Assembly: GCF_024612015.1 (NCBI RefSeq)
Contig: NZ_CP102512.1
Coordinates: 5,084,001-5,148,000, forward strand
Reading direction: 5' to 3'
Source: Streptomyces sp. CA-210063
GTDB lineage: Bacteria; Actinomycetota; Actinomycetes; Streptomycetales; Streptomycetaceae
Length of the DNA: 64,000 bases
Under the pieces are notes generated by a model that did not search any database, was not told the DNA's origin, and worked only from the letters and a program-made list of their open reading frames with translations. Shown here piece by piece: positions 1 to 64,000 of this stretch (its first letter is position 1; each line of letters opens with the position of its first letter). Both the position numbers and the translations under genes were made by a program.

Positions 1-1
1 C

Positions 2-577
2 CGCAACGGGTTCGTCATGGGCGAGGGCGGCGCCGTACTCGTCCTGGAGGAGCTGGACCACGCCCGGGCCCGGGGTGCGCACGTGTACTGCGAACTCAGC
101 GGCTACGCCACCTTCGGCAACGCCTACCACATGACCGGTCTGACCACCGAGGGCCTGGAGATGGCCCGGGCCATCGAGGACGCCCTCGACCACGCCCGGC
201 TCGACCCCACCGCCATCGACTACGTCAACGCGCACGGCTCGGGCACCAAACAGAACGACCGGCACGAGACGGCCGCCGTCAAACGGGTCCTGGGCGCACA
301 CGCCTACGACACGCCCATGAGCTCCATCAAGTCCATGGTGGGCCACTCCCTCGGCGCGATCGGCGCCATCGAGGTCGTCGCCTGCGCGCTGGCCCTGGCC
401 CACCAGGTCGTCCCGCCCACCGCGAACTACGAGACCCCGGACCCGGAGTGCGACCTGGACTACGTCCCGCGCGTCGCCCGTGAGCGACGGCTGAACAACG
501 TGCTCTCCGTGGGCAGCGGGTTCGGCGGCTTCCAGTCCGCGGTGGTCCTGACCCTGCCGAGGGAGAAGACACGATGA
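2..577 (+). CDS. Type II PKS ketosynthase alpha (KS-alpha), 5'-truncated by window edge
   Basis: This is the C-terminal part of a beta-ketoacyl synthase alpha subunit, which with its CLF partner condenses malonyl units on the ACP into an aromatic poly-beta-ketone. The frame is open to the window edge, so the N-terminus and the active-site Cys lie outside. Both catalytic His motifs of the family are visible, NAHGSGT and [10 protein letters not shown]. The C-terminal [15 protein letters not shown] is typical of KS-alpha. The stop overlaps the next start as ATGA, so KS and CLF are translationally coupled. Gene order KS-CLF-ACP-cyclase-cyclase, the 160-aa cyclase and the small TcmI-like protein favour a spore-pigment (WhiE-like) cluster over an antibiotic cluster; that assignment is inference. 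Confidence 0.93.
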
Positions 578-1824
578 GCGAACGGCGTCCTCGGCGCGCG
601 GCCGTCACCGGAATCGGCGTGGTCGCGCCCAACGGAACCAGCACCGAGACCTTCTGGAAGTCCACCAGGGAGGGCATCAGCGTCCTGGACCGGGTCACCC
701 GCGACGGATGCGAGCACCTGCCGCTGCGGGTGGCCGGTGAAATCCGGGGCTTCGACCCGCCGTCGGCGATCGAGGAGCGCTACCTCGTCCAGACCGACCG
801 GTTCACGCACTTCGCGATGGCGGCGGCCGACCAGGCGCTCGACGACGCCCGCCTCCACCGGCCCGAGACCGACGCCGCGCCGTTCTCCGTGGGCGTGGTC
901 ACCGCGGCCGGCTCCGGCGGCGGTGAGTTCGGGCAGCGGGAGCTGCAGCAGCTGTGGTCCAAGGGCAGCCGTTTCGTGGGGCCGTACCAGTCGATCGCCT
1001 GGTTCTACGCCGCCAGCACCGGCCAGATCTCCATCCGGCGAGGCTTCAAGGGCCCCTGCGGGGTGATCGCCTCCGACGAGGCCGGCGGCCTGGACGCCCT
1101 GGCGCACGCGGCGCGGGCCGTGCGGCGCGGCACCGATGTGATGGTGGCCGGCGCGACCGAGGCGCCGCTGGCCCCCTACTCGGTGGTCTGCCAGCTCGGC
1201 TACGACGAGCTGAGCACCGTCGAGGACCCGGAGCGGGCCTACCGCCCCTTCACGGCGGCGGCCTGCGGTTTCGTGCCCGCCGAGGGCGGCGCCATGCTCG
1301 TCGTGGAGGCCGAGAGCGCGGCCCGGCAGCGGGGCGCGCCCGTCCGGGCCGTCCTGGCGGGACACGCGGCGACCTTCACCGGCGCGTCCCGCTGGGAGCG
1401 GTCCCGGGAGGGGCTGGCCGAGGCGATCCGGGGTGCCCTGCGCGAGGCGGTCTGTGCCCCCGAGGAGATCGACGTGGTCTTCGCGGACGCCCTCGGCGTA
1501 CCGGAGGCGGACCGGGCCGAGGCGCTGGCGATCGCCGACGCCCTGGGCCCGCACGGCATCCGCGTCCCCGTCACCGCGCCGAAGACCGCCATCGGCCGGG
1601 GCTACGGCGCGGCTCCCGTCCTGGACGTCGCCGCGGCGGTGCTCGCGATGGAGCACGGCGTGATCCCGCCCACCCCCAACGTCTTCGACATCTGCCACGA
1701 CCTCGACCTCGTCACCACCCGCGCCCGCGCCGCCGAACCGCGCACGGCGCTTGTCCTCAGCCGAGGACTCATGGGGTCGAACTCGGCGCTGGTGCTACGG
1801 CTCGGCGCCGGCGACGCCTCGTAG
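574..1824 (+). CDS. Type II PKS chain-length factor (KS-beta)
   Basis: This 416-aa protein is the KS-beta/CLF partner that sets polyketide chain length. It has the ketosynthase fold ([11 protein letters not shown] at the N-terminus, VAGATEAPL in the middle) but lacks the nucleophilic Cys. The segment where Cys would sit reads [14 protein letters not shown]. Most antibiotic CLFs have Gln there; here it is Glu, which I recall for spore-pigment CLFs but have not verified. The His residues of KS-alpha are also absent. It overlaps the KS by 4 bp and is followed after 33 bp by the ACP, so it is clearly in the same operon. Confidence 0.93.
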
Positions 1825-1857
1825 CGAGGCGTCACCAACCACCAAGGGAGAACCCGC

Positions 1858-2599
<742 letters not shown>

Positions 2600-2617
2600 G
2601 CCGGACGGAGAACGCCT

Positions 2618-2950
2618 GTGCACCACACCCTGATCGTCGCCCGGATGGCCCCGGACGCCGCCCCGGACATCGCCAGGATCTTCGAGGAGTCCGACCGGGG
2701 GGAGCTGCCGCACCTCATCGGGGTCTCCCGGCGCAGCCTCTTCCAGTTCGGTGAGGTGTACCTGCACCTCATCGAGTCCGAGCGCGACCCCGGACCCGCC
2801 ATCGCCGAGGCGGCCGGGCACCCCGAGTTCCGGGCCGTCAGCGACCGGCTGACGGCCCATGTCAGCGCATACGACCCCGCCACCTGGCGTTCCCCGAAGG
2901 ACGCGATGGCACGGCGCTTCTACCTCTGGGAACGCGACCCGGCCGGCTGA
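2618..2950 (+). CDS. TcmI-family polyketide cyclase
   Basis: This 110-aa protein resembles the TcmI/WhiE-ORFVII cyclases, small ferredoxin-like-fold dimers that direct later ring closures. Diagnostic features are the N-terminal TLIVARMAP, the ELPHLIGVSRRSLFQFGEVYLHLIE core, and the C-terminal MARRFYLWE. It starts with GTG behind a GGAG ribosome-binding site 18 bases after the aromatase gene. It is the last gene of this operon and ends in a strong hairpin. Confidence 0.9.
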   Translation: MHHTLIVARMAPDAAPDIARIFEESDRGELPHLIGVSRRSLFQFGEVYLHLIESERDPGPAIAEAAGHPEFRAVSDRLTAHVSAYDPATWRSPKDAMARRFYLWERDPAG

Positions 2951-2968
2951 CCCGGCCGACCACACCGG

Positions 2969-3000
2969 CCGCCGGGCCCGCGACATCGCGGGCCCGGCGG
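2969..3000. terminator. Bidirectional hairpin between PKS operon and methyltransferase
   Basis: A perfect 14-bp GC-rich inverted repeat (arms 2969-2982 and 2987-3000, loop ACAT) lies between the convergent PKS operon and the O-methyltransferase gene. There is no U tract, as is common in Streptomyces. Confidence 0.75.
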
Positions 3001-3023
3001 CCGGTTTCGCGGGGTGCCGGTGC

Positions 3024-4154
3024 TCAGCCGGGCACGTGGCAGTCGAACGCGTGCAGGTAGGCGTTGACCGGCCGCACGTCGTCGATGACCAGCCCCGCGG
3101 CCGTCAGCCTGCCGACCATGCTCTCGGTGGTGTGCTTGGCACCTCCCACATTGAGGAGCAGCAGCAGGTCCATGGCGGTGCTGAACCGCATCGAGGGCGT
3201 GTCGTCGACGAGGTTCTCGATGATCACGACCCGCGTTCCGGGCCCACCCGCACCGATGACGTTGCGCAGGGTCCGGGCGGTGCTGTCGTCGTCCCACTCC
3301 AGGATGTTCTTGATGATGTACACATCAGCCCGAACCGGGACGGCCACACGGCAGTCACCGGGCACGATGCGCATCCGGCCCGCGAGCGCGCCGCCCGCCC
3401 GCAGCCGCGGGTCGGCGTGCTCCACCACGCGCGGCAGATCGAGCAGGGTGCCGTGCAGCCCCGGATGCTTCTCCAGCAGGCTCGCCACCACATGCCCCTG
3501 ACCACCGCCGATGTCGGCGACGGACGAACTCCCCGACAGATCCAGGAACTCCGCGACGTCCCGCGCCGACTGCACACTGGACGTCGTCATGGCGCGGTTG
3601 AAGACATCGGCCGACTCCGGGGCGTCCTCGTTGAGGTAGACGAAGAACTCCTTGCCGTAGAGGTCCTCGACGACGTTACGGCCGGTGCGCACCGCCTCGT
3701 CCAGCCTCGGCCAGGCGTCCCAGGTCCACGGCTCGGTGCACCACAGGGCGATGGCGCGCAGGCTGTGCGGGTCGTCCTCGCGCAGCAGCCGGGACATGTC
3801 GGTGTGCGTGAACGTCCCGTCCGGCCGCTCGGCGAAGACGCCGTAGCAGGACAGGGCCCGCAACAGCCGTCGTAGCGGCCTCGGTTCGGCCTTCACCGCC
3901 GCCGCGAGTTCCTCCACGGCCAGCGGGACGTCACCGAGGGCGTCGGCGACCTTCAGCCGGGCGGCCGCGCGCAGGGCGGCGGCACAGGCCGCCCCGAACA
4001 CGAGCTCCCTGAACCGCATGGGCGCCGGTGGGGAGGGTGGGGAGGTGGTCTGCGCGGCCCCCGCCGTATCCACGGCCTGCACGGTCTGTGCCGTCTGTGC
4101 CGTCTGTGCCGCCTGTGCCGCCTGTGCTGTCTGTGCCGTCCGTGCGGTCGTCAT
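3024..4154 (-). CDS. SAM-dependent O-methyltransferase (Methyltransf_2 family)
   Basis: This 376-aa protein has a winged-helix dimerisation domain (about residues 45-130) and a Rossmann methyltransferase domain with the SAM motif ADIGGGQGHVVASLLEKHP. Such enzymes methylate phenolic hydroxyls of aromatic polyketides, and its place facing the PKS operon suggests it tailors the same pigment. The start at 4154 is preceded by a GGAGGAGGAA ribosome-binding site; an in-frame extension to 4361 lacks one. Two oddities are seen. The N-terminus carries a 9-bp repeat encoding TAQ/AAQ triplets (about residues 4-25). The position of the usual catalytic His (HDW motif) reads ILEWDDD, so the general base is missing or different. 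Confidence 0.88.
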   Translation of the reverse strand: MTTARTAQTAQAAQAAQTAQTAQTVQAVDTAGAAQTTSPPSPPAPMRFRELVFGAACAAALRAAARLKVADALGDVPLAVEELAAAVKAEPRPLRRLLRALSCYGVFAERPDGTFTHTDMSRLLREDDPHSLRAIALWCTEPWTWDAWPRLDEAVRTGRNVVEDLYGKEFFVYLNEDAPESADVFNRAMTTSSVQSARDVAEFLDLSGSSSVADIGGGQGHVVASLLEKHPGLHGTLLDLPRVVEHADPRLRAGGALAGRMRIVPGDCRVAVPVRADVYIIKNILEWDDDSTARTLRNVIGAGGPGTRVVIIENLVDDTPSMRFSTAMDLLLLLNVGGAKHTTESMVGRLTAAGLVIDDVRPVNAYLHAFDCHVPG

Positions 4155-4198
4155 GTGGCGTTCCTCCTCCGGGAGTTGATGAGCGACACCACGGCCGG

Positions 4199-5272
4199 TC
4201 AGCACAGTCCCGCGGGCTTGGACGCCCGGCAGGCGTTGCCCTGGAAGGTGTTGCCCTTGCCCGCGGTGTCCGTGTTGACGAGGTCCGCCGGGCCGTTGCC
4301 CTCCAGCACGTTGCCGGTGATCCGGTTCCGCTCGCTGGTGGTGCCCACGAAGCTCTTCCATACGACGATGCCGCCCGACAGTGGGGAGTTGCCGGTGTTC
4401 TCCCTGATCAGGTTCCGTGTCACCAGGGTGTCCTCGGTGCCGGTCAGGACGATGCCGGTGCCCTGCAGCGCGTCCAGCCGCGCGGTCTTCGGACAGGACT
4501 TGTTGTTCCGCTCGATGCGGTTGTCGCTCACCGTCAGCGCGCCGGCCCTCGGCTTGTTCTCGTCGCCCACGACGAAGACGCCCGCGCAGTTGCCGGTGAC
4601 GAGGTTGTCCGCGACGGTGAGGTTCCGCAGGCGCCGGACGGTGACGCCGATCCGGTTGCCCTCCAGGAGGTTGTGCGCGACGACCGTTCCCTTGGTGTCC
4701 GCGGCGCCTTCCTCGGCCTTGATCGTGTTGGCGAGGAACAGGCCGGCGTCGCCGTTGTGCCGGGCGGTGTTCTGCCGGAACACACCGCGCACCGAACGCT
4801 CCTGGGCGATGCCCCAGACCCCGTTCTTCACGGCGGTCACATGCCGCACGGTCAGCCCGTCGGTCGACTCGGCGAACACACCGGACCCGGCGAAGCCGGT
4901 CACGGTCAGGCCGGCGACGGAGACACCCTTGACGTGGCGGCCCTTCTTCCCGACCACGCAGATGCCGTTGCCGCTCTTGGCACAGCTGTCGGCGGCCTTC
5001 TTCGCGGCCGGCCGGATCACGGTGCCGCGGCCCATACCGCGCAGGGTGAGCCCGGGCGTGCTCACCGTGACACTCTCGTGGAACGTACCGGAGGCCAGGA
5101 GAACGGTGTCTCCCGGCCGGGCGGCGTCCACCGTCTTCTGGATCGACTCCCCCGGAAAGACCACGTGGGTCCGCTCATGGGCGACAGCCGACGGGGCGGC
5201 CCCGAGCCCCACCCCGATGACCGCCGCGATACACGCCAGATGCGCAATATGCCATTTCGTCATATTGCGCAC
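4199..5272 (-). CDS. Secreted right-handed beta-helix protein
   Basis: This 357-aa exported protein (signal peptide to about APSAVAHE, residues 1-32) has repeated parallel beta-helix coils: GVSVAGLTVTGFAGSGVF, GLTVRHVTAVKNGVWGI, NLTVADNLVTGNCAGVFV and similar. The fold is shared by polysaccharide lyases and NosD-like proteins. The substrate is unknown. Two C-terminal Cys residues (CRASKPAGLC) could pair. The start is GTG at 5272 or ATG at 5263; neither has a clear ribosome-binding site, and both lie in or beside a perfect inverted repeat. Its 3' end is 44 bp from the methyltransferase start on the same strand, so they may be co-transcribed. Confidence 0.8.
   Translation of the reverse strand: MRNMTKWHIAHLACIAAVIGVGLGAAPSAVAHERTHVVFPGESIQKTVDAARPGDTVLLASGTFHESVTVSTPGLTLRGMGRGTVIRPAAKKAADSCAKSGNGICVVGKKGRHVKGVSVAGLTVTGFAGSGVFAESTDGLTVRHVTAVKNGVWGIAQERSVRGVFRQNTARHNGDAGLFLANTIKAEEGAADTKGTVVAHNLLEGNRIGVTVRRLRNLTVADNLVTGNCAGVFVVGDENKPRAGALTVSDNRIERNNKSCPKTARLDALQGTGIVLTGTEDTLVTRNLIRENTGNSPLSGGIVVWKSFVGTTSERNRITGNVLEGNGPADLVNTDTAGKGNTFQGNACRASKPAGLC
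5241..5271. promoter_or_regulatory. Perfect 11-bp inverted repeat across the beta-helix gene start
   Basis: Arms TGCGCAATATG (5241-5251) and CATATTGCGCA (5261-5271) flank a 9-base loop. The repeat covers the first codons and both possible start codons of the beta-helix gene. It could be an operator, or an RNA hairpin that hides the start. Its low GC contrasts with the surroundings. Confidence 0.5.
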
Positions 5273-5512
5273 GTTATGACGAGATGCCCACGATCACGGC
5301 GGATAGGCCATCCGGGGGCGTGTCTGGACGTTGCCCGGGGTGACGATCTCGGCCTTTCACGCGACGAGCCTTCACCATTTCATCGACCATGGACCGCGAT
5401 TCGGTCCTCGCGATATTCCCTGCCGGTCGATATTCTCCCGGATGCTCATTGTCTGACACCGACCCTCTCGCACCGGTCGGAAAAGCAGATCCCGAACGGA
5501 CAGAATTCAAAA

Positions 5513-6196
5513 ATGAGAACCGATTATGATTCGGTCGATCAGAACCCCGACTGCACTCAACCACTCGAGATGCAGCACATCTGGCTCCCCGGTCCGAGGA
5601 CCCCGTCAGGCGGATGGGATGGGGACGACCAGCTGGTCCCCATGCCGCACACGGCGCACAGCATGGATCCCCTCGCACCCCTGATGGACGGTCATGAGCC
5701 CCCGCGCCGCCCGGTCAGCCGACGGCGACCACGCCCGGGGGCTCACATCATTTCCGGCAACCCGAGAATCATTCCTGTGGCGATCTTAATTTCGACGATC
5801 GCCGTGTGCGCGCTGACGATGCTGTACTGGTCGGTCTCTTATTCGTACAGCCAACTACGCGACATCGCCCTGCTCGTGGTGTCGGAACATCTGGCGCGTT
5901 GGTGGCCGCTGACCGTGTACGGGCCATGGCTGCTGGCGGGTCTGTCCATCCTGCGGGCGGCTGTTCAGAACCGAACCGCCCGTCGGTCCTGGGCGGTGAT
6001 GCTGCTCTCCTCGGGCACGGCGGTCGCTCTGTGCATCGGTCAGTCAGGGAGTTCTCTGCTGGCCATGGTGATCGTCGGAATTCCCCCGATCACCGCACTG
6101 GTGTGCTTCCGTGAACTCGTCGGCCAGTTCTCGTCCAAGCACGGCCCCCGGCATGCCGCCGACGTCCTCAACGGGCCCAAGCAGGGCAGGCCCTAG
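5513..6196 (+). CDS. DUF2637-family membrane protein
   Basis: This 227-aa protein has a polar N-terminal 90 residues and about four membrane segments (IIPVAILISTIAVCALTM, WWPLTVYGPWLLAGLSIL, SWAVMLLSSGTAVALCIG, LLAMVIVGIPPITALVC), the arrangement of Streptomyces DUF2637 proteins, whose role is unknown. The start ATG at 5513 is chosen because the longer frame upstream is antisense to real genes. Codon 92 is TTA (5786-5788), so translation may depend on the bldA tRNA. It converges on the SpoIIE gene with one base between stops. Confidence 0.72.
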   Translation: MRTDYDSVDQNPDCTQPLEMQHIWLPGPRTPSGGWDGDDQLVPMPHTAHSMDPLAPLMDGHEPPRRPVSRRRPRPGAHIISGNPRIIPVAILISTIAVCALTMLYWSVSYSYSQLRDIALLVVSEHLARWWPLTVYGPWLLAGLSILRAAVQNRTARRSWAVMLLSSGTAVALCIGQSGSSLLAMVIVGIPPITALVCFRELVGQFSSKHGPRHAADVLNGPKQGRP

Positions 6197-6197
6197 G

Positions 6198-8696
6198 TCA
6201 CGGTTCGGCGGGCTCGATGGTCTGTTCCGTCCAGATCGTCTTGCCGACGGGGGTCGGTCGGGTGCCCCAGCGCTGGGTGAGCTGGGCGACCAGGAGCAGG
6301 CCGCGGCCGCCCTCGTCGAAGGTGCGGGCGCGGCGCATATGGGGTGCCGTGCTGCTGGCGTCCGAGACCTCGCAGATGAGGCTGCGGTCATGGATGAGCC
6401 GCAGTTGGACGGGCGGCTCGGCGTGCCGGATGGCGTTGGTGACCAGTTCGCTGACGACCAGCTCGGTGACGAAGGCCGCGTCGTTCAGGCCCCAGATCTC
6501 CAGCTGGCAGAGGGCGTTCTTACGGGCCTCGGCGACGGCGGAGGGGTCGGGGGTCACGTCCCAGCTGGCGACGTGGTCGGCGTCGAGCGCGCGGGTGCGG
6601 GCGACGAGCAGGGCCACGTCGTCGGTGGGCCGCTGGGGAAGCACGGCTCCGAGGACCTTGTCGCACAGCGTGTCCAGGGAGGCGGCGGGAGCGGCGAGAG
6701 CCCGGCGCAACCGGTCCACGCCGTCGTCGATGGCGGCGCCCCGGGATTCGACCAGGCCGTTGGTGTAGAGGACGAGCAGGCTGCCCTCCGGCAGTTCCGT
6801 CTCCAGCGCCTCGAAGGGCAGTCCGCCCAGGCCCAGCGGGGGTCCCGCCGGAAGGTCGAGCAGATCCACGGTGCCGTCCGGGCTCACCACGACCGGCAGC
6901 GGATGCCCGGCCCGGGCGAGCGTGCACCGGCGGGTGACGGGGTCGTACACGGCGTACAGACAGGTCGCGCCGACGTCTCCCGTGGTCTCCCCGTCCCCCG
7001 GGGCCCGCTCCGCGCCCTCCGCCTCGGTGGCCAGGCGGGCCACGAGATCGTCGAGGTGGGTGAGGAGTTCGTCGGGGGGCAGGTCGATGTCGGCGAGCGT
7101 GCGTACGGCGGTACGCAGGCGGCCCATGGTCGCGGAGGCGTGGATGCCGTGGCCGACGACGTCGCCCACGACCAGCGCCACCCGGGCCCCGGACAGCGGG
7201 ATCACGTCGAACCAGTCACCGCCCACCCCGGCCCGGGCGCCGGCCGGGAGGTAGCGGGAGGCGACCTCGACCGCGGCCTGCTCGGGCAGGCCCTGCGGCA
7301 GCAGGCTGCGCTGCAGGGTGACGGCCGTGCCGCGCTCGCGGGTGTAGCGCAGGGCGTTGTCGATGCAGACCGCCGCCCGGGCCGACAGTTCCTCGGCCAG
7401 GACGAGATCGTCCTGCTGGAACGGGTCGGGGTGCCGGTGCCGGGCGAAGACGGCGACGCCCAGGGTGGTGCCGCGCGCCGACAGGGGCACGGTCATCGCC
7501 GAGTGGAACCCGAAATCGCGGATACGGGAGGTCCTGAGCGGGTCCTGGGCCACCCAGTCGGCGATCGCGGGCTCGGTCACCCGGTACAGCACGGCCCGCC
7601 CCGACCGCAGACTCTCCACCGGCGGGGAGCCCTCCGGGTAGTCGTCCACCTCACCCGGCACGACGACCGCCTCGGGACTCCCCTCGTACACGGACTGGTG
7701 GGCGATCCGCCGCAGGGCGAGCGAACGGCGGCCCGCCGCCGATGCCTCCGAGGGCGACTCCCGCTCCCCCACCGCCGCCCCCGCCTCGACGTCGTCGGAG
7801 GTGCCGCCCTCGTCGAGGGACACCAGCAGATCGACGCTCATGAAGTCGGCGAGGTCCGGAACCGCCACGTCGGCCAGTTCCTGGGCCGTCCGCGTCACGT
7901 CGAGGGTGCTGCCGATGCGCCGGCCGGCCCCGGCGATCAGCTGGAGGCGCTTGCGGGCCCAGTACTGCTCCGTCATGTCGTGCCCCGTGGAGGCCACGCC
8001 GAGGACGCGGCCGTCGTCGTCCTCCAGCCGGTAGAGGTGGACCGACCAGGCGTGCTCACGGGTCTCGCCGGGGGCCCGCGCGTGGTTCTCCAGGTACTGC
8101 GGCTCGCCGGTCTCCAGGGCCAGCCGCATCAGCCGCTCGACCTCACCGCTCACGGGGTCGTCCAGCGCCTCCGTCATCCGCAGCCCGCGCAGGTCGTCGT
8201 CGCTCAGGCCCAGGGCGCCGCGGGAGGACCGGTTGGACCGGCGGAAGCGCAGAGCGGTGTCGTGCACCGAGGTCGCGCAGCACGGCGAGTCGAGGAACCC
8301 CCGCTGCGTGAGCGCGTCGTCGTCGGGGCGGGGCGGTGCCCCCGACAGGGCGGAGACCAGGAACCAGTCGCGGACCCCGGCGTACGACGTCCGGTGATGC
8401 GCCAGCACCTTGACCTCCACCCGGCGGCCGTCCCGGTGCCGGAGGACGAGCGTGCCGTGCCACCTCGGCAGGTCCCGGAAGGGCGGGAGGTCGCTCGCCG
8501 CGGGCTCCTCGGCGAGCAGGGAGACGGCCGGGCGGCCCAGGATCTGCGTCGGCGCGTACCCGAGGAGGTGTTCGGCGCCGGCGCTCCAGCCGGTCACGTA
8601 GCCCTGTTCGTCGACGGTGGCGCGCGCGGTGAGCGCCTCGCCGACGGCAGCCAGGCCGAGAACCGCTCCCAGGTCGTCGACGGTATGCCGCTCCAT
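6198..8696 (-). CDS. PAS/GAF/SpoIIE-type PP2C phosphatase with HATPase domain
   Basis: This 832-aa cytosolic signalling protein has two PAS domains (N-terminal 260 residues: VDEQGYVTGWSAGAEHLLGYA, then a second with EHAWSVHLYRLEDDDGRV), a GAF domain (about 270-440), a SpoIIE-type PP2C phosphatase (PAGARAGVGGDWFDVIPL, VVGDVVGHG, TNGLVESRG) and a C-terminal RsbW-like ATPase (ELVVSELVTNAIRHAEPP, DEGGRGLLLVAQL). Such proteins control partner-switching anti-sigma networks by dephosphorylating anti-sigma antagonists. ATG at 8696 is preferred; GTG at 8702 is the alternative. It is transcribed alone from an AT-rich promoter region. Confidence 0.88.
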   Translation of the reverse strand: MERHTVDDLGAVLGLAAVGEALTARATVDEQGYVTGWSAGAEHLLGYAPTQILGRPAVSLLAEEPAASDLPPFRDLPRWHGTLVLRHRDGRRVEVKVLAHHRTSYAGVRDWFLVSALSGAPPRPDDDALTQRGFLDSPCCATSVHDTALRFRRSNRSSRGALGLSDDDLRGLRMTEALDDPVSGEVERLMRLALETGEPQYLENHARAPGETREHAWSVHLYRLEDDDGRVLGVASTGHDMTEQYWARKRLQLIAGAGRRIGSTLDVTRTAQELADVAVPDLADFMSVDLLVSLDEGGTSDDVEAGAAVGERESPSEASAAGRRSLALRRIAHQSVYEGSPEAVVVPGEVDDYPEGSPPVESLRSGRAVLYRVTEPAIADWVAQDPLRTSRIRDFGFHSAMTVPLSARGTTLGVAVFARHRHPDPFQQDDLVLAEELSARAAVCIDNALRYTRERGTAVTLQRSLLPQGLPEQAAVEVASRYLPAGARAGVGGDWFDVIPLSGARVALVVGDVVGHGIHASATMGRLRTAVRTLADIDLPPDELLTHLDDLVARLATEAEGAERAPGDGETTGDVGATCLYAVYDPVTRRCTLARAGHPLPVVVSPDGTVDLLDLPAGPPLGLGGLPFEALETELPEGSLLVLYTNGLVESRGAAIDDGVDRLRRALAAPAASLDTLCDKVLGAVLPQRPTDDVALLVARTRALDADHVASWDVTPDPSAVAEARKNALCQLEIWGLNDAAFVTELVVSELVTNAIRHAEPPVQLRLIHDRSLICEVSDASSTAPHMRRARTFDEGGRGLLLVAQLTQRWGTRPTPVGKTIWTEQTIEPAEP

Positions 8697-8761
8697 GGCC
8701 ACTCATCTCGCTCTCGCCGAGCTCTTCACCCCACCGAGGTTCTTTCCCTCGATATATCCCA

Positions 8762-8786
8762 CTACATCCTTTTTTCTACATCCTTT
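8762..8786. promoter_or_regulatory. Direct repeat in the SpoIIE-protein promoter region
   Basis: Two copies of CTACATCCTTT (8762-8772 and 8776-8786), 14 bp apart, lie in an AT-rich stretch about 65-90 bp upstream of the phosphatase start. They may be regulator-binding sites. The same stretch holds an ATATAT tract nearer the gene. Confidence 0.35.
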
Positions 8787-8791
8787 TCACT

Positions 8792-9694
8792 CTATGACGC
8801 GGCCCCCGCATGAGCATCAGGTCCCGACCTCGTGATGATCTCGTCGGTGAGCCACCGGGCGACATCGGCGGGGTAGTGCGCGGGCAGGCCGAGGACGATG
8901 TGGTGGAAGCCGGCGGCGAGGGCGTCGGCGATCGCGGCGCGGGTGGCGCCGGGGTGCTCGTAGGAGACGGGCAGGTGGATCGAGCGGGTGATCGCGGCGG
9001 GGTCGCGGCCGATCTCGGCGCAGTACCGGTCCAGGAGGGCGCTGCGGCGGACGACGTCGTCGAGGTCGCCGCCCGGGATGTTCCACAGGTCGGCGTGTTC
9101 GGCGGCCACGCGGAGCGTCGCGGAGGCGCGGCCGCCGATGAGGATCGGCGGGTGGGGTCGCTGGACGGGTTTGGGGTTGCCGAAGGCTCCGGTGAGGCGG
9201 TGGTGGGTGCCGTGGAAGTCGAACGGCTCGTCCTCGGTCCACAGCCGCCGGATCACCGTGCAGGCTTCGGCGAGGCTCTCCACGGCGTGGGCGGTGTCGT
9301 GGAAGGGCAGACCGTGGGCCGGGTACTCGCGATGGGCCTCCGGAGGGCTGGGGCGTGAGCCGACACCGATCCCGAAGTCGAGCCGGCCGCCGGAGACGAC
9401 GTCGACGGTCGTGGCGATCTTGGCCAGCATCGCGGGCGGCCGGAAGCGGTTGCTGCTCACCATGACGCCGAGCCGCAGTCGCCGGGTCAGGGCGGCCAGG
9501 GCCGAGAGCAGCGTCCAGCCCTCGTAGATGGGACCGGCCGGGTCGCCGCCGATCGGCATGAGGTGGTCGAACAGCCAGGCGTGCTCGATCTCCGGGATCG
9601 CGTCCGCCTCGCGCCAGACCCGTAGGACGTCGTGGTAGTCGACCTGCATGGGGGCGGTCATGATCCCGAAGCGGGGCCGGGGGGTGGGTGGCAT
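8792..9694 (-). CDS. LLM-class (F420-dependent type) oxidoreductase
   Basis: This 300-aa TIM-barrel protein belongs to the luciferase-like monooxygenase superfamily. Typical segments are ARPRFGIMTAP-like N-terminus (PRPRFGIMTAPMQVDYHD), AWLFDHLMPIG, RLRLGVMVSSNRFRPPAMLAKIATTVDVVSGGRLDFGIGVG, and PPILIGGRASATLRVAAEHADLWN. These suggest F420 or FMN binding; the substrate is unknown. It lies 61 bp downstream of the aldo/keto reductase gene on the same strand, so the two may be one operon under the TetR regulator. Confidence 0.85.
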   Translation of the reverse strand: MPPTPRPRFGIMTAPMQVDYHDVLRVWREADAIPEIEHAWLFDHLMPIGGDPAGPIYEGWTLLSALAALTRRLRLGVMVSSNRFRPPAMLAKIATTVDVVSGGRLDFGIGVGSRPSPPEAHREYPAHGLPFHDTAHAVESLAEACTVIRRLWTEDEPFDFHGTHHRLTGAFGNPKPVQRPHPPILIGGRASATLRVAAEHADLWNIPGGDLDDVVRRSALLDRYCAEIGRDPAAITRSIHLPVSYEHPGATRAAIADALAAGFHHIVLGLPAHYPADVARWLTDEIITRSGPDAHAGAAS

Positions 9695-9755
9695 GAAGCC
9701 GTTGGTCCCTTCAGTGAGTGGGCGGATACGGCGAGGGGCGCCGCCCCTCGGGCGG

Positions 9756-10775
9756 TCAGCGGCGGCGCAGTGACGGGTCGAGGAGCGCGGGCGGGGTGTC
9801 GTACTTCTCGTGCGGGGCGAGGTCGGTGCCGGGGGCGACGATGGCGTCGATCGCGTCGAGCACGTCGGCGGGGAGCACGGTGTCGGCGGCGGCGAGTTGC
9901 GCGCGCAGATGGTCCGGCGTGCGGGGGCCGATGAGCGCGCTGGTCACGGCGGGATGCGCGGTCACGAATCCGAGGGCGAGCTGGATCATGGTCAGGCCGG
10001 CCTCGTCCGCGACCTTCGCCAGCTGCTCGACGGCGTCGAGCCGGGCGCGGTTGAAGGGCAGGGTGGTGTCGAAATGTGCCGGCATGAACGCCGAGCGGCT
10101 GGTGGTGACCTCCCGGCCCTCGCGGACCGCGCCCGACAGCCAGCCCGAGGCCAGCGGGCTCCACACCAGTACGCCGAGCCCGAACTCCTCGGTCACGGGC
10201 AGCACATGGGCCTCGATGCCGCGCTGCAGGATCGAGTAGCTGGGCTGTTCGGTGACGTAGCGGCTCAGGTGGTGCTCGTGGGCGGCCCACTGGGCCCGCA
10301 CGATGCGGTGGGCGGGGAACGTGGAGGAGCCGAAGTAGCGGATCTTTCCCGCGCGTTGGAGGTCGGTGAGGGCCGACAGGGTCTCCTCGTCACTGGTGGC
10401 CGGGTCCCAGCGGTGGATCTGGTAGAGGTCGACGTGGTCGACGCCGAGCCGGCGCAGGCTGTCGTCCAGCGCGGTGACCAGCCAGCGGCGCGAACCGCCC
10501 CGGTGGTTGCGCTCGTCGCCCATCGGCATGCCCGCCTTCGTGGCCAGCACGATGTCGTCGCGGCGCCCTGCGACGGCCTTGCCGACCATCTCCTCCGACT
10601 CGCCGTCGCCGTACATGTCGGCGGTGTCGATGAGGTTGATCCCCGCCTCCACGGCGGCGTCGACGAGGGCGGTGGCCTCCTCCTGGGTGGTGCGTCCGAT
10701 GCTGCCGAAGTTCATCGCGCCGAGCGCGAGCGAGCTGACCTGCACACCGGTGCGGCCCAAGGTGCGGTACTGCAT
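9756..10775 (-). CDS. Aldo/keto reductase
   Basis: This 339-aa NADPH-dependent aldo/keto reductase has the catalytic tetrad D50, Y55 (NLIDTADMYG), K80 (LATKAG) and H121 (LYQIHRW). The barrel runs from YRTLGRTGVQVSSLALGAMNFG to the cofactor segment AVTSALIGPRTPDHLRAQLA. The physiological substrate is not evident. It is divergent from the TetR gene, and the shared intergenic region carries two operator-like palindromes. Confidence 0.9.
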   Translation of the reverse strand: MQYRTLGRTGVQVSSLALGAMNFGSIGRTTQEEATALVDAAVEAGINLIDTADMYGDGESEEMVGKAVAGRRDDIVLATKAGMPMGDERNHRGGSRRWLVTALDDSLRRLGVDHVDLYQIHRWDPATSDEETLSALTDLQRAGKIRYFGSSTFPAHRIVRAQWAAHEHHLSRYVTEQPSYSILQRGIEAHVLPVTEEFGLGVLVWSPLASGWLSGAVREGREVTTSRSAFMPAHFDTTLPFNRARLDAVEQLAKVADEAGLTMIQLALGFVTAHPAVTSALIGPRTPDHLRAQLAAADTVLPADVLDAIDAIVAPGTDLAPHEKYDTPPALLDPSLRRR

Positions 10776-10803
10776 GACGGGTCTCCTCCGAGAAGCGGCG
10801 ATT

Positions 10804-10849
10804 AAACGGAACGTCGTCCCGTTTGACGATACGGAACAGCGTCCCGTTT
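10804..10849. promoter_or_regulatory. Two tandem TetR-type operators between akr and tetR
   Basis: Two 21-bp imperfect palindromes (10804-10824 and 10829-10849), 25 bp apart, share the form AAACGGAAC-NN-CGTCCCGTTT with the core GGAAC...GTCC. They sit between the divergent aldo/keto reductase and TetR genes and probably overlap both promoters. Confidence 0.75.
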
Positions 10850-10897
10850 AACAAGGCCGGTGGATGTGGCACGCTCGGCGGCGGAGGGAGCGAAACG

Positions 10898-11515
10898 ATG
10901 GACGACAGCGGGAACGGCGGCGGGAGCGGTGGCGCGGTCGCGGGCCAGGACGCACGGGCGGCCAGGCCCAAGAGGGCGGACGCCCGGCGCAATCAGGAGA
11001 CGCTGCTGGACGCGGCCGCAGCGGTCTTCGTCGAGTCGGGCGTGGAGGCGCCGGTGCGCGACATCGCGGCCAGGGCCGGCGTCGGTACGGCCACGATCTA
11101 CCGCCACTTCCCGACGCGCGCGGATCTCATCGTCGCCGTCTACCGGCACCAGGTGGAGGCCTGCGCCGAGGCCGGCCCGGCCCTGCTGGCGGCCGGCCCC
11201 ACCCCGTACGCCGCCCTGGGGAGCTGGATCGACCTCTTCGTCGACTTCCTCGTCACCAAGCACGGCCTCGCCGCCGTGCTCCAGTCCGACAACGCCGGCT
11301 TCGAGGCCCTCCACGCCTACTTCCTCGACCGGCTCGTGCCCGTGTGCGGCCACCTGCTCGACGCCGCGGCCGAGGCCGGCGAGATCCACTCCGACGTCGG
11401 CGCCCTCCAGCTCATGCGCGGCGTCGGAAACCTGTGCATCGGCGCCGAGAACAATCCCCAGTACGACGCCCGCCGACTGGTCGGACTCCTCATCGCGGGG
11501 CTGCGCCGCAGGTGA
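10898..11515 (+). CDS. TetR/AcrR-family transcriptional regulator
   Basis: This 205-aa regulator has an N-terminal helix-turn-helix (ETLLDAAAAVFVESGVEAPVRDIAARAGVGTATIYRHFPTRADLIVAVY) and a ligand-binding C-terminal domain with LHAYFLDRLVPVCGHLLDAAAEAGEI. The start at 10898 is chosen because GGAGGG lies about 9 bases upstream; an in-frame extension to 10823 runs into the operators. It probably represses itself and the divergent reductase. A Gly-rich, likely disordered segment precedes the DNA-binding domain. Confidence 0.88.
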   Translation: MDDSGNGGGSGGAVAGQDARAARPKRADARRNQETLLDAAAAVFVESGVEAPVRDIAARAGVGTATIYRHFPTRADLIVAVYRHQVEACAEAGPALLAAGPTPYAALGSWIDLFVDFLVTKHGLAAVLQSDNAGFEALHAYFLDRLVPVCGHLLDAAAEAGEIHSDVGALQLMRGVGNLCIGAENNPQYDARRLVGLLIAGLRRR

Positions 11516-11623
11516 CGGCGCCGCCGCCCGGCTCCGGGAAACGAAGTCGTGTGATCACTCCCGCACCGCACAGGGCTGTGCTACATTCGCATGAAGTGGC
11601 AGTTTTGGTTACCAGAGGCTTCT

Positions 11624-11661
11624 GAGTGCTCTTCGACCTTCCGTCGACGAGCACTCTTTTT
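11624..11661 (+). promoter_or_regulatory. Terminator-like hairpin in the cold-shock leader
   Basis: An 8-bp perfect stem (GAGTGCTC/GAGCACTC) extended by an inner TCGAC/GTCGA stem is followed directly by TTTTTG. It resembles an intrinsic terminator but lies about 110 bases upstream of the cold-shock start, with no gene ending just before it. That fits attenuation or a temperature-sensing 5' leader. Confidence 0.55.
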
Positions 11662-11769
11662 GTTTCCGGGACTTTCCGGGGTTTTCAGATCTCCCGTCGG
11701 GTCAAATCGTTGCTGCGACGCCGGGTCCGCAAGGTGCGGTTCCGGGCACTGCATCAAGGGAGTTACAAC

Positions 11770-11973
11770 ATGGCATCTGGCACCGTGAAGTGGTTCAACG
11801 CGGAAAAGGGCTTCGGCTTCATCGAGCAGGAGGGTGGCGGCCCGGACGTGTTCGCCCACTACTCGAACATCGCCACCCAGGGCTTCCGCGAGCTTCAGGA
11901 GGGCCAGAAGGTGACCTTCGACGTTACGCAGGGCCAGAAGGGCCCGCAGGCCGAGAACATCGTTCCCGCCTGA
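11770..11973 (+). CDS. Cold-shock protein (CspA family)
   Basis: This 67-aa single cold-shock domain protein is an RNA chaperone. RNP1 is KGFGFIEQ and RNP2 is [12 protein letters not shown] at 11770 is chosen because it gives the exact family length and the usual [17 protein letters not shown] start; the open frame upstream is leader. It differs at only a few positions from the second copy at 23098-23301. A hairpin terminator and then a DEAD-box helicase follow, a common cold-shock pairing. Confidence 0.96.
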
Positions 11974-11990
11974 CCCTGACGCGTATGCAT

Positions 11991-12029
11991 GAGCCGGGGC
12001 CCGCACCTTCGGGGTGCGGGCCTCGGCTC
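11991..12029 (+). terminator. Strong hairpin after cold-shock gene
   Basis: A 17-bp stem with one G-U pair (11991-12007 with 12013-12029) and a TTCGG loop follows the cold-shock stop. The helicase beyond it must be reached by read-through or have its own promoter. Confidence 0.85.
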
Positions 12030-12063
12030 GTGTGCGACAGTGCCGCATCGAGGAAGGTCCCCC

Positions 12064-13722
12064 ATGAACCGCACGGCTCGTACGAACAACAGCTCCGCCT
12101 CCCGCGCCCGCTCGCAGGGCTCGCAGGGGACGGGCAACCAGACCACACCTTCCCGATCGGCCAAGAACGGTTCGTCCACCAACGGTTCGGCGAAGGCCGC
12201 TTCCGCCAAGAACGGCTCGGCGAGGACCACTTCCGCCCAGAACGGCTCGGCGAAGAACGGCACCGCCAAGAACAGCTCGGCCAAGAACAGCCCGGCGAAG
12301 AACGGCACCGCCAGGAACGCTTCGGCCAAGAACGGCCGGACCCGTCGTGGCGGTGGCGGTGGCGGCCGTGCCGCCGCGGCCGTCGGCGGTGAGTTCGCGC
12401 TGCCGGTCACCGTCACCCCCGCCCTGCCGGCCGTCGAGGCGTTCGCCGACCTCGAACTGCCCGCGCGGCTGCTGGAGACCCTCGGTGCCGAAGGGGTGAC
12501 CGCCCCGTTCCCCATCCAGGCCGCGACGCTGCCGAACTCGCTCGCCGGCCGGGACGTCCTGGGCCGTGGTCGCACCGGCTCGGGCAAGACGCTCGCCTTC
12601 GGCCTCGCCCTGCTCGCCCGTACGTCGGGACAGCGGGCCGAACCCCGCCATCCGCTGGCCCTCGTCCTCGTACCCACCCGGGAACTGGCCCAGCAGGTCA
12701 CCGACGCCCTCACCCCCTACGCCCACGCCCTGCGCCTGCGGCTCGCCACCGTCGTCGGCGGCCTGTCCATCGGACGTCAGGCGAGCGCGCTGCGCGGCGG
12801 CGCCGAGGTGGTCGTCGCGACGCCCGGACGGCTCAAGGACCTCATAGACCGCGACGACTGCCGGCTGGACCGGGTCGCGATCACCGTCCTGGACGAGGCC
12901 GACCAGATGGCCGACATGGGCTTCATGCCGCAGGTCACCGCCCTGCTCGACCAGGTCCGCCCCGACGGGCAGCGGCTGCTGTTCTCGGCCACCCTCGACC
13001 GCAACGTCGACCGGCTGGTCCGCGACTACCTCCACGACCCCGTCGTCCACTCGGTCGACCCGTCCGCGGGCGCCGTCACGACGATGGACCACCACGTGCT
13101 GCACGTCGAGGACGACGACAAGCACGCCACCACGACCGAGATCGCCGCCCGCGACGGCCGGGTGATCATGTTCCTGGACAGCAAGCACGGGGCGGACCGG
13201 CTGGCCAAGAAGCTGCTGGCCGTGGGCGTGCGCGCCGCCGCCCTGCACGGCGGCAAGTCGCAGTCCCAGCGCAACCGGGCCCTGTCCCAGTTCAAGGACG
13301 GTCACATCACGGCCCTGGTCGCCACCAACGTCGCGGCCCGCGGCATCCACGTCGACGCCCTCGACCTCGTCGTCAACGTCGACCCGCCCGGCGACCACAA
13401 GGACTATCTGCACCGGGGCGGCCGTACGGCCCGCGCCGGCGAGTCCGGCACCGTCGTCACCCTGGTCCTGCCGCACCAGCGCCGCGAGATGACCCGGCTG
13501 ATGGCCGACGCCGGCATCACCCCGACGACCACCCGGGTCCGCTCGGGCGGCGCCGACCTGAACCGGATCACCGGCGCCCAGGCCCCGTCGGGTGTGCCCG
13601 TCGTCCTCGCGCCGCCGGTCACCGAGGAACGCCCCGCGCGCCCGGGCTCCTCTTCACGCGGACGCCGAAGCCGCCCCTCCCAGAGCCGCCGCCGCGCCCC
13701 CGCCAAGGGCAACGGCCGCTGA
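12064..13722 (+). CDS. DEAD-box RNA helicase
   Basis: This 552-aa ATP-dependent RNA helicase carries the full motif set: Q-motif region (PFPIQAATLPNSLAGRD), GRTGSGKT, PTRELAQQV, TPGRLKDL, DEAD (VLDEADQMADMGF), SAT (LFSATLD) and the C-terminal HRGGRTARAGE. The N-terminal 100 residues are a low-complexity array of SAKNG-type pentapeptides ending in a Gly run, probably a flexible RNA-binding tail. The C-terminus is also basic (SSRGRRSRPSQSRRRAPAKGNGR). ATG at 12064 is chosen; upstream in-frame codons overlap the terminator hairpin. Its place after a cold-shock gene suggests unwinding RNA structures at low temperature. Confidence 0.95.
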   Translation: MNRTARTNNSSASRARSQGSQGTGNQTTPSRSAKNGSSTNGSAKAASAKNGSARTTSAQNGSAKNGTAKNSSAKNSPAKNGTARNASAKNGRTRRGGGGGGRAAAAVGGEFALPVTVTPALPAVEAFADLELPARLLETLGAEGVTAPFPIQAATLPNSLAGRDVLGRGRTGSGKTLAFGLALLARTSGQRAEPRHPLALVLVPTRELAQQVTDALTPYAHALRLRLATVVGGLSIGRQASALRGGAEVVVATPGRLKDLIDRDDCRLDRVAITVLDEADQMADMGFMPQVTALLDQVRPDGQRLLFSATLDRNVDRLVRDYLHDPVVHSVDPSAGAVTTMDHHVLHVEDDDKHATTTEIAARDGRVIMFLDSKHGADRLAKKLLAVGVRAAALHGGKSQSQRNRALSQFKDGHITALVATNVAARGIHVDALDLVVNVDPPGDHKDYLHRGGRTARAGESGTVVTLVLPHQRREMTRLMADAGITPTTTRVRSGGADLNRITGAQAPSGVPVVLAPPVTEERPARPGSSSRGRRSRPSQSRRRAPAKGNGR

Positions 13723-13906
13723 GACCCGCCTTTCTCACCGGAGCAGGACCCCACGACAGCCACGAACTCGCCCAGCCCCGCGCTTCGCCCTGTGCCCGGC
13801 CTTGGAACTTCCCAGGGTGCGGCAGGCGTTGACAGGAGGACGCGGGGAACTCACGCGGACAACCGGGACAACCGGAACGACATGGGCTGAAGCCGAGGTG
13901 GCACGC

Positions 13907-14491
13907 ATGGCGATGTGGGATCGGATCAAGGACCAGGCCAAGGGTCTGCAGCAGGCGCAGGGAGCGCGGGGCGCCGGCGGACACGGGCGGCCGGGTGCGG
14001 GGTCCATGGGACCGACGGGGTCCTCGGGATCCTCGGGGTCCAGGGGCGGTTCGAAGGCCCAGCTGGTGAGCGCGCTCAAGTCCCAGCTCACCTCCCTCAA
14101 GACGGAGCTGAAGAGCGGGGCCTACCGGGACGCCAGCATGGCGATGTGCGCCCTGGTCGCCGCCGCCGACGGGAATGTCGACCCGGCCGAGCGGCAACAT
14201 GTGGAGTCGCTGATCCTGAACAACGACGTCCTGCAGAACTTCCCGGCCGACCAGCTGCGGCAGCGCTTCAACAAGCACGTCGACCAGCTGTCCTTCAACT
14301 TCCAGCAGGGCAAGACCGAGGCCATGCAGGAGATCGCCAAGGCCGCGAAGAAGCCGACGGAGGCGCGGGCGGTCGTACAGACCGGCTTCGTGGTGGCGGG
14401 TGCGGACGGTTTCATCGCCCCGGCCGAGGAGCAGGTCCTGCGCGAGGCGTGCGCGGCACTCGGCCTGTCCCCCCAGGAGTTCGGCCTCTGA
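13907..14491 (+). CDS. TerB-family tellurite-resistance-like protein
   Basis: This 194-aa cytosolic protein has a Gly/Ser-rich linker (residues 25-50) followed by an all-helical TerB domain (about 55-194) with the acidic metal-site segments MCALVAAADGNVDPAERQ and VVAGADGFIAPAEEQ. TerB proteins are linked to tellurite resistance and stress signalling, but the function of stand-alone copies is unclear. ATG at 13907 follows a GAGGTGG ribosome-binding site; ATG at 13913 is possible. Confidence 0.82.
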   Translation: MAMWDRIKDQAKGLQQAQGARGAGGHGRPGAGSMGPTGSSGSSGSRGGSKAQLVSALKSQLTSLKTELKSGAYRDASMAMCALVAAADGNVDPAERQHVESLILNNDVLQNFPADQLRQRFNKHVDQLSFNFQQGKTEAMQEIAKAAKKPTEARAVVQTGFVVAGADGFIAPAEEQVLREACAALGLSPQEFGL

Positions 14492-14537
14492 CGCCGGCCG
14501 GGACGGGCTGAAGCCGCCCTTCTCCCACCCCGTACTC

Positions 14538-14556
14538 TTAGGCAAGCCTTAGCTGC
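14538..14556. promoter_or_regulatory. Iron-box-like site upstream of siderophore permease
   Basis: TTAGGCAAGCCTTAGCTGC matches the IdeR/DmdR iron-box consensus at about 12 of 19 positions by eye. It lies about 35 bp before the first permease gene, so the importer is probably repressed in high iron. Confidence 0.6.
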
Positions 14557-14590
14557 TGAGAGCGGGGAAGTGAGGGAGAAGGGTGCATGC

Positions 14591-15601
14591 ATGTCGATGT
14601 CGGGGGTCGTAGGACGCCGCGTCGGCTGGTTGGTGGCCGCCCTTCTCCTGTTGTCGCTGGCCGTGCTGCTCAGCCTCGCCGTGGGCAGCCGTACGATCCC
14701 GCCCTCGGCGGTGTGGGACGCGCTGGTGCACGGCGGCAGCGGCGACGACGCCCAGGTCGTACGGGCCCTGCGGGTGCCGCGGACGGTCATCGGTGTGCTC
14801 GTCGGCGTCGCGCTGGCCGTCGCCGGCACGGTCCTTCAGGGCATCACCCGTAACCCGATCGCCGAGCCCGGCATCCTCGGCATCAGCCAGGGCGCCTCGC
14901 TGGGCGTCGTCGTCGCCATCGCCTTCCTCGGCGTGCACACCCTGACCGGGTACGTCTGGTACGCCTTCGCGGGCGCCGGAGTCGCGGCGGTCTGTATCTA
15001 CGCCGTCGCGAGCGGCGGGCGCGGCGGTGCGTCGCCGGTGAAGCTGGCGCTGGCCGGGGCGGCGATGAACGCGTTCCTCGCCTCCGTCGTCTCGGCGGTC
15101 CTCACCACCAACGCGCGGGCACTGGACGAGTTCCGGTTCTGGGACGTCGGTTCGATCAGCGGGCGGGACGCGACGATCGCCGGCCAGGTCTGGCCGTTCC
15201 TGCTCGCCGGTCTGCTGCTGGTGCTGGCCATGGCCCGCGGCCTCGACGCGCTCGCGCTGGGCGACGACATGGCCCGGGGGCTCGGCCGCAACGTCGCCCT
15301 GCTGCGGGCGACCGGCGCCCTGGGCGCGACCGTCCTCACGGGCGCCGCGGTCGCCGCGGCCGGCCCCATCGCCTTCGTCGGCCTGGCCGTACCGCACATC
15401 GCCCGCGCCCTCGTCGGCCCCGGTCACCGCATGCTCCTGCCGATGGCCGCGCTGCTCGGCCCGGTGATGCTGCTCCTCGCGGACGTCCTCGGGCGGATCG
15501 TCGTACGGCCCTCGGAGGTACCGGTGGCCGTCATGACCGCGCTGGCGGGTGTGCCGTTCCTGATCGCGCTGGTGCGCAGGAAGGCGGTGGCGGCGGCATG
15601 A
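14591..15601 (+). CDS. FecCD-family iron-siderophore ABC permease 1
   Basis: This 336-aa integral membrane permease of the BtuC/FecCD family has about ten membrane segments. Signature segments are GTVLQGITRNPIAEPGILGISQGASLG and GPIAFVGLAVPHIARALVGPGHRMLLP, where the ATPase couples. ATG at 14591 is preferred (GGGAGAAGG upstream); GTG at 14570 is an alternative. It overlaps the second permease by 4 bp (ATGA). Confidence 0.93.
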   Translation: MSMSGVVGRRVGWLVAALLLLSLAVLLSLAVGSRTIPPSAVWDALVHGGSGDDAQVVRALRVPRTVIGVLVGVALAVAGTVLQGITRNPIAEPGILGISQGASLGVVVAIAFLGVHTLTGYVWYAFAGAGVAAVCIYAVASGGRGGASPVKLALAGAAMNAFLASVVSAVLTTNARALDEFRFWDVGSISGRDATIAGQVWPFLLAGLLLVLAMARGLDALALGDDMARGLGRNVALLRATGALGATVLTGAAVAAAGPIAFVGLAVPHIARALVGPGHRMLLPMAALLGPVMLLLADVLGRIVVRPSEVPVAVMTALAGVPFLIALVRRKAVAAA

Positions 15602-16704
15602 CGTACGTCGACGAACCGGACCCTGTGGTCATCGAGCCGCGCGCGTCCCTCTCCGTCAGGCCCGCCGGGCACGCCGTCGTGCGGGCCGGGCGGGGGAGCA
15701 GTTTCCTGGTGCACCGTCGGGCCCTCGTGGTGGCGGTCGTGCTCGGCGTGCTGCTCGCGGCCGCCGTGGTCGTGTCGCTGTGCGTCGGGGAGTCCTTCGT
15801 CTCGCCCGCCGAGGTCGTGCGCGTGCTGGTCGGGCTGCCCAGCCCGGACGAACTGGTCGTGGGCACGCTGCGGTTGCCGCGGCTGGTGACCGGGCTGCTG
15901 GTGGGGATCGCGTTCGGGCTGTCCGGGGCGCTGATCCAGACGATGGCCCGCAATCCCCTCGCCAGCCCCGACGTCATCGGGGTGACGCACGGCGCGGGCG
16001 CGGCGACGGTCGCCGCGATGACCTTCGGCCTCACCTCGTACGCCGTCCTGCCGTACGTGTCCGTCGTGGGCGGACTGCTGGCCGCGCTCCTCGTCTATGT
16101 ACTCGCCTGGCGGGGCGGGCTCAGCGCCTCCCGTTTCGTGCTCGTCGGCATCGGCATCTCGGTGGCGCTCGGCTCCCTGACCCGGCTGCTGGTGACCAAG
16201 GGCGACTATCTCGTCGCCCAGCAGGCGAAGACCTGGCTCACCGGGTCGCTCAACGGCCGCGGCTACGACCAGGCCGCACCGCTCGCGACGGTCCTGCTGC
16301 TGCTCGTACCGTTCCTGCTGTGGGCGGCCCGCGCGCAGCGGAGCGCGGCGTTCGACGACGACACGGCCACCGCGCTCGGACTCCGGCTCGGCCGGGTGCG
16401 GATCGGGCTGAGCGTGCTCGGGGTCGTCCTCGCGTCCGTCGCGACCGGGGCCGCCGGTCCCGTCGACTTCGTGGCGCTGCTCGCCCCGCAGATCGCCCGG
16501 CGGCTGACCCGCACCCCGCACACTCCGCTGGTGTGCTCGGCGTTGACGGGCGCGCTGATCGTGGTCGTCGCGGACGTACTGGCCCGCAAACTGCTCTCGC
16601 CACTGGAACTGCCGGTCGGCGTGTTCACCGCCCTGGTGGGCGCCCCCTATCTGATGTGGCTGATCATCCGCACCCGCGGCACCCACTCCGGAGGAACCGC
16701 GTGA
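15598..16704 (+). CDS. FecCD-family iron-siderophore ABC permease 2
   Basis: This 368-aa permease is paralogous to the preceding one (GALIQTMARNPLASPDVIGVTHGAGAATV; GPVDFVALLAPQIARRLTRTPHTPLVCSALTG). It has a longer cytoplasmic N-terminus of about 40 residues. The two presumably form a heterodimeric channel. It starts inside the last codon of permease 1 and its stop overlaps the GTG of the ATPase. Confidence 0.93.
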   Translation: MTYVDEPDPVVIEPRASLSVRPAGHAVVRAGRGSSFLVHRRALVVAVVLGVLLAAAVVVSLCVGESFVSPAEVVRVLVGLPSPDELVVGTLRLPRLVTGLLVGIAFGLSGALIQTMARNPLASPDVIGVTHGAGAATVAAMTFGLTSYAVLPYVSVVGGLLAALLVYVLAWRGGLSASRFVLVGIGISVALGSLTRLLVTKGDYLVAQQAKTWLTGSLNGRGYDQAAPLATVLLLLVPFLLWAARAQRSAAFDDDTATALGLRLGRVRIGLSVLGVVLASVATGAAGPVDFVALLAPQIARRLTRTPHTPLVCSALTGALIVVVADVLARKLLSPLELPVGVFTALVGAPYLMWLIIRTRGTHSGGTA

Positions 16705-17672
16705 CCACCGACCACAACAGAGTCGAAGCTTCCGGCCACGCCGAACGGCAGCCGGCCCAGGAGCGCGGGGAACCGCGCGACCAGCCACAGCCGACCCGGG
16801 GTCGCCGCACCACCCGCGACGGCGACGCCGCCGCGCCCGACAACCGTCTCGCCGCGCGCGGCCTCACCCTCGCCTACGAGGACCGTACCGTCGTCGAGGA
16901 CCTCGACCTGGAGGTCCCGGACGGGAAGGTCACCGTCATCGTCGGCCCCAACGCCTGCGGCAAGTCCACCCTGTTGCGGGCCCTGGGGCGGCTGCTGAAG
17001 CCGCGCCGGGGTGCCGTGCTGCTCGACGGGGCGGAGTTGGCGCATGTGCCGACGCGGCGGATCGCGCAGGTGATCGGGCTGCTGCCGCAGACGCCCGTGC
17101 CGCCGGAGGGGATCACGGTCGCGGACCTGGTGTCGCGCGGGCGGCAGCCGCACCAGAAGTGGTGGCGGCAGTGGTCCGAAGCCGACGAGACGGCCGTCGC
17201 CCACGCGCTGGAGCGCACGGGGACCACCGACCTCGCCGAGCGCCCGGTCGACGAACTGTCGGGCGGTCAGCGCCAGCGCGTGTGGATCGCGATGGCCCTC
17301 GCCCAGGACACCGACCTGCTGCTGCTCGACGAGCCGACGACCTACCTGGACATCGCCCACCAGGTCGAAGTCCTGGATCTCGTACGGCAGTTGAACCACG
17401 AGCGCGGCCGTACGGTGGTCGCCGTGCTGCACGACCTCAACCAGGCCGCGCGCTACGCCGACCATCTGATCGCCATGCGGGCGGGCCGGATCGTGGCGCA
17501 GGGCCCGCCCGCCGACATCGTCACGGCCGACCTCGTCCAGGACGTCTTCGGGCTCGCCTCGGTCGTCGTACCGGACCCGGTGACGGGTGGTCCGCTGGTG
17601 GTTCCGGGCCCTCCGGGTGTCCGGCGCCACACGCTCCAGGATGTCCCGGCCCACAGGAAGCCCATAAAGTAA
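16701..17672 (+). CDS. Iron-siderophore ABC transporter ATPase
   Basis: This 323-aa FepC/FecE-type ATPase powers the importer. Walker A is GPNACGKST (82-90), the signature is DELSGGQRQRVW, Walker B is DLLLLDEPTT, and the H-loop His is in VAVLHDLNQ. The first 45 residues are a polar, probably disordered extension not needed by the family. GTG at 16701 has a GGAGGAACCGC ribosome-binding site and overlaps the upstream stop by 4 bp. Confidence 0.93.
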   Translation: MTTDHNRVEASGHAERQPAQERGEPRDQPQPTRGRRTTRDGDAAAPDNRLAARGLTLAYEDRTVVEDLDLEVPDGKVTVIVGPNACGKSTLLRALGRLLKPRRGAVLLDGAELAHVPTRRIAQVIGLLPQTPVPPEGITVADLVSRGRQPHQKWWRQWSEADETAVAHALERTGTTDLAERPVDELSGGQRQRVWIAMALAQDTDLLLLDEPTTYLDIAHQVEVLDLVRQLNHERGRTVVAVLHDLNQAARYADHLIAMRAGRIVAQGPPADIVTADLVQDVFGLASVVVPDPVTGGPLVVPGPPGVRRHTLQDVPAHRKPIK

Positions 17673-17683
17673 GGGGTACCTAA
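17665..17683. promoter_or_regulatory. Iron-box-like site before the siderophore-binding lipoprotein
   Basis: TAAAGTAAGGGGTACCTAA overlaps the ATPase stop codon and lies about 25 bp before the binding-protein gene. It matches the iron-box consensus at about 12 of 19 positions by eye. It may give the binding protein its own iron-repressed promoter. Confidence 0.5.
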
Positions 17684-17706
17684 GTTCTACGACGGGAGCC
17701 CTCCCC

Positions 17707-18753
17707 ATGTCCCTCCGCCGCCGCGGCACCGCCGCCGCAGCCCTCGCCCTCGCCGCCGCGCTCTCCCTGACGGCGTGCGGCGGTTCCTCCGACGGGGAGG
17801 GGTCGGGCGCCGGGGCCTCCGCCGGCGCCGCCGACAAGAAGGACGTCGCCAAGGGGGGCAAGGACTTCGCGGACGCGGCGAAGAAGACCGCCGCGATGGG
17901 CACCGACGCCGCGCCCGGCGAGTGGCCGCGCACCATCGAACACGCGATGGGCGAGACGGAGCTGAAGGCCGAGCCCAAGCGCGTGGTCGTGCTCGACGTC
18001 GGCGAGCTCGACAACGTTGTTTCCCTCGGCATCAAGCCGGTCGGCCTCGCCCCGACCGAGGGCTCCCCTGAGCTGCCGTCGTACCTGAAGAAGGACGCGG
18101 GCAGCCCGAAGAACGTCGGCACGATCAACAGCCTCAACCTGGAGGCGATCGCCGCGCTGAAGCCCGACCTGATCCTCGGCAGCCAGCTGCGCGCCGCCGA
18201 CAAGTACGACGAGCTGTCCCAGATCGCGCCGACCGTCTTCTCCGTCCGCCCCGGCTTCACCTGGAAGGAGAACTACCTCCTCAACGCGGCCGCCCTCGAC
18301 AAGACGGCCCAGGCGAAGGAGAAGCTGGCGGCCTACGAGGCGAAGGCCGACGCGCTCGGCAAGAAGCTCGGCGCCGACAAGCCGACCGTCTCGATGGTCC
18401 GCTTCATGCCGGACGGCGTCATCCGCCTCTACGCCAACGCCTCGTTCATCGGCACGATCCTCAAGGACGTCGGCGTCCCGCGTCCGAAGAACCAGGACAT
18501 CGAGGACCTCGCCGCCGAGATCAGCGCCGAGAACATCGACCAGGCCGACGCCGACTACATCTTCACCGGCGTCTACGGCGACCCGAAGGCCACCGACAAG
18601 TCCGCCGCCCAGAGCAACCCGCTCTGGAAGAACCTCTCCGCCGTCAAGTCCGGCCACGCCTACGACGTCCCGGACGAGACCTGGTACCTCGGCCTCGGCG
18701 TGACCGCCGCCGACGAGGTGCTCGGCGACCTGGACGAGCACCTCACCAAGTAG
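17707..18753 (+). CDS. Siderophore-binding lipoprotein of ABC importer
   Basis: This 348-aa periplasmic-binding-type lipoprotein has a signal peptide with lipobox LTAC (Cys about residue 23), then a Ser/Gly/Lys-rich linker and a class III binding fold (RVVVLDVGELDNVVSLGIKPVGLA, LNLEAIAALKPDLILGSQ, YDELSQIAPTVF). It captures ferric siderophore at the cell surface for the two upstream permeases. Which siderophore is bound cannot be read from sequence. Confidence 0.92.
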   Translation: MSLRRRGTAAAALALAAALSLTACGGSSDGEGSGAGASAGAADKKDVAKGGKDFADAAKKTAAMGTDAAPGEWPRTIEHAMGETELKAEPKRVVVLDVGELDNVVSLGIKPVGLAPTEGSPELPSYLKKDAGSPKNVGTINSLNLEAIAALKPDLILGSQLRAADKYDELSQIAPTVFSVRPGFTWKENYLLNAAALDKTAQAKEKLAAYEAKADALGKKLGADKPTVSMVRFMPDGVIRLYANASFIGTILKDVGVPRPKNQDIEDLAAEISAENIDQADADYIFTGVYGDPKATDKSAAQSNPLWKNLSAVKSGHAYDVPDETWYLGLGVTAADEVLGDLDEHLTK

Positions 18754-18760
18754 GCACGGC

Positions 18761-19114
18761 TCAGGGCGTCGGGTCCGGACGGTTGCCCCGGCGGAGGGCG
18801 CGGGCGCACCAGGTGATGAGTGCGGCGTTGGCCAGGCCGCCGAGGACGACGGCGACGACGAGTGTCACCGCGCCGTCCGGCAGCACGAGCCAGACGAAGC
18901 TGACCGGCGCGGTGGCCAGGAGAGGGATGACGGCCGCCATGGACCCGTCCGAGCCGTCGCCCGAGCTCACCACGATCGCCCAGATCAGCAGGGCGACGCA
19001 GGCCGCGAGATAGACGAGCGCGAGGATGTCGCCTGCGGCGGGGCGCGAGCGGCCATGCGGGAATCGGCGCGGCAGGGATCGGCCGGAATCGGTATCGGTA
19101 TCGGTGCCGGTCAC
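18761..19114 (-). CDS. Small membrane protein, three predicted segments
   Basis: This 117-aa protein has a polar N-terminus (TDTDTDS repeat) and three membrane segments (ILALVYLAACVALLIWAIVV, MAAVIPLLATAPVSFVWLVL, AVTLVVAVVLGGLANAALITW). It resembles a small Streptomyces family annotated after SCO4225, but I hold this loosely. The start is GTG with GAGGAG upstream. It lies just downstream of the response-regulator gene on the same strand and may share its transcript. Confidence 0.6.
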   Translation of the reverse strand: MTGTDTDTDSGRSLPRRFPHGRSRPAAGDILALVYLAACVALLIWAIVVSSGDGSDGSMAAVIPLLATAPVSFVWLVLPDGAVTLVVAVVLGGLANAALITWCARALRRGNRPDPTP

Positions 19115-19160
19115 GGGCGGTGTGCTCCTCAGCTGTGGTGCGGGAGGGGTGTACGGGCCG

Positions 19161-19844
19161 TCAGAGGTGGGCGCCCGGTGGGTTCGGGCGGGCGAGGCCC
19201 AGGTCGTACGCGAGGATGGTCGCCTGGACGCGGTCGCGCAGGCCGAGTTTGCGCAGCAGGGCGTTGACGTGGGACTTCACGGTGCCGACGGTGATGCCGA
19301 GCTCCTCGGCGATCTCCGCGTTGGTGAGGCCGGTGGCGACCAGGCCGAGGACGTTCCGCTGGCTGCCGGTGAGGGTTTCGAGTACGCGGGGGACGCTGCC
19401 GTCCCCCGCTCCCGGGGCCGTTCCGGAGGCGTAGTGGCCGATGAGGCGGCGGGTCGCGGACGGGGCGAGCACGCTCTCGCCGGCGGCCACCACCCGGATG
19501 CCGGCCAGCAGTTCGGCGGCGTGCACGTCCTTCAGGAGGAACCCGGAGGCTCCGGCGCGCAGGGCGTCGAAGACATACGCGTCGAGGTCGAAGGTGGTCA
19601 GCACGAGCACGCGGGGCGCGTCCTCGCGGCCGGTGATGATGCGGGTGGCGGCGATACCGTCCAGCTCGGGCATGCGTACGTCCATGACGACGACGTCCGG
19701 CGCCAACTCCTGGGCGAGCCGGACCGCTTCGGCCCCGTCGGCGGCCTCACCGACGACCGTCATGTCGTCCTCGGCGTCGATCACGGCGGCGAACCCCGCC
19801 CGTACGATGCCCTGGTCGTCGACGACCAGCACCTTGAGGCTCAT
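19161..19844 (-). CDS. NarL/FixJ-type response regulator
   Basis: This 227-aa regulator has a receiver domain (VLVVDDQGIVRAGFAAVID, phosphoacceptor Asp in VVMDVRMPELDG, switch residues in VLVLTTFDLDAYVFDALRAGASGFLLKD) and a C-terminal LuxR helix-turn-helix (GLTNAEIAEELGITVGTVKSHVNALLRKLG). It overlaps the kinase gene by 4 bp, so they form a two-component pair. The target genes are not evident. Confidence 0.94.
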   Translation of the reverse strand: MSLKVLVVDDQGIVRAGFAAVIDAEDDMTVVGEAADGAEAVRLAQELAPDVVVMDVRMPELDGIAATRIITGREDAPRVLVLTTFDLDAYVFDALRAGASGFLLKDVHAAELLAGIRVVAAGESVLAPSATRRLIGHYASGTAPGAGDGSVPRVLETLTGSQRNVLGLVATGLTNAEIAEELGITVGTVKSHVNALLRKLGLRDRVQATILAYDLGLARPNPPGAHL

Positions 19845-22279
19845 CGCTCACTTCCCTCTTCCTTGTCTGTCGCGCGGCCCTGTTCCACGGGCGCCGCGGC
19901 GAGCGGCAGCCGGAGGTGGACCGTACCCGGCCCGCCTGTGGTCAGGGTGCCGCCGAGCGGTGCGATCCGGGCCGTCAGCCGCTCCCGTACGGCGGGGCGC
20001 GCGGCGCGCGGCACCCCGGTGGCCGTGAGCGTCAACGTACCGTCGTCGGCGTCGAGTTCGAGCATCGCGGGTTCGTCTCCACCGGCCGCGAGGACCGTCT
20101 CGGCGGCGTGGTAGGCGGCCAGGTCGACGGCGGTGGGCAGGCGTTGCGGTACGCGGTCGGTCAGGCGTATCTCGACGTCGCGGCCGGTGGCCCGGCACTG
20201 GTGGGCGAGCAGGTCGAGCGCCTGGAGGGTGGGCTGCGGACGGCGCCGGGCCCCCGCCTCGTCCTCGCCCTCGCTCTCCCGGACCGCGTCGAGCAGGGCG
20301 CGCATCGCGGCCAGGGCCTCACGGGCACGTTCGGCGGTCGCGTCGAGCCGGCCCGCCTCCGCCTCCCCGACCATGTCGGCGGTACGGGACAGCACGGTCG
20401 TCTCCAGCCCCGCCGCGATCCGCCGCCGCTCCGCCCACGCGTCCCGCACGGCCTCCTCGGTCCAGACGGTGAGCCGTTCCTCCTGTGTCCCCCGAACCGC
20501 CAGAACCCGCCGCCCACGCAGGGTGCCGCCCCAGCGGGCGGCGCCGACCGCCAGGACCGCCCCGGCCGACGCCCCCACGGCGACCGCCCAGTCGGGGGCC
20601 GTCGTGCCGTGGTCCAGTACGGCGACGGTGGCGGCGAGGGCGTGCACGAGTACGGCCGCGATCGCCACGGGCGCGACCTGGAGAGCCGCCGTGCCCGGGA
20701 GGGCCAACAGGCGTACATGGCGGGGCCGTTCGGCAGGGGACGGCTCGTCGGCCGTACGAACGGGGGCCGCGGCCGTGCGTTCCGCAGGATCCGCCACCGC
20801 ACGCGCCGCCTCCCCCGCCAGAGCCGCGCACGTGGCCAGCATGCTCAGGGCGGGGGGCAGGAAGGCCGGGCCGGTGTAGTCGCCGACGGCCATCGCCAGC
20901 GGCCAGAGCGGGGCCAGGCCGAGGAGGGCGCCGAGGGCGGTGCGGGGTGCGCGGCGCAGCCAGAGCAGGGCGACCGCCTGGGCCGCCGCGAGCAGGGCGA
21001 AGAGGATGCCCGCGGAGACATGCGACCCGCTCGACGTGGTCTCGGCGCGGATGACCAGGACCGGGAGCAGTGGTTGGAGGACGAGGGCGACGGCGGCGAT
21101 CACCTGGGCCAGGCGGTAGCCGCGCGGGGCGGACTGTTCGACCTGGGTGGTGGTGCGGCCGGGCAGGGCCGCGCGTATCTCCCAACCGCCGTCCGCCGTG
21201 GGGCCGCTGTGCAGCGTGCCGCCCGCCTCCCGGGCCCGGGACCGCAGGAATCCCTGGCCGCGCCCGCCGCCGAGGCCCGCCGCGTGGGCCGCCGTACCGG
21301 TGGGCGGGGCCGCGCTGGTGACCACGACGTCCGTGCGGGTGTCGCCGTACCGGACGACCACCTTCGTGTGCGCGCCGGGCGCGTGCCGGGCCACGTTGGT
21401 CAGGCCCTCGCGCACGATGCCGTACGCCGCGTCCGCTACGGCACCGTCCGGCAGCGGGTCGATCTCGCAGTCCACCTGCTGGTCGAGGCGCCGGAACCCG
21501 GCGACGAGGTCCAGCAGCCGTTCCTCCGGCGACGGCAGATCCTCGCGGGAGGGCGCCGGCGCCCGTACGGCGCTGAGCGCGCGCGTGACCTCACGGCCCG
21601 TCTCGACCGCGAACTCCAAGGCCTCCGCAGCCAGTTCGGGACGCCGGTCGCGCAGCCCGAGCGCCGCGCCCGCCGTGACGACGACGGCCGTCAGATGGTG
21701 GGCGCTGACATCGTGCAACTCCCGCTCCATCCGCCGCCGTTCGACCGCCGGCAGCCGATGCCGCTCGGTCTCGGCCCGCTTCAACCGCCGCTCGGCCGCC
21801 CGCCGTGCGCGCCGGTTCCGTCGTACGAGGAGGCCGGCGCCGCACGCGCCGGCGTACAGCAGGGCGGTGAGGACGAGGTCGAGGCCGTCGCGGTCGCTGA
21901 GCCCGTGCAGGCTGATGTTCTGGAGGAGTTGCCAGACGGCGAGCGCCACCCCGCACAACACGGCGGTGAAGGTGTCGCGTTCGGTCGCCACGGTGAACAG
22001 GGCCAGCGCGACCCCCGCCGTGCCGAGGACGGCCATCGCCCCGGCGGGCAGCGGCCCGGCACCCAGCGCGCACGCGGCCGCGACCACGACGAGGGCGACC
22101 ACCGGGCGGGTACGGCGCAGCGCGAGCGCGGCCGTCACCACTCCGGCGACCAGGGCCGCCACCAGCAGCGCGGACCCGGACGGGACCGTACCGCGCACCA
22201 GCGCCGCCCCGGGCCACACCAGGGCCTGGGCGCAGATCAGCAGGACCGGGAGCAGCCGGTCGTCATCTGTTCGAATCAT
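19841..22279 (-). CDS. Double-module sensor histidine kinase (HisKA_3)
   Basis: This 812-aa membrane kinase is about twice the usual length. Module 1 has about five membrane segments (8-150), a HisKA_3 domain with the phosphoacceptor H189 (RRRMERELHDVSAHH) and an ATPase domain ending near residue 370. Module 2 repeats the plan: further membrane segments (about 385-580), then a degenerate dimerisation helix reading ERRRIAAGLETTVL where the ELHD His should be, and a weakly conserved ATPase-like end. The second module is probably non-catalytic, for sensing or regulation. It is coupled to the response regulator downstream. Confidence 0.9.
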   Translation of the reverse strand: MIRTDDDRLLPVLLICAQALVWPGAALVRGTVPSGSALLVAALVAGVVTAALALRRTRPVVALVVVAAACALGAGPLPAGAMAVLGTAGVALALFTVATERDTFTAVLCGVALAVWQLLQNISLHGLSDRDGLDLVLTALLYAGACGAGLLVRRNRRARRAAERRLKRAETERHRLPAVERRRMERELHDVSAHHLTAVVVTAGAALGLRDRRPELAAEALEFAVETGREVTRALSAVRAPAPSREDLPSPEERLLDLVAGFRRLDQQVDCEIDPLPDGAVADAAYGIVREGLTNVARHAPGAHTKVVVRYGDTRTDVVVTSAAPPTGTAAHAAGLGGGRGQGFLRSRAREAGGTLHSGPTADGGWEIRAALPGRTTTQVEQSAPRGYRLAQVIAAVALVLQPLLPVLVIRAETTSSGSHVSAGILFALLAAAQAVALLWLRRAPRTALGALLGLAPLWPLAMAVGDYTGPAFLPPALSMLATCAALAGEAARAVADPAERTAAAPVRTADEPSPAERPRHVRLLALPGTAALQVAPVAIAAVLVHALAATVAVLDHGTTAPDWAVAVGASAGAVLAVGAARWGGTLRGRRVLAVRGTQEERLTVWTEEAVRDAWAERRRIAAGLETTVLSRTADMVGEAEAGRLDATAERAREALAAMRALLDAVRESEGEDEAGARRRPQPTLQALDLLAHQCRATGRDVEIRLTDRVPQRLPTAVDLAAYHAAETVLAAGGDEPAMLELDADDGTLTLTATGVPRAARPAVRERLTARIAPLGGTLTTGGPGTVHLRLPLAAAPVEQGRATDKEEGSER

Positions 22280-22515
22280 CGCGGGACAAGGCTAGGGCCA
22301 CGGGTCGGCGCCCCGAGTCCGGCTGAAGGCGGAGGTCCCTCTTGAACCTGGGTTATAGACCTCTACCTGCGGTTCGACGGGGGCAATCGTCCCGCAGCGC
22401 GACGACCGGGATATACCCCGCTCCATAAGCTCGATCACATCGAAAGCGGGAATCGCTCCACCGCGATTCACCTTTCCGTGTATTTCCGTCCGCAATGAAT
22501 TCAGGGGGATTTCCC

Positions 22516-22965
22516 ATGTCCAAGCGCATCATCGTCTCGTCCGTCGTCGGTGTCCTCGCCCTCGGCGGAGTGGCCGCCGGTGGTCTCGCCCTCGCCTCGG
22601 CCGCCACGAAGCTCACCGTGGAGAACACGTCGGCGCGCTACGTCGCCCCGACCGGCGGCAAGGCCGGCTCGTTCACCTTCACCGCGGACGTGAGCGACAA
22701 CTCGGGCGTCCAGGGCCTCAAGGTCATCGCCTGGCCCGCGAGTTCGAAGCTCGACCCGACCGAGGCGGAGATGACGCACGTGGACAGCGCCGAGTGCCGC
22801 GGCACCTCGGACGACACGTCCCGCTGCACCTACACACTCAAGGTCACGAAGGCGGAGGCGGCCGGCCTCGCCAAGGGCACCTGGCACATCTCGGCGCTGG
22901 CGACGGCCGAGGACGGCGACACGGAGTTCGTGTCGCCCGCCGCGTCGTTCGAGGTCACGGGCTGA
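22516..22965 (+). CDS. Secreted DUF5707-like protein
   Basis: This 149-aa exported protein starts with a signal peptide (MSKRIIVSSVVGVLALGGVAAGG, cleavage near ALASAAT). The mature part looks like a single beta-sandwich with one Cys pair (SAECRG, SRCTYTL). It resembles the Streptomyces DUF5707 family of unknown function. ATG at 22516 has the ribosome-binding site AGGGGG and puts the Lys/Arg region at the N-terminus; the frame is open to 22495. Its stop lies in a tandem duplication. Confidence 0.72.
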   Translation: MSKRIIVSSVVGVLALGGVAAGGLALASAATKLTVENTSARYVAPTGGKAGSFTFTADVSDNSGVQGLKVIAWPASSKLDPTEAEMTHVDSAECRGTSDDTSRCTYTLKVTKAEAAGLAKGTWHISALATAEDGDTEFVSPAASFEVTG

Positions 22966-22990
22966 ACGTCGTTCGAGGTCACGGGCTGAA
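22943..22990 (+). repeat. 24-bp tandem duplication spanning a stop codon
   Basis: Two identical 24-bp units (22943-22966 and 22967-22990) cover the last codons and stop of the DUF5707-like gene, so the protein end is duplicated after the stop. Confidence 0.9.
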
Positions 22991-23027
22991 CCGCCGCGCC
23001 CGCGGCCACCGGCGCCGGGCAACGAAA

Positions 23028-23055
23028 AGGGCCCGCACCTCAAGGTGCGGGCCCT
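23028..23055. terminator. Bidirectional terminator between DUF5707-like gene and csp
   Basis: A perfect 12-bp stem (23028-23039 with 23044-23055, loop TCAA). Read on the minus strand it is followed by TTTTCGTT, so it suits the cold-shock gene; on the plus strand it closes the DUF5707-like gene. Confidence 0.88.
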
Positions 23056-23097
23056 CTGTTCCGCCGTGTATGCGCGGAGCGTCAGGTAATGCGGACG

Positions 23098-23301
23098 TCA
23101 GGCGGGAACGATGTTCTCCGCCTGCGGGCCCTTCTGGCCCTGCGTGACGTCGAAGGTCACCTTCTGGCCTTCCTGAAGCTCACGGAAGCCCTGGGTGGCG
23201 ATGTTCGAGTAGTGGGCGAAGACGTCGGCGCCGCCGCCGTCCTGCGCGATGAAGCCGAAGCCCTTTTCCGCGTTGAACCACTTAACCGTACCGGTGGCCA
23301 T
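23098..23301 (-). CDS. Cold-shock protein (CspA family), second copy
   Basis: This 67-aa cold-shock domain protein is nearly identical to the one at 11770-11973, with RNP1 KGFGFIAQ and RNP2 [12 protein letters not shown] at 23301 gives the family length; a longer open frame to 23538 is leader sequence. It is a stand-alone gene with no helicase beside it, so the two copies probably differ in regulation rather than function. Confidence 0.96.
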
Positions 23302-23724
23302 GTCAATTCTCCTGTGGCAGTACTGGAACCCGCACCTCGCAGGCTCCCTGATCGCTGTGATGATCACCTGCCCGGGAACCGGAAAATGGCAACCACAACT
23401 GCAATTCACGCCCACCCTAGCACGGACGGAATCGACGCGGGGAGAACAAAAACCGCCCGGAAAAATACAGAAAGAATACCGGCGGAACACCGATAAAAAC
23501 ATCGCTCCACCCCGGCCGATTTTCTCCTCCGGCGCCACCAGTTTTCTTACGCGCCACCGGAGCGGTCAGAGCGGCCGTGGCCGCCGTCGCCACCCTCACC
23601 GTCCGCCCGCGAAGTCCCGGCCGACACCGGGGAGTCGGGCGGGTTCCCGTACGGAGACTTCAGCGGCCCCACCGAAATCCTGCTGCCGTGATCACAGTTT
23701 TTCTCGCCCCCTCGGCTCCCGCCG
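23302..23724. other. Intergenic region: csp leader and gene-poor stretch
   Basis: This 423-bp gap carries the promoter and leader of the second cold-shock gene. A lower-GC, A-rich part (23440-23500) includes, on the minus strand, a short CCGCC/GGCGG stem followed by TTTTTG, similar in placement to the hairpin of the first cold-shock gene. The plus-strand end near 23620-23690 reads like a short degenerate C-terminus, but no start can be assigned. Confidence 0.5.
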
Positions 23725-25101
23725 TCACACCCAGCAGCCGTTGACCGTGGCCGCGAGGCCGTCGAGGGCGTCCTTGATGTCGGACGGGCCGGCGGTGGAG
23801 TCGTTCTCGATGAAGGAGAAGACCTTCCAGTCGCCGTCCTGGTCCTTGGTCAGACCGCTCAACGCGACCGCGCCGGTGAGGGTGCCGGTCTTGCCCTTGA
23901 CCTGGCCGACGGCGCACTGCGAGTCGGCGGTGTCGAAGCGGCCGAACTCCGGGCCCAGGGTGGCGCCCGCCTCACCGGAGACGGGCAGCCCGTCGATGAT
24001 GTACTTCAGCGTCTGGCTGTGCCGCGGATCGGCGGCCAGGTCGACGATGTCGGCCATGGTCCGCGCCGGGATACGCGTCGCGCGGGACAGCCCGCTGCCG
24101 TCGTACATCTCGAAGTGGTCCAGCGAGATGCCGTACCGGGTGAGGACGTCGCGGACGACCGCGGTCCCGTCCTCGAAGGTGGCGGCGCGGCCCGCGCCGA
24201 TCGCGGTGAGGCGCAGCAGCGACTCGGCGATGTCGTTGTCGCTGACCTTGAGCATCTGCTTCACGACGGTGGACAGTTTGTCGGAGGTGTGCGTCGCGAC
24301 GGGCACGTCGCCCTTGCCGACCACGCCGCGGGTGACCTCGCCGTCGACCGTGACGCCCCGCTCGGCGAGGAGCCCCGCGAAGACGCCGCCCGCGTCGAGG
24401 GAGGTGTCCTCGACGTTGTGCGAGTCGACGACCAGCGCGCGTACCGGTGCGATGGAGTCCGGGTAGTAGCCGGTGTTCCAGCCGTTGGCGAGGGTCGGCT
24501 CGGGGAAGAGGCTGTCGTCGATACGGACCTTCACCGAGGTGAGCCCGGCGTTCTTCAGCCCGGCGACGGCGGTCTTGGCGAGCGCGTCGAGGTCGTCGGT
24601 CGTCAGGGTGCGGTCGCCGCCGCCGACGAGGGTGAGCGTGCCGTCGCCGTACACGACCTTCGTGGTGAGCCGGTGGTCCGGGCCGAGCACCGTCAGCGCG
24701 GCGGTGGAGGTCGCGAGCTTCGTGTTGGATGCGGCCATCAGCGCGGTGTCGGCGTTGTGCCCCCACACGACCTTGTCGGACTTGGCGTCGATGACGACAC
24801 CGCTGAGCGTGCTGCCGAGCCGGGTGTCCTGGCTGCGCGTGTTCAGGTTGTCCGCGATCTTCTGCTCGGTGGGGTCGAGTTCGGTGGTGCCCGCCTTGGC
24901 GGTGGCCTTGTCGGCGGCGAAGGCCGACGGCCCGGCCAGGATCGTCCCGGCGACGGGGGCGACCACCGCGATCACGGCCGCCCGGCGCAGCGCCGGGTTG
25001 GGGGCCTTGGTCTTACGGTGCCGACCGCCCGCGCGGAGAACAGAGGAAGGGGAAGGGAAAGGCGAAGGGGCGGGGGAAGGCGAAAGGGATGTGCTGGGCA
25101 T
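23725..25101 (-). CDS. dacB: D-alanyl-D-alanine carboxypeptidase/endopeptidase (PBP4, S13)
   Basis: This 458-aa class C penicillin-binding protein trims or cleaves peptidoglycan cross-links outside the membrane. The active-site motifs are SNTK (S125-K128), SDN (287-289) and KTG (404-406), in order and at S13-like spacing, with the extra insert domain between the first two. The N-terminus has a Pro/Ser-rich stretch, then a basic region and hydrophobic export segment ending near PSAFAAD (about residue 63). ATG at 25101 is chosen; upstream in-frame codons are rich in Cys and Pro and look non-coding. Confidence 0.92.
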   Translation of the reverse strand: MPSTSLSPSPAPSPFPSPSSVLRAGGRHRKTKAPNPALRRAAVIAVVAPVAGTILAGPSAFAADKATAKAGTTELDPTEQKIADNLNTRSQDTRLGSTLSGVVIDAKSDKVVWGHNADTALMAASNTKLATSTAALTVLGPDHRLTTKVVYGDGTLTLVGGGDRTLTTDDLDALAKTAVAGLKNAGLTSVKVRIDDSLFPEPTLANGWNTGYYPDSIAPVRALVVDSHNVEDTSLDAGGVFAGLLAERGVTVDGEVTRGVVGKGDVPVATHTSDKLSTVVKQMLKVSDNDIAESLLRLTAIGAGRAATFEDGTAVVRDVLTRYGISLDHFEMYDGSGLSRATRIPARTMADIVDLAADPRHSQTLKYIIDGLPVSGEAGATLGPEFGRFDTADSQCAVGQVKGKTGTLTGAVALSGLTKDQDGDWKVFSFIENDSTAGPSDIKDALDGLAATVNGCWV

Positions 25102-25348
25102 GGGGGGCCTCGGTGGGGGTTCCAGGGAATCTTGAAACCGAAAGTAACAGCAGAGGCCCCTGCTACCGATGGGTACTGTGTGAAGACCTGAAGCGTCCCG
25201 TTCCGTTTGTGGCGGCGGCCACAACTGGGCGGGCGGACGCCGGAGTCGGTCGGCGGAGTCGGCCGCGGAAGGCGCCCGGCATGCCGTTGTCAGTGCCGGG
25301 GGCTAGTCTCCGGGCAACTGACCGTTTGCCCGTTTCAGGGAGGTTTTC

Positions 25349-25762
25349 ATGGTCTCGCGGCTCAACCCGTACCTCAGTTTCGACGGCGACGCCCGGCAGG
25401 CGCTGGAGTTCTACAAGGAGGTCTTCGGCGGCGAGCTGTCGCTGAACACCTACGGCAGCTTCGGCCAACCGGACGCTCCCGAGTCCGACAAAATCATGCA
25501 CGGCATGCTGGAGACCCCGAGCGGCTTCACCCTGATGGCCTCCGACACCCCGCCCGGCATGGACCACACCCCCGGCACCAACTTCTCCGTCAGCCTCAGC
25601 GGCGACGACGACACCGAACTGCGCGGCTACTGGGAGAAGCTCTCCGCCGGCGGCACGGTCGCCGTCCCCCTCGACAAGCAGATGTGGGGCGACGTCTTCG
25701 GCATGTGCACGGACCGCTTCGGCATCCCGTGGATGGTCAACATCAGCGAGCCACAGGGCTGA
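25349..25762 (+). CDS. VOC-family (PhnB/glyoxalase-like) protein
   Basis: This 137-aa protein has the paired beta-alpha-beta-beta-beta units of the vicinal-oxygen-chelate fold, of the PhnB/3-demethylubiquinone-type subgroup: LNPYLSFDGDARQALEFYKEVFGGEL and WGDVFGMCTDRFGIPWMVNI. Members may bind a metal; the substrate is not known. ATG follows a strong AGGGAGG site. It is a single-gene unit ending in a hairpin. Confidence 0.9.
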   Translation: MVSRLNPYLSFDGDARQALEFYKEVFGGELSLNTYGSFGQPDAPESDKIMHGMLETPSGFTLMASDTPPGMDHTPGTNFSVSLSGDDDTELRGYWEKLSAGGTVAVPLDKQMWGDVFGMCTDRFGIPWMVNISEPQG

Positions 25763-25797
25763 GCGCCGGCGAGCCGGGCCACCACCGACAGCTTTGG

Positions 25798-25840
25798 CCC
25801 CCCGCTCGGAACGGCGAACCGAACCGTTCCGAGCGGGGGC
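25798..25840. terminator. Bidirectional terminator between VOC gene and pectate lyase
   Basis: Arms of about 16-17 bp (25798-25814 and 25824-25840) around a 9-base loop lie between two convergent genes. Confidence 0.85.
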
Positions 25841-25854
25841 AAACCTCAACGGAA

Positions 25855-25908
25855 GGTCACGCCCTCAGCCGAGGTCACGTCCTCAACCGAGGTCACGCCC
25901 TCAACCGA
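25855..25908 (+). repeat. Three 18-bp tandem repeats at pectate lyase 3' end
   Basis: Three units of GGTCACGYCCTCARCCGA (25855-25872, 25873-25890, 25891-25908). The last covers the stop of the lyase gene, so the coding end has been copied twice downstream. Confidence 0.85.
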
Positions 25909-27478
25909 AGGTGACGTCGAGGCTGCCGTCGCTGCCGAAGGACCAGTTCATGCCGCCGTCGTACGAGGAGCACCGGGCCCCGTTCGTCCCGGACCAGAAC
26001 TGGTTGGAGCTGTCGGAGTTACCGATGATCCGGTCGTTCGTACCGCTGCCGCTCCGGCACGAGGTGTTGTCGCGGAACACCGACGTACCACCGTCGAAGT
26101 TGAAGTTCCGCTCGGTGTTGTCGATGCTCACGTTGCCCGAGACCGCCATGGTCCCCGGGTTGCTGTTCCACGTGAAACCGTGCTTGCCGTTGTCGTAGGC
26201 GATGCTGCGCCGGACGATGTGGTTCACGGCGATGTCGTCACCGCCGAGCTTGTAGCCGTTGCGGTCCCCGTTCCCGGCCTGCGAACCGTCGCTGAGCGTG
26301 CCGTTCTCGTAGGCGAGGGAGTCCTCGATGGTCACCGGCCCGATGGCACCGGTGTCCGGCTTGGTGTAGAGGTCCCATCCGTCGTCGATGTTGTTGTGGG
26401 CCACGGCGTAGCGGAAGACGTTCCCCGTCCCGGTGGTGAGCTTCGCCGCGAACCCGTCCGCGTCCTCCCCGTCGGAGTCGGCGTTGTCGTGCGACTCGGC
26501 GCTCAGGATGAGGTTGTCCGACGGCCAGTCGGCGGTGGGCGTGCTGGAGGCCATCCGCCCCAACTGCAGCCCCGTGTCCCGGTTGAACCGCGTCACGGTC
26601 CGCTCGATGACGTTGTCGCTGCCGCCGACGTAGATCCCGTTGTCCCCGGCGCGCTCGACGACGATGCCGTAGACATGCCAGTACGAGGCGTTGAGCTGGA
26701 GCCCGCGGTTCGATGAACTCTCGCTCTGTGCCGAGAAGTTGAGGACCGGGGTCTCGCCCGGGTAGGCGGAGAGCTTCGTGCGGGCGGCGGCGGTCCCGGA
26801 GCTGCCGGCCGGGATGGTGACGGTCGAGGAGTGGGCGTATGTGCCGCCGCGCAGGTAGATGGTCCCGCCGGCGGTGATCCGGCTGATCGCCGAGGTGAGG
26901 GTGGTGGGGGCCGAGACCGTACCGGCCGCGGAGTCCGTCCCGCTCGGCGAGACGTACAGCGCGGAGCTCGACGGCGGCGGTGTGGTGGTGCCGTCGGGCA
27001 CGTTGGCGTCGAGGTGGTCGATGTTGGGGAGCCCGGTGGAGGACGTGGGGTTGATCCGGATGACGTTGCTGCCCGAACTCACGGGCACGGTCAGCGTCTT
27101 GGTGGTCCACGCCGTCCAGGTGCCGGTGCCCTCGAAGGACGTGGTCGCGGCCGTCGCACCGTTCACGGTGACGCTCGCGGCCCGCGCCGCGGTGGTGCCG
27201 TTGGCGAAGCGGACGGACAGTGTCGCCGTGCCCGATGCGGGTGCGGTCACGGTGAACTGCGCGTACGCGCCTGCGGCGTTGGTGCCGTTGCAGAATCCGC
27301 TGCCCGAGTATCCGGTCCAGTCGGAGTCGATCGTGCCGGTGCAGACAGCCGGTGAGGCCTCCGCCTCGTACCGGGTGGTCGCGGCGTGCGCCGTCGTACC
27401 GGACACCGCGACGAGCAGGCCTGCGACCAGAGCTGCGCTCGCGGTCGCCATGACGGGTCTCACGTGCGTCGTGTGCAT
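25901..27478 (-). CDS. Secreted PL9-type pectate lyase with CBM35-like domain
   Basis: This 525-aa exported enzyme probably cleaves polygalacturonate. It has a signal peptide (cleavage near TTAHAATT), a CBM35-like sugar-binding domain (YEAEASPAVCTGTIDSDWTG to about residue 155), a short Thr/Pro linker, and a right-handed beta-helix of the PL9/PelL type beginning YVSPSGTDSAAGTVSAPTTL and including GNGDRNGYKLGG near the expected catalytic and calcium region. ATG at 27478 has GGAGG upstream; the frame is open to 27607. It suggests a plant-litter lifestyle. Confidence 0.88.
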   Translation of the reverse strand: MHTTHVRPVMATASAALVAGLLVAVSGTTAHAATTRYEAEASPAVCTGTIDSDWTGYSGSGFCNGTNAAGAYAQFTVTAPASGTATLSVRFANGTTAARAASVTVNGATAATTSFEGTGTWTAWTTKTLTVPVSSGSNVIRINPTSSTGLPNIDHLDANVPDGTTTPPPSSSALYVSPSGTDSAAGTVSAPTTLTSAISRITAGGTIYLRGGTYAHSSTVTIPAGSSGTAAARTKLSAYPGETPVLNFSAQSESSSNRGLQLNASYWHVYGIVVERAGDNGIYVGGSDNVIERTVTRFNRDTGLQLGRMASSTPTADWPSDNLILSAESHDNADSDGEDADGFAAKLTTGTGNVFRYAVAHNNIDDGWDLYTKPDTGAIGPVTIEDSLAYENGTLSDGSQAGNGDRNGYKLGGDDIAVNHIVRRSIAYDNGKHGFTWNSNPGTMAVSGNVSIDNTERNFNFDGGTSVFRDNTSCRSGSGTNDRIIGNSDSSNQFWSGTNGARCSSYDGGMNWSFGSDGSLDVTFG

Positions 27479-27687
27479 CGTTCGGCCTCCAGGGATGAGA
27501 TCCAGAGTGCGGTCCGGAAAGCGCTTTCCCTGCGAGTGAGTGTCGAGAGGGTGGCCTGAGCACGTCAATAGATCGGCACGTGATTTCTGTTCACATAGAT
27601 GAACCACGGGTGGGTGGATGCTGGGTGGATGGCGGGATCAACCCGGGATCACGCTTGGTGAACTGACTCTCGTCCGAGGATGTGAAC

Positions 27688-27735
27688 GACGAGGTGCACG
27701 ACGAGGTGCACGACGAGGTGCACGACGAGGTGCAC
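27688..27735 (+). repeat. Four tandem 12-bp GACGAGGTGCAC repeats
   Basis: Four exact copies (27688-27735) lie in the long gap before the rifamycin glycosyltransferase. Each unit contains the palindrome GTGCAC. Open frames run through on both strands, but neither looks like a real gene. Confidence 0.85.
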
Positions 27736-27736
27736 A

Positions 27737-27779
27737 GAAAAACCCGGCCCCCTGGCTGGACGCCCTCGGGGTGCCGGGT
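27737..27779 (-). terminator. Possible minus-strand terminator
   Basis: On the minus strand, ACCCGGC/GCCGGGT arms (27742-27748, 27773-27779) with inner G/C pairing are followed by TTTTTC. No minus-strand gene clearly ends here, so its purpose is uncertain. Confidence 0.4.
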
Positions 27780-27837
27780 CAAAAGCAAAGGCAAGGAGGT
27801 AACCCACTCCTTGCCACTCTCAACTTATAGCGCACCG

Positions 27838-27859
27838 GGGGGCTTGCGGCAAGGCCCCC
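27838..27859 (+). promoter_or_regulatory. Rifamycin-associated element (RAE) before glycosyltransferase
   Basis: The imperfect palindrome GGGGCTTGCGGCAAGGCCCC (27839-27858) matches, as I recall it, the published RAE that marks rifamycin-inducible resistance genes in actinomycetes. A TTATAG hexamer lies 8 bp upstream (27825-27830). Further upstream is a perfect 9-bp hairpin, GGCAAGGAG/CTCCTTGCC (27790-27798, 27807-27815). The coding region starts 59 bp downstream. Confidence 0.8.
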
Positions 27860-27917
27860 GTCGTGCCGCAGAATCTCCGGCCTGAGCCGGAATCCGCGAG
27901 GAAATGGGGGCGCGCAC

Positions 27918-29417
27918 ATGCGTGTGCTGTTGGCGAGTTACGACTCGCGCGGGGGCGTCGAACCGGTGGCGGGACTCGCGATGCGGTTGCGTGAACTCGG
28001 CGCGGAGGTGCGGGTGTGCGCGCCGCCGGACGAGGAGTTCGAGCGGCGGCTGGCCGGTGTCGGCGTACCGCTGGTGCCGTTCGGCCGGTCGGTGCGCGCG
28101 CTGATGACCGCGGCGACGTCGCCGACGGCGGACGGCGTGCCCCGGCGCGCGGCCGAGCTGCTCGCGCAGTTCGACACGGTCGCGGAGGCGGCCGAGGGCT
28201 GCGATGTGCTGGTGGCGACCGGTCTGCTCCCGGCCGCGGCCTGCGTGCGGTCGGTGGCCGACAAACTGGGCATCCCCTACGTGTACGCGAGCTTCCAGTC
28301 GATCTCCCTGCCCTCGCCGCACCACCCGCCGATGCAGCGGCCGGGCCGGCCGTTGCCCCCGGACGTGACCGACAACCGCGTGCTGTGGGACCTGGACGCC
28401 CGGAGCGCGAACGAACTGTTCGGCGAGGTGATCAACGCCCACCGGGAGTCGGTCGGCCTGCCGCCGGTCGACGACGTCCGCGACCATGTCTTCACGGACC
28501 GCCCGTGGCTGGGGACGGACCCGGTCCTGGATCCGTGGCGGAAGCGGGTGGGCTCCGCCTTGGGGGTGGGGCGGGGGGCGGGGGGCTCCGCCTCAGGTTT
28601 GCGGGAGAAGCGGTCGGGCTCCGCCTTGGGGGTGGGGCGGGAGGCGTCGGGGTCCGGCTCGGGGCTGGGGCAGGGGCCGCCGGACTCGGCCTCGGGGCTG
28701 GGGCAGGAGGCGCCGGGCTCCGCCTTCGGCCCGGGGCAGGAGGCGCCGGACTCCGCCTCGGGGCTGGGGCAGGAGGCGCCGGGCTCCGCCTCGGGCCCGG
28801 GGCAGGAGCCTGACCTTGATGTCGTACAGACCGGTACGTGGATCGTGCCGGATGAGCGCCCGCTGCCGGCCGGGCTGACCGCGTTCCTGGACGCCGGCAC
28901 ACCCCCGGTGTACGTCGGCTTCGGCAGCATCGTCCTGGGCGGCGCGGAGGACGTCGCCCGGGCGTCCGTCGAGGCGATCCGCGCGCACGGCCGCCGCGCG
29001 GTCGTCTCCCGCGGCTGGGCCGGCCTCGCCCTCGTCGACGACCGGGACGACTGCTTCGTCATCGGCGAGGCCAACCACCACGCGCTGTTCCGCCGGGTGG
29101 CCGCCGTCGTCCACCACGGCGGCGCGGGTACGACGACCGCGGCCACGTGGGCGGGCGCGCCGCAGGTGGTGGTGCCCCAGTTCGCGGACCAGCCATACTT
29201 CGCGGGGCGGGTCGCCGACCTGGGCATCGGCGTGGCCCACGACGGCCCGGCCCCGACGTTCGAGTCCCTGTCGGCCGCGCTGGAGGTGGCCCTGGCGCCC
29301 GAGACGCGTGCCCGGGCGACCGCCGTGGCCGGGATGGTCCGTACGGACGGGGCGATGGTGGCGGCGAAACTGCTCCTTGACACGATCAGCCAGGATGGAG
29401 GGTCGGTGTCCACGTGA
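27918..29417 (+). CDS. rgt: GT1 glycosyltransferase, probable rifamycin glycosyltransferase
   Basis: This 499-aa UDP-sugar-dependent GT-B enzyme has an N-terminal acceptor domain (MRVLLASYDSRGGVEPVAGLA) and a C-terminal donor domain with VYVGFGSIV and the signature VHHGGAGTTTAATWAGAPQVVVPQFADQPYFAGRV. The upstream RAE and the downstream helR point to inactivation of rifamycins by glycosylation. Relatives are about 400-430 aa; the extra length here is eight 11-residue Gly/Ser repeats (213-300) inserted in the inter-domain linker. The catalytic domains look intact. The last codons run into a second repeat family. Confidence 0.82.
   Translation: MRVLLASYDSRGGVEPVAGLAMRLRELGAEVRVCAPPDEEFERRLAGVGVPLVPFGRSVRALMTAATSPTADGVPRRAAELLAQFDTVAEAAEGCDVLVATGLLPAAACVRSVADKLGIPYVYASFQSISLPSPHHPPMQRPGRPLPPDVTDNRVLWDLDARSANELFGEVINAHRESVGLPPVDDVRDHVFTDRPWLGTDPVLDPWRKRVGSALGVGRGAGGSASGLREKRSGSALGVGREASGSGSGLGQGPPDSASGLGQEAPGSAFGPGQEAPDSASGLGQEAPGSASGPGQEPDLDVVQTGTWIVPDERPLPAGLTAFLDAGTPPVYVGFGSIVLGGAEDVARASVEAIRAHGRRAVVSRGWAGLALVDDRDDCFVIGEANHHALFRRVAAVVHHGGAGTTTAATWAGAPQVVVPQFADQPYFAGRVADLGIGVAHDGPAPTFESLSAALEVALAPETRARATAVAGMVRTDGAMVAAKLLLDTISQDGGSVST
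28554..28817 (+). repeat. In-frame minisatellite, 8 x 33 bp, inside rgt
   Basis: Eight consecutive 33-bp units encode the 11-residue pattern S-A-S-G-x-G-Q-E-A-P-G with variations (for example SASGLGQEAPG, SALGVGREASG). It lies between the two GT-B domains and keeps the frame throughout. Confidence 0.9.
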
Positions 29418-29535
29418 TCCCGGCGGGAGAAGCGACCGGTGTCCGTGTGATCCCGGCGGGAGAAACGGCCGGTGTCCGCCTGATCCCGGCGAGAGAAAAC
29501 GGCCGGTGTCCACGTGATCCCGGCGGGGTCGTCGA
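29404..29535 (+). repeat. About four 33-34-bp tandem repeats over the rgt stop
   Basis: Units beginning CGGTGTCCRYGTGATCCCGG start at 29404, 29437, 29470 and 29504. The rgt stop codon is in the first unit, so the gene's end derives from or has been extended by the repeat. Confidence 0.85.
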
Positions 29536-29582
29536 GCGAGGTCCGCCGGCCAGGACCCCGTGAACGAACAGGAGCGTCGAGC

Positions 29583-29854
29583 CAGAACCCAAGGTGGCGG
29601 CAGAACCGTAGGGCCAGAACCCATGGTCGCGGCTGGGCCACCGAGCCAGAAGCCATGGTCACGGCAGGACCGTAGGGCGAGAACCCAAGGTCAGGGAAGA
29701 CCCGTACAGCCAGAACCCAAGGTCACGGCAGGCCCGTACAGCCAGAACCCATGGTCACGGCTGGGCCATCGAGCAGAACCCATGGTGACAGCAGAGCCAT
29801 CGAACAGAACCCATGGTCACAGCAGAGCCATCGAGCAGAACCCAAGGTCGTAAG
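29583..29854 (+). repeat. Nine 31-32-bp tandem repeats between rgt and helR
   Basis: Units beginning CAGAACCCAWGGTCRCGG start at 29583, 29615, 29647, 29679, 29711, 29743, 29774, 29805 and 29836, the last partial. They fill most of the rgt-helR gap. Apparent reading frames through the array are not genes. Confidence 0.88.
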
Positions 29855-29888
29855 CGACCCCACACTCGGAGCGTTCGGAGTCAATAAC

Positions 29889-32105
29889 GTGAACCCCCCG
29901 ACCACCACCAGCGCGTTCGACCTCCCCGACCGTCTCTCCGCCAAGGCCGACCCGGAGCTGATCGCCGACGACGGGCGGCACTTCGCGGCCCTCGCGCAGT
30001 GCCTGGAGCAGTCGATCGCCGAGGTGACCGCCCAGCTCGACGCCGCGCGCAAGGCACCCGGCGGCCTGGGCCGGCAGGCGATGGACCGGGACACGGAGAT
30101 CCACCGCCTGACCGCCCGTCTGCGCACCCTGCGCCGCTTCGGCCTGGACCTGTGCCTCGGCCACATGGTGAGCACGGACGACTCCGAGCCCGTCTACATC
30201 GGCCGACTCGGCCTCACGGACAGCACGACGGGCCGCCGCCTGCTGATCGACTGGCGCTCCCCGGCGGCCGAGCCGTTCTTCGGCGCGACCCACGCCAACC
30301 CGATGGGCCTGACGAGCCGCCGCCGCTACCGCTGGACCAGCGGCCGCATCACCGACTACTGGGACGAGGTGTTCTCCCCGGACGAACTGGACGGACTCAC
30401 CGACCACCACGCGGCCGCCCTCGACGACCAGTCCGCCTTCATCGCCAGCCTGGGCACCAACAGGTCGGAGCGGATGCGAGACGTCCTCGGCACCATCCAG
30501 GCCGACCAGGACGCCATCATCCGGGCGAGCTCGCGCGGCGCCCTGGTCGTGGACGGCGGCCCCGGCACCGGTAAGACGGTCGTGGCCCTCCACCGCTCCG
30601 CCTACCTCCTCCACTCCGACCCCCGCCTCGGCCACCGCCGGGGCGGCGTCCTCTTCGTAGGCCCTCACCGCCCGTACCTCTCCTACGTCGCCGATGTCCT
30701 CCCCAGCCTCGGCGAGGAGGGCGTACAGACCTGCATCCTGCGGGACCTGGTCACCGAGGGAGCGGCGGCCGGCATCGAGCCCGACCCGGAGGTGGCCCGC
30801 CTGAAGTCGTCGGCGGACCTGGTGGGCTCGATCGAGAAGGCCGTCCGCTTCTACGAGGAGCCGCCCACCCAGGGCATGACGGTCACCACCCACTGGTCCG
30901 ACATCTGGCTGAGCGCCGACGACTGGACGGCGGCCTTCGAAGCGGCGGAACCCGGCACCCCGCACAACGAGGCCCGCCACCAGGTCTGGGAGGAACTCCT
31001 CACGATCCTGACCGACAAACACGACGGCGACGCCCCGCCCCACCTCCTCCGCAAGTCCCTCCTGCAGAACAGGGAACTGGTCACCACCTTCAACCGCGCC
31101 TGGCCCCTCCTCGAAGCGGCCGACCTGGTCGGAGACCTGTGGTCGGTCCCCGCCTACCTCCGTATGTGCGCGCCCTGGCTCAGCCGGGAGGAAGTGCGGC
31201 GGTTGCAGCGCGAGGACCCGCAGGCCTGGACGGTCTCCGACCTCCCCCTCCTGGACGCGGCCCGCCAACGCCTCGGCGACCCGGAGACGGCCCAGCGCAA
31301 GCGCCGGCACGCGGCCACCATCGCCGCCCAGCGCGAGCGCATGGAACAGGTCGTCGACAACCTGATCGAGGCCGTATCGAACTCCGGCGCCGACGCCGAC
31401 GACGGCGAGGGCCTGGTGACGATGCTGCGCGGCGAGGACGCCAAGGTCAGCCTGGTCGACGAGTCCGAACTGACCACCGCGGACCCGGACCTGCTCTCCG
31501 GCCCCTTCGCCCACATCGTCGTGGACGAGGCGCAGGAACTGACCGAGGCGGAATGGCAGATGCTGTTGCAGCGCTGCCCGTCCCGCAGCTTCACGATCGT
31601 CGGCGACCGCGCCCAGGCGAGGCACGGCTTCACCGAATCCTGGCAGGAGCGGCTGGAGCGGATCGGGCTCGACCGGGTCACCCTGGCGTCCCTGAGCATC
31701 AACTACCGCACCCCGGAAGAGATCATGACGGAGGCCGAGCCGGTCATCCGCGCCGCGCTCCCCGACGCCAACGTCCCGACGTCCATCCGCAGCGGCGGCG
31801 TCCCGGTCGTACACGGACCGGCCTCGGACCTGGACCCGGTCCTCGACACCTGGCTCGCGGAACACGCCGACGGAATCGCCTGCGTCATCGCCGACCCCGC
31901 ATCCCGTACGGCCTCCCCCACGGCCCTCGGTACGACGCCCCGCGTCCGCTCCCTCACCCCCGAGCTGTCGAAGGGCCTCGAATTCGACCTGGTGATCCTC
32001 CTCGACCCGGAGGACTTCGGAGTCGGCATCGAAGGAGCGGTGGACCGCTATGTCGCGATGACCCGAGCGACGCAGCAACTGGTCATCCTCACGACGGCGA
32101 CCTGA
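29889..32105 (+). CDS. helR: HelR, HelD-like ATPase that protects RNA polymerase from rifamycins
   Basis: This 738-aa UvrD/HelD-like ATPase belongs to the actinomycete HelR branch, which binds RNA polymerase and displaces rifamycins. Walker A is GGPGTGKT (223-230), Walker B region is HIVVDEAQELTEAEW, and motif VI region is VDRYVAMTRATQQLVIL. The N-terminal 110 residues are the coiled-coil arm expected to reach into the polymerase channel. GTG at 29889 follows a CGGAG site and matches the family start NPPTTTSAFDLPDRLSAKADP; upstream in-frame sequence is repeat. It probably depends on the RAE promoter upstream of rgt, since none is seen directly before it. Confidence 0.9.
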   Translation: MNPPTTTSAFDLPDRLSAKADPELIADDGRHFAALAQCLEQSIAEVTAQLDAARKAPGGLGRQAMDRDTEIHRLTARLRTLRRFGLDLCLGHMVSTDDSEPVYIGRLGLTDSTTGRRLLIDWRSPAAEPFFGATHANPMGLTSRRRYRWTSGRITDYWDEVFSPDELDGLTDHHAAALDDQSAFIASLGTNRSERMRDVLGTIQADQDAIIRASSRGALVVDGGPGTGKTVVALHRSAYLLHSDPRLGHRRGGVLFVGPHRPYLSYVADVLPSLGEEGVQTCILRDLVTEGAAAGIEPDPEVARLKSSADLVGSIEKAVRFYEEPPTQGMTVTTHWSDIWLSADDWTAAFEAAEPGTPHNEARHQVWEELLTILTDKHDGDAPPHLLRKSLLQNRELVTTFNRAWPLLEAADLVGDLWSVPAYLRMCAPWLSREEVRRLQREDPQAWTVSDLPLLDAARQRLGDPETAQRKRRHAATIAAQRERMEQVVDNLIEAVSNSGADADDGEGLVTMLRGEDAKVSLVDESELTTADPDLLSGPFAHIVVDEAQELTEAEWQMLLQRCPSRSFTIVGDRAQARHGFTESWQERLERIGLDRVTLASLSINYRTPEEIMTEAEPVIRAALPDANVPTSIRSGGVPVVHGPASDLDPVLDTWLAEHADGIACVIADPASRTASPTALGTTPRVRSLTPELSKGLEFDLVILLDPEDFGVGIEGAVDRYVAMTRATQQLVILTTAT

Positions 32106-32135
32106 GACCGGCGGGTTCAGCCCGCACAGGTGAGG

Positions 32136-32159
32136 GGCCCGGGAGCTGTCTCCCGGGCC
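32136..32159 (+). terminator. Terminator after helR
   Basis: Ten-bp perfect arms GGCCCGGGAG/CTCCCGGGCC with a CTGT loop, 31 bp after the helR stop. Confidence 0.8.
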
Positions 32160-32384
32160 TCATGTCGTGCTGCCGCGGCGGCAGTTGACGTCGGCCCCGG
32201 CAAGGCCCGACCGGACATGGCCGGGGCCGTGGCCGTAGCCGTGGCTGTGGTCCGCGGGGAGCCCGGTGGCGGTGGGGCCGCTGCCCGTCCGGTCGGTTCA
32301 TGCTGCCCTTCCGTACCTTGCGCCGGTGACTCCCCGCCGCGTACGCAGGGAAGTTGACGATCTCGCGCCAGAAAAGGGGCTCCC

Positions 32385-33935
32385 GTGCAGGAACACGAGA
32401 AGGCCGACCACTCCGGGGCCGCCGGCAGCCGTACGGCGGCCCGCAAGCCCGCTGCCGCCACGTCCGCCGCGTCCGCGCAGCTGCGTGACCTGCTCGGCCT
32501 GCCGGCCGGTGCGGGCAACGGCGCGGTCGTCCAGATGCTCCGCAAGGCCGGTCACCCCTGGGCGCAGGAACAGCACGAGCACAGCGCCGGATGCGGCCAC
32601 CAGGAGAACGAACAGCGACTCGGACCCGCGGAGCAGCCCGCGGTGCAGCGCTCCGCCGTCCACGACGTGCTGCGCACGTCCGGCCGGCCGCTGGACGACG
32701 ACACCCGCACCGACATGGAAGCGCGTCTGGGCGCGGACTTCTCCGACGTACGTATCCACAACGACGCCGCGGCCAAGGCCTCCGCCGCCGAGGTCGGCGC
32801 CCGCGCCTACACCAGCGGCCACCACGTCGTCCTCGGAGACGGCGGCGGGGACAGGCACACCCTGGCCCACGAACTCACCCACGTCATCCAGCAACGCCAA
32901 GGCCCGGTCGCCGGCACCGACACCGGCAACGGACTGAAGGTCTCCGACCCGTCCGACCGCTTCGAGCGCGAAGCCGAGGCGAACGCCGGCAGGGCCCTGG
33001 CGGCCGACCCCCAAGCCGCTCCGAACCTGCAACGCCAAGTGGCGCCGCCCTCCCACCCGTCGGCCCCCCTCCCCTCCGTACAGCGCGTCTACGACCACGA
33101 GAACCCGGAAAACCCCCAAAACGTCATGACGACCGAGCATTGGGAACGTCAAGCAGGGGTGGTGGGCCAGGACGGTAAGGCCACACCAGCGATGGTCAAG
33201 ACCAAAGCGGAACTCATGGCCGCGGCCAAGCCGCCGAAGAAGGGTAAGGGCAAGGCCAAGAGCAGTAAGGCGTCCCCGGGGCGCACGATGGATGAAATCA
33301 TCCAGAGGGTCGGCCCGGATCTCCTGCGTCAACTCCAGGCCAAATCGCCGACGTCCGGAAAGCTGGAGCTGTTCAGGGCCATGAGCGTGGGCGAGGCGCG
33401 GAGCGCCCTGGAATACTGGGGCAGCACCGCACAGATTGACGCCCTGCAATACGTGGCGGACGACGGTGGGTCATCGAAGGAGTTCAAGACCAATCACAAG
33501 GGCATGACCGTCGGTGCTCACCTGGGCGACAAGGGTCAGGCCGAGTCATACCACAACATGGAGGGTGACGCGTATCAAGTCCTGCTGAAGTTCACACTGA
33601 AGCCTGGCGCACACGAGCTTCTTTTCGATCCCGAATACATGGCCCTCGGCCCGAGCTATAAATCCGAACTGATCCGCAAGGCGAATGGCGGAGAATACCA
33701 GAATGCGAACCCGAACGAAGGAACGCTGCCCGGTTACCTCGGAGTGAAGCCAGAAGAAAACGAGCCGTTCAGTGTGGCTGTCGCACAGGGCGCCAACGGC
33801 AAGAGGGGAAGGGAAGTCGGCCCGAGCCAGCTGCTGTTCCAGCTGTTCGTCGAGAACGTAAGCCTGGTGACCAACAAGTCGGGAACGCCCCTGCCGGGTG
33901 AAACCGCGGCGGCCGGCGCTGCCCTGGCCGTGTGA
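32385..33935 (+). CDS. DUF4157 (eCIS-core) protein with toxin-like C-terminal domain
   Basis: This 516-aa protein has a DUF4157 domain (about 90-172) with the metalloprotease-like motif HELTH (162-166) in TLAHELTHVIQQ, preceded by FSDVRIHNDAAA and YTSGHHVVLG. DUF4157 marks extracellular contractile-injection cargo and polymorphic toxins. A linker (200-295, ending in Lys-rich KPPKKGKGKAKSSKAS) leads to a C-terminal domain (about 300-505) with LFRAMSVGEARSALEYWG and GAHLGDKGQAESYH, which resembles ADP-ribosyltransferase-like toxins, though I cannot confirm the fold. The base composition of the C-terminal half looks lower in GC than its neighbours. No injection-system structural genes are present. 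Start is GTG. Confidence 0.75.
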   Translation: MQEHEKADHSGAAGSRTAARKPAAATSAASAQLRDLLGLPAGAGNGAVVQMLRKAGHPWAQEQHEHSAGCGHQENEQRLGPAEQPAVQRSAVHDVLRTSGRPLDDDTRTDMEARLGADFSDVRIHNDAAAKASAAEVGARAYTSGHHVVLGDGGGDRHTLAHELTHVIQQRQGPVAGTDTGNGLKVSDPSDRFEREAEANAGRALAADPQAAPNLQRQVAPPSHPSAPLPSVQRVYDHENPENPQNVMTTEHWERQAGVVGQDGKATPAMVKTKAELMAAAKPPKKGKGKAKSSKASPGRTMDEIIQRVGPDLLRQLQAKSPTSGKLELFRAMSVGEARSALEYWGSTAQIDALQYVADDGGSSKEFKTNHKGMTVGAHLGDKGQAESYHNMEGDAYQVLLKFTLKPGAHELLFDPEYMALGPSYKSELIRKANGGEYQNANPNEGTLPGYLGVKPEENEPFSVAVAQGANGKRGREVGPSQLLFQLFVENVSLVTNKSGTPLPGETAAAGAALAV

Positions 33936-33994
33936 TCCGAGCGACGGCGGGAAAGCCTGGAGCAGGCCCGCCTGTTCCGTTCCCGCCAAGTCCC

Positions 33995-34513
33995 TCAGCC
34001 TCGGCGAGCGGCCCCGTCCGGCCACACCACGTCCACCGGGATACCCGCCGCCCGCGCTTCAAGAACGGCATCGGCAGTGCCACCGCCTTTGCCGGTGGGC
34101 GGCGCACCGTCCCACACGGCCACGAGCCGATCGGCCCGTTCGACGAGCACGGCGTTGGCGGCCTCGTACGCCTGCCGGTCGGCCGTCGCATAGGGAAGGA
34201 CGAGGACTTCCTCGGCGGCTTCGACAAGCCGGTCGTAGGAAGCTCCGTGTTCAGCCTCGACGGTGCTCCGACGGTAGTCCCGCGAGGGCACGACGACGAC
34301 CAGCCGCCCCCCGACGGCGAGCACGGCCTCGGCGAACAGCGTGTCGGCCCCCTTGGCGATACAGGAAACCCCGACGAGCCGCCCGTCACCGGCGTACGGC
34401 CGGAGCAAGTCCCCCAAAGCCGCACGCACCAGAGGGACAGTGCCCTCGGCCAGCTCCAGGTGCCCGGTCACCGCGATGGCCGTCACGGTCCCCTCCCCCT
34501 TACCGGTCGACAT
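33995..34513 (-). CDS. SLOG/LOG-like Rossmann nucleotide-binding protein
   Basis: This 172-aa protein has a Rossmann-like fold of the SLOG superfamily: an N-terminal IAVTGHLELAEG, SCIAKGADTLFAEAVLAVGGRLVVVVPSRDY, then ANAVLVERADRLVAVWDGAPPTGKGGGTADAVLEARAAGIPVDVVWP. Such proteins bind nucleotide-derived ligands; some act as nucleoside phosphohydrolases or sensors. It converges on the DUF4157 gene 59 bp away. I would not treat it as a cognate immunity protein without evidence. Confidence 0.68.
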   Translation of the reverse strand: MSTGKGEGTVTAIAVTGHLELAEGTVPLVRAALGDLLRPYAGDGRLVGVSCIAKGADTLFAEAVLAVGGRLVVVVPSRDYRRSTVEAEHGASYDRLVEAAEEVLVLPYATADRQAYEAANAVLVERADRLVAVWDGAPPTGKGGGTADAVLEARAAGIPVDVVWPDGAARRG

Positions 34514-34657
34514 CAGATCGCGGATGTTATCGCGGGCGCGGATGTCATGGCGGGTGTCGCGCCGGGCTGACAGGTTGCGCTGTGGCCGCGCGCGGCTGTC
34601 CGTGACGGGTCAGCGCGTTGGCAAGGTGGAGGGAGGCGACTGCGACGTCAGACGACG

Positions 34658-35521
34658 TCAGACCTTGCGGATCCGGTCGGCGATCTCCGGCCTCGCCGCG
34701 AACCCGGCCGCCTTGTACGTCGCGACGCCGCCGACGTTGGAGCTCGGCGTGCACACGCGCACGCTCGACGAGCCCATCTCCCGCAGTGCGGCCGCCCCGG
34801 CGACGGTGATCGCCCGGCCATAGCCGCGGCCGCGGTGGTCCGCATGGACGCCCATCGGCTCGACCAGTCCCGGCTTCCCCGGGCCGGCCGACCAGACGGT
34901 CACCACCGCCACGGGGTTGCCCTGGTCGTAAGCACCCAGGCATCGGGCGTCGGCGTAGAACGGTCCCGCGGACATCTCGTGCCGGTACTCGCGCGTGGGC
35001 TTCGTCGTGTTGAACGCGGACCGCAGCACGGCGGCGAAGTCCTGTGCCTGCTCCAGGCCGATCGCCTTGATCCACACACCGGGGTCCTCCACCGCTTCGG
35101 CGAGGTCGCGGAAGAGCGGCGTCCACGGCTCGTCGACACCCCAGCCCTCCTTGGTCAACAGATCGTGGAGCAGCAGGCCCTGCGGCGCCTCGATGAACAC
35201 CGCTCCTTCCGGCAGCACGCCGCGCTCAGGCAGCGAGAAGTCCTCGACGAGCCGCCGCGCCAAGTCCTCGTCCTGGAAAGCGTCGGGAGCGACCGTCATC
35301 CGCACCAGCGTCGGCGAATCCAGCATCCCGACAGCGAGGATCCGTCCGTCCCGGCTCCAGGTCCGAACCGCCGCGGCCGTCTCGGCCGTTCCGAACCGGT
35401 AGTTCCAGCCGATGTCCCCGGGATGCAGCTGCATCGGCGCTTCGTCATGCTGCCACTCCCGCAGCGCCGCAAGAGCCTCGCGCACCCCGTCGGCCGTCGG
35501 CGTACTCAGCACAATCGTCAT
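34658..35521 (-). CDS. GNAT-family N-acetyltransferase
   Basis: This 287-aa protein carries a C-terminal GNAT domain with the acetyl-CoA site VHADHRGRGYGRAITVAGAAALREMG and SNVGGVATYKAAGF. The N-terminal half resembles a second, degenerate GNAT-like fold, as in tandem-GNAT proteins. The substrate is unknown. ATG at 35521 is chosen; the frame is open to 35764 but that part overlaps the next acetyltransferase gene. Confidence 0.82.
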   Translation of the reverse strand: MTIVLSTPTADGVREALAALREWQHDEAPMQLHPGDIGWNYRFGTAETAAAVRTWSRDGRILAVGMLDSPTLVRMTVAPDAFQDEDLARRLVEDFSLPERGVLPEGAVFIEAPQGLLLHDLLTKEGWGVDEPWTPLFRDLAEAVEDPGVWIKAIGLEQAQDFAAVLRSAFNTTKPTREYRHEMSAGPFYADARCLGAYDQGNPVAVVTVWSAGPGKPGLVEPMGVHADHRGRGYGRAITVAGAAALREMGSSSVRVCTPSSNVGGVATYKAAGFAARPEIADRIRKV

Positions 35522-35639
35522 AGCCGGGATCTGACACCCCGTCTCGGTGGCATGCAACCGATTAACTGACCATGCGCTTCGGGGTGATGGTGGCGGGAGG
35601 TCGATGGCGAGTCCGGTCCCGGCGAGGATGCCGTCGGCT

Positions 35640-36128
35640 TCAGCGCAGGGCGAGGACCATGACGTCGTACAGCGGGGAGTCAGGGAACGGCAGCTTCTCC
35701 CCCGCATGCTCGTACCCCCAGGTCTCGTACATGACCCGCAACCGCGGCCGCTCCCGGCGTACAAGCAGTTCAGCGCGCTTTTCCTGTCGCTGGCTCATCA
35801 ACTCGTCGTGCATGACCCGGGAGATGCCGCGCTTACGCCACCGCTCGCGGAGCATGTTCTCGCACAGCTTGAACGTCGACACGTCATCGCGAGCCGTGAA
35901 CCCGTAGGTGAAGCCGGCCACGTCACCACCGACATCGGCGACGACGCACCCCCAGCCACCAGCTGCGACATGACCTTCCAACCGTTCCTCGAAACGCTCC
36001 ATGGAGAAGAACGGATTGGTGGCGATGTCCTCCGCGTACACGTCGGCGTACACATCCAGGAGGGTTCCGCGGATCTCCGCCAGTTGTGCGCCGGTGTAGT
36101 AGCTGGTCGTCAGCAGGTCTACGGTCAT
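35640..36128 (-). CDS. GNAT-family acetyltransferase-like protein
   Basis: This 162-aa protein has a GNAT-like core (GWGCVVADVGGDVAGFTYGFTA, LCENMLRERWRKRGISRVMHDELMSQR, LRVMYETWGYEHAGEKLPF). The acetyl-CoA loop reads RERWRKRGISR and is less canonical than in its neighbour. It overlaps the XRE/TPR regulator by 4 bp and is co-transcribed with it, a frequent Streptomyces pairing. The substrate is unknown. Confidence 0.8.
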   Translation of the reverse strand: MTVDLLTTSYYTGAQLAEIRGTLLDVYADVYAEDIATNPFFSMERFEERLEGHVAAGGWGCVVADVGGDVAGFTYGFTARDDVSTFKLCENMLRERWRKRGISRVMHDELMSQRQEKRAELLVRRERPRLRVMYETWGYEHAGEKLPFPDSPLYDVMVLALR

Positions 36129-37405
36129 GGGGCCACCGCCTCGTATCGTTCGGAAAATTCCATCGCATCAGGTGCAGCACGGTCGACCAGTTCGTCCCGT
36201 AGCTGCCTCAGGCGTCCGCCGATCCGGGGACTGTGTACCTCCGGCAGAAGTGCGAGTGCTTCGTTGCCGACCGCCACGGCCTCCTCCAATTCGCCAGCCG
36301 CTGACAGGGCGCGACCGAGACGCACGTGGGAGGCAAGTTGATTACGCCGGTACGGGCCCGACTGCACGGCACGCAGGGACGCGCGGGCAGCGCCGACAGC
36401 CTTGTCGTACTGCCCCAGGTCCATAAAGCACAGGGCCGCCGTGGCTGACAACTCGCCGACGTTGTAGAACGCCAGCCATCTCTGCGGTTCGACCGGCTCC
36501 CGGTCGAACTCCTTCTCGACGCGTAACAGGGACCGTGCGCACCAGCCGGACTCACCCTGAAGCGCGTGCCCCTGGGCAACCCGCGAATGCAGCAGCGACG
36601 ACAGTTGCCCGTCCCTGCGCCCCCTGGTCTCCTCCAGCGCCGCGCGAGCGATCGAGACGGCCTCACCGCCATGTCCCAACTGCCATGCCTGGTGCGACAT
36701 CGACGACCAGATCCGAGCCTGGAGCGGCTTGTCCCGGCCCAGCAGGGCGTAGCGCAACCCGGCATCCCACCAACGTCGGGCCTTGTCCTGCTGACCCGCG
36801 TCGAAGGCGAACCACCCGGCGCTGGTGGCCATTTCACCGAGCGCTCGGTGGAGACGCACCTCCACGTTTCCGCCGTACGTGCAGCGACGGGCAGCATCTT
36901 CTACGTACTTGATGTACCGCGCCGCGATGTCCGACAGCTGCCCTCCCCCGTGCACGTCGTCGATCTGGTGAAGCCTCGCGGCGGCGGCCTGCACACGGTC
37001 CACGTCGCTCACACCGAGCCGCCCCGACTCCGGCAGCGGCGGCAGGGCGAGCAGACTTCCGGTCAGGCCGATGATGAACTGACGGCGTCGCACGGGCACA
37101 TCCTGGGGCGGGGTGCGGGTTCTCCTCCGCACGGTAACTCCCTCGCCCTGTGAGGCGGGAGCCCGAAAACCGAGTTCTTCGGCGGGCCGGCCGAACACCT
37201 CCTCCAGCGGGATACGGCTGCGGTCCCTCAGCCAGGAGACCCTTCCGCTCAGCCAGTAACCGACGAGGCGCGCGCTGCAATTGCCGGGCTGACGGGTGGT
37301 CCGCTCTGCCGCCGCGTTCACAGCCTCCGCGAGGCCTTCCCTCGTGAACCCGTACTCGGTCATGAGCCGTCGCAGCGTGAGATTCGGCTGGTGTTGAGCC
37401 GACAT
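36125..37405 (-). CDS. XRE-type regulator with TPR domain
   Basis: This 426-aa protein has an N-terminal helix-turn-helix (LTLRRLMTEYGFTREGLAEAVNAAAER, then SARLVGYWLSGR), a central basic-hydrophobic segment VRRRQFIIGLTGSLLALPPLP resembling an export signal, and a C-terminal TPR-like region (150-420) with many paired helices such as AALCFMDLGQYDKAVGAARASLRAV. Streptomyces has many such orphan regulators. Codon 294 is TTA (36524-36526 on the minus strand), so it may be bldA-dependent like the lanthipeptide genes on the other side of the divergent promoter. The ATG at 37405 is chosen over in-frame upstream starts. Confidence 0.82.
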   Translation of the reverse strand: MSAQHQPNLTLRRLMTEYGFTREGLAEAVNAAAERTTRQPGNCSARLVGYWLSGRVSWLRDRSRIPLEEVFGRPAEELGFRAPASQGEGVTVRRRTRTPPQDVPVRRRQFIIGLTGSLLALPPLPESGRLGVSDVDRVQAAAARLHQIDDVHGGGQLSDIAARYIKYVEDAARRCTYGGNVEVRLHRALGEMATSAGWFAFDAGQQDKARRWWDAGLRYALLGRDKPLQARIWSSMSHQAWQLGHGGEAVSIARAALEETRGRRDGQLSSLLHSRVAQGHALQGESGWCARSLLRVEKEFDREPVEPQRWLAFYNVGELSATAALCFMDLGQYDKAVGAARASLRAVQSGPYRRNQLASHVRLGRALSAAGELEEAVAVGNEALALLPEVHSPRIGGRLRQLRDELVDRAAPDAMEFSERYEAVAP

Positions 37406-37616
37406 GAGCCCTCCGTCCCCACAATGACGAACCCACCGTAGCGACATGGAAGCGCACCGTGAAACAGAAGTTTCCCGCTCCCGTGAAGTGGTCCGCCCCG
37501 AACTTTCCTTTTCTCCTCCATCACGGGAACGGGACCGTGGAATCCGCACGGAACAACGCCATACCCCGGCGAGGCGGCTACCTCCCGGGGCACGGCCGAC
37601 TGCAATGGAGTCGACA

Positions 37617-37949
37617 ATGCACTGTGTATCACGGGCAATCGTGTGGGTGAGAAGGGTGCTCTTCGGACCGCCCCACCCCGACTACGACACGGCCCGCGAC
37701 ACGGCCGTCCCCGCAACTCCTACAACACTCCCGGGCCTGTCTCTTCGCACCCCCTCACCCGAGATGTGGGCCGCGATCCTCGCCAGCGCACGTCGCCGCC
37801 GCACCTCACGCCCGTGGCCGCCCACCGTCCTACCCGCCATCTCCGCCGACGACATCACGAGCACGCTCGTAGGCACCTATCTCCTGGCGCCTGAGGTACA
37901 CCAACGCGCTCGCGCCGCAGCACGGTTCGCAGAGGAGGCGTGCCGATGA
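37617..37949 (+). CDS. Small protein of unknown function, first of a coupled trio
   Basis: This 110-aa protein is not one I recognise. It begins MHCVSRAIVWVRRVLFGPPHPDYD and has a helical C-terminus (LLAPEVHQRARAAARFAEEACR). ATG at 37617 has GGAG six bases upstream; ATG at 37605 lacks one. It is divergent from the XRE regulator and overlaps the next gene by 4 bp (ATGA). Confidence 0.62.
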   Translation: MHCVSRAIVWVRRVLFGPPHPDYDTARDTAVPATPTTLPGLSLRTPSPEMWAAILASARRRRTSRPWPPTVLPAISADDITSTLVGTYLLAPEVHQRARAAARFAEEACR

Positions 37950-38146
37950 CCGACGTCCATAACGGGCGGCCCGCCGCACCTCCTGCCGAGATCCCCATGC
38001 TCCGCGCCTACCGGCTGTGGTTCGAGCACACCCGCAAGTGCGCCAGCGGCTGCAAGGGCACCCCCAAGGCCCAGGACGGCTGCGAGGACGGACGCCAACT
38101 CTGGGGCACCTACCGCCTCACCCGAATCGGGAAGGCGACGTCATGA
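37946..38146 (+). CDS. Small Cys-containing protein, second of trio
   Basis: This 66-aa protein has LRAYRLWFEHTRKCASGCKGTPKAQDGCEDGRQLWGTYRL, with three Cys and a His that could bind zinc. Similar short proteins occur beside XRE regulators in actinomycetes; the function is unknown. ATG overlaps the upstream stop, and its own stop overlaps the next start, so the three genes are coupled. Confidence 0.62.
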   Translation: MTDVHNGRPAAPPAEIPMLRAYRLWFEHTRKCASGCKGTPKAQDGCEDGRQLWGTYRLTRIGKATS

Positions 38147-38403
38147 GCTGGACCATCGAGCGCACTCCAGGGCAACCCGTGCGCCGCACTGGCAACGAAC
38201 ATCTCGCCGTACCCCTGCGGCTCTTCCTCGCCGGCGGGCACGCCACGGACACCGAGCTGACCCTCACCCTCGTCGAAGCCGAACATCTGCACGCCGCCCT
38301 GTGCCGCGCCCTCGACGGCCAGCCAGCGCCCCCGGCCGCACCGGACTGCCGACAGGCAGTTCAGGCCTCGCCCGGAATCGCCCACATTATGAGCCGCGCG
38401 TAA
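38143..38403 (+). CDS. Small protein of unknown function, third of trio
   Basis: This 86-aa protein (MSWTIERTPGQPVRRTGNEHLAVPLRLFLAGG..., then TLTLVEAEHLHAALCRALDG) has no family I recognise. It follows by ATGA overlap. The trio lies 5' of the lanthipeptide precursor with a hairpin between, so co-regulation is possible but unproven. Confidence 0.6.
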   Translation: MSWTIERTPGQPVRRTGNEHLAVPLRLFLAGGHATDTELTLTLVEAEHLHAALCRALDGQPAPPAAPDCRQAVQASPGIAHIMSRA

Positions 38404-38435
38404 CCCCTACGAGCGGAAGGACCGTCGGGCCGAAC

Positions 38436-38470
38436 CCTCGACAGGCGCCGTCAAAGGGTTCCTGTCGAGG
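38436..38470. promoter_or_regulatory. 10-bp inverted repeat between small-gene trio and lanA
   Basis: CCTCGACAGG (38436-38445) and CCTGTCGAGG (38461-38470) form a perfect stem with a 15-base loop. It could end the trio's transcript or be an operator. The rest of the 262-bp gap to lanA contains the palindrome TTGCATGCAA (38570-38579) and presumably the lanA promoter. Confidence 0.5.
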
Positions 38471-38665
38471 ATGGCCGACACGCAGGTCGCAGGTCGTAGA
38501 CCGTCCGCCGGGCGAGCCAGCCTGCATGACGGTTCCTTGGCGTGCCTGACGCGGTATCCGCGCAGCCAGTTGCATGCAAGTCCTTGGCAGCCGGGTGCGG
38601 GGGTCCCGCGCTCCCCCGTCCGCGCCTCCCGTGGACGGCCCAACCATCCCTTCGGAGGTACTGGA

Positions 38666-38812
38666 ATGGCAATCGCGACGACCGAGACGGCACCAATCAC
38701 CGACGACTGGCAGCTCACCATCGCGATCACGGACGCGCCGATGCCGGTAGCCGAGGACTGCGACACCAGCGACGGGTGCGAGTCCACCTGCGCCTCCTCC
38801 TGCACGAGCTGA
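38666..38812 (+). CDS. lanA: FxLD-type lanthipeptide precursor peptide
   Basis: This 48-aa peptide has a leader of about 28 residues with DDWQLTIAIT, a variant of the F-x-L-D leader motif in which F is W and D is T, and a core with four Cys (C32, C38, C42, C46) and eight Ser/Thr (VAEDCDTSDGCESTCASSCTS). The core pattern DGC-x-x-TC-x-x-x-C matches FxLD-family precursors. LanB would dehydrate Ser/Thr and LanC would close thioether rings. Residues D36-G37 form the Asp-Gly pair most prone to succinimide formation, so D36 is a candidate target for the PCMT-like methyltransferase. A GGAGG site is seven bases before the ATG. Confidence 0.88.
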   Translation: MAIATTETAPITDDWQLTIAITDAPMPVAEDCDTSDGCESTCASSCTS

Positions 38813-38885
38813 CCCACACGTCGGAACCGGTGTGGGCATGGCCTACCGCCCTGCCCACACCGACCTAGCCGAACGGGAACCCACG

Positions 38886-41800
38886 ATGAGGCAGACGAGA
38901 CTGCTCCAACGCAGTGACGCGCTCCTGCTGCGGGCCGCTGTCCTCCCGCTCACCACCCAGCAGACCCGCTGGCCCACCCTGGACGATCCGCCCGACTGCC
39001 GCCGGTGGCTTGCTGATATCTGGGCGCGCCCGCCGTTCGCTGCCGCAGTACGGGCTGCGTCTCCCCAACTCGCGCGAGCCGTCCACCACATCCTTGAGGA
39101 CGCCGACGTCCAACCGAAGCGGTTACGGAAGGCGACGACTGCAGTCGCCCGGTACCTCCTGCGCGCCGCTGGACGCCCCACGCCGTTCGGTCTGTTCGCC
39201 GGCGTGACCCCCGCGGAATCTGGTTCTGCCGAGGCCCGAGTGGGTACCGGCCATCGTGCCATCGCCCGCCCGGACACGCTCTGGCTCGACCATGTCCGCC
39301 GCGACCTCCAGCGGCGTCCTGACGTCCTTTCCCGCCTGACCTTGCAGGTCAACGACCTGGCAACCAGGCACGGCGACGTGTTGATGCTGCCCCTGTCCGG
39401 CGGCCGTATCGCGAGCGTTCCCATCACACGACCGCTCGCTACGGTCCTCGCGCTGGCCACGCGACACCCTGTTCCGTGCCAGGAGATCACCGATCAACTG
39501 ATCGCGCTGGGCGGCACGGCGGATCAGATCGCACGGCTCCTCACGGACACGTTGGAGGCGAGCTTTCTGATCAGCGACCTGTCAGCGCCACTGACGGAGC
39601 CTGACCCGTTGGGGCACATGCTGAGTGTCCTACGTTCCCACATGGATCACCTGAAGCCCGAAACAGCCGGTGTGCTCGACGACTTGGCCGCTGTTTGTCG
39701 GCTGCTCGCCGAGCATGACGTGGCAGACGATCCGGCCGCTGCACAGGTGCTGCGCGATACGGCCGAGCAGCGCATGAACGGCATCAGCGACCGAGGCCGG
39801 GTGCGACTCAGTGTCGACCTACGACTCGACGCGAGGGTTCGCATCCCAACGCCGCTGCTGGAGGAGGCCGAGCGAGCTGCGGTGGCGCTGCTCCGACTGA
39901 CCCGGAACGTGGGCGAGAAGCCTCTGTGGGCTGCGTACCACGGCCTGTTCTGGGAGCGGTACGGCGCCGGAAGCCTGATCCCGCTTCAGGATGCGGTCGA
40001 TCTGGCCGCTGGGGTGGGCCTGCCGGCCGACTTTCCGATGTCGCTGTGGCCAGAGATCACGTCGAAGGCACTTCCGCGCGATGAGCTGCTGATGGCGAGG
40101 GCGTGGCAGGCGGCGCTCACCGGCGCCCGGGAGATCCGACTCACGGACGCGGACCTCGATGAACTGTGCGCCCACACCAGCCGCGACGACGAGGCCATCG
40201 CCCCGCACGTCGAGATGGCGGTGCGCGTGCACGCGACGTCGACGCAGGCCCTGGACCAAGGTGAGTTCACCGTGTCCGTACGTCCCGCCTGGAGCACCGG
40301 CACGCTCACCGGCCGGTTCGCCACCGCCCTCCCCGACAGCGGCCTCGACGAGGTGTATCGACGGCTGCCCACCCTGGTCGACGGCGCTCTACCCGCCCAG
40401 CTCTCCTTCGCACCGCTCCATCCGCACGCCGAAAACGTAGCCCGCATCCCAGCTCTACTGTCGTACGTGATTCCCGTTGGCGAGCACCGGGACCCGGCCA
40501 ACGATCTGATCCCGCTCGATGACCTGGCGGTGATGTCGACGAGCAAACGGCTGCACCTGGTGTGCATCTCGCGGCGCCGTGTCGTCGAGCCGGTCGTCCT
40601 GCACCCGCTCGCGCTGGAGAAGCAGGCCCCGCCTATCGCCCGATTCATCGCTCTGTTGGGGCGCGGCTTCGCCACCGCGTGGACTCAGTTCGACTGGGGA
40701 CCTCTCGCGGCAGGGATGCCGTACTTACCGCGGGTCCGCTACCGCAAGTCGATCCTCTCCCCGGCCCGTTGGCGCCTGGCCGACGCCGACCTTCCGCCGG
40801 GGCCCTTCCAACCTGCCTGGCAGTCGGCCATGGCCGACTGGGCACGGATGTGGAAGTGCCCGCAACTCGTCGAGCTGCGGGACGACGACCGCACCCTGCG
40901 CCTGGACCTGAGCGAACCACTGCACGCCCGCCTCCTCCACAGCCACCTCCGGCGCCACGGCAACGCCGAACTGCTCGAAGCCCCCGACGAACAGGCCTTC
41001 GGCTGGATCGGCCACGCCCACGAACTCACGCTGCCGCTCACTTCGACCCGGCCGCCCCTGCCCCACCCCGACCTGACGTCAGCCCCGATCGTGACCAACC
41101 GGATGCTGCCGATGCCAGGTGACCCCCAACAGCCGTGGGTACAAGCCAAGTTGTTCACCCACCCGACGCTCATGGATCAGATCCTCACCCGCGGTCTGCC
41201 CGGCCTTCTCGGACCGCTGGGCGGCCCCAACAGCTGGTTCGTGCGCTACCGCACCGCGCAGGAGGAGGACCACCTCCGGCTGCGCATCGCCGCGCACAGC
41301 CCAGGGGAACACACGGCGGTGATACGGGCCGTCGCGCGCTGGGCCGCGAACCTACAGAGGGAATCCCTCATCTCCCGGCTCGTCTTCGACGGATACCGGC
41401 CCGAGTTCGGCCGCTACGGCACCGGACCGGCGTTGGAATCCGCCGAGGCCGTGTTCGTTGCCGACAGCGACGCGGCCCGGACCGCACTCACCGACCTGCC
41501 AGGCCTTGACCGGCACGTGCTGTGCGCACTCGGAATGATCGACACCGCCCGCGGACTCCTCGGTGGCGAGGAAGGCGTCCACTGGCTGGCCACCACACCC
41601 GCTCGTGGCCAGGGCCTGCTCAGCGTCACCCGCCAGACGCTTCACCACACCCGTACTGAAGCCGTCCCACAACGCCCAACCAGGACACCCCGCCTGTCCG
41701 CAGCGTACGAACAGCGCCGCATCGCCCTCACCGAGTACCGATCCCATCTCACCGACGAGCAGACTGGTCCGGTGCTGGAGTCGCTACTGCACATGCACCA

Positions 41801-41900
41801 CAACCGCATCATGGGCCCGGGCCGCGAAGCCGAGGCAGCATGCCGACATGCCGCCCGGCAGGCATGCCGCTCCCTCCTGGCGCAGGGGGCAGCACGGTGA
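38886..41900 (+). CDS. lanB: Class I lanthipeptide dehydratase LanB (full length)
   Basis: This 1004-aa enzyme uses glutamyl-tRNA to glutamylate Ser/Thr of the precursor and then eliminates glutamate to form dehydroamino acids. The N-terminal glutamylation part (MRQTRLLQRSDALLLRAAVLP, RAAGRPTPFGLFAGVTP) is fused to a C-terminal elimination (SpaB_C) domain from about 760 (WVQAKLFTHPTLMDQILTRGLPGLLG, WFVRYRTAQEEDHLRLRI). Codons 80 (39123-39125) and 614 (40725-40727) are TTA, suggesting bldA-dependent translation. It begins 73 bp after lanA and overlaps lanC by 4 bp. Confidence 0.93.
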   Translation: MRQTRLLQRSDALLLRAAVLPLTTQQTRWPTLDDPPDCRRWLADIWARPPFAAAVRAASPQLARAVHHILEDADVQPKRLRKATTAVARYLLRAAGRPTPFGLFAGVTPAESGSAEARVGTGHRAIARPDTLWLDHVRRDLQRRPDVLSRLTLQVNDLATRHGDVLMLPLSGGRIASVPITRPLATVLALATRHPVPCQEITDQLIALGGTADQIARLLTDTLEASFLISDLSAPLTEPDPLGHMLSVLRSHMDHLKPETAGVLDDLAAVCRLLAEHDVADDPAAAQVLRDTAEQRMNGISDRGRVRLSVDLRLDARVRIPTPLLEEAERAAVALLRLTRNVGEKPLWAAYHGLFWERYGAGSLIPLQDAVDLAAGVGLPADFPMSLWPEITSKALPRDELLMARAWQAALTGAREIRLTDADLDELCAHTSRDDEAIAPHVEMAVRVHATSTQALDQGEFTVSVRPAWSTGTLTGRFATALPDSGLDEVYRRLPTLVDGALPAQLSFAPLHPHAENVARIPALLSYVIPVGEHRDPANDLIPLDDLAVMSTSKRLHLVCISRRRVVEPVVLHPLALEKQAPPIARFIALLGRGFATAWTQFDWGPLAAGMPYLPRVRYRKSILSPARWRLADADLPPGPFQPAWQSAMADWARMWKCPQLVELRDDDRTLRLDLSEPLHARLLHSHLRRHGNAELLEAPDEQAFGWIGHAHELTLPLTSTRPPLPHPDLTSAPIVTNRMLPMPGDPQQPWVQAKLFTHPTLMDQILTRGLPGLLGPLGGPNSWFVRYRTAQEEDHLRLRIAAHSPGEHTAVIRAVARWAANLQRESLISRLVFDGYRPEFGRYGTGPALESAEAVFVADSDAARTALTDLPGLDRHVLCALGMIDTARGLLGGEEGVHWLATTPARGQGLLSVTRQTLHHTRTEAVPQRPTRTPRLSAAYEQRRIALTEYRSHLTDEQTGPVLESLLHMHHNRIMGPGREAEAACRHAARQACRSLLAQGAAR

Positions 41901-43048
41901 GCGACTTCGTGCACGACCTGGGTCGCGGCCTCGCCGGGACCGCCCTCTACCAGGCAGTCCTTGCCCGGGACAGCGGGCAGTGGGACACAGTGGCCACCAC
42001 CACAGCGACTCTGGCGGGACAACCGGTGGCCGTCCATCCCGCTGGTGCGAGCCTCTATCGCGGGGCACCGGCCGTGGCCTACGTCCTCCAGACAGCGGGC
42101 CACCCGGCTTACCGCTCCGCACTCGGCAGCCTCGATGACGCGCTCGCCAAGCTCGTACGCACACGCCTCGCGGACGCTCATCGCCGAATGGAGACAGGCC
42201 GCCCACCACGCATGTGGGAGTACGACCTGATCTCAGGCCTGACGGGACTGGGTGCACTGCTTCTGCACCGAGGTACGCAACCGGCACTGCTCGACGATGT
42301 CCTGCGCTACCTGGTCCGCCTCCTCCAGCAGGCGATCACGGTCAACGGCGAGGAAGTACCGGGTTGGTGGACCTCGGACAGCCCGAGCGGTCGGACCGAC
42401 GCTGCTTGGCCAACAGGGCACGGCAACTTCGGCATGGCGCATGGTGTCGCCGGGCCCATCGCCCTCCTTGCCCTGAGCACTCGCGCCGGGCACACCACTG
42501 CCGGTCAACTCCCAGCCCTCACGGACATCTGCCGTCTGTTGGAAGAGCGAGCGCACTGCTTAACCAACGGCGCCGTCTCCTGGCCGGAGACCGTCACTCT
42601 CGACTCATGGATCAACAGATCACCCGTACCGGCCCGCCCCGGCAGACCATCTTGGTGCTATGGCACACCCGGCATCGCACGCGCCCTACAACTCGCGGCA
42701 ATCGAGTGTTCGCGTACGACGACCCAACGCCTGGCCGAGGACGCCCTCATGACCTGTGCCTCTGATCCCGAACAACTCGCCCACGTCGACAACGCCACGG
42801 TCTGCCACGGCTGGGCCGGAATCTGCCTCGCGGCAGAACGCTCGGCCGCCGACACAGCGCAGGACAGCGCACTCCGACGGGTTCTGCCGTCTCTCCACTC
42901 CCATTTCGCCACTCACGTGGCCAAGCACCCGCTCCCCGAGACCGCCGGACTCCTGACCGGTGCGGATGGAATCCTCCTCGCTCTCCACGACCTGAACGCC
43001 ACCCGCGCTACCGCCCCCGCTTGGGATACCTGTCTCCTCCTCGACTGA
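41897..43048 (+). CDS. lanC: Lanthipeptide cyclase LanC
   Basis: This 383-aa zinc enzyme adds Cys thiols to dehydroamino acids. The zinc ligands are C254 (WCYGTPG) and C303-H304 (VCHGWAG); the helix with GNFGMAHGVAGPIAL is the usual LanC repeat. GTG at 41897 overlaps the lanB stop. Codon 222 is TTA (42560-42562). The 10-bp gap to the methyltransferase keeps the operon tight. Confidence 0.92.
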   Translation: MSDFVHDLGRGLAGTALYQAVLARDSGQWDTVATTTATLAGQPVAVHPAGASLYRGAPAVAYVLQTAGHPAYRSALGSLDDALAKLVRTRLADAHRRMETGRPPRMWEYDLISGLTGLGALLLHRGTQPALLDDVLRYLVRLLQQAITVNGEEVPGWWTSDSPSGRTDAAWPTGHGNFGMAHGVAGPIALLALSTRAGHTTAGQLPALTDICRLLEERAHCLTNGAVSWPETVTLDSWINRSPVPARPGRPSWCYGTPGIARALQLAAIECSRTTTQRLAEDALMTCASDPEQLAHVDNATVCHGWAGICLAAERSAADTAQDSALRRVLPSLHSHFATHVAKHPLPETAGLLTGADGILLALHDLNATRATAPAWDTCLLLD

Positions 43049-43058
43049 AAGAGCCAAG

Positions 43059-44264
43059 GTGAACAACACCCCCGCCCTCGACGACCTCCGCAACCAGCTC
43101 GTGGACGAGATCATCGCCAAACGCCCGCTGCCCGCACCGATCGAGCAAGCCCTGCGCACCGTCCGCCGCGACCTCCACCTGCCCGGCCTCAACCAGGCCG
43201 ACGCCTACACGAACCAAGCCGTCACCATCGAGGACAACCCCAACGGCCCCCTGGCCCTGTCCTGCGCCTCCGTGCCCTCCACGGTCGCGATGATGCTGGC
43301 CCAACTCAACCCCCAGCCCGGCGACCACATCCTGGAGATCGGTGCCGGCACCGGCTACAACGCCGCCCTCCTCGCCGAACTCGTCGGCGCCAAGGGACAG
43401 ATCACCACCATCGACATCGACCCCGGAGTCGCCCTGCACGCCCGCGAGGCCCTCAACCGCACCGGCTACGAAGACGTCAGGGTCATGGAACGGGACGGTC
43501 TGAAGGGCGCACCCGAGCATGCTCCCTACAGCCGAATGATCGCCACCGTCGGTCTCTGGGACATCCCCGCCCCCTGGTGGCAGCAACTCGCCGACGGCGG
43601 CCGACTCGTCCTCCCCCTCCGCTGGCGCGGCCAGACCCGCTCCATCGCCCTCACCCGCCACGGCAACATCTTCGTATCCGACGACATGGAACTCTGCGGA
43701 TTCGTCCCCATCGTCGGCCAGACCGGCGAACGCACCACCGAACTGGCCAACGGCACCGTCCGCCTCCACCACGACCAGGACCAGCCGGTCGACCCCGACC
43801 GGCTGGGCGAGGTGTTCTCCACCCCGCTCACCGAGCAGTGGTCGCAGACGCGAGTAAGCAGCCAGGAAACCTTCGACGGCATCTGGCTGCGTGCCACAGC
43901 CTCCGACGACACGGTCTGCCGTATCGAGGTCACCAAGCAAGCCTTGGCGGAAGAAACTGCACGACGCCCCGCCATCCCCAGCCGGAGCCCCGTCCTTGTC
44001 TCCGGCAACTCCCTCGCGTATCTCATCGCCAAGCGGGACGAGGCAGACCCCGAACTACGCTCGCAACTTGGCGCGGTTGGCTACGGCCCCGACGGAACGG
44101 CCCTAGCCCACAACCTGATCGCCCACATCACAGCCTGGGGGACCGCCCGCACGGCGTCACCGCGCATGACCGTCCATCCAGTAGACACGCCAGAGAGCGA
44201 ACTCCCCAGGGGGCATGTCATCGAGAAGGTCGATAGCCGCATGGTGCTGACAGTGCCCAAGTGA
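43059..44264 (+). CDS. FxLD-system PCMT-like methyltransferase (LanS type)
   Basis: This 401-aa SAM-dependent enzyme has an N-terminal protein-L-isoaspartate O-methyltransferase fold with the SAM motif ILEIGAGTGY (91-100) and a family-specific C-terminal extension from about 250. In the characterised Streptomyces olivaceus system (OlvSA) the homologue methylates an Asp in the lanthipeptide, which closes to a succinimide and opens to isoaspartate, a backbone beta-amino acid. The start is GTG. No transporter, leader protease or immunity gene follows, so those functions must be encoded elsewhere. Confidence 0.88.
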   Translation: MNNTPALDDLRNQLVDEIIAKRPLPAPIEQALRTVRRDLHLPGLNQADAYTNQAVTIEDNPNGPLALSCASVPSTVAMMLAQLNPQPGDHILEIGAGTGYNAALLAELVGAKGQITTIDIDPGVALHAREALNRTGYEDVRVMERDGLKGAPEHAPYSRMIATVGLWDIPAPWWQQLADGGRLVLPLRWRGQTRSIALTRHGNIFVSDDMELCGFVPIVGQTGERTTELANGTVRLHHDQDQPVDPDRLGEVFSTPLTEQWSQTRVSSQETFDGIWLRATASDDTVCRIEVTKQALAEETARRPAIPSRSPVLVSGNSLAYLIAKRDEADPELRSQLGAVGYGPDGTALAHNLIAHITAWGTARTASPRMTVHPVDTPESELPRGHVIEKVDSRMVLTVPK

Positions 44265-44679
44265 TCCCAGCAGACCGACTGAGTTACAACTTTCTCCACT
44301 GAACTCTCAAGGCGGCTCGCTCCGCTCCCCGCGCGCGGCCCGGCCCCCGGCCGGGCCTGCGCTCCTGTCTCCGCCCCGCTCCAGCCCGGCCGGCGCCCGT
44401 GCCGCGCGCACAGCAATTAGCCGCTTGCCGTCAGAGAAGGGGCACGTCGCGGCTGGTGCGGTCGGCTCCACGGCTTTACGGAGCCACTTTGGCGCGAGCC
44501 TCGCAGATCATGGCCCCAACGTCGTGCTTTACCGGGCAGGTCCACAGACTGCCCGACGCGCCAGAAGCTTACGGGGACATGATCACTCGCGCCAAAGCAG
44601 CGCCACCCCAAAGCCGCTCCGCCGACCTCTGCGGGGCACTTGGCGAGCGATCAATTTGGGCCCGGTGCCCCTGGCGCCT
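44265..44679. other. Gap between lanthipeptide operon and IS remnant
   Basis: This stretch starts with a GC-extreme segment (44315-44400: GCTCGCTCCGCTCC, then CCGGCCCCCGGCCGGG) able to form hairpins, of a kind I associate with Streptomyces plasmid and island junctions. The rest, to 44680, has no gene I can support; short frames with PEAYGDMITRAKA-like content may be decayed remnants. Confidence 0.5.
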
Positions 44680-45786
44680 GCGCAGGCCGGTGGCGCGGGC
44701 GCCTCGGATGCGGTCCTCGCAGCGGGCCCGCCTGCGGTGACGCAGTTCGAGGCTGGCGAGCTGGCCGCCTTTCGTGTTGGTCGCGAAGCAGGTCAGCCGT
44801 AGTCCGTCGAGGTCGGTGAGGCGCAACTGGGCGCCGGGGTGCGGGCGTTCCTTGCGGACGATCAGCCGCATGCCCGTGGGCCAGGTGGTCAGGTCGGGCA
44901 TGTCGGTGACCTCTGCGACCCAGGCTCCGGGCCGTTCGGTGCCGCTGGCGTCGTAGGCCGGCGTCCACGCCCTCTTCGGGATCTTCAGGACGGCCTGGTG
45001 GATGGCGTCGGTGATGGTCATTCCGACGGAATACGACAGCCACCGGCCCCGGCGGGAGAGCCAGTCCAGGAAGGCGTGGGTGCCGCCGCCGGAGTCGGTG
45101 CGGATCAGTGTCTGCCGTCCCCGCCGCAGGTGTTTGGGCAGTTGGGCCAGAGCGAGTTGGGCGGTTTCGATGTGGTCGGCGGCGGTGTTGGAGCCCGCGT
45201 TGCCAGGCCGCAGCAGGGCGGCCACCGGTTCCCCGGACCCGGCTGGGCCGTGGTCGACGAACGCGACGAGCGGGTGATGACCGAAGGTCTTCTTCCAGGT
45301 CGGGGTGGCGTCCTGCTTCTCGGAGTGCGCGAGGACCAGCACCCCGTCGATGTCCACGATCACCTGGCCGTCGGCGGCCGGACTGCTTGCCCCGGCCAAC
45401 TCCCAGACTCGCCGACGCACTTCGGAACGTGCGCCCCGGATCGCCGCAAGAGCTTTCGGACCGGACGCGGCGAGCGCGTCGACGAGGCGGGAGATGGTCG
45501 GATCGGAGGCCACCGGACCGAACACAGCCGGCTCGGCCCGCAGCATGCCGACGTCTGCCAGACAGTCGCCGCCGAGTGCGACGGCCAGCGCCACATCCAG
45601 CAGGATCTTGCCCGGATCGTGCACGGCCCGCGGCTTGCGCCACGGCGCCAGCGCCGCGGATATCGCGGCGTCCAGGCCGGACTTGCGGACCGTCTCGACC
45701 AGGAGCACGGCCCCGGCCTGGGCAACAACTCCACGGCCGCCGCCCTCGACACGGACACGCGGGTACGACCCGTTACTCTTCTTCAC
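44680..45786 (-). pseudogene. IS1380 transposase, C-terminally truncated
   Basis: From GTG at 45786 the frame gives the usual IS1380 start VKKSNGSYPRVRVEGGGRGVVAQAGAVLL and continues through QVIVDIDGVLVLAHSEKQDATPTWKKTFG and LIRTDSGGGTHAFLDWL, with the DDE Asp residues present. After RCEDRIRGARATGL the sequence departs from the family and reads RRQGHRAQIDRS, so roughly the last 80 residues, including the expected catalytic Glu region, are lost. The frame stays open by chance to 44569. It is probably inactive. Confidence 0.85.
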
Positions 45787-45911
45787 CTGGAGAGTGCTTC
45801 TTTCCTTGCAGTGACAGGACCCTCGACAAGTCCCATCGTTGCAGGTCAGCAGCACTCTCCATTTATTTGATCAAGACTCGGACAGGCCCACTCGCGAGGG
45901 CGCGCGGCTAG
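44680..45911 (-). mobile_element. Truncated IS1380-family insertion sequence
   Basis: The element keeps its 5' end and most of the transposase but its 3' end is missing at about 44680. No matching left inverted repeat is seen. The 5' flank (45785-45911) has a diverged second copy at 46335-46464, indicating rearrangement or an earlier, now lost IS1380 copy. Confidence 0.8.
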
Positions 45912-46228
45912 CCGTTTTCCCGGCCTGGCAGGGCAGCACCCTCCAGGAAGGCGTGATAGGTCTCGACGGCGTCCGGCTCGATTTCAGGGTTGGAGGGGCC
46001 GTAGCGGGTGTCCGTGCGGTCCCGCTTCGGCGCGGAGACCCAGAACTCCTCGTTGGTCTGTACGTCGTAGAAGTTCGCGTCGAACATCCCCGCTGCCCGG
46101 CGCAGTGTCCGGCCATGAAAGTACGCCGTGCTCCAGGTCTTCGAGAAGTCCACCCATCCGATCCACGAGGGTCCACGGTCGGTGTTGTAACCGGTCTTCA
46201 ACTGCACGAACATCAGACGCCGAGGCAT
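45908..46228 (-). CDS. Conserved hypothetical protein
   Basis: This 106-aa protein (MPRRLMFVQLKTGYNTDRGPSWIGWVDFSKTWSTAYFHGRTLRRAAGMFDANFYDVQTNEEFWVS...) resembles a small Streptomyces family sometimes misannotated as deoxyxylulose-phosphate synthase; no enzyme domain is visible. The product ends PGRENG as in the family, so it is complete although its stop touches the IS flank. It lies between the two copies of that flank. Confidence 0.7.
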   Translation of the reverse strand: MPRRLMFVQLKTGYNTDRGPSWIGWVDFSKTWSTAYFHGRTLRRAAGMFDANFYDVQTNEEFWVSAPKRDRTDTRYGPSNPEIEPDAVETYHAFLEGAALPGRENG

Positions 46229-46334
46229 ACGCTCAGGATCCTGCACAGGCCGCACCGTGACCAGCCATTTTGTGGGTGCCTACGCCTCCGCCGCCCACAA
46301 GGGCTCCGACAGGCGAGAAGGGCCCGATGCGCTC

Positions 46335-46464
46335 GTTCACCTGGGGAGTGTTCCTCCCTTCACAGCGGACAGAACTCCCGGCAAGCCCCATCGTTGCAGC
46401 TCAGCAGTACTCTCCGGCTATCTGATCAAGACCCGCACAAGCCGCTCGCGAAAGCCCGAGGTTA
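46335..46464 (+). repeat. Diverged second copy of the IS1380 5' flank
   Basis: About 127 bp here aligns end to end with 45781-45911, at roughly 80 per cent identity by eye. Landmarks shared are the CCCATCGTTGCAG block and TCTGATCAAGAC/TTTGATCAAGAC. No transposase is attached to this copy. Confidence 0.8.
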
Positions 46465-46692
46465 GCTTCCCAAGCTAAGGGCTCACTTTTGACTCTCTTC
46501 ACCCGTACACGGCCTCATGGCGCCGGTCTGGGACCTACCGAGCGGTGCCAGCGCGGAAGTCGTCGGGAAGCCGCCGACTTCACCGAGCACTTCGCCACCG
46601 CCCTGGTCTCCGACAGGCCGCTCACCGCCGAGGGGTGGAAGACACACTGCGGGCTGACGAACCGCAGGGCCACGCGCATCTGACGCGCAGCT

Positions 46693-46710
46693 TGACCGAA
46701 CGATCGGTCA
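46693..46710. promoter_or_regulatory. Orphan TetR-type palindrome
   Basis: TGACCGA-ACGA-TCGGTCA is a perfect 7-bp-arm palindrome with the ACCGANCGNTCGGT pattern of many TetR operators. No tetR gene is adjacent, so a regulator gene may have been lost. The region 46465-46920 otherwise holds no gene I can support. Confidence 0.4.
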
Positions 46711-46920
46711 GCCATGCTCGGCACTCACACTGGGTGATCCCAATCACAACTCCTCGCTGTGACAGGCAAATCGGTGTCCGAATAGCCGAGATCGAATTTG
46801 CGAACCGCCGATTCTGAGCCACCATGGGCCGAACCGCGCACACAGAGAAACCCGCCCTCGCCGAACAGGTTCCTAGGCGTGCACGGCAGGGCGGGTTCCG
46901 AACCTCGTGGAGGTCCAACA

Positions 46921-47118
46921 ATGAGTGTGACCCTTACCCCGCAGGACCTGTCAAACCACAAGTCGCAACCATGGCTGATCGTCGTGATCGTTCTCGTCGT
47001 GATCGCATGGCCGTCGATGGGTACCGCCGCGGCCGCCTATGCCGATGCCGCCGCCCTCACATCCCTACTGATCGCAGTCGGTGGCGTAGGAGCCCAGTAC
47101 CGCCACCGCAGCAACTGA
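46921..47118 (+). CDS. Small membrane protein
   Basis: This 65-aa protein has one or two membrane segments (WLIVVIVLVVIAWPSMGTAAAA, ALTSLLIAVGGVGAQY). ATG at 46921 follows a GGAGG site. The leader contains a perfect 10-bp stem, AACCCGCCCT/AGGGCGGGTT (46849-46858, 46888-46897). The function is unknown; it resembles small plasmid- or phage-borne membrane proteins only in size and topology. Confidence 0.6.
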   Translation: MSVTLTPQDLSNHKSQPWLIVVIVLVVIAWPSMGTAAAAYADAAALTSLLIAVGGVGAQYRHRSN

Positions 47119-47187
47119 CCGTGCCCTTCCCGTGCCCGATCTGCCGGGGAACCTCGGGGAACACCGGGCACACACGGTGACAGAGCA

Positions 47188-47232
47188 TGAGAACGTCCCC
47201 CGACCAAACACCCAGGTCAGGGGACGTTCTCA
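47188..47232 (-). terminator. Terminator of the tRNA-Ser 3' fragment
   Basis: Perfect 13-bp arms TGAGAACGTCCCC (47188-47200) and GGGGACGTTCTCA (47220-47232) lie just beyond the tRNA 3' end on the minus strand, as after intact Streptomyces tRNA genes. Confidence 0.8.
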
Positions 47233-47243
47233 CTGCTCATCGT

Positions 47244-47300
47244 GCGGTGGGTGTGGGATTTGAACCCACGGTGACATCGCTGCCACGACGGTTTTCGAGA
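47244..47300 (-). other. tRNA-Ser(CGA) 3' fragment, probable attachment-site scar
   Basis: On the minus strand this reads anticodon loop CTCGAAA, a long variable arm (GTGGCA...TGTCAC), a T arm GTGGG-TTCAAAT-CCCAC and the acceptor strand ACCCACCGC, the 3' half of a class II serine tRNA. Upstream of the anticodon loop (above 47300) the tRNA sequence stops abruptly. Integrases that target tRNA genes leave just such a displaced 3' end at the distal boundary of an island. By this logic the intact tRNA and the element lie toward higher coordinates, but no integrase or second copy is seen. Confidence 0.75.
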
Positions 47301-47337
47301 TCGATGATGCTTGACTCGGTCATAGAGAGCCCGATGG

Positions 47338-47685
47338 CTACTCGGCAGGCAGGGCCTCTCGCATCGCCTTTGCGGTGGCAGTCGGGTCGTAGCCTTCGGG
47401 GACGCCTTCGACCAGGATGATGTCGCCCTCGATGTGCCGCGAGCGCAGCGGTGCGATCTCCTGGTACGCGGGTGAGTCCCACCAGGCTCGCGCCTCGTCG
47501 ATCCCGGGGAAGCCAATCACCACGACGTGCCCGGGCCAGCTGCCCTCCTTCACCTCGTGCTGCGTGGCGTGCACGAGAAAGCGTCCGCCGTACGGTTCGA
47601 AGGTGGCGGGGATGCGCTCGATGTACTCAACGATCTCCGGGTGCGGAGCGGCCTCTTGCAAGTGGGCTATGGCGTACGCGGGCAT
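47338..47685 (-). CDS. DUF1330-domain protein
   Basis: This 115-aa protein has the ferredoxin-like dimeric fold of the DUF1330 family: AYAIAHLQEAAPHPEIVEYIERIPATFEPYGGRFLVHA, VVVIGFPGIDEARAWWDSPAYQEIAPLR. The function is unknown. ATG at 47685 has a GGAAGGA site. It is the first gene on the presumed island side of the tRNA fragment. Confidence 0.85.
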   Translation of the reverse strand: MPAYAIAHLQEAAPHPEIVEYIERIPATFEPYGGRFLVHATQHEVKEGSWPGHVVVIGFPGIDEARAWWDSPAYQEIAPLRSRHIEGDIILVEGVPEGYDPTATAKAMREALPAE

Positions 47686-48012
47686 GTCGTCCTTCCGGTC
47701 GGTCGAGCTCCGTACGCCGGGAGCATGGCATGCCGACGCATTGGGGTCGATGACCTGACAGGTAAGCGGACCCCGCCCGCACCCCGGACTGGCGGCGCAC
47801 ATGCCCCCTGCGTGGGTGCCCGATCGGACGGTGAATGACGGTGAATGACGGGGAACAACGGGGACCGTCGGCGAGCGTTCTGGGAACGCGTAGGTCAGCG
47901 TCTTCCCAGGTCAGCCCAGCCTGGTTACGCGATCTTCCAGACTGGTGCTCCGATACCCCGTTGCGCCGGGCCTGACTCTGTCATCGAGCCCTACTGCCCG
48001 CGGGTCCCTGAC
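47686..48012. other. No gene seen
   Basis: This 327-bp stretch has no frame with convincing codon use and no clear repeat or hairpin. Confidence 0.5.
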
Positions 48013-48273
48013 TCACTCACTCGTCCCTTGGGGCACAAGCACGCTCAACCGGTAGGTAGTCGGGTGCTTCAGCCGCCCGCACAGTGTGTCGATTCGCACT
48101 CGGGAGGGGTCGGTACCAGGTCGTTCCTCTTGGAGGCTGCGCAGCCGCGCCCGGAGCTGGTCGGAGTCCTCCGTTTCGCAGATGACTTCCCAGCGCCATC
48201 CGGCCGCCAGGGCCGCGGAGGCTCGCTGGCGTTCCTCGCGTGCTTGCCGATTCCTCTTCCTCTGTCCAGGCAT
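48013..48273 (-). CDS. Small basic protein of unknown function
   Basis: This 86-aa protein (MPGQRKRNRQAREERQRASAALAAGWRWEVICETEDSDQLRARLRSL...) resembles short proteins on actinomycete accessory elements, but I do not recognise a named family. The true start is uncertain (48273 or 48285), and the ribosome-binding site is weak. It is divergent from the next small frame with almost no spacing, so at least one may not be real. Confidence 0.45.
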   Translation of the reverse strand: MPGQRKRNRQAREERQRASAALAAGWRWEVICETEDSDQLRARLRSLQEERPGTDPSRVRIDTLCGRLKHPTTYRLSVLVPQGTSE

Positions 48274-48283
48274 AGGCATCACC

Positions 48284-48505
48284 ATGACGGCTGCCAATTC
48301 CCCAGACAACAGCGACGACGCGTTGCAACAGCCCCTGCTGAGTGTCCAACTGCGTGACAATGCCTGCGTACAGCGATGGACATGGGCGCACACCAGCGGA
48401 CCATGGCAGCAGGTGCGGGGCACCCTGGCCCATGGTCGCGCGCCCGCCCAAGTTGCTTCGGGACGAAGCGGACGCGAGCTAAAGGCCGTCCCGCTCGACC
48501 AGTGA
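48284..48505 (+). CDS. Small hypothetical protein
   Basis: This 73-aa frame contains LLSVQLRDNACVQRWTWAHTSGPWQQVRGTLAHGRA. No family is recognised. Its start lies at the start of the opposite-strand gene and no good ribosome-binding site is seen. Confidence 0.35.
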   Translation: MTAANSPDNSDDALQQPLLSVQLRDNACVQRWTWAHTSGPWQQVRGTLAHGRAPAQVASGRSGRELKAVPLDQ

Positions 48506-48524
48506 GCCGTCAGGGCTCAGCGCG

Positions 48525-48728
48525 ATGGGAGCAGCGGTCGAGGAGGCACTCGTCGGTGAGGTCGACGGGAACGAGTTCGGAGGTGGCGAAGCTGTCGTGT
48601 TCGCCTATGGGCCGGATGCCGATGCTCTCTTCGAGGTCATGGAGCCAGTCCTGCGCGGTCTGCCGTTCCGGCCTGCGTATGTGGTTCTGAGGCGGGGTGA
48701 CGACAGCGCATCACGTGTGGACCTGTAG
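48525..48728 (+). CDS. Small hypothetical protein or C-terminal fragment
   Basis: This 67-aa frame (ALVGEVDGNEFGGGEAVVFAYGPDADALFEVMEPVLRGLPFRPAYVVLRRGDDSASRVDL) has good coding character and looks like the C-terminal half of a larger actinomycete hypothetical protein. The 5' part is not visible upstream, so it may be a truncated gene of the decayed island. Confidence 0.45.
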   Translation: MGAAVEEALVGEVDGNEFGGGEAVVFAYGPDADALFEVMEPVLRGLPFRPAYVVLRRGDDSASRVDL

Positions 48729-48933
48729 GGCCGGCTGTGCGGCTACGGGCTGGATGGCATTGCTCGCTGCGTGAAGAAGCCCCAGGTCGGCAACCTGCGT
48801 GATTGGGCCGTACCCCCGACAGGCACCTTTCAGTAGGCCTGCCGACGGTGCCGAAGATCGCTCCCGCAGCCGGTGCTCCACCCCCGAGCAACGCTCACGC
48901 GGGCAGTCGGCACCAAGCCGCACTGCGGAGGGC

Positions 48934-49215
48934 CTACGGAACTTGGCGGTAGATGTCGCGACGATTGCCAACAGCCAGGACCCACACGATCAACTGGCCG
49001 TCCTCTACGGTGTGGACAAGCCGGTAGTCGCCGATGCTGAGCCGCCAGCGGGCACTGTGCCCTTGGAGGGCCTTGAGGTCGAACGACGCGGTGTCCCCCG
49101 CGTCCATCGCCTTCTGGAGTTCGGTGAGGCGGTACAGGATGCGCAGGGCGTCCGGACGCGGGACCTTGAGCATGTCCCGTTGAGCGTGCGGCGTGAAGCG
49201 CGTGACGTACCCCAT
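48934..49215 (-). CDS. ParE/RelE-family toxin
   Basis: This 93-aa protein has the RelE/ParE fold: YVTRFTPHAQRDMLKVPRPDALRILYRLTEL, LKALQGHSARWRLSIGDYRLVHTVEDGQLIVWVLAVGNRRDIYR. The basic residues R (in RWRLSIGDYR) and the C-terminal RRDIYR are those used by RelE-type RNases. Whether it cuts mRNA or poisons gyrase cannot be told from sequence. It follows the antitoxin gene by four bases. ATG at 49215 is chosen by family length. Confidence 0.9.
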   Translation of the reverse strand: MGYVTRFTPHAQRDMLKVPRPDALRILYRLTELQKAMDAGDTASFDLKALQGHSARWRLSIGDYRLVHTVEDGQLIVWVLAVGNRRDIYRQVP

Positions 49216-49219
49216 GGGG

Positions 49220-49501
49220 TCAGCCCTGATGAGCGCGCAGCAAGGCGGCCATCTCTTCGAGCGAGACGGAGCCCTCCGTGCCCTCGGACTCGGCTTCGTC
49301 GGCCAGCTGGTTGAGCCATGCCTCTTCGGCGTTCTCCGCGATCTCACGCAGGCGTTGGTACTCCTGGATGTCGATCACGACGGCTTCCTGTTTGCCGCGC
49401 CGAGTGATGATCGTCGGGGTTTCCTCCCGACGAGCGCGATCGATGACGTCGGCGAGGTGACTGCGGACCTCGGCCATGGATTCGACGACTGGATCACTCA
49501 T
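49220..49501 (-). CDS. Phd/YefM-family antitoxin
   Basis: This 93-aa antitoxin has the N-terminal Phd/YefM DNA-binding fold (VVESMAEVRSHLADVIDRARREETPTIITRRGKQEAVVIDIQEYQRL) and an acidic C-terminal tail (AESEGTEGSVSLEEMAALLRAHQG) to wrap the toxin. ATG at 49501 is chosen; the open frame continues to 49570 through the operator. It should repress its own operon with the toxin as co-repressor. Confidence 0.92.
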   Translation of the reverse strand: MSDPVVESMAEVRSHLADVIDRARREETPTIITRRGKQEAVVIDIQEYQRLREIAENAEEAWLNQLADEAESEGTEGSVSLEEMAALLRAHQG

Positions 49502-49517
49502 GTCACGAATGTAGCAG

Positions 49518-49525
49518 ATGTACAT
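49518..49525. promoter_or_regulatory. Toxin-antitoxin operator half-site
   Basis: ATGTACAT contains the TGTACA hexamer bound by YefM-type antitoxins and lies 17 bp upstream of the antitoxin start. Confidence 0.5.
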
Positions 49526-49748
49526 CAGTGCGCCAGGCAGCCGAGCCCGACAAAGCACTGGCCCGGCCAATCACCAGGTCAGCGCCCAGCAGGCCCCCGG
49601 TGATCGCAACGTTCCATGAGAGCACGAGTTCGATCGTGTCACTCTCTACGCAGAAGAGCCCCGGGCCGGCGGCCTGGGGCTCTCCGTGGGCCAGAGGCCC
49701 TGTTCCGTTGACGTTGCGGCGGGCTACCAGCCCGGCGGTCTCCTCGCC

Positions 49749-51836
49749 CTATGAACCGTCGGCGTCCCGCGCGGCAGCCGCGGCCGCCGTCACGTCCGTC
49801 AGCGTCCAGCGCTGGTTCGAGCCCGAGTTGGGCCACCACAGGCCGACGCCGGCGCCGTCGTTCGTGGACTGGCCGTAGACGTCGGGGAGTTGGCCGGTGG
49901 CGGCGTTCACCAGGGTCCAGGTGCTGTCGCCCGTCGAGGAGAGGATCCACTGGGCGGCCTCGTCGCGGGCGCCGGAATCGGCCTCGGCGACCAGGGAGCC
50001 GTCGCGGATCGCCAGGCGCTTGTCCGAGGCCGGCTCGGTCAGGGCGTAGCGGGTGCGGTTGTCCGTCGTGCCGTGGCCGATGCGGTCCAGCTGCCACTGC
50101 TGGCCGGTGCCGTCCGTGGCGTTCGGGGTCTTGATGACGAGGCTCTTGCCGTCAGGGGCGATCGCGAGGTTCTTGCCGCTCTGGACGCCCGTGAGGGTGT
50201 AGGTGTGGTCGTCCTGGAGTTCCGCCTGGGACTTCGCTACGCCGGAGACGCCCTTCACCAGGAACGAGGTCACCGACTGGGCCGGGACCGTGATCGTGGC
50301 CTGCTTGTCGGTCACCTTGACCGGCTTCTGGCGGATCAGCTTGCCGGCGGCGTCCGTGACCACCGGGGTGACCGTCGCGGTCTTCGCGACCTTGCCGAAC
50401 TTCGACAGGTCCACGGTCACCGCGCGGGACTCCGTGGTGCTGTTGACGTGGACGACCGTCGCCTTGTCGCCCTTCTTCGCGACCGCCGCCGTGCTCGACG
50501 TGTCGTTCGTCTTGATGAGGCGGTCGCCCGGCTTGATGTAGTGCGTGAAGTTACGGGCCGTGTCGAACTTGGTGTTCGTGTAGATGGGGCACGACTTCAG
50601 GGTGTCCGCCGAGGTGCAGGCGAAGGAGAGCTGGATCGAGCCCCAGTTGCCGCCCTTCGCGGACTCGCCGCCGGGCTTCATGTTGTCGTAGTCCTCGACG
50701 GGCTGCCAGAAGACCCAGGCCTGGGGCTCCAGTTCGCGGAGGTCGTCGACCATGCGCTGGGCGAGGCCGAGGCCGGGGCGCATGTCGGTGAAGCTCTGGC
50801 CGTCGCCCCAGTCGCCCTCCACCTCGCTCATCCACAGGGGCTTGTCGGCGGCCTTGGCGAGGTCGCGGACGGTGGTGCGCTGGCCGGTGCCGTAGGTGTG
50901 GACGTTCATCTGGCCGACCAGGTCGCGGACTTCCTGGGGGTAGGAGTTCCAGTTGGTGGCGAAGGTGCCCGGGTTCGTCTCGTCCATCGCGGAGATCTCC
51001 GCGTCGCTCCGGGACTTCTCCAGCACCGGGCTCAGCGCGCGCAGCACCTTCTGCTGGAGCTCGGGGCCGATGTGGGCGCCCTCCTGGCGGCCGCCGGTGG
51101 GCTGGCCGTCGGCGCCGAGCTTGGTGCCCCAGTAGTTGGTGTTGGGCTCGTTGAAGGGGTCAAGGGTGTCGACGTCGATGCCGTGGGCCTTCTCCAGGCG
51201 CTCGGTGGCGCCGACCAGGTACTTGGCGAAGTCGTCGACCGACTCCTCCTTCAGCTGGTCCTGCGACGCGTCGAAGCCGCCGGAGACGTAGCCGCTCTCC
51301 GTCATGAACCACGGCGGGGAGTTGCTGAACGTCTCCCAGTGGGTGATGTCGTTCTTGATGCGGTCGATCCACCAGCGCTGGGTGGCGTCGGCGTTCTTGT
51401 TCCAGTCGTTCTTGTCGTCGGCGCTCCACCAGTCGACGTCCTCGCGGGTGGTGCCCGCCGGGGCCTTCCACCAGCCCTCCACCGCGCCGCCGGCGCGCAG
51501 GTAGTCCTTGACGTCGGGGGCGTTGCCGCCGCCGATGTTGTAGCGGGCGATGTTGAGGTTCAGGCCGTCCTTGCCGAAGAGGAGGTCGGCGAGCTTCTCG
51601 CGTATCTCGGGCGGGTAGTCGCCGGTGGCGTTGGCGAACCAGACCAGGCTGGTGCCCCAGCCCTCGAAGCTCTGGCCCTTGTAGGAGGGGTCGGGGCTGA
51701 CCGTCACCGCAGCGGCGGCGGCTGCCGTGTCGGCGTGTGCCATCGGCAGGGAGGTCGTGGCCATGGCCGTTCCGGTCGCCAGGGCGGTGATGCCGATGGC
51801 CCCGAGGAGCCGTCTCGTACGGGTGCGGTGTGCCAT
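49749..51836 (-). CDS. GH30-type endo-beta-1,6-galactanase with ricin/CBM13 domain
   Basis: This 695-aa secreted enzyme probably hydrolyses beta-1,6-galactan side chains of arabinogalactan. It has a signal peptide (to about HADTAAA), a catalytic barrel starting FEGWGTSLVWFANATG with acid/base E230 (DPFNEPN) and nucleophile E338 (WMSEVEGD), a beta-sandwich (about 425-535), and a C-terminal ricin-type trefoil with QW motifs (GQQWQLDRI, AAQWILSS, NQRWTLTD). The layout matches the characterised S. avermitilis enzyme as I recall it. It is divergent from a LacI-type gene across a long palindrome. Confidence 0.88.
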   Translation of the reverse strand: MAHRTRTRRLLGAIGITALATGTAMATTSLPMAHADTAAAAAAVTVSPDPSYKGQSFEGWGTSLVWFANATGDYPPEIREKLADLLFGKDGLNLNIARYNIGGGNAPDVKDYLRAGGAVEGWWKAPAGTTREDVDWWSADDKNDWNKNADATQRWWIDRIKNDITHWETFSNSPPWFMTESGYVSGGFDASQDQLKEESVDDFAKYLVGATERLEKAHGIDVDTLDPFNEPNTNYWGTKLGADGQPTGGRQEGAHIGPELQQKVLRALSPVLEKSRSDAEISAMDETNPGTFATNWNSYPQEVRDLVGQMNVHTYGTGQRTTVRDLAKAADKPLWMSEVEGDWGDGQSFTDMRPGLGLAQRMVDDLRELEPQAWVFWQPVEDYDNMKPGGESAKGGNWGSIQLSFACTSADTLKSCPIYTNTKFDTARNFTHYIKPGDRLIKTNDTSSTAAVAKKGDKATVVHVNSTTESRAVTVDLSKFGKVAKTATVTPVVTDAAGKLIRQKPVKVTDKQATITVPAQSVTSFLVKGVSGVAKSQAELQDDHTYTLTGVQSGKNLAIAPDGKSLVIKTPNATDGTGQQWQLDRIGHGTTDNRTRYALTEPASDKRLAIRDGSLVAEADSGARDEAAQWILSSTGDSTWTLVNAATGQLPDVYGQSTNDGAGVGLWWPNSGSNQRWTLTDVTAAAAAARDADGS

Positions 51837-51993
51837 TCGAGTACTCCAACTCTTCCGTGCGTCGCGTCCCGGCGAGACACGGAGATCGGGGCGGGGGCCC
51901 GCGTGGTGCGGTTCGGTGCGGTGCTACTTACTTCGCTTCTGCGCGGTTCACCGTTCTTTTCGCTTCGGTTCGTCGCGCTCTCGTATGGTTTGT

Positions 51994-52025
51994 CTCAGTG
52001 AATGTTTACGTAAACATCCACTGAG
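51994..52025. promoter_or_regulatory. 32-bp near-perfect palindrome, candidate LacI operator
   Basis: The core ATGTTTACGTAAACAT (52002-52017) is a perfect palindrome flanked by matching CTCAGTG (51994-52000) and CACTGAG (52019-52025). It lies between the galactanase and LacI genes, about 160 bp from the former and 97 bp from the latter. Confidence 0.82.
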
Positions 52026-52065
52026 CGCGATGTCTACACTGTCCGAATCTCGGCGGTCAAGAGTC

Positions 52066-52098
52066 AGTCGTCAGGCAGTCGTCAGGCAGTCGTCAGGC
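52066..52098 (+). repeat. Three 11-bp tandem repeats before lacI-type gene
   Basis: AGTCGTCAGGC occurs three times in tandem in the leader of the LacI-family gene. Confidence 0.8.
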
Positions 52099-52121
52099 AG
52101 GGTCGGAGTCAGGGGAACAAG

Positions 52122-53192
52122 GTGGACAGGACGCGCGCCGGGCGGCCCCGGCAAGGGCCGTCCATGGGGGACGTCGCCCGGCTCGCCGGGGTCTCCGCCC
52201 AGACCGTCTCCCGGGTCTCCAACGGGTTCGCCGGGGTCACCGAGGACACCCGGCGGCAGGTGCTGGCCGCGATGCGGGAGCTGGGGTACCGGCCCAACAG
52301 CGCCGCGCGGGCACTGCGGCGCGGGGAGTTCCGGACGCTCGGGGTGATCACCTTCTCCCTCTCCACGCTGGGGAACATCCGCACGCTCGACGCGATCGCC
52401 ACGTCCGCCGCGCGGGAGGGGTACGCCGTGACGCTGCTGCCCGTCGCCGTGCCGACGCAGGACGAGGTGAACGGGGCGTTCTCGCGGCTCGGGGAGCTCG
52501 CCGTGGACGCCGTCATCGTGATCATGGAGGTTCATCTGCTCGACGCGGCGACCGTCTCGCTGCCGCCCGGTGTGCAGGTGGTCGTGGCGGATTCGGACGC
52601 CGGTGACCGGTACACCGTCGTCGACACCGATCAGACGGGCGGCGCACGGGACGCCGTACGGCATCTGCTGGAGCTCGGGCATCGGACGGTGTGGCATCTG
52701 GCCGGACCCGAGGACTCGTTCGCGGCGCAACGGCGGGCGAACGCCTGGCGCGCCACCCTCGACGAGGCGGGCGGCGGCGGCAGCGGCAGCCTGGAGGCGC
52801 CGCCGCTGGTGCGCGGCGACTGGTCGGCCGAGTCCGGGTACCGGGCCGGGCTCCTGATCGCCGAACAGCCCGACTGTACGGCCGTGTTCGTCGCCAACGA
52901 CCAGATGGCCCTCGGGCTGCTGCGGGCCCTGAACGAGCGCGGCCGCCGGGTTCCCGAGGACGTGAGTGTCGTGGGCTTCGACGACATTCCCGAGGCCGCG
53001 TCCTTCCTGCCGCCCCTCACCACCGTCCACCAGGACTTCGCGGAGGTGGGGCGGCTGTGTGTGGAGGGGGTGCTCAGCAAGATGCGGGAGGGCGGGGAGG
53101 AGAGGGAGGCGGGGCAGGAGCACGGGACGACGCTCGTGCCTACGCGGCTCGTACTGCGGCGCAGTACGGCACCGCCTCCGGGTGCTGTCTAG
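52122..53192 (+). CDS. LacI-family transcriptional regulator
   Basis: This 356-aa regulator has a LacI helix-turn-helix and hinge (SMGDVARLAGVSAQTVSRVSNGFAGVTEDTRRQVLAAMRELGYRPNSAARALRRG) and a periplasmic-binding-like sugar domain (FRTLGVITFSLSTLGN, AVFVANDQMALGLLRALNERGRRVPEDVSVVGFDDIPEAASFLPPLTTVHQDF). It most likely represses the divergent galactanase gene until a galactan-derived sugar binds. The start is GTG at 52122, with AGGGGAAC upstream. Confidence 0.92.
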   Translation: MDRTRAGRPRQGPSMGDVARLAGVSAQTVSRVSNGFAGVTEDTRRQVLAAMRELGYRPNSAARALRRGEFRTLGVITFSLSTLGNIRTLDAIATSAAREGYAVTLLPVAVPTQDEVNGAFSRLGELAVDAVIVIMEVHLLDAATVSLPPGVQVVVADSDAGDRYTVVDTDQTGGARDAVRHLLELGHRTVWHLAGPEDSFAAQRRANAWRATLDEAGGGGSGSLEAPPLVRGDWSAESGYRAGLLIAEQPDCTAVFVANDQMALGLLRALNERGRRVPEDVSVVGFDDIPEAASFLPPLTTVHQDFAEVGRLCVEGVLSKMREGGEEREAGQEHGTTLVPTRLVLRRSTAPPPGAV

Positions 53193-53235
53193 GGCCCTAG
53201 GGTTCTGGTCCGACGTTCGCCGAACCGGAGGTGCC

Positions 53236-53994
53236 GTGCGAGTCGCCGTACGTAGGGGATGGGTGGGCCGTGCCGTTCTGCTGGCCGCTCTGCTCAGCGG
53301 GTGCGGTGGCGCGGAGGTGCCGCCCGGGGCGACGTCGGGTCCGTCGGGCGCTGCCTCCACGGCGCCCGGTGTCGACGGCGAGGCCGACGTGGAACGGGTC
53401 TTCACGGAAGGCGAGTTGAAGGCCGCGCTTCCGCCCGCCGAGGTGTTGGGCAGGGGTGCCGAGGTGACCCGGACGGATCTGGGGCTCTTCGGCCGGTACG
53501 GGGGAGGCGAGTGGACTTCGTGCGCGGCCGGGAACGGGCCACGTGTGGAGATGCGGGGCTTCGAGGGGGCCAGCGCCCAGCAGACCGTACGCCTCGCAGG
53601 CGCCGCGGAGAACAGCCGTGTCGTCACCGTCCAGCTGGTGTCGATGTCCGCCGGGCGTGCCGAGCGCTATCTGGAGGTTCGGCACCGGCTCAACCAGGCC
53701 TGTCCGGACGTCACCGTCGACACGGAGGCCGCCCCCGTCCAGGAGCACCACGAGGCTCGCGAGATCGCCGGCCTCGGCGACGCGGCGCTGCTGGAGTCCA
53801 CGCGGCGAACCGGCGGCGACGAGTACGACGGCACTCCCTCCTACGCCGTCCACGTCCGCGTCGGAGGTGTCCTCGCCATCGTGACGTCCGGCGGCGACAA
53901 GGAAACCAGCATCACGCTCGCCGCGCGGGCCACCGAGCGGGTCCGTGCCGAGTTGTACGGGGTGGACGGGGCGGCGGACGGGGCTTCGGGCTGA
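53236..53994 (+). CDS. Putative lipoprotein of unknown function
   Basis: This 252-aa protein has a basic N-terminus and a lipobox LLSGC (Cys about residue 23), then a Gly/Ser/Pro linker. The mature domain includes ALPPAEVLGRGAEVTRTDLGLFGRYGGGEWTSCAAG and two further Cys pairs. It resembles Streptomyces lipoproteins of no known role. GTG at 53236 follows a GGAGG site. It lies 43 bp downstream of the LacI-type gene and 68 bp upstream of a two-component pair. Confidence 0.75.
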   Translation: MRVAVRRGWVGRAVLLAALLSGCGGAEVPPGATSGPSGAASTAPGVDGEADVERVFTEGELKAALPPAEVLGRGAEVTRTDLGLFGRYGGGEWTSCAAGNGPRVEMRGFEGASAQQTVRLAGAAENSRVVTVQLVSMSAGRAERYLEVRHRLNQACPDVTVDTEAAPVQEHHEAREIAGLGDAALLESTRRTGGDEYDGTPSYAVHVRVGGVLAIVTSGGDKETSITLAARATERVRAELYGVDGAADGASG

Positions 53995-54062
53995 GTCAGC
54001 CGGGCGGCGCGCCCAGGGAGACACGTGTGCCCGTTCGGCCACCCCCGTTACGGTGGGGAGTC

Positions 54063-55253
54063 GTGACGGGCATACGGGGTGCGCGGGGGTGGTGGGAGCG
54101 CGGGCGTGCGCTCGGGGACGCCAATCCGTGGGTGGTGGATGTCGGGGTCGCGCTGCTGGTGCAGGGGGCGATGACGATGCCGTTCGTGGTGCCGCGGGCG
54201 GCCGGGCTGGCGCCGGCGACCTGGGCGGCGTACGGGCTGACGACGCTCACCGTGGTGCCGCTGGTGTGGCGGCGGCGGGCTCCCCTCGCCGTGCTGCTGG
54301 CGATTCTGGTGACCAGCATGGTGTACAAGCTGGCGCTGGACGGGCCCGGGCAGCCGTTGCCGTACACCGGGCTGGTGATCGTCTACACGATCGCCGCGCT
54401 GTCGCCGCCGTGGAAGCGGCTGGTCACCGGGGGCCTGCTGCTGGTCGCCGTACCGGTGGGGGTGTGGCTCAACAGCCGGACGGCGCGTGAACTGACCTTC
54501 GCCGCCTTCGTGTTCGCGGCGGCCTATGTCTTCGGGCGGCACACCGATGCCCGTCGGCGTGCGCACCGCGTCGAGGCCGAGCAGGCAGCCGCGCGCGAAC
54601 GGGCCCGTATCGCACGGGAGATGCACGACATCCTCTCCCACGCGGTCAGCCTGATGATCGTGCAGGCGGAGGCCGGTCCGGTGGCGGTGCGTACGGCTCC
54701 GGAGCGGGCGGAGGCCGCGTTCGACGCGATCTCGGAAACCGGGCGGGATGCGATGGTCCAGCTGCGGCGGATGCTGGGGGTGCTGAGGGAGGGTGAGGAG
54801 AGTCCGGGGGGCTACGCGCCGGGGCGCGCGCCGCGTGAGCCACAGCCGGGGGTCGGGGAGCTGCCGACGCTCCTCGATCGGGTGCGGGGCAGTGGGCTCC
54901 AGGTCGCGTATGAGGTGGTGGGGCGGGAACGGCCGCTGCCGGGGGCTGTCGGGGCGGCTGTCTTCCGGATCGTCCAAGAGGCGCTGACGAACACGGTCCG
55001 GCATGCGGACGCCCATAGCGTGTCCGTACAACTCGCCTATGGAGATGGTGACTTGTTCATCGAGGTGACGGATGACGGGCGCGGTCCGCAGGCCGGGTAC
55101 GGCGGTGGGCACGGGCTCGTCGGGGTGCGGGAGCGGGCGGCCGCGCACGGGGGTACGGCCTTCGCCGGGCCGGGGCCGGGCGGGCGCGGGTTCGAGGTGC
55201 GGGTGCGCATACCCCTGCCCGCCGTGGCCGTCGTGGCGGAGGTGGGACGTTGA
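54063..55253 (+). CDS. Sensor histidine kinase (HisKA_3, DesK/NarX type)
   Basis: This 396-aa membrane kinase has about four to five N-terminal membrane segments (VVDVGVALLVQGAMTMPFVV, TTLTVVPLVW, LAVLLAILVTSMVY, GLLLVAVPVGVWL), a HisKA_3 domain with the phosphoacceptor His in IAREMHDILSHAVSLMIVQ, and a C-terminal ATPase domain (FRIVQEALTNTVRHADAH, GHGLVGVRERAAAHGG). The start is GTG with GGGGAG upstream. It overlaps the response regulator by 4 bp. The signal is unknown. Confidence 0.93.
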   Translation: MTGIRGARGWWERGRALGDANPWVVDVGVALLVQGAMTMPFVVPRAAGLAPATWAAYGLTTLTVVPLVWRRRAPLAVLLAILVTSMVYKLALDGPGQPLPYTGLVIVYTIAALSPPWKRLVTGGLLLVAVPVGVWLNSRTARELTFAAFVFAAAYVFGRHTDARRRAHRVEAEQAAARERARIAREMHDILSHAVSLMIVQAEAGPVAVRTAPERAEAAFDAISETGRDAMVQLRRMLGVLREGEESPGGYAPGRAPREPQPGVGELPTLLDRVRGSGLQVAYEVVGRERPLPGAVGAAVFRIVQEALTNTVRHADAHSVSVQLAYGDGDLFIEVTDDGRGPQAGYGGGHGLVGVRERAAAHGGTAFAGPGPGGRGFEVRVRIPLPAVAVVAEVGR

Positions 55254-56029
55254 CGATCCGCGTGGTCGTGGCCGACGACCAGGAGCTGGTGCGCAGTGGC
55301 CTCGCGTTGATCCTCGATGTGCAGCCGGACATCGAGGTCGTCGCGGAGGTGGGTGACGGGGCGGAGGCCGTGGAAGCGGTGCGGCGGCACGGGGCCGACG
55401 TGGCGCTGCTCGACATCCGGATGCCCCGCATGGACGGCATCGAGGCGTGCCGGGCGATCAGTGCGGACGGCACCCAGGGCCCCCACAGCCCCCACAGCCC
55501 CCACAGCCCCCACAGAGCCTGCCGGATCGTGATGCTGACGACCTTCGACTCCGACGAGTACGTGTACGAGGCGCTGCACGCGGGGGCCAGCGGGTTCCTG
55601 CTCAAGGACGTCCGCCGGGACGATCTCGTGCACGCCGTACGGGTGGTGGCGCGCGGCGACTCGCTGCTCGCGCCGTCCGTGGCCCGGCGGCTCGTGGAGC
55701 AGTACACCCGGCCGGCCGCCGCCCGGGCCCGGCGGCCCGACCCCCGCCTGGACGTGCTGACCGGGCGAGAGCGCGAGACGCTGCTGCTCCTCGCGCGCGG
55801 GCTGTCGAACGCCGAGATCGCCGCGGAACTGGTCGTCAGCGATCACACGGTCAAGACGCACGTCGGCAACGTCCTCGCCAAGCTCGGGCTGCGGAGCCGT
55901 ATCCAGGCGGTGATCTGCGCGTACGAGACGGGGTTGATCTCGGCCGGGGACGCTCCGCCCGGTGCCGCGGGTCCCCCGGGCGGGGGAGCGTCCCGGCCGG
56001 GCTCCTCCCCCGCGTCGGCGAGGGACTGA
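55250..56029 (+). CDS. NarL-type response regulator with repeat in the receiver
   Basis: This 259-aa regulator has a receiver domain (VVVADDQELVRSGLALILD, phosphoacceptor in LLDIRMPRMDG) and a LuxR-type helix-turn-helix (GLSNAEIAAELVVSDHTVKTHVGNVLAKLGL). It starts with TTG inside the kinase stop (TTGA), with GCGGAGG upstream. In the loop before VMLTTFDSDEYV the receiver carries four copies of PHS/PHR triplets (55481-55516) absent from the related regulator at 19161. The C-terminal 25 residues are Gly/Pro-rich and probably disordered. Confidence 0.9.
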   Translation: MTIRVVVADDQELVRSGLALILDVQPDIEVVAEVGDGAEAVEAVRRHGADVALLDIRMPRMDGIEACRAISADGTQGPHSPHSPHSPHRACRIVMLTTFDSDEYVYEALHAGASGFLLKDVRRDDLVHAVRVVARGDSLLAPSVARRLVEQYTRPAAARARRPDPRLDVLTGRERETLLLLARGLSNAEIAAELVVSDHTVKTHVGNVLAKLGLRSRIQAVICAYETGLISAGDAPPGAAGPPGGGASRPGSSPASARD

Positions 56030-56172
56030 CCGAACCGGGCACCCGAAGACCGCCTGCGCGGGCGATCCGCGGGAAGCCGCCGGTCAGAAGGATGGAGCCA
56101 TCGAGAGCGACCGATAACACCAGCTCGATGACACCGGTTCGATGACACCGGCTCACATCCACGGAGTTGACC

Positions 56173-57411
56173 ATGAGACGCACCACCCGCACGCTGCTCG
56201 CCGCCGCGCTCGTCCTGGGGGTCGCGGCGGGGCCGGCGGTCCTGCCGGCCACCGCGTCCCCATCGGGCGCGTCGGTCACCGCCCGCTCCGAGACGGATCC
56301 CCCCTCCGAGGCGGGGACCCGCTCCGAGGCGGGGACCCGCTCCGAGGCGGATCCCGAACTGGCGGCCGCCATGGAAGCCGCCATCGCGGGCCTGCCGTCG
56401 GCGGACGCGACCGCCGCGCTCGTGCGGATCGGAGGTACCGGCGGTGTCTGGCGGGGCAGTTCGGGGGTGCACGACCTGACGACGGACCGGGCGGCGGATC
56501 CGGGCGGCCGCTTCCGGGCCGGGTCCGTGACCAAGGTGTTCACGGCGGCGGTCGTGCTGCAACTGGCCGCCGAGGGGCGGGTGGACCTCGACCGGAGCGC
56601 CCGCTCGTATCTGCCGGAGCTGGTTCCGGCGTCGTACGCGGGCGTCACCGTCCGGCAGTTGCTCAATCACACGCACGGCATCCCGGCGCCCGACTTCCCG
56701 TGGACGACGGTCGAGGAGGCGTACGCGAACCGTTTCCGGATCCACGACCCGGAGGAGATGGTCCGTTCGGCGACCTCGAAGAAGCCGGAGTTCGCGCCGG
56801 GCGAGCGGCAGCACTACCTCAACATCGGGTACACGATCGCCGGGCTGCTGGTCGAGCGGGTGACGGGGGACTCGTACGAGCGGCAGGTCGCCCGGCGGGT
56901 GCTGAAGCCGCTCGGGCTGCGGGACACGTATCTTCCCGGGACCGACCCGCGGATCCGCGGCCCGCACAACCACGGCTACCAGCGGATGAAGCTGGACGAC
57001 GGGACGACCGGGCTGCGGGACGTCACCGTGTGGGGGGCGACGGACGGCTGGGGGGCCGGAGGCATCATCTCGACCACGGCGGATCTGGAGCGGTTCACGA
57101 AGGCGCTGTTCCGGGGGCGGATCGTGCCGCGCGGGCCGATGCTGGAGGAGATGTTCACCGTGCCGAAGGTGGCGGACTTCACGAGCGGCAAGCCCGCCGA
57201 GTACGCCGTCGGCCTGGCGAGGAAGGTGCTCGGCGGCCGTGAGGTCTGGGGCAAGACGGGCGGTCGCTGGGGATACAACACGGCCATCGCCTCCACCCGC
57301 GACGGCTCCCGCGCGCTCGTCTACAGCGTCAACTCCACCGACGCCAAGGGCCGTGACATGAACAGGGTGGCCCTGAACATCATGGTGGCGGCCTACGGCA
57401 TGCCGGAGTAG
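56173..57411 (+). CDS. Serine hydrolase, beta-lactamase/DD-peptidase fold
   Basis: This 412-aa exported enzyme resembles Streptomyces R61-type DD-carboxypeptidases and class C beta-lactamase relatives. The motifs are SVTK (S118-K121), YLN (215-217) and KTG (in VWGKTGGRWG). A signal peptide ends near PATASPSGA. A Ser/Glu/Thr-rich linker with an 18-bp repeat (SEAGTR, 56305-56340) follows. ATG at 56173 is chosen over the TTG two codons earlier. It may trim peptidoglycan or hydrolyse an ester or lactam; the sequence does not decide. Confidence 0.85.
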   Translation: MRRTTRTLLAAALVLGVAAGPAVLPATASPSGASVTARSETDPPSEAGTRSEAGTRSEADPELAAAMEAAIAGLPSADATAALVRIGGTGGVWRGSSGVHDLTTDRAADPGGRFRAGSVTKVFTAAVVLQLAAEGRVDLDRSARSYLPELVPASYAGVTVRQLLNHTHGIPAPDFPWTTVEEAYANRFRIHDPEEMVRSATSKKPEFAPGERQHYLNIGYTIAGLLVERVTGDSYERQVARRVLKPLGLRDTYLPGTDPRIRGPHNHGYQRMKLDDGTTGLRDVTVWGATDGWGAGGIISTTADLERFTKALFRGRIVPRGPMLEEMFTVPKVADFTSGKPAEYAVGLARKVLGGREVWGKTGGRWGYNTAIASTRDGSRALVYSVNSTDAKGRDMNRVALNIMVAAYGMPE

Positions 57412-57625
57412 CGGGGGGGGGAGCGGGCGGTTCCCGACCGACCGATCTCATCGGGCTTCGGCGGGGCGTGGCGTGGGCGTGCGCGAGGGCGAGGGCGAAC
57501 AGGTCGGCCACTGGGCCCGCCTGTTCGCCCACGACTCGCCGGTCTCCGTCGACGGGGAGATCACGGCCTGAGGAACGCCGGACGCCTACGCGGTGCGGAT
57601 CACCGTCGTACGCCGCGACGGGTGG

Positions 57626-58093
57626 TCAGGAGCACCAGCCTCCGGTGAGGTGGGAGAACGCCTTCCAGGCGGCCCTGGTCTTGTCGCCCGCGTCGCCGTC
57701 GATGCCGCCGGTGTCGTAGCCGAGGGAGACGAGGAAGCGCTGGAGGCCGCGGATGGTGTTGGGGCCGACGTCGCCGTCGACGGTTCCGGCGTTGTATCCG
57801 CGGTCGTTGAGGAAGAGCTGCCAGGCCTTCCAGCTGTTCGTGCCGAGCTGGCCGTCGATGGCGCCGGGGTTGAATTTGCCGACGGGGGCCGCGTCACGGA
57901 CGTAGCACTGAACGCTCTTGGCTTCCCAGGTCGTGAGGCCCAGGTTGTTGACGGCCTGGATGGTGACGGTCCGGGTGGGAACCTGCTGGGCGGGAGCGGC
58001 TGCGGCCGTGGTGGCACCGGCGAGGGTGCCGATGCTGAGGGCGGCGGCGGTGAGAGTACCTAACAGCGCTTTCGTGAGTGTGCTCGATGCCAT
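57626..58093 (-). CDS. Secreted peptidoglycan-binding-domain protein
   Basis: This 155-aa exported protein has a signal peptide (cleavage near AAAAPAQQ) and a C-terminal PG_binding_1 domain with the repeated pattern GYNAGTVDGDVGPNTIRGLQRFLVSLGYDTGGIDGDAGDKTRAAWKAF. It could bind cell wall. No catalytic domain is present. The 214 bp between it and the serine hydrolase contain plus-strand fragments (GHWARLFAHDSPVSVDGEIT then DAYAVRITVVRRDG in shifted frame) that look like a decayed gene end. Confidence 0.82.
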   Translation of the reverse strand: MASSTLTKALLGTLTAAALSIGTLAGATTAAAAPAQQVPTRTVTIQAVNNLGLTTWEAKSVQCYVRDAAPVGKFNPGAIDGQLGTNSWKAWQLFLNDRGYNAGTVDGDVGPNTIRGLQRFLVSLGYDTGGIDGDAGDKTRAAWKAFSHLTGGWCS

Positions 58094-58380
58094 GCGTGTT
58101 TCCCCCTTGTACGGGAGTGACTCGGTCGGCGCCGAGACTACCGCCGGGCGTTTGTGAACCGGTGGTGCCGGTTGTGAGGGTTTTGACAGGCACTGGTCAA
58201 CCTGCGGACCATCGAGTATGACTGGCCGTCAGTTCAGAAGAGGCGGTTCCGATTCCGGTCCCGCCCACCACAGGCGACGTCGCGGACTGCGCCGTCGTGG
58301 TCGTCCGACGCGGCACATCGGCAAGCGAAACCAGTGGGTTCGCCGCACCCACCGACACCAGCACTCTTAGGCTCCACCCC

Positions 58381-58731
58381 ATGGAGCAATCCGAGATCAT
58401 GCAGCGAGTCGTCGGCATCCTCACCGAAGCGATCGAGATGCGGCGGCAGGCTCGCGAGCACCCCGGCGCCGAGGTGGCGTTGACGGGGGCCATCTCCGCG
58501 CTGCTCGCGGAGACCTTGCCCACCGTCGAACTGCCCGCCGACGCGAGCGCCCAGGAGGCCACGGGCATCATCGCGGACGCCCTGGGACCGGCCATCGTGT
58601 CCCTGGCCAACTGCTTCTCCTACGCCTTCGTCCACCTTGCCGAGGTGCACGACGCGGGGCGGACCGACACGACGACGGCCGACGTCCTGCGGTCCCTCTC
58701 GCTCCGGTTCGCACAGCGGGACGGGGAGTGA
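58381..58731 (+). CDS. Hypothetical protein, probable leaderless gene
   Basis: This 116-aa helical protein (MEQSEIMQRVVGILTEAIEMRRQAREHPGAEVALTGAISALLAETLPTVEL...) has no family I recognise. No ribosome-binding site is visible. A TAGGCT -10-like hexamer ends eight bases before the ATG, so it may be translated from a leaderless mRNA. The 287 bp upstream hold no other gene. Confidence 0.6.
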   Translation: MEQSEIMQRVVGILTEAIEMRRQAREHPGAEVALTGAISALLAETLPTVELPADASAQEATGIIADALGPAIVSLANCFSYAFVHLAEVHDAGRTDTTTADVLRSLSLRFAQRDGE

Positions 58732-58775
58732 CGCGACCGCGCGCCCGGCCATCGAGCAGGTGACCGGGCGCACTT

Positions 58776-58852
58776 CGTCGTTCGACGGGCTCACCCACCC
58801 CTGTCGTCGTTCGACGGGCTCACCCCCCTTCGTCGTTCGACGGGCTCACCCA
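58776..58852 (+). repeat. Three spaced copies of a 22-bp sequence
   Basis: CGTCGTTCGACGGGCTCACC recurs at 58776, 58805 and 58831. Each unit holds the imperfect palindrome CGTCGTTCGACG. It lies between two genes, just upstream of the nuclease gene. Confidence 0.75.
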
Positions 58853-58974
58853 CCGCTTCGTTCCCGGGATTTAACCCGCACCCCCTTGGCGACTCCCCCT
58901 CTACGCGCGTAACTTGAGCCGACTCCCCCCACACCACCGCTTCGACGTACCCGATGTACGAGGAGACCGCCAGC

Positions 58975-61434
58975 GTGTCCATATCCGACAGATCCGATCG
59001 ATCCGCGGGAAGCGGGGCCCGTGTGCGCCGCGTCGCCTACCCGCTCGTGTCCGTGGGCGCGGCCGGCGCGCTCGCGTTCGGCGTGCTGCCCGCCGCGTTC
59101 GCCGCGCCGTCCACGAGCGCGCTGATCTCCGAGGTGTACGGCGGTGGGGGCAACTCGGGGGCGACCCTGGTCCGGGACTTCGTCGAACTGGGCAACGCCG
59201 GTTCGGCGGCGTACGACCTGTCGGGCTACAGCGTGCAGTACCTGCCGGGCTCGCCCTCGGCGTCCTCGCAGTGGCAGGTGACCGCGCTGAGCGGTTCGGT
59301 CGCACCCGGGGGCCGGTATCTGGTCGCCGAGGCGGCGGGCAGCGGCGGTACGACGGCGCTGCCGACGGCCGACGCGACCGGCTCGATCGCGATGAGCGCG
59401 ACCAGCGGGACCATCGCCCTGGTCGCCGGTACCGCCGCGCTGACCTGCAAGACCGCCGCCGACTGTGCGACGGACAGCAACGTCGTCGACCTCGTGGGCT
59501 ACGGCAGCGCGCTCGTCCGGGAGGGCGGCGGCCCCGTCACCGGCGCCTCCAACACCGCCTCCGTCGCCCGTGCCGCGTCCCTCGCGGACACCGACGACAA
59601 CGCGGCCGACCTCGCCTCCGGTACGCCGTCCCCGGTCAACTCGGCCGGTGAGACGCCCGGTTCGGGCGACGGGGACGGGGGCGGCGACGGTGGTTCCACC
59701 GAGCCCGGGCCCCTCCGCGTGCACGACATCCAGGGCACCACCCGGCTCTCCCCGCTCACCGGGCAGACGGTCACCCGTGTCCCCGGCATCGTCACCGGCG
59801 TACGGACCTCCGGTTCGAAGGGGTACTGGATCCAGGACCCGCAGGCCGACAGCGACCCCCGTACCGGTGAGGGCGTGTTCGTGTACACCGGGTCGGCGGA
59901 TCCGACCGTGAAGGCCGGGGACTCCGTGCTGGTGACGGGCAAGGTCACCGAGTACTACCCGAGCAGCACCAGCCAGTCGGTCACGGAGATCACCGGGCCG
60001 ACCGCGACCGTGCTGTCCGGCGGCAACGCGCTGCCCGCGGCCGTCACGCTGGACGCGTCGACCGTGCCGGACGCGTACGTGCCGACCGCCGGCGGCGGCA
60101 GCATCGACGCGCTGCCGCTCGAACCGGCCGTGTACGCCCTCGACTTCTACGAGGCGCTGGAGGGCTCGCGGGTGCGGGCCTCCGACGCCCGGGTGGTCGG
60201 CGCGACCACGGAGTTCGACGAGATGTGGGTGACGGTGAAGCCGCAGGAGAGCCCGAGCGCGCGCGGCGGCACGCTCTACTCCTCCTACGACCAGCCGGGC
60301 ACCGGCCGGATGAAGGTGATGTCGCTCGACACGACGACCGCCTTCCCGGTGGCGAACGTCGGTGACGAGCTGTCCGGCACGACCAGCGGACCGCTCGACT
60401 ACTCCACCTTCGGCGGCTACAACCTCCAGGCCACCCAGCTGGGCACGCTCGTCGACAACGGGCTGAAGGCCGAGAGGACCCGGCGCCAGAAGGGCGACGA
60501 GCTGGCGGTCGCCACGTACAACGTGGAGAACCTGGACGCGCTCGACGGCCAGGAGAAGTTCGACCGGCTCGCCGAGGGCGTCGCGGTCTCCCTCAGCTCG
60601 CCCGACATCGTCGCCCTGGAGGAGATCCAGGACGACAACGGCGCGACGAACGACGGGACGGTGACCGCCGAGGCCACCCTGACCCGGTTCACCGACGCCA
60701 TCCGCGCGGCCGGCGGCCCCCGCTACCAGTGGCGTTACATCGCCCCCGAGAACAACCAGGACGGCGGCGAGCCCGGCGGCAACATCCGTCAGGTCTTCCT
60801 GTTCAACCCCAAGCGGGTCTCCTTCACCGACCGGGCCGGCGGCGACGCCACCACGGCCACCGGTGTCGTGAAGACGTGGAAGGGCGCGCAGCTTACGTAC
60901 TCGCCGGGCCGGATCAACCCCACCAGCGACGCCTGGGGCAGCAGCCGCAAGCCGCTGGTCGGCGAGTTCGTCTTCCACGGCGAGCGTGTCTTCGTCATCG
61001 CCAACCACTTCGGGTCCAAGGGCGGCGACCAGCCCCTGCACGGCCGCTACCAGGAGCCGGCCCGCAGCTCCGAGACCAAGCGCCACGAGCAGGCCGCAGA
61101 GGTGAACACCTTCGTCAAGTCGCTACTCAAGGCGGACCGGAACGCCAAGGCCGTCGTCCTCGGCGACCTCAACGACTTCGAGTTCTCGCAGACCATGACC
61201 GCCCTCACCGACGGCAAGGTCCTGAACTCGCTGATCAGCACCCTCCCGGCCGCCGAGCGCTACACCTACGTCTACGACGGCAACTCGCAGACGCTGGACC
61301 ACATCCTGACCAGCCCGGCCGTCACGCACTTCGACTACGACGTCGTGCACATCAACGCCGAGTTCGCCGACCAGGCGAGCGACCACGACCCGCAGATCGT
61401 ACGGATCGACGTCGGCAGGTGCCGTCGGAACTGA
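58975..61434 (+). CDS. Secreted ExeM/NucH-type endonuclease
   Basis: This 819-aa exported nuclease probably degrades extracellular DNA. After a signal peptide (cleavage near AAFAAPST) it has a lamin-tail domain (LISEVYGGGGNSGATLVRDFVELGN...), a Gly/Asp-rich linker (about 225-245), an OB-fold region (IQGTTRLSPLTGQTVTRVPGIVTGV), and an endonuclease/exonuclease/phosphatase domain from about 510 (VATYNVENLDAL, DIVALEEIQDDNG, NHFGSKGGDQPLHGR, VLGDLNDFEFS, ASDHDPQIVRI). GTG at 58975 is chosen because GAGGAG precedes it by nine bases; ATG at 58954 has none. Confidence 0.9.
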   Translation: MSISDRSDRSAGSGARVRRVAYPLVSVGAAGALAFGVLPAAFAAPSTSALISEVYGGGGNSGATLVRDFVELGNAGSAAYDLSGYSVQYLPGSPSASSQWQVTALSGSVAPGGRYLVAEAAGSGGTTALPTADATGSIAMSATSGTIALVAGTAALTCKTAADCATDSNVVDLVGYGSALVREGGGPVTGASNTASVARAASLADTDDNAADLASGTPSPVNSAGETPGSGDGDGGGDGGSTEPGPLRVHDIQGTTRLSPLTGQTVTRVPGIVTGVRTSGSKGYWIQDPQADSDPRTGEGVFVYTGSADPTVKAGDSVLVTGKVTEYYPSSTSQSVTEITGPTATVLSGGNALPAAVTLDASTVPDAYVPTAGGGSIDALPLEPAVYALDFYEALEGSRVRASDARVVGATTEFDEMWVTVKPQESPSARGGTLYSSYDQPGTGRMKVMSLDTTTAFPVANVGDELSGTTSGPLDYSTFGGYNLQATQLGTLVDNGLKAERTRRQKGDELAVATYNVENLDALDGQEKFDRLAEGVAVSLSSPDIVALEEIQDDNGATNDGTVTAEATLTRFTDAIRAAGGPRYQWRYIAPENNQDGGEPGGNIRQVFLFNPKRVSFTDRAGGDATTATGVVKTWKGAQLTYSPGRINPTSDAWGSSRKPLVGEFVFHGERVFVIANHFGSKGGDQPLHGRYQEPARSSETKRHEQAAEVNTFVKSLLKADRNAKAVVLGDLNDFEFSQTMTALTDGKVLNSLISTLPAAERYTYVYDGNSQTLDHILTSPAVTHFDYDVVHINAEFADQASDHDPQIVRIDVGRCRRN

Positions 61435-61459
61435 CCGTCGGCCCAGCCGGCCGGTGAGG

Positions 61460-61490
61460 AACCCCCAGGTCCGTCCGTGACCTGGGGGTT
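61460..61490. terminator. Bidirectional terminator between nuclease and AhpD-like genes
   Basis: A perfect 12-bp stem AACCCCCAGGTC/GACCTGGGGGTT with a 7-base loop between convergent genes. Confidence 0.9.
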
Positions 61491-61512
61491 CGTCATGTGG
61501 GCGTGCGTTCGG

Positions 61513-61986
61513 TTATCCGAACATGCCCACCTGGTAGTCGCCCGCCGGCTGCCGCACGATGACGTTCAGCCGGTTGAAGGTGTTGATGAGGGCGATGAGG
61601 CCGACCAGGCCGGTGAGCTGGTCCTCGTCGTAGTGCTTGGCGGCGTTCTCCCAGACCTCGTCGGGGACACCGCCGGCCGCGTCGGCGATCCGGGTGCCCT
61701 GCTCGGTCAGCTCCAGGGCGGCTCGCTCGGCCTCGGTGAAGACCTTGGCCTCCCGCCAGGTCGCGATCAGGTTCAGCCGCTGGGCGGTCTCCCCCGCGTG
61801 CGCGGCCTCCTTGGTGTGCATGTCGAGGCAGAACCCGCAGCCGTTGATCTGGCTGGCGCGGATCTTCACCAGCTCCTGGGTCGCGGCCGGCAGCCCCGTC
61901 TCCTCTATCGCCTTGCCGGCCGCGACGAAGTGCTTGACGAGCTTCCCGGCGACGGGGGTGGCGAGCATGTTCAGACGCGCTTCCAT
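61513..61986 (-). CDS. AhpD/carboxymuconolactone decarboxylase-family protein
   Basis: This 157-aa all-helical protein has the CMD motif IRASQINGCGFCLDMHTKEAAHAGE. The CGFC pair and the downstream His form the AhpD-type peroxidatic/disulfide site, so a role in peroxide defence or thiol redox is likely. It is transcribed alone. A protein of this type with QPAGDYQ near its C-terminus is common in Streptomyces. Confidence 0.9.
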   Translation of the reverse strand: MEARLNMLATPVAGKLVKHFVAAGKAIEETGLPAATQELVKIRASQINGCGFCLDMHTKEAAHAGETAQRLNLIATWREAKVFTEAERAALELTEQGTRIADAAGGVPDEVWENAAKHYDEDQLTGLVGLIALINTFNRLNVIVRQPAGDYQVGMFG

Positions 61987-62312
61987 GGTGGGCTCCTAAG
62001 TGCCGTCGTATGCGGTGACAACACAAGGACGGAGCGCCCCGGGCCGGATGTGACACGCCTGAATGTGACCTGCGTCACTCCCGCCGGGCGTCGCGTACGT
62101 CGAAGGCCCGAGGTGGTGGTCGGTCAGGTCCTCACGCCAGGGCCTGTCACGGTGTGCTGCCTGGGTGTGGTGCACCCGGGTGGCGCTCGTCCTGGTTGGT
62201 TGCGACGGACCTGCCCAGACTCGGCTCCACCACGAACAACTCGTGGTTCGTCACGGGCACTTCGGGTCCACCACGGACACTTCGGGGTCCGCCGAGAAGG
62301 AGAGAGCCAGAC

Positions 62313-63047
62313 ATGACATTCACGCACAAGGTCGTGGCCGTCACCGGGGCGAGCAGCGGGATCGGGGAGGCGACCGCCCGCCGGCTCGCCGCCGACGGTC
62401 ACCGTCTGCTCCTCGGAGCCCGGCGCACCGACCGGCTGGAGGCGCTGACGAAGGAGATCACCGCCGCGGGCGGCACCGCGGAGTTCCGGCGGCTGGACGT
62501 CACGGACGCCGCCGACGTCCGGGCCTTCGTGGCCGCCGCCCACGCGCGCTACGGCCGGGTGGACGTGCTGGTCAACAACGCCGGGGTGATGCCGCTCTCG
62601 CCGCTGGAGGCGCTGAAGACCGACGAGTGGGACCGGATGATCGACGTGAACGTACGGGGAGTTCTGCACGGGATCGCCGCCGCGCTGCCCACGATGCGCG
62701 CCCAGGGCGGCGGGCACTTCGTGAACGTCGCCTCCGTCGGCGCGTACGAGGTGTCCCCCACGGCGGCCGTCTACTGCGCCACCAAGTTCGCCGTCCGCGC
62801 GATCTCCGAGGGGCTGCGCCAGGAGTCCGCCGGGGACATCCGCGTCACCCTCGTCTCCCCGGGCGTGACCGAGTCCGAACTCGCCGACGGCATCTCCGAC
62901 CCCGCCGCCAGGGAGGCCATGAAGGCCTACCGGGCCGTGGCCCTGCCCGCCTCCGCCATCGCGGACGCCATCGCCTACGCCGTCGCCCAGCCCGCGCAGG
63001 TCGACGTCAACGAGATCGTCGTACGGCCGGCCGCGAGCGCCCAGTGA
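62313..63047 (+). CDS. Short-chain dehydrogenase/reductase
   Basis: This 244-aa classical SDR has the cofactor motif TGASSGIG (11-18), NNAG (88-91), and the catalytic S141, Y154 and K158 (YCATK). The dinucleotide is probably NADP(H), from the Arg residues after beta-2 (GARRTDR). The substrate is unknown. ATG at 62313 has a GAAGGAGAG site. It is divergent from the AhpD-like gene by about 330 bp, which holds a CACGGACACTTCGGGTCC direct repeat (62252-62285) but no gene. Confidence 0.92.
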   Translation: MTFTHKVVAVTGASSGIGEATARRLAADGHRLLLGARRTDRLEALTKEITAAGGTAEFRRLDVTDAADVRAFVAAAHARYGRVDVLVNNAGVMPLSPLEALKTDEWDRMIDVNVRGVLHGIAAALPTMRAQGGGHFVNVASVGAYEVSPTAAVYCATKFAVRAISEGLRQESAGDIRVTLVSPGVTESELADGISDPAAREAMKAYRAVALPASAIADAIAYAVAQPAQVDVNEIVVRPAASAQ

Positions 63048-63140
63048 GCCGGTGCGGGTCCGGGTGAGGCCACGACGCGCGGGGCCGGGCCCCGCCGGCG
63101 AAGAGCCGGGCCCAGCCCGGGTGTCGGGCGGTGCTGTCGG

Positions 63141-63644
63141 TCAGTAGAGCGCGACCCTCGGGTGGACGGTGCCCTGGGCCGCCGGGTCGGTGGCGGTGAG
63201 GCGGTAGACCTCGGTCAGGGTCTCGCCGGCCCGCAGGGTGCGCTGGGCGGTGGACAGGTCGGTGAAGAGGGTGCCGGTCTGGGTGCCGAGGTCGACGGGC
63301 TTCCAGCAGCCGCCGGCGGTGCGGCGCTCGACCTCGATGTCCGACGGGTCGAGGAACGGGCCGGCGTCCGGCGACTCCACCAGGAGCTGCGGGGCGACGG
63401 TCCGGTCCGCCGTGGAGTCGTTGCGGTAGGTGACGGTGACCTCGTGGCTCTCGCCGTCCGCCGTGAGCGGGCTGGTGGCGAGGTCCACGAAGTCGACGGG
63501 TATGGCGGGCGTCTGCTGGGCCGTGGTCGCCGTCGTGGTGGCCTGGGGCGTGGCCGCCGCGGCGGGGCCCGCCAGGGCGAGGCCGGCGACCGCTACGGCG
63601 ACGGTGAGAAGGGCAACCCGGAGACGACTGTTCTTGGCTGACAC
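63141..63644 (-). CDS. Secreted hypothetical protein
   Basis: This 167-aa exported protein has a signal peptide (RVALLTVAVAVAGLALAGPAAAATP), a Thr/Gln-rich stretch and a single beta-sandwich-like domain (PIPVDFVDLATSPLTADGESHEVTVTYRNDST...). It resembles Streptomyces surface or secreted proteins of unknown role. No signature family is recognised. ATG is used. Confidence 0.7.
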   Translation of the reverse strand: MSAKNSRLRVALLTVAVAVAGLALAGPAAAATPQATTTATTAQQTPAIPVDFVDLATSPLTADGESHEVTVTYRNDSTADRTVAPQLLVESPDAGPFLDPSDIEVERRTAGGCWKPVDLGTQTGTLFTDLSTAQRTLRAGETLTEVYRLTATDPAAQGTVHPRVALY

Positions 63645-63895
63645 GTGCGCGGTTCCTTCGGGGTCGTGGGGGTCCGGCCGGGCCCCATCACTGGATACCG
63701 GCCAGGGACGTTCCCAAGATTACGAAGCGAAGGTCGAAGACGGTAACTACCGCCGGGTAGTGGAGAGATCCCGTGGAAAGTCGGCCACAGCGGCACCCGT
63801 CTGGCCAATTTCCCCTCTCTTGAGCTAGACATGCTCCGACCTCACCTTGACCAGTGAGTGCTTGGGGAATCAACAGCCCAGGGGGGAACACCCAG

Positions 63896-64000
63896 ATGAC
63901 ACCGCAGCAGCCCGCACCGAGACGCTTCGCGCGGCTCAGACTCGTCGGGGCCGCGCTCACCGCCCTCGTCCTCGCGGGAACGGGTACGGCGACGCAGGCC
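63896..64000 (+). CDS. N-terminus of a secreted protein, cut by window edge
   Basis: ATG at 63896, with AGGGGGG upstream, opens a frame to the window end encoding MTPQQPAPRRFARLRLVGAALTALVLAGTGTATQA, a clear signal peptide. The mature protein lies outside the window. Confidence 0.75.
   Translation, partial: MTPQQPAPRRFARLRLVGAALTALVLAGTGTATQA

Follow-up and report, generated by a model that had tools for sequence, protein, structure and literature searches.

An FxLD-family class I lanthipeptide operon in Streptomyces sp. CA-210063 with a PIMT-like methyltransferase and a conserved hairpin behind the precursor gene

Genes and features of the locus

The window is a 64,000-nt stretch of Streptomyces sp. 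CA-210063 (NZ_CP102512.1, 5,084,001-5,148,000), and all coordinates are positions within it. ORF calls and profile searches placed lanA, lanB, lanC and a methyltransferase gene together at 38666-44264 on the forward strand as one operon (Table 1). The four genes are not a chance arrangement, because all four proteins score above curated cut-offs and the order lanA, lanB, lanC, methyltransferase (A-B-C-M) recurs in 17 other loci; the same two observations rule out mis-called genes. Scans of the whole window for tRNAs and, at gathering scores, for Rfam families gave no match. A sequence-only reading of this DNA had proposed an FxLD-type class I lanthipeptide cluster with a PCMT-like methyltransferase, a 48-residue Cys-rich precursor and full-length LanB and LanC, and the gene boundaries, the four precursor cysteines and the TIGR04363, TIGR04364 and Pfam matches (PF04738, PF14028, PF05147) bear this out.

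Table 1. Positions of genes and sequence features at the lanthipeptide locus
Feature	Position	Strand	Evidence
NsdA-family TPR regulatory protein, divergent	36125..37402	-	NF053720, 300.9 bits (cut-off 75)
Ribosome binding site GGAGGT of lanA	38654..38659	+	Sequence; CGGAGGT also before the starts in L041, L043, L044, L045 and L064
lanA, 48-aa FxLD-family precursor	38666 (ATG)..38812 (stop)	+	TIGR04363; 4 Cys
TSDGC motif (T34-S35-D36-G37-C38) in lanA	38765..38779; Asp36 38771-38773	+	TxDGC (PMC10787088)
RNA hairpin in the lanA-lanB gap	38828..38862	+	z -4.88; covariation; family test
lanB, full-length class I dehydratase, 1004 aa	38886 (ATG)..41900 (stop)	+	PF04738, PF14028
lanC, cyclase, 383 aa	41897 (GTG)..43048	+	PF05147, 119.2 bits; longer ORF from 41840
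fxlM / lanS_A, PIMT-like aspartyl O-methyltransferase, 401 aa	43059 (GTG)..44264	+	TIGR04364, PF01135
DDE transposase, downstream of methyltransferase gene	44569-45855		

LanB matched the glutamylation and elimination domains PF04738 (590.6 bits) and PF14028 (135.8 bits), and this full-length two-domain protein with a separate LanC places the cluster in class I. When LanB was aligned to NisB, residues R93, R97, T99, R798, R800, E840, R843, H969 and R974 were kept (NisB R83, R87, T89, R784, R786, E823, R826, H961 and R966, respectively), which we take to be functional site residues from their roles in NisB. In LanC, Cys254, Cys303 and His304 fall in zinc-ligand motifs. For lanC, the GTG start was favored over the longer frame because it agrees with the starts in relatives and overlaps the lanB stop by 4 bp (GTGA).

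The methyltransferase scored 364.4 bits against TIGR04364 (cut-off 320) over residues 9-397. Its PIMT domain (PF01135) spans residues 12-221 and is followed by ~180 residues, a C-terminal extension of well over 100 amino acids of the kind described as typical for RiPP-associated PIMT-like enzymes (PMC10787088). Among solved structures, the nearest chains carry the name protein-L-isoaspartate O-methyltransferase. The enzyme had been called "two-part", which holds for its two domains and fails for its gene, a single uninterrupted 401-aa frame; a frameshift-split gene is ruled out by this one open frame.

Precursor core and the lanA-lanB hairpin

The core of LanA is DCDTSDGCESTCASSCTS. LanA passed TIGR04363 narrowly (31.2 bits, cut-off 30) and had no Pfam match, and its matches among the sequences of solved structures were all weak and unrelated. 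Its leader has W15-Q16-L17-T18 where F-x-L-D is expected and so lacks the literal motif, which the TIGR04363 model does not demand. In the 18 A-B-C-M precursors, this locus included, the first residue of the leader motif is W in 10 and F in 7, and one is unmatched by the pattern; the 10 W-type leaders belong to this locus and its nine nearest relatives. Among five database sequences, our own included, the core is conserved and the leader variable: one column alone varies from D31 to S48, and a single sequence ends in an additional Asp.

TSDGC conforms to the TxDGC motif, with a conserved Asp, that is linked to Asp-to-isoAsp conversion in PAMT-modified lanthipeptides (PMC10787088; PMC13001092), and from its position Asp36 is probably the residue that the methyltransferase modifies. 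The conversion of an Asp to isoaspartate, expected in the sequence-only reading, is assigned a candidate residue. The Asp of TxD(G/N)C is kept in 46/47 distinct precursors, a conservation that is partly conditional, since the profile itself contains the Asp and the loci were selected by similarity to a methyltransferase or a precursor. The lone precursor without it is a relic (L043) around which no enzyme genes turned up within 10 kb; the genome of this relic encodes an FxLD methyltransferase elsewhere.

C32, upstream of the TxDGC ring, counts against our preferred explanation, as do the WQLT leader motif and the narrow TIGR04363 margin. The extra Cys is present in 18/18 A-B-C-M precursors, with a Ser/Thr between leader motif and Cys in 17/18; the leader of the 18th is not matched by the pattern, hence its absence from the Ser/Thr count. 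An extra ring Thr22-Cys32 was considered and not adopted: a Cys at the C32 position is also found in 13/28 precursors of order M-A-B-C, and 5 of these 13 lack a suitable Ser/Thr.

The hairpin between lanA and lanB, absent from the sequence-only reading, is strong and conserved with compensatory changes: both sides changed in 12 of 16 pairs across 10 loci. At a threshold of z -2.5, hairpins were found in 39/47 loci and in 1/94 controls, the controls being stretches further downstream that are mostly coding; relic L043 is among the 8 loci below threshold. Judged by titles, no publication on such an element between lanA and lanB in the FxLD family was found. Hairpins downstream of other lantibiotic precursor genes are known. 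The most likely role of the lanA-lanB hairpin is to curb read-through into lanB or to shield the lanA message, which would leave more precursor than enzyme.

Relatives, gene order and neighbors

The cluster is a new member of the established FxLD family, which is common in Streptomyces and already named in databases. TIGR04364 was above cut-off in 126/295 Streptomyces genomes, and 1305 FxLD-type clusters have been counted (PMC10787088). With this locus included, 18 loci have the order A-B-C-M, and gene order, a point new to this analysis, tracks the methyltransferase phylogeny. For the tree, the label A-B-C-M was given to loci with lanC no more than 400 bases before the methyltransferase gene and without a precursor directly after it; of the 20 so labeled, L070 and L077 lack confirmed lanA and lanB, and of 9/57 without label, 5 fall inside the same clade. 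The genome carries a second FxLD locus (G000:C1:4957134-4962933; L007 13135-18934) and has one cluster per gene-order lineage, making both products comparable in one strain.

Besides A, B, C and M, 14 neighbor groups were common to at least three loci (representatives of 9 searched against Pfam; 5, small or antisense, judged by eye), and none of these was recognized as a transporter or protease group. The sequence-only reading had offered incompleteness as its first option; because the order recurs in 17 loci with no recognized shared group of either type, the cluster is probably not truncated. A transporter scan, based on crude criteria of motif and hydrophobicity applied to our own gene calls, with some loci short (L068, L041), found MFS permeases near 4/18 A-B-C-M loci (L044, L065, L066, L078), and with an ABC ATPase in L065 and an amino acid permease in L073 it flagged 5/18 loci in all. 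The nearest, the L078 MFS gene, lies on the same strand, ~0.35 kb past the methyltransferase gene; the L065 ATPase lies on the opposite strand, ~0.7 kb past it. The flagged genes fall into no single neighbor group. From the MFS permeases, which also weigh against the preferred explanation, an exporter may adjoin the cluster in some A-B-C-M relatives.

The divergent NsdA-family protein is a possible regulator of the cluster; by BLAST it groups with upstream proteins of 5 other loci, the NCBIfam name deriving from the protein of this locus only. The cluster genes have a third-position GC of 0.75 to 0.90, below that of most genes on either side. Of the flank proteins compared across 31 genomes to look for island edges, that at 27918-29417 matched in its own genome only and that at 49749-51836 in 6, its own included.

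Proposed pathway, alternatives and comparison with known systems

We consider it very probable (about 0.87) that this is a complete four-gene class I FxLD operon making a ring peptide in which Asp36 is esterified, forms an aspartimide and becomes mainly isoaspartate, with a hairpin that favors the precursor. The genes, their families, the motif and the hairpin are features of the DNA itself. LanB would glutamylate and then eliminate core Ser/Thr, and LanC would close (methyl)lanthionine rings by adding Cys thiols; one of the rings most likely joins Thr34 to Cys38 and encloses Asp36. By analogy with work on OlvA and OlvSA, the methyltransferase would methyl-esterify Asp36 after cyclization, and the ester would collapse to an aspartimide that opens mainly to isoaspartate. 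The hairpin 3' of lanA would keep precursor in excess over enzyme, and leader removal and export, if any, would proceed through genes elsewhere; ring pattern, hairpin role, export and biological function are matters on which we infer. IsoAsp and Asp are equal in mass, so that a missing +14 or -18 Da would not exclude isoAsp. The calculated monoisotopic mass of LanA before modification is 4938.07 Da, which 4 to 8 dehydrations would lower to 4866.03 to 4793.99 Da.

An end product that instead retains an aspartimide (succinimide) at D36, as lasso peptide and graspetide examples do, is unlikely, though the enzyme type is shared and aspartimides are stable in some RiPPs (PMC13001092): the aspartimide of the only characterized lanthipeptide of this type opens to 70-80% isoAsp (PMC13001092), and Gly follows Asp36 in LanA. 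We regard as rather unlikely a broader proposal, in which clusters of the A-B-C-M lineage are self-contained with their four genes and need no dedicated exporter or protease, and the lanA-lanB hairpin is a family-wide RNA element setting the precursor:enzyme ratio in FxLD clusters; in that case the product may have an intracellular use, leave the cell by lysis or be processed by housekeeping enzymes. Its odds are slightly lowered by the transporter-like genes near 5/18 loci.

A decayed or truncated remnant, whose transporter, protease and immunity genes were lost through the downstream transposase, has in its favor that transposase, the lower third-position GC and the precedent of relic L043; it is nonetheless improbable, as the four reading frames are uninterrupted and retain catalytic motifs, the four-gene set stands in 17 other loci with no recognized shared transporter or protease, and the core is conserved while the leader varies. 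Still more improbable is a methyltransferase that repairs isoaspartate to aspartate or acts on another substrate: the PIMT domain and the names of the nearest solved chains would suit repair, against which stand the TIGR04364 match over nearly the whole protein, the RiPP-typical extension (PMC10787088) and a gene that adjoins a precursor bearing the target motif.

The conserved hairpin, together with the absence of a recognized shared exporter, offers testable leads on the expression and fate of the peptide. This methyltransferase type accompanies the four largest families of class I precursors, all of them actinobacterial, and the mature form of the studied product was reported as unknown (PMC7268733); how Asp modification serves function is described as an open question (PMC13001092).

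The product had been thought undescribed, but its type is already named: the nearest precursor, P0002 (17 member sequences; named "FxLD family lanthipeptide" [Streptomyces] by NCBI), is 94% identical, with the same core from D31, and its differences are one residue close to the N-terminus, a single Gly insertion and one residue ahead of the core. Precursor and methyltransferase both score above the curated cut-offs of the FxLD family (TIGR04363 / TIGR04364, fxlM), although this LanA has WQLT for FxLD and its nearest relatives WQLT or WELT. The second FxLD locus in the genome has the same four gene types, a DTSDNC core with the Asp and four core Cys, but differs in its M-A-B-C order, the Asn after the Asp, an FDLN leader and the 35 to 40% identity of its LanB, LanC and methyltransferase with those here. 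Likened by description, the Olv lanthipeptide system of Streptomyces olivaceus NRRL B-3009 (lanthimiditide; PMC13001092, PMC7268733, PMC10787088), whose OlvA/OlvB/OlvC/OlvSA chemistry is reviewed in PMC13001092, shares with this cluster a class I dehydratase and cyclase, a PIMT-like methyltransferase with a C-terminal extension and a conserved core Asp.

Cluster composition and family assignment

The window corresponds to G000:C1:5084001-5148000, on a single 10.86-Mb contig of the strain's own genome. Precursor and methyltransferase scored above the cut-offs of the NCBIfam models for the FxLD system, and Pfam, run on all four cluster proteins, recognized LanB, LanC and PCMT domains and matched nothing in the precursor. 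The FxLD-type lanthipeptide cluster proposed in the sequence-only reading was thereby borne out: both the cluster observation and the family assignment are right. The methyltransferase had been called two-part; it does carry a PIMT domain up to residue 221 followed by ~180 more residues, but in one uninterrupted open frame of 401 codons. The product, thought undescribed, is new only as one more family member. The precursor has four relatives in the protein database (itself not counted), and NCBI already lists the nearest of them as an FxLD family lanthipeptide. In the five-sequence precursor alignment, D31-S48 is variable at one column, the leader varies and a single sequence is extended by one Asp at its C-terminus. 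Of lasting interest are the lanA-lanB hairpin, the two gene-order lineages and the finding of no recognized shared export gene.

Features of the window and the second locus of the same genome
Feature	Position	Strand or orientation	Evidence or remark
Protein with eCIS core domain and HExxH motif	window 32385-33935		PF13699
NsdA-family TPR regulatory protein	window 36125-37402	divergent	NF053720, 300.9 bits
lanA, FxLD family lanthipeptide	window 38666-38812	+	TIGR04363, 31.2 bits (cut-off 30)
RNA hairpin, lanA stop to lanB start region	window 38828-38862		z -4.88
lanB	window 38886-41900	+	both LanB domains by Pfam
lanC	window 41897-43048	+	Pfam LANC_like; 383-aa form
Methyltransferase gene	window 43059-44264	+	TIGR04364 'methyltransferase, FxLD system', 364.4 bits (cut-off 320); Pfam PCMT
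DDE transposase	window 44569-45855		PF13701; directly downstream of cluster
Second FxLD cluster	L007 13135-18934 = G000:C1:4957134-4962933		order M-A-B-C; TIGR04363, 47.2 bits; TIGR04364, 492.8 bits

Of 295 genomes of the genus, the own one among them, 126 have a match to TIGR04364 above its cut-off. With the window methyltransferase as query, 18 of 392 genomes matched at E 1e-90 or better, own included, and the closest match outside the own genome was 79% identical. Among plasmids, 49 records matched, and in one of them the match spanned 80% or more of the query; the gene is annotated fxlM on 16 of 20 plasmid records among the matches listed, and the FxLD system is therefore located on Streptomyces plasmids too. 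In published counts, 1305 lanthipeptide clusters have such methyltransferases, most precursors having a TxDGC core motif (PMC10787088). The top four class I precursor families by size are actinobacterial, and they share both the methyltransferase and a conserved Asp (PMC7268733).

The four-gene unit and its neighbors

The order lanA-lanB-lanC-methyltransferase (A-B-C-M) was found by tblastn in L041, L042, L044, L045, L064-L069, L071-L076 and L078, giving 18 loci with the window. Proteins called in these and in the S. griseus locus L043 were grouped by BLAST. LanB and the methyltransferase each occurred in 18 of the 19 loci; LanC was called in just 10, as the gene picker dropped overlapping frames, and tblastn placed it in the 17 other loci, the window having it as well. 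Fourteen further groups occurred in at least three of the 19 loci. Representatives of nine were assigned by Pfam (HTH/DUF5753 regulators, HTH or TPR regulators, histidine-kinase-like ATPase, TPR protein, radical SAM, NB-ARC/TPR, LigT-like and SPDY-domain proteins, one without match) and five, small or antisense frames, were assessed by eye; no transporter or protease was recognized in any of the 14. Single transporters lie near 5 of the 18 A-B-C-M loci: MFS permeases (L044, L065, L066, L078), an ABC ATPase (L065, 0.7 kb past the methyltransferase gene, opposite strand) and an amino acid permease (L073). The L078 transporter lies 0.35 kb past the methyltransferase gene on the same strand. A window scan from -12 to +14 kb flagged no transporter. 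The recurrence of A-B-C-M with no recognized shared transporter or protease indicates, at the level of gene content, that the conserved unit is four genes, and the suggestion that the cluster is incomplete was not upheld.

HTH or TPR regulators lie upstream of several related clusters. The NsdA-family protein of the window, a possible regulator of the cluster, was grouped with upstream proteins of L041, L064, L066, L075 and L078, some members having HTH and others weak TPR matches by Pfam; an NsdA protein is reported to act as a negative regulator of rimocidin biosynthesis (PMC12243394). Around the transposase, a gene-poor stretch of somewhat lower GC reaches ~49 kb of the window. Downstream of the L071 cluster a radical SAM protein adjoins an NB-ARC/TPR protein (L071 1704-5972), as in L069, L072 and L074; the pair is possibly a separate peptide-maturation system.

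The lanA-lanB hairpin

In ten A-B-C-M loci, the window included, hairpin z ranged from -2.84 to -6.50. The hairpin is conserved in these loci with compensatory changes: their alignment has two-sided changes at 12 of 16 pairs and pairing in 91.8% of cells versus 74.6% in shuffles, falling to 38-47% when the partner is shifted over a distance of 1-3 columns. In a family-wide test of the 75 bases that begin with the lanA stop codon, z was < -2.5 in 39 of 47 loci, whereas only 1 of 94 controls, drawn from sequence farther downstream, reached this value. No clear U-run follows the hairpin in the window sequence, so a partial terminator and a message-protecting structure are both possible.

Gene-order lineages, target Asp and known systems

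In a FastTree tree of 57 methyltransferases, all 20 labeled A-B-C-M (LanC gene just upstream; L070 and L077 without confirmed lanA and lanB) grouped within a single 25-member clade (support 0.99), with five of the nine unlabeled sequences and none of the 28 labeled M-A-B-C. The own genome carries one cluster of each kind. The second-locus precursor (64 aa) has an FDLN leader and a TSDNC core; its enzymes are 35-40% identical to those of the window, so the two clusters did not arise by recent duplication. In the Frankia locus L048, two different FxLD-type methyltransferases (3989-5200, 10731-11969) flank one precursor, LanB and LanC.

An iterated profile over 84 loci yielded 50 precursor matches (47 distinct). 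Asp is present in 46 of the 47 (T-x-D-G-C 41, S-x-D-G-C 1, T-x-D-N-C 4), a count partly conditional on the Asp in the search profile itself. The exception, L043 of S. griseus NRRL WC-3645 (L043 9968-10117), has Tyr instead, the start codon that follows its ribosome binding site lies in a different frame from the core, no hairpin follows its stop codon (z -0.21, 75 bases), and lanB, lanC and methyltransferase genes were not found within 10 kb; it is likely an orphan, decayed relic. An FxLD methyltransferase is present elsewhere in that genome. The sequence immediately past the L043 stop looks like a tRNA 3' end, but no tRNA was predicted at this place by ARAGORN.

At active-site positions aligned to NisB (NisB numbers counted manually), LanB retains R93, R97 and T99 (R83, R87, T89), R798, R800, E840 and R843 (R784, R786, E823, R826) and H969 and R974 (H961, R966). 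LanC (383-aa form) retains WCYGTPG (position 253) and VCHGWAG (position 302), the motifs that hold the zinc ligands; both agree with the equivalent segments of 8byk, a LanC-like protein of solved structure. In S. olivaceus, OlvSA is reported to be active only after OlvB and OlvC, and the isoAsp of OlvA to sit within an N-terminal loop made by a methyllanthionine ring (PMC13001092). By analogy with this loop, the window peptide would form a Thr34-Cys38 ring enclosing Asp36.
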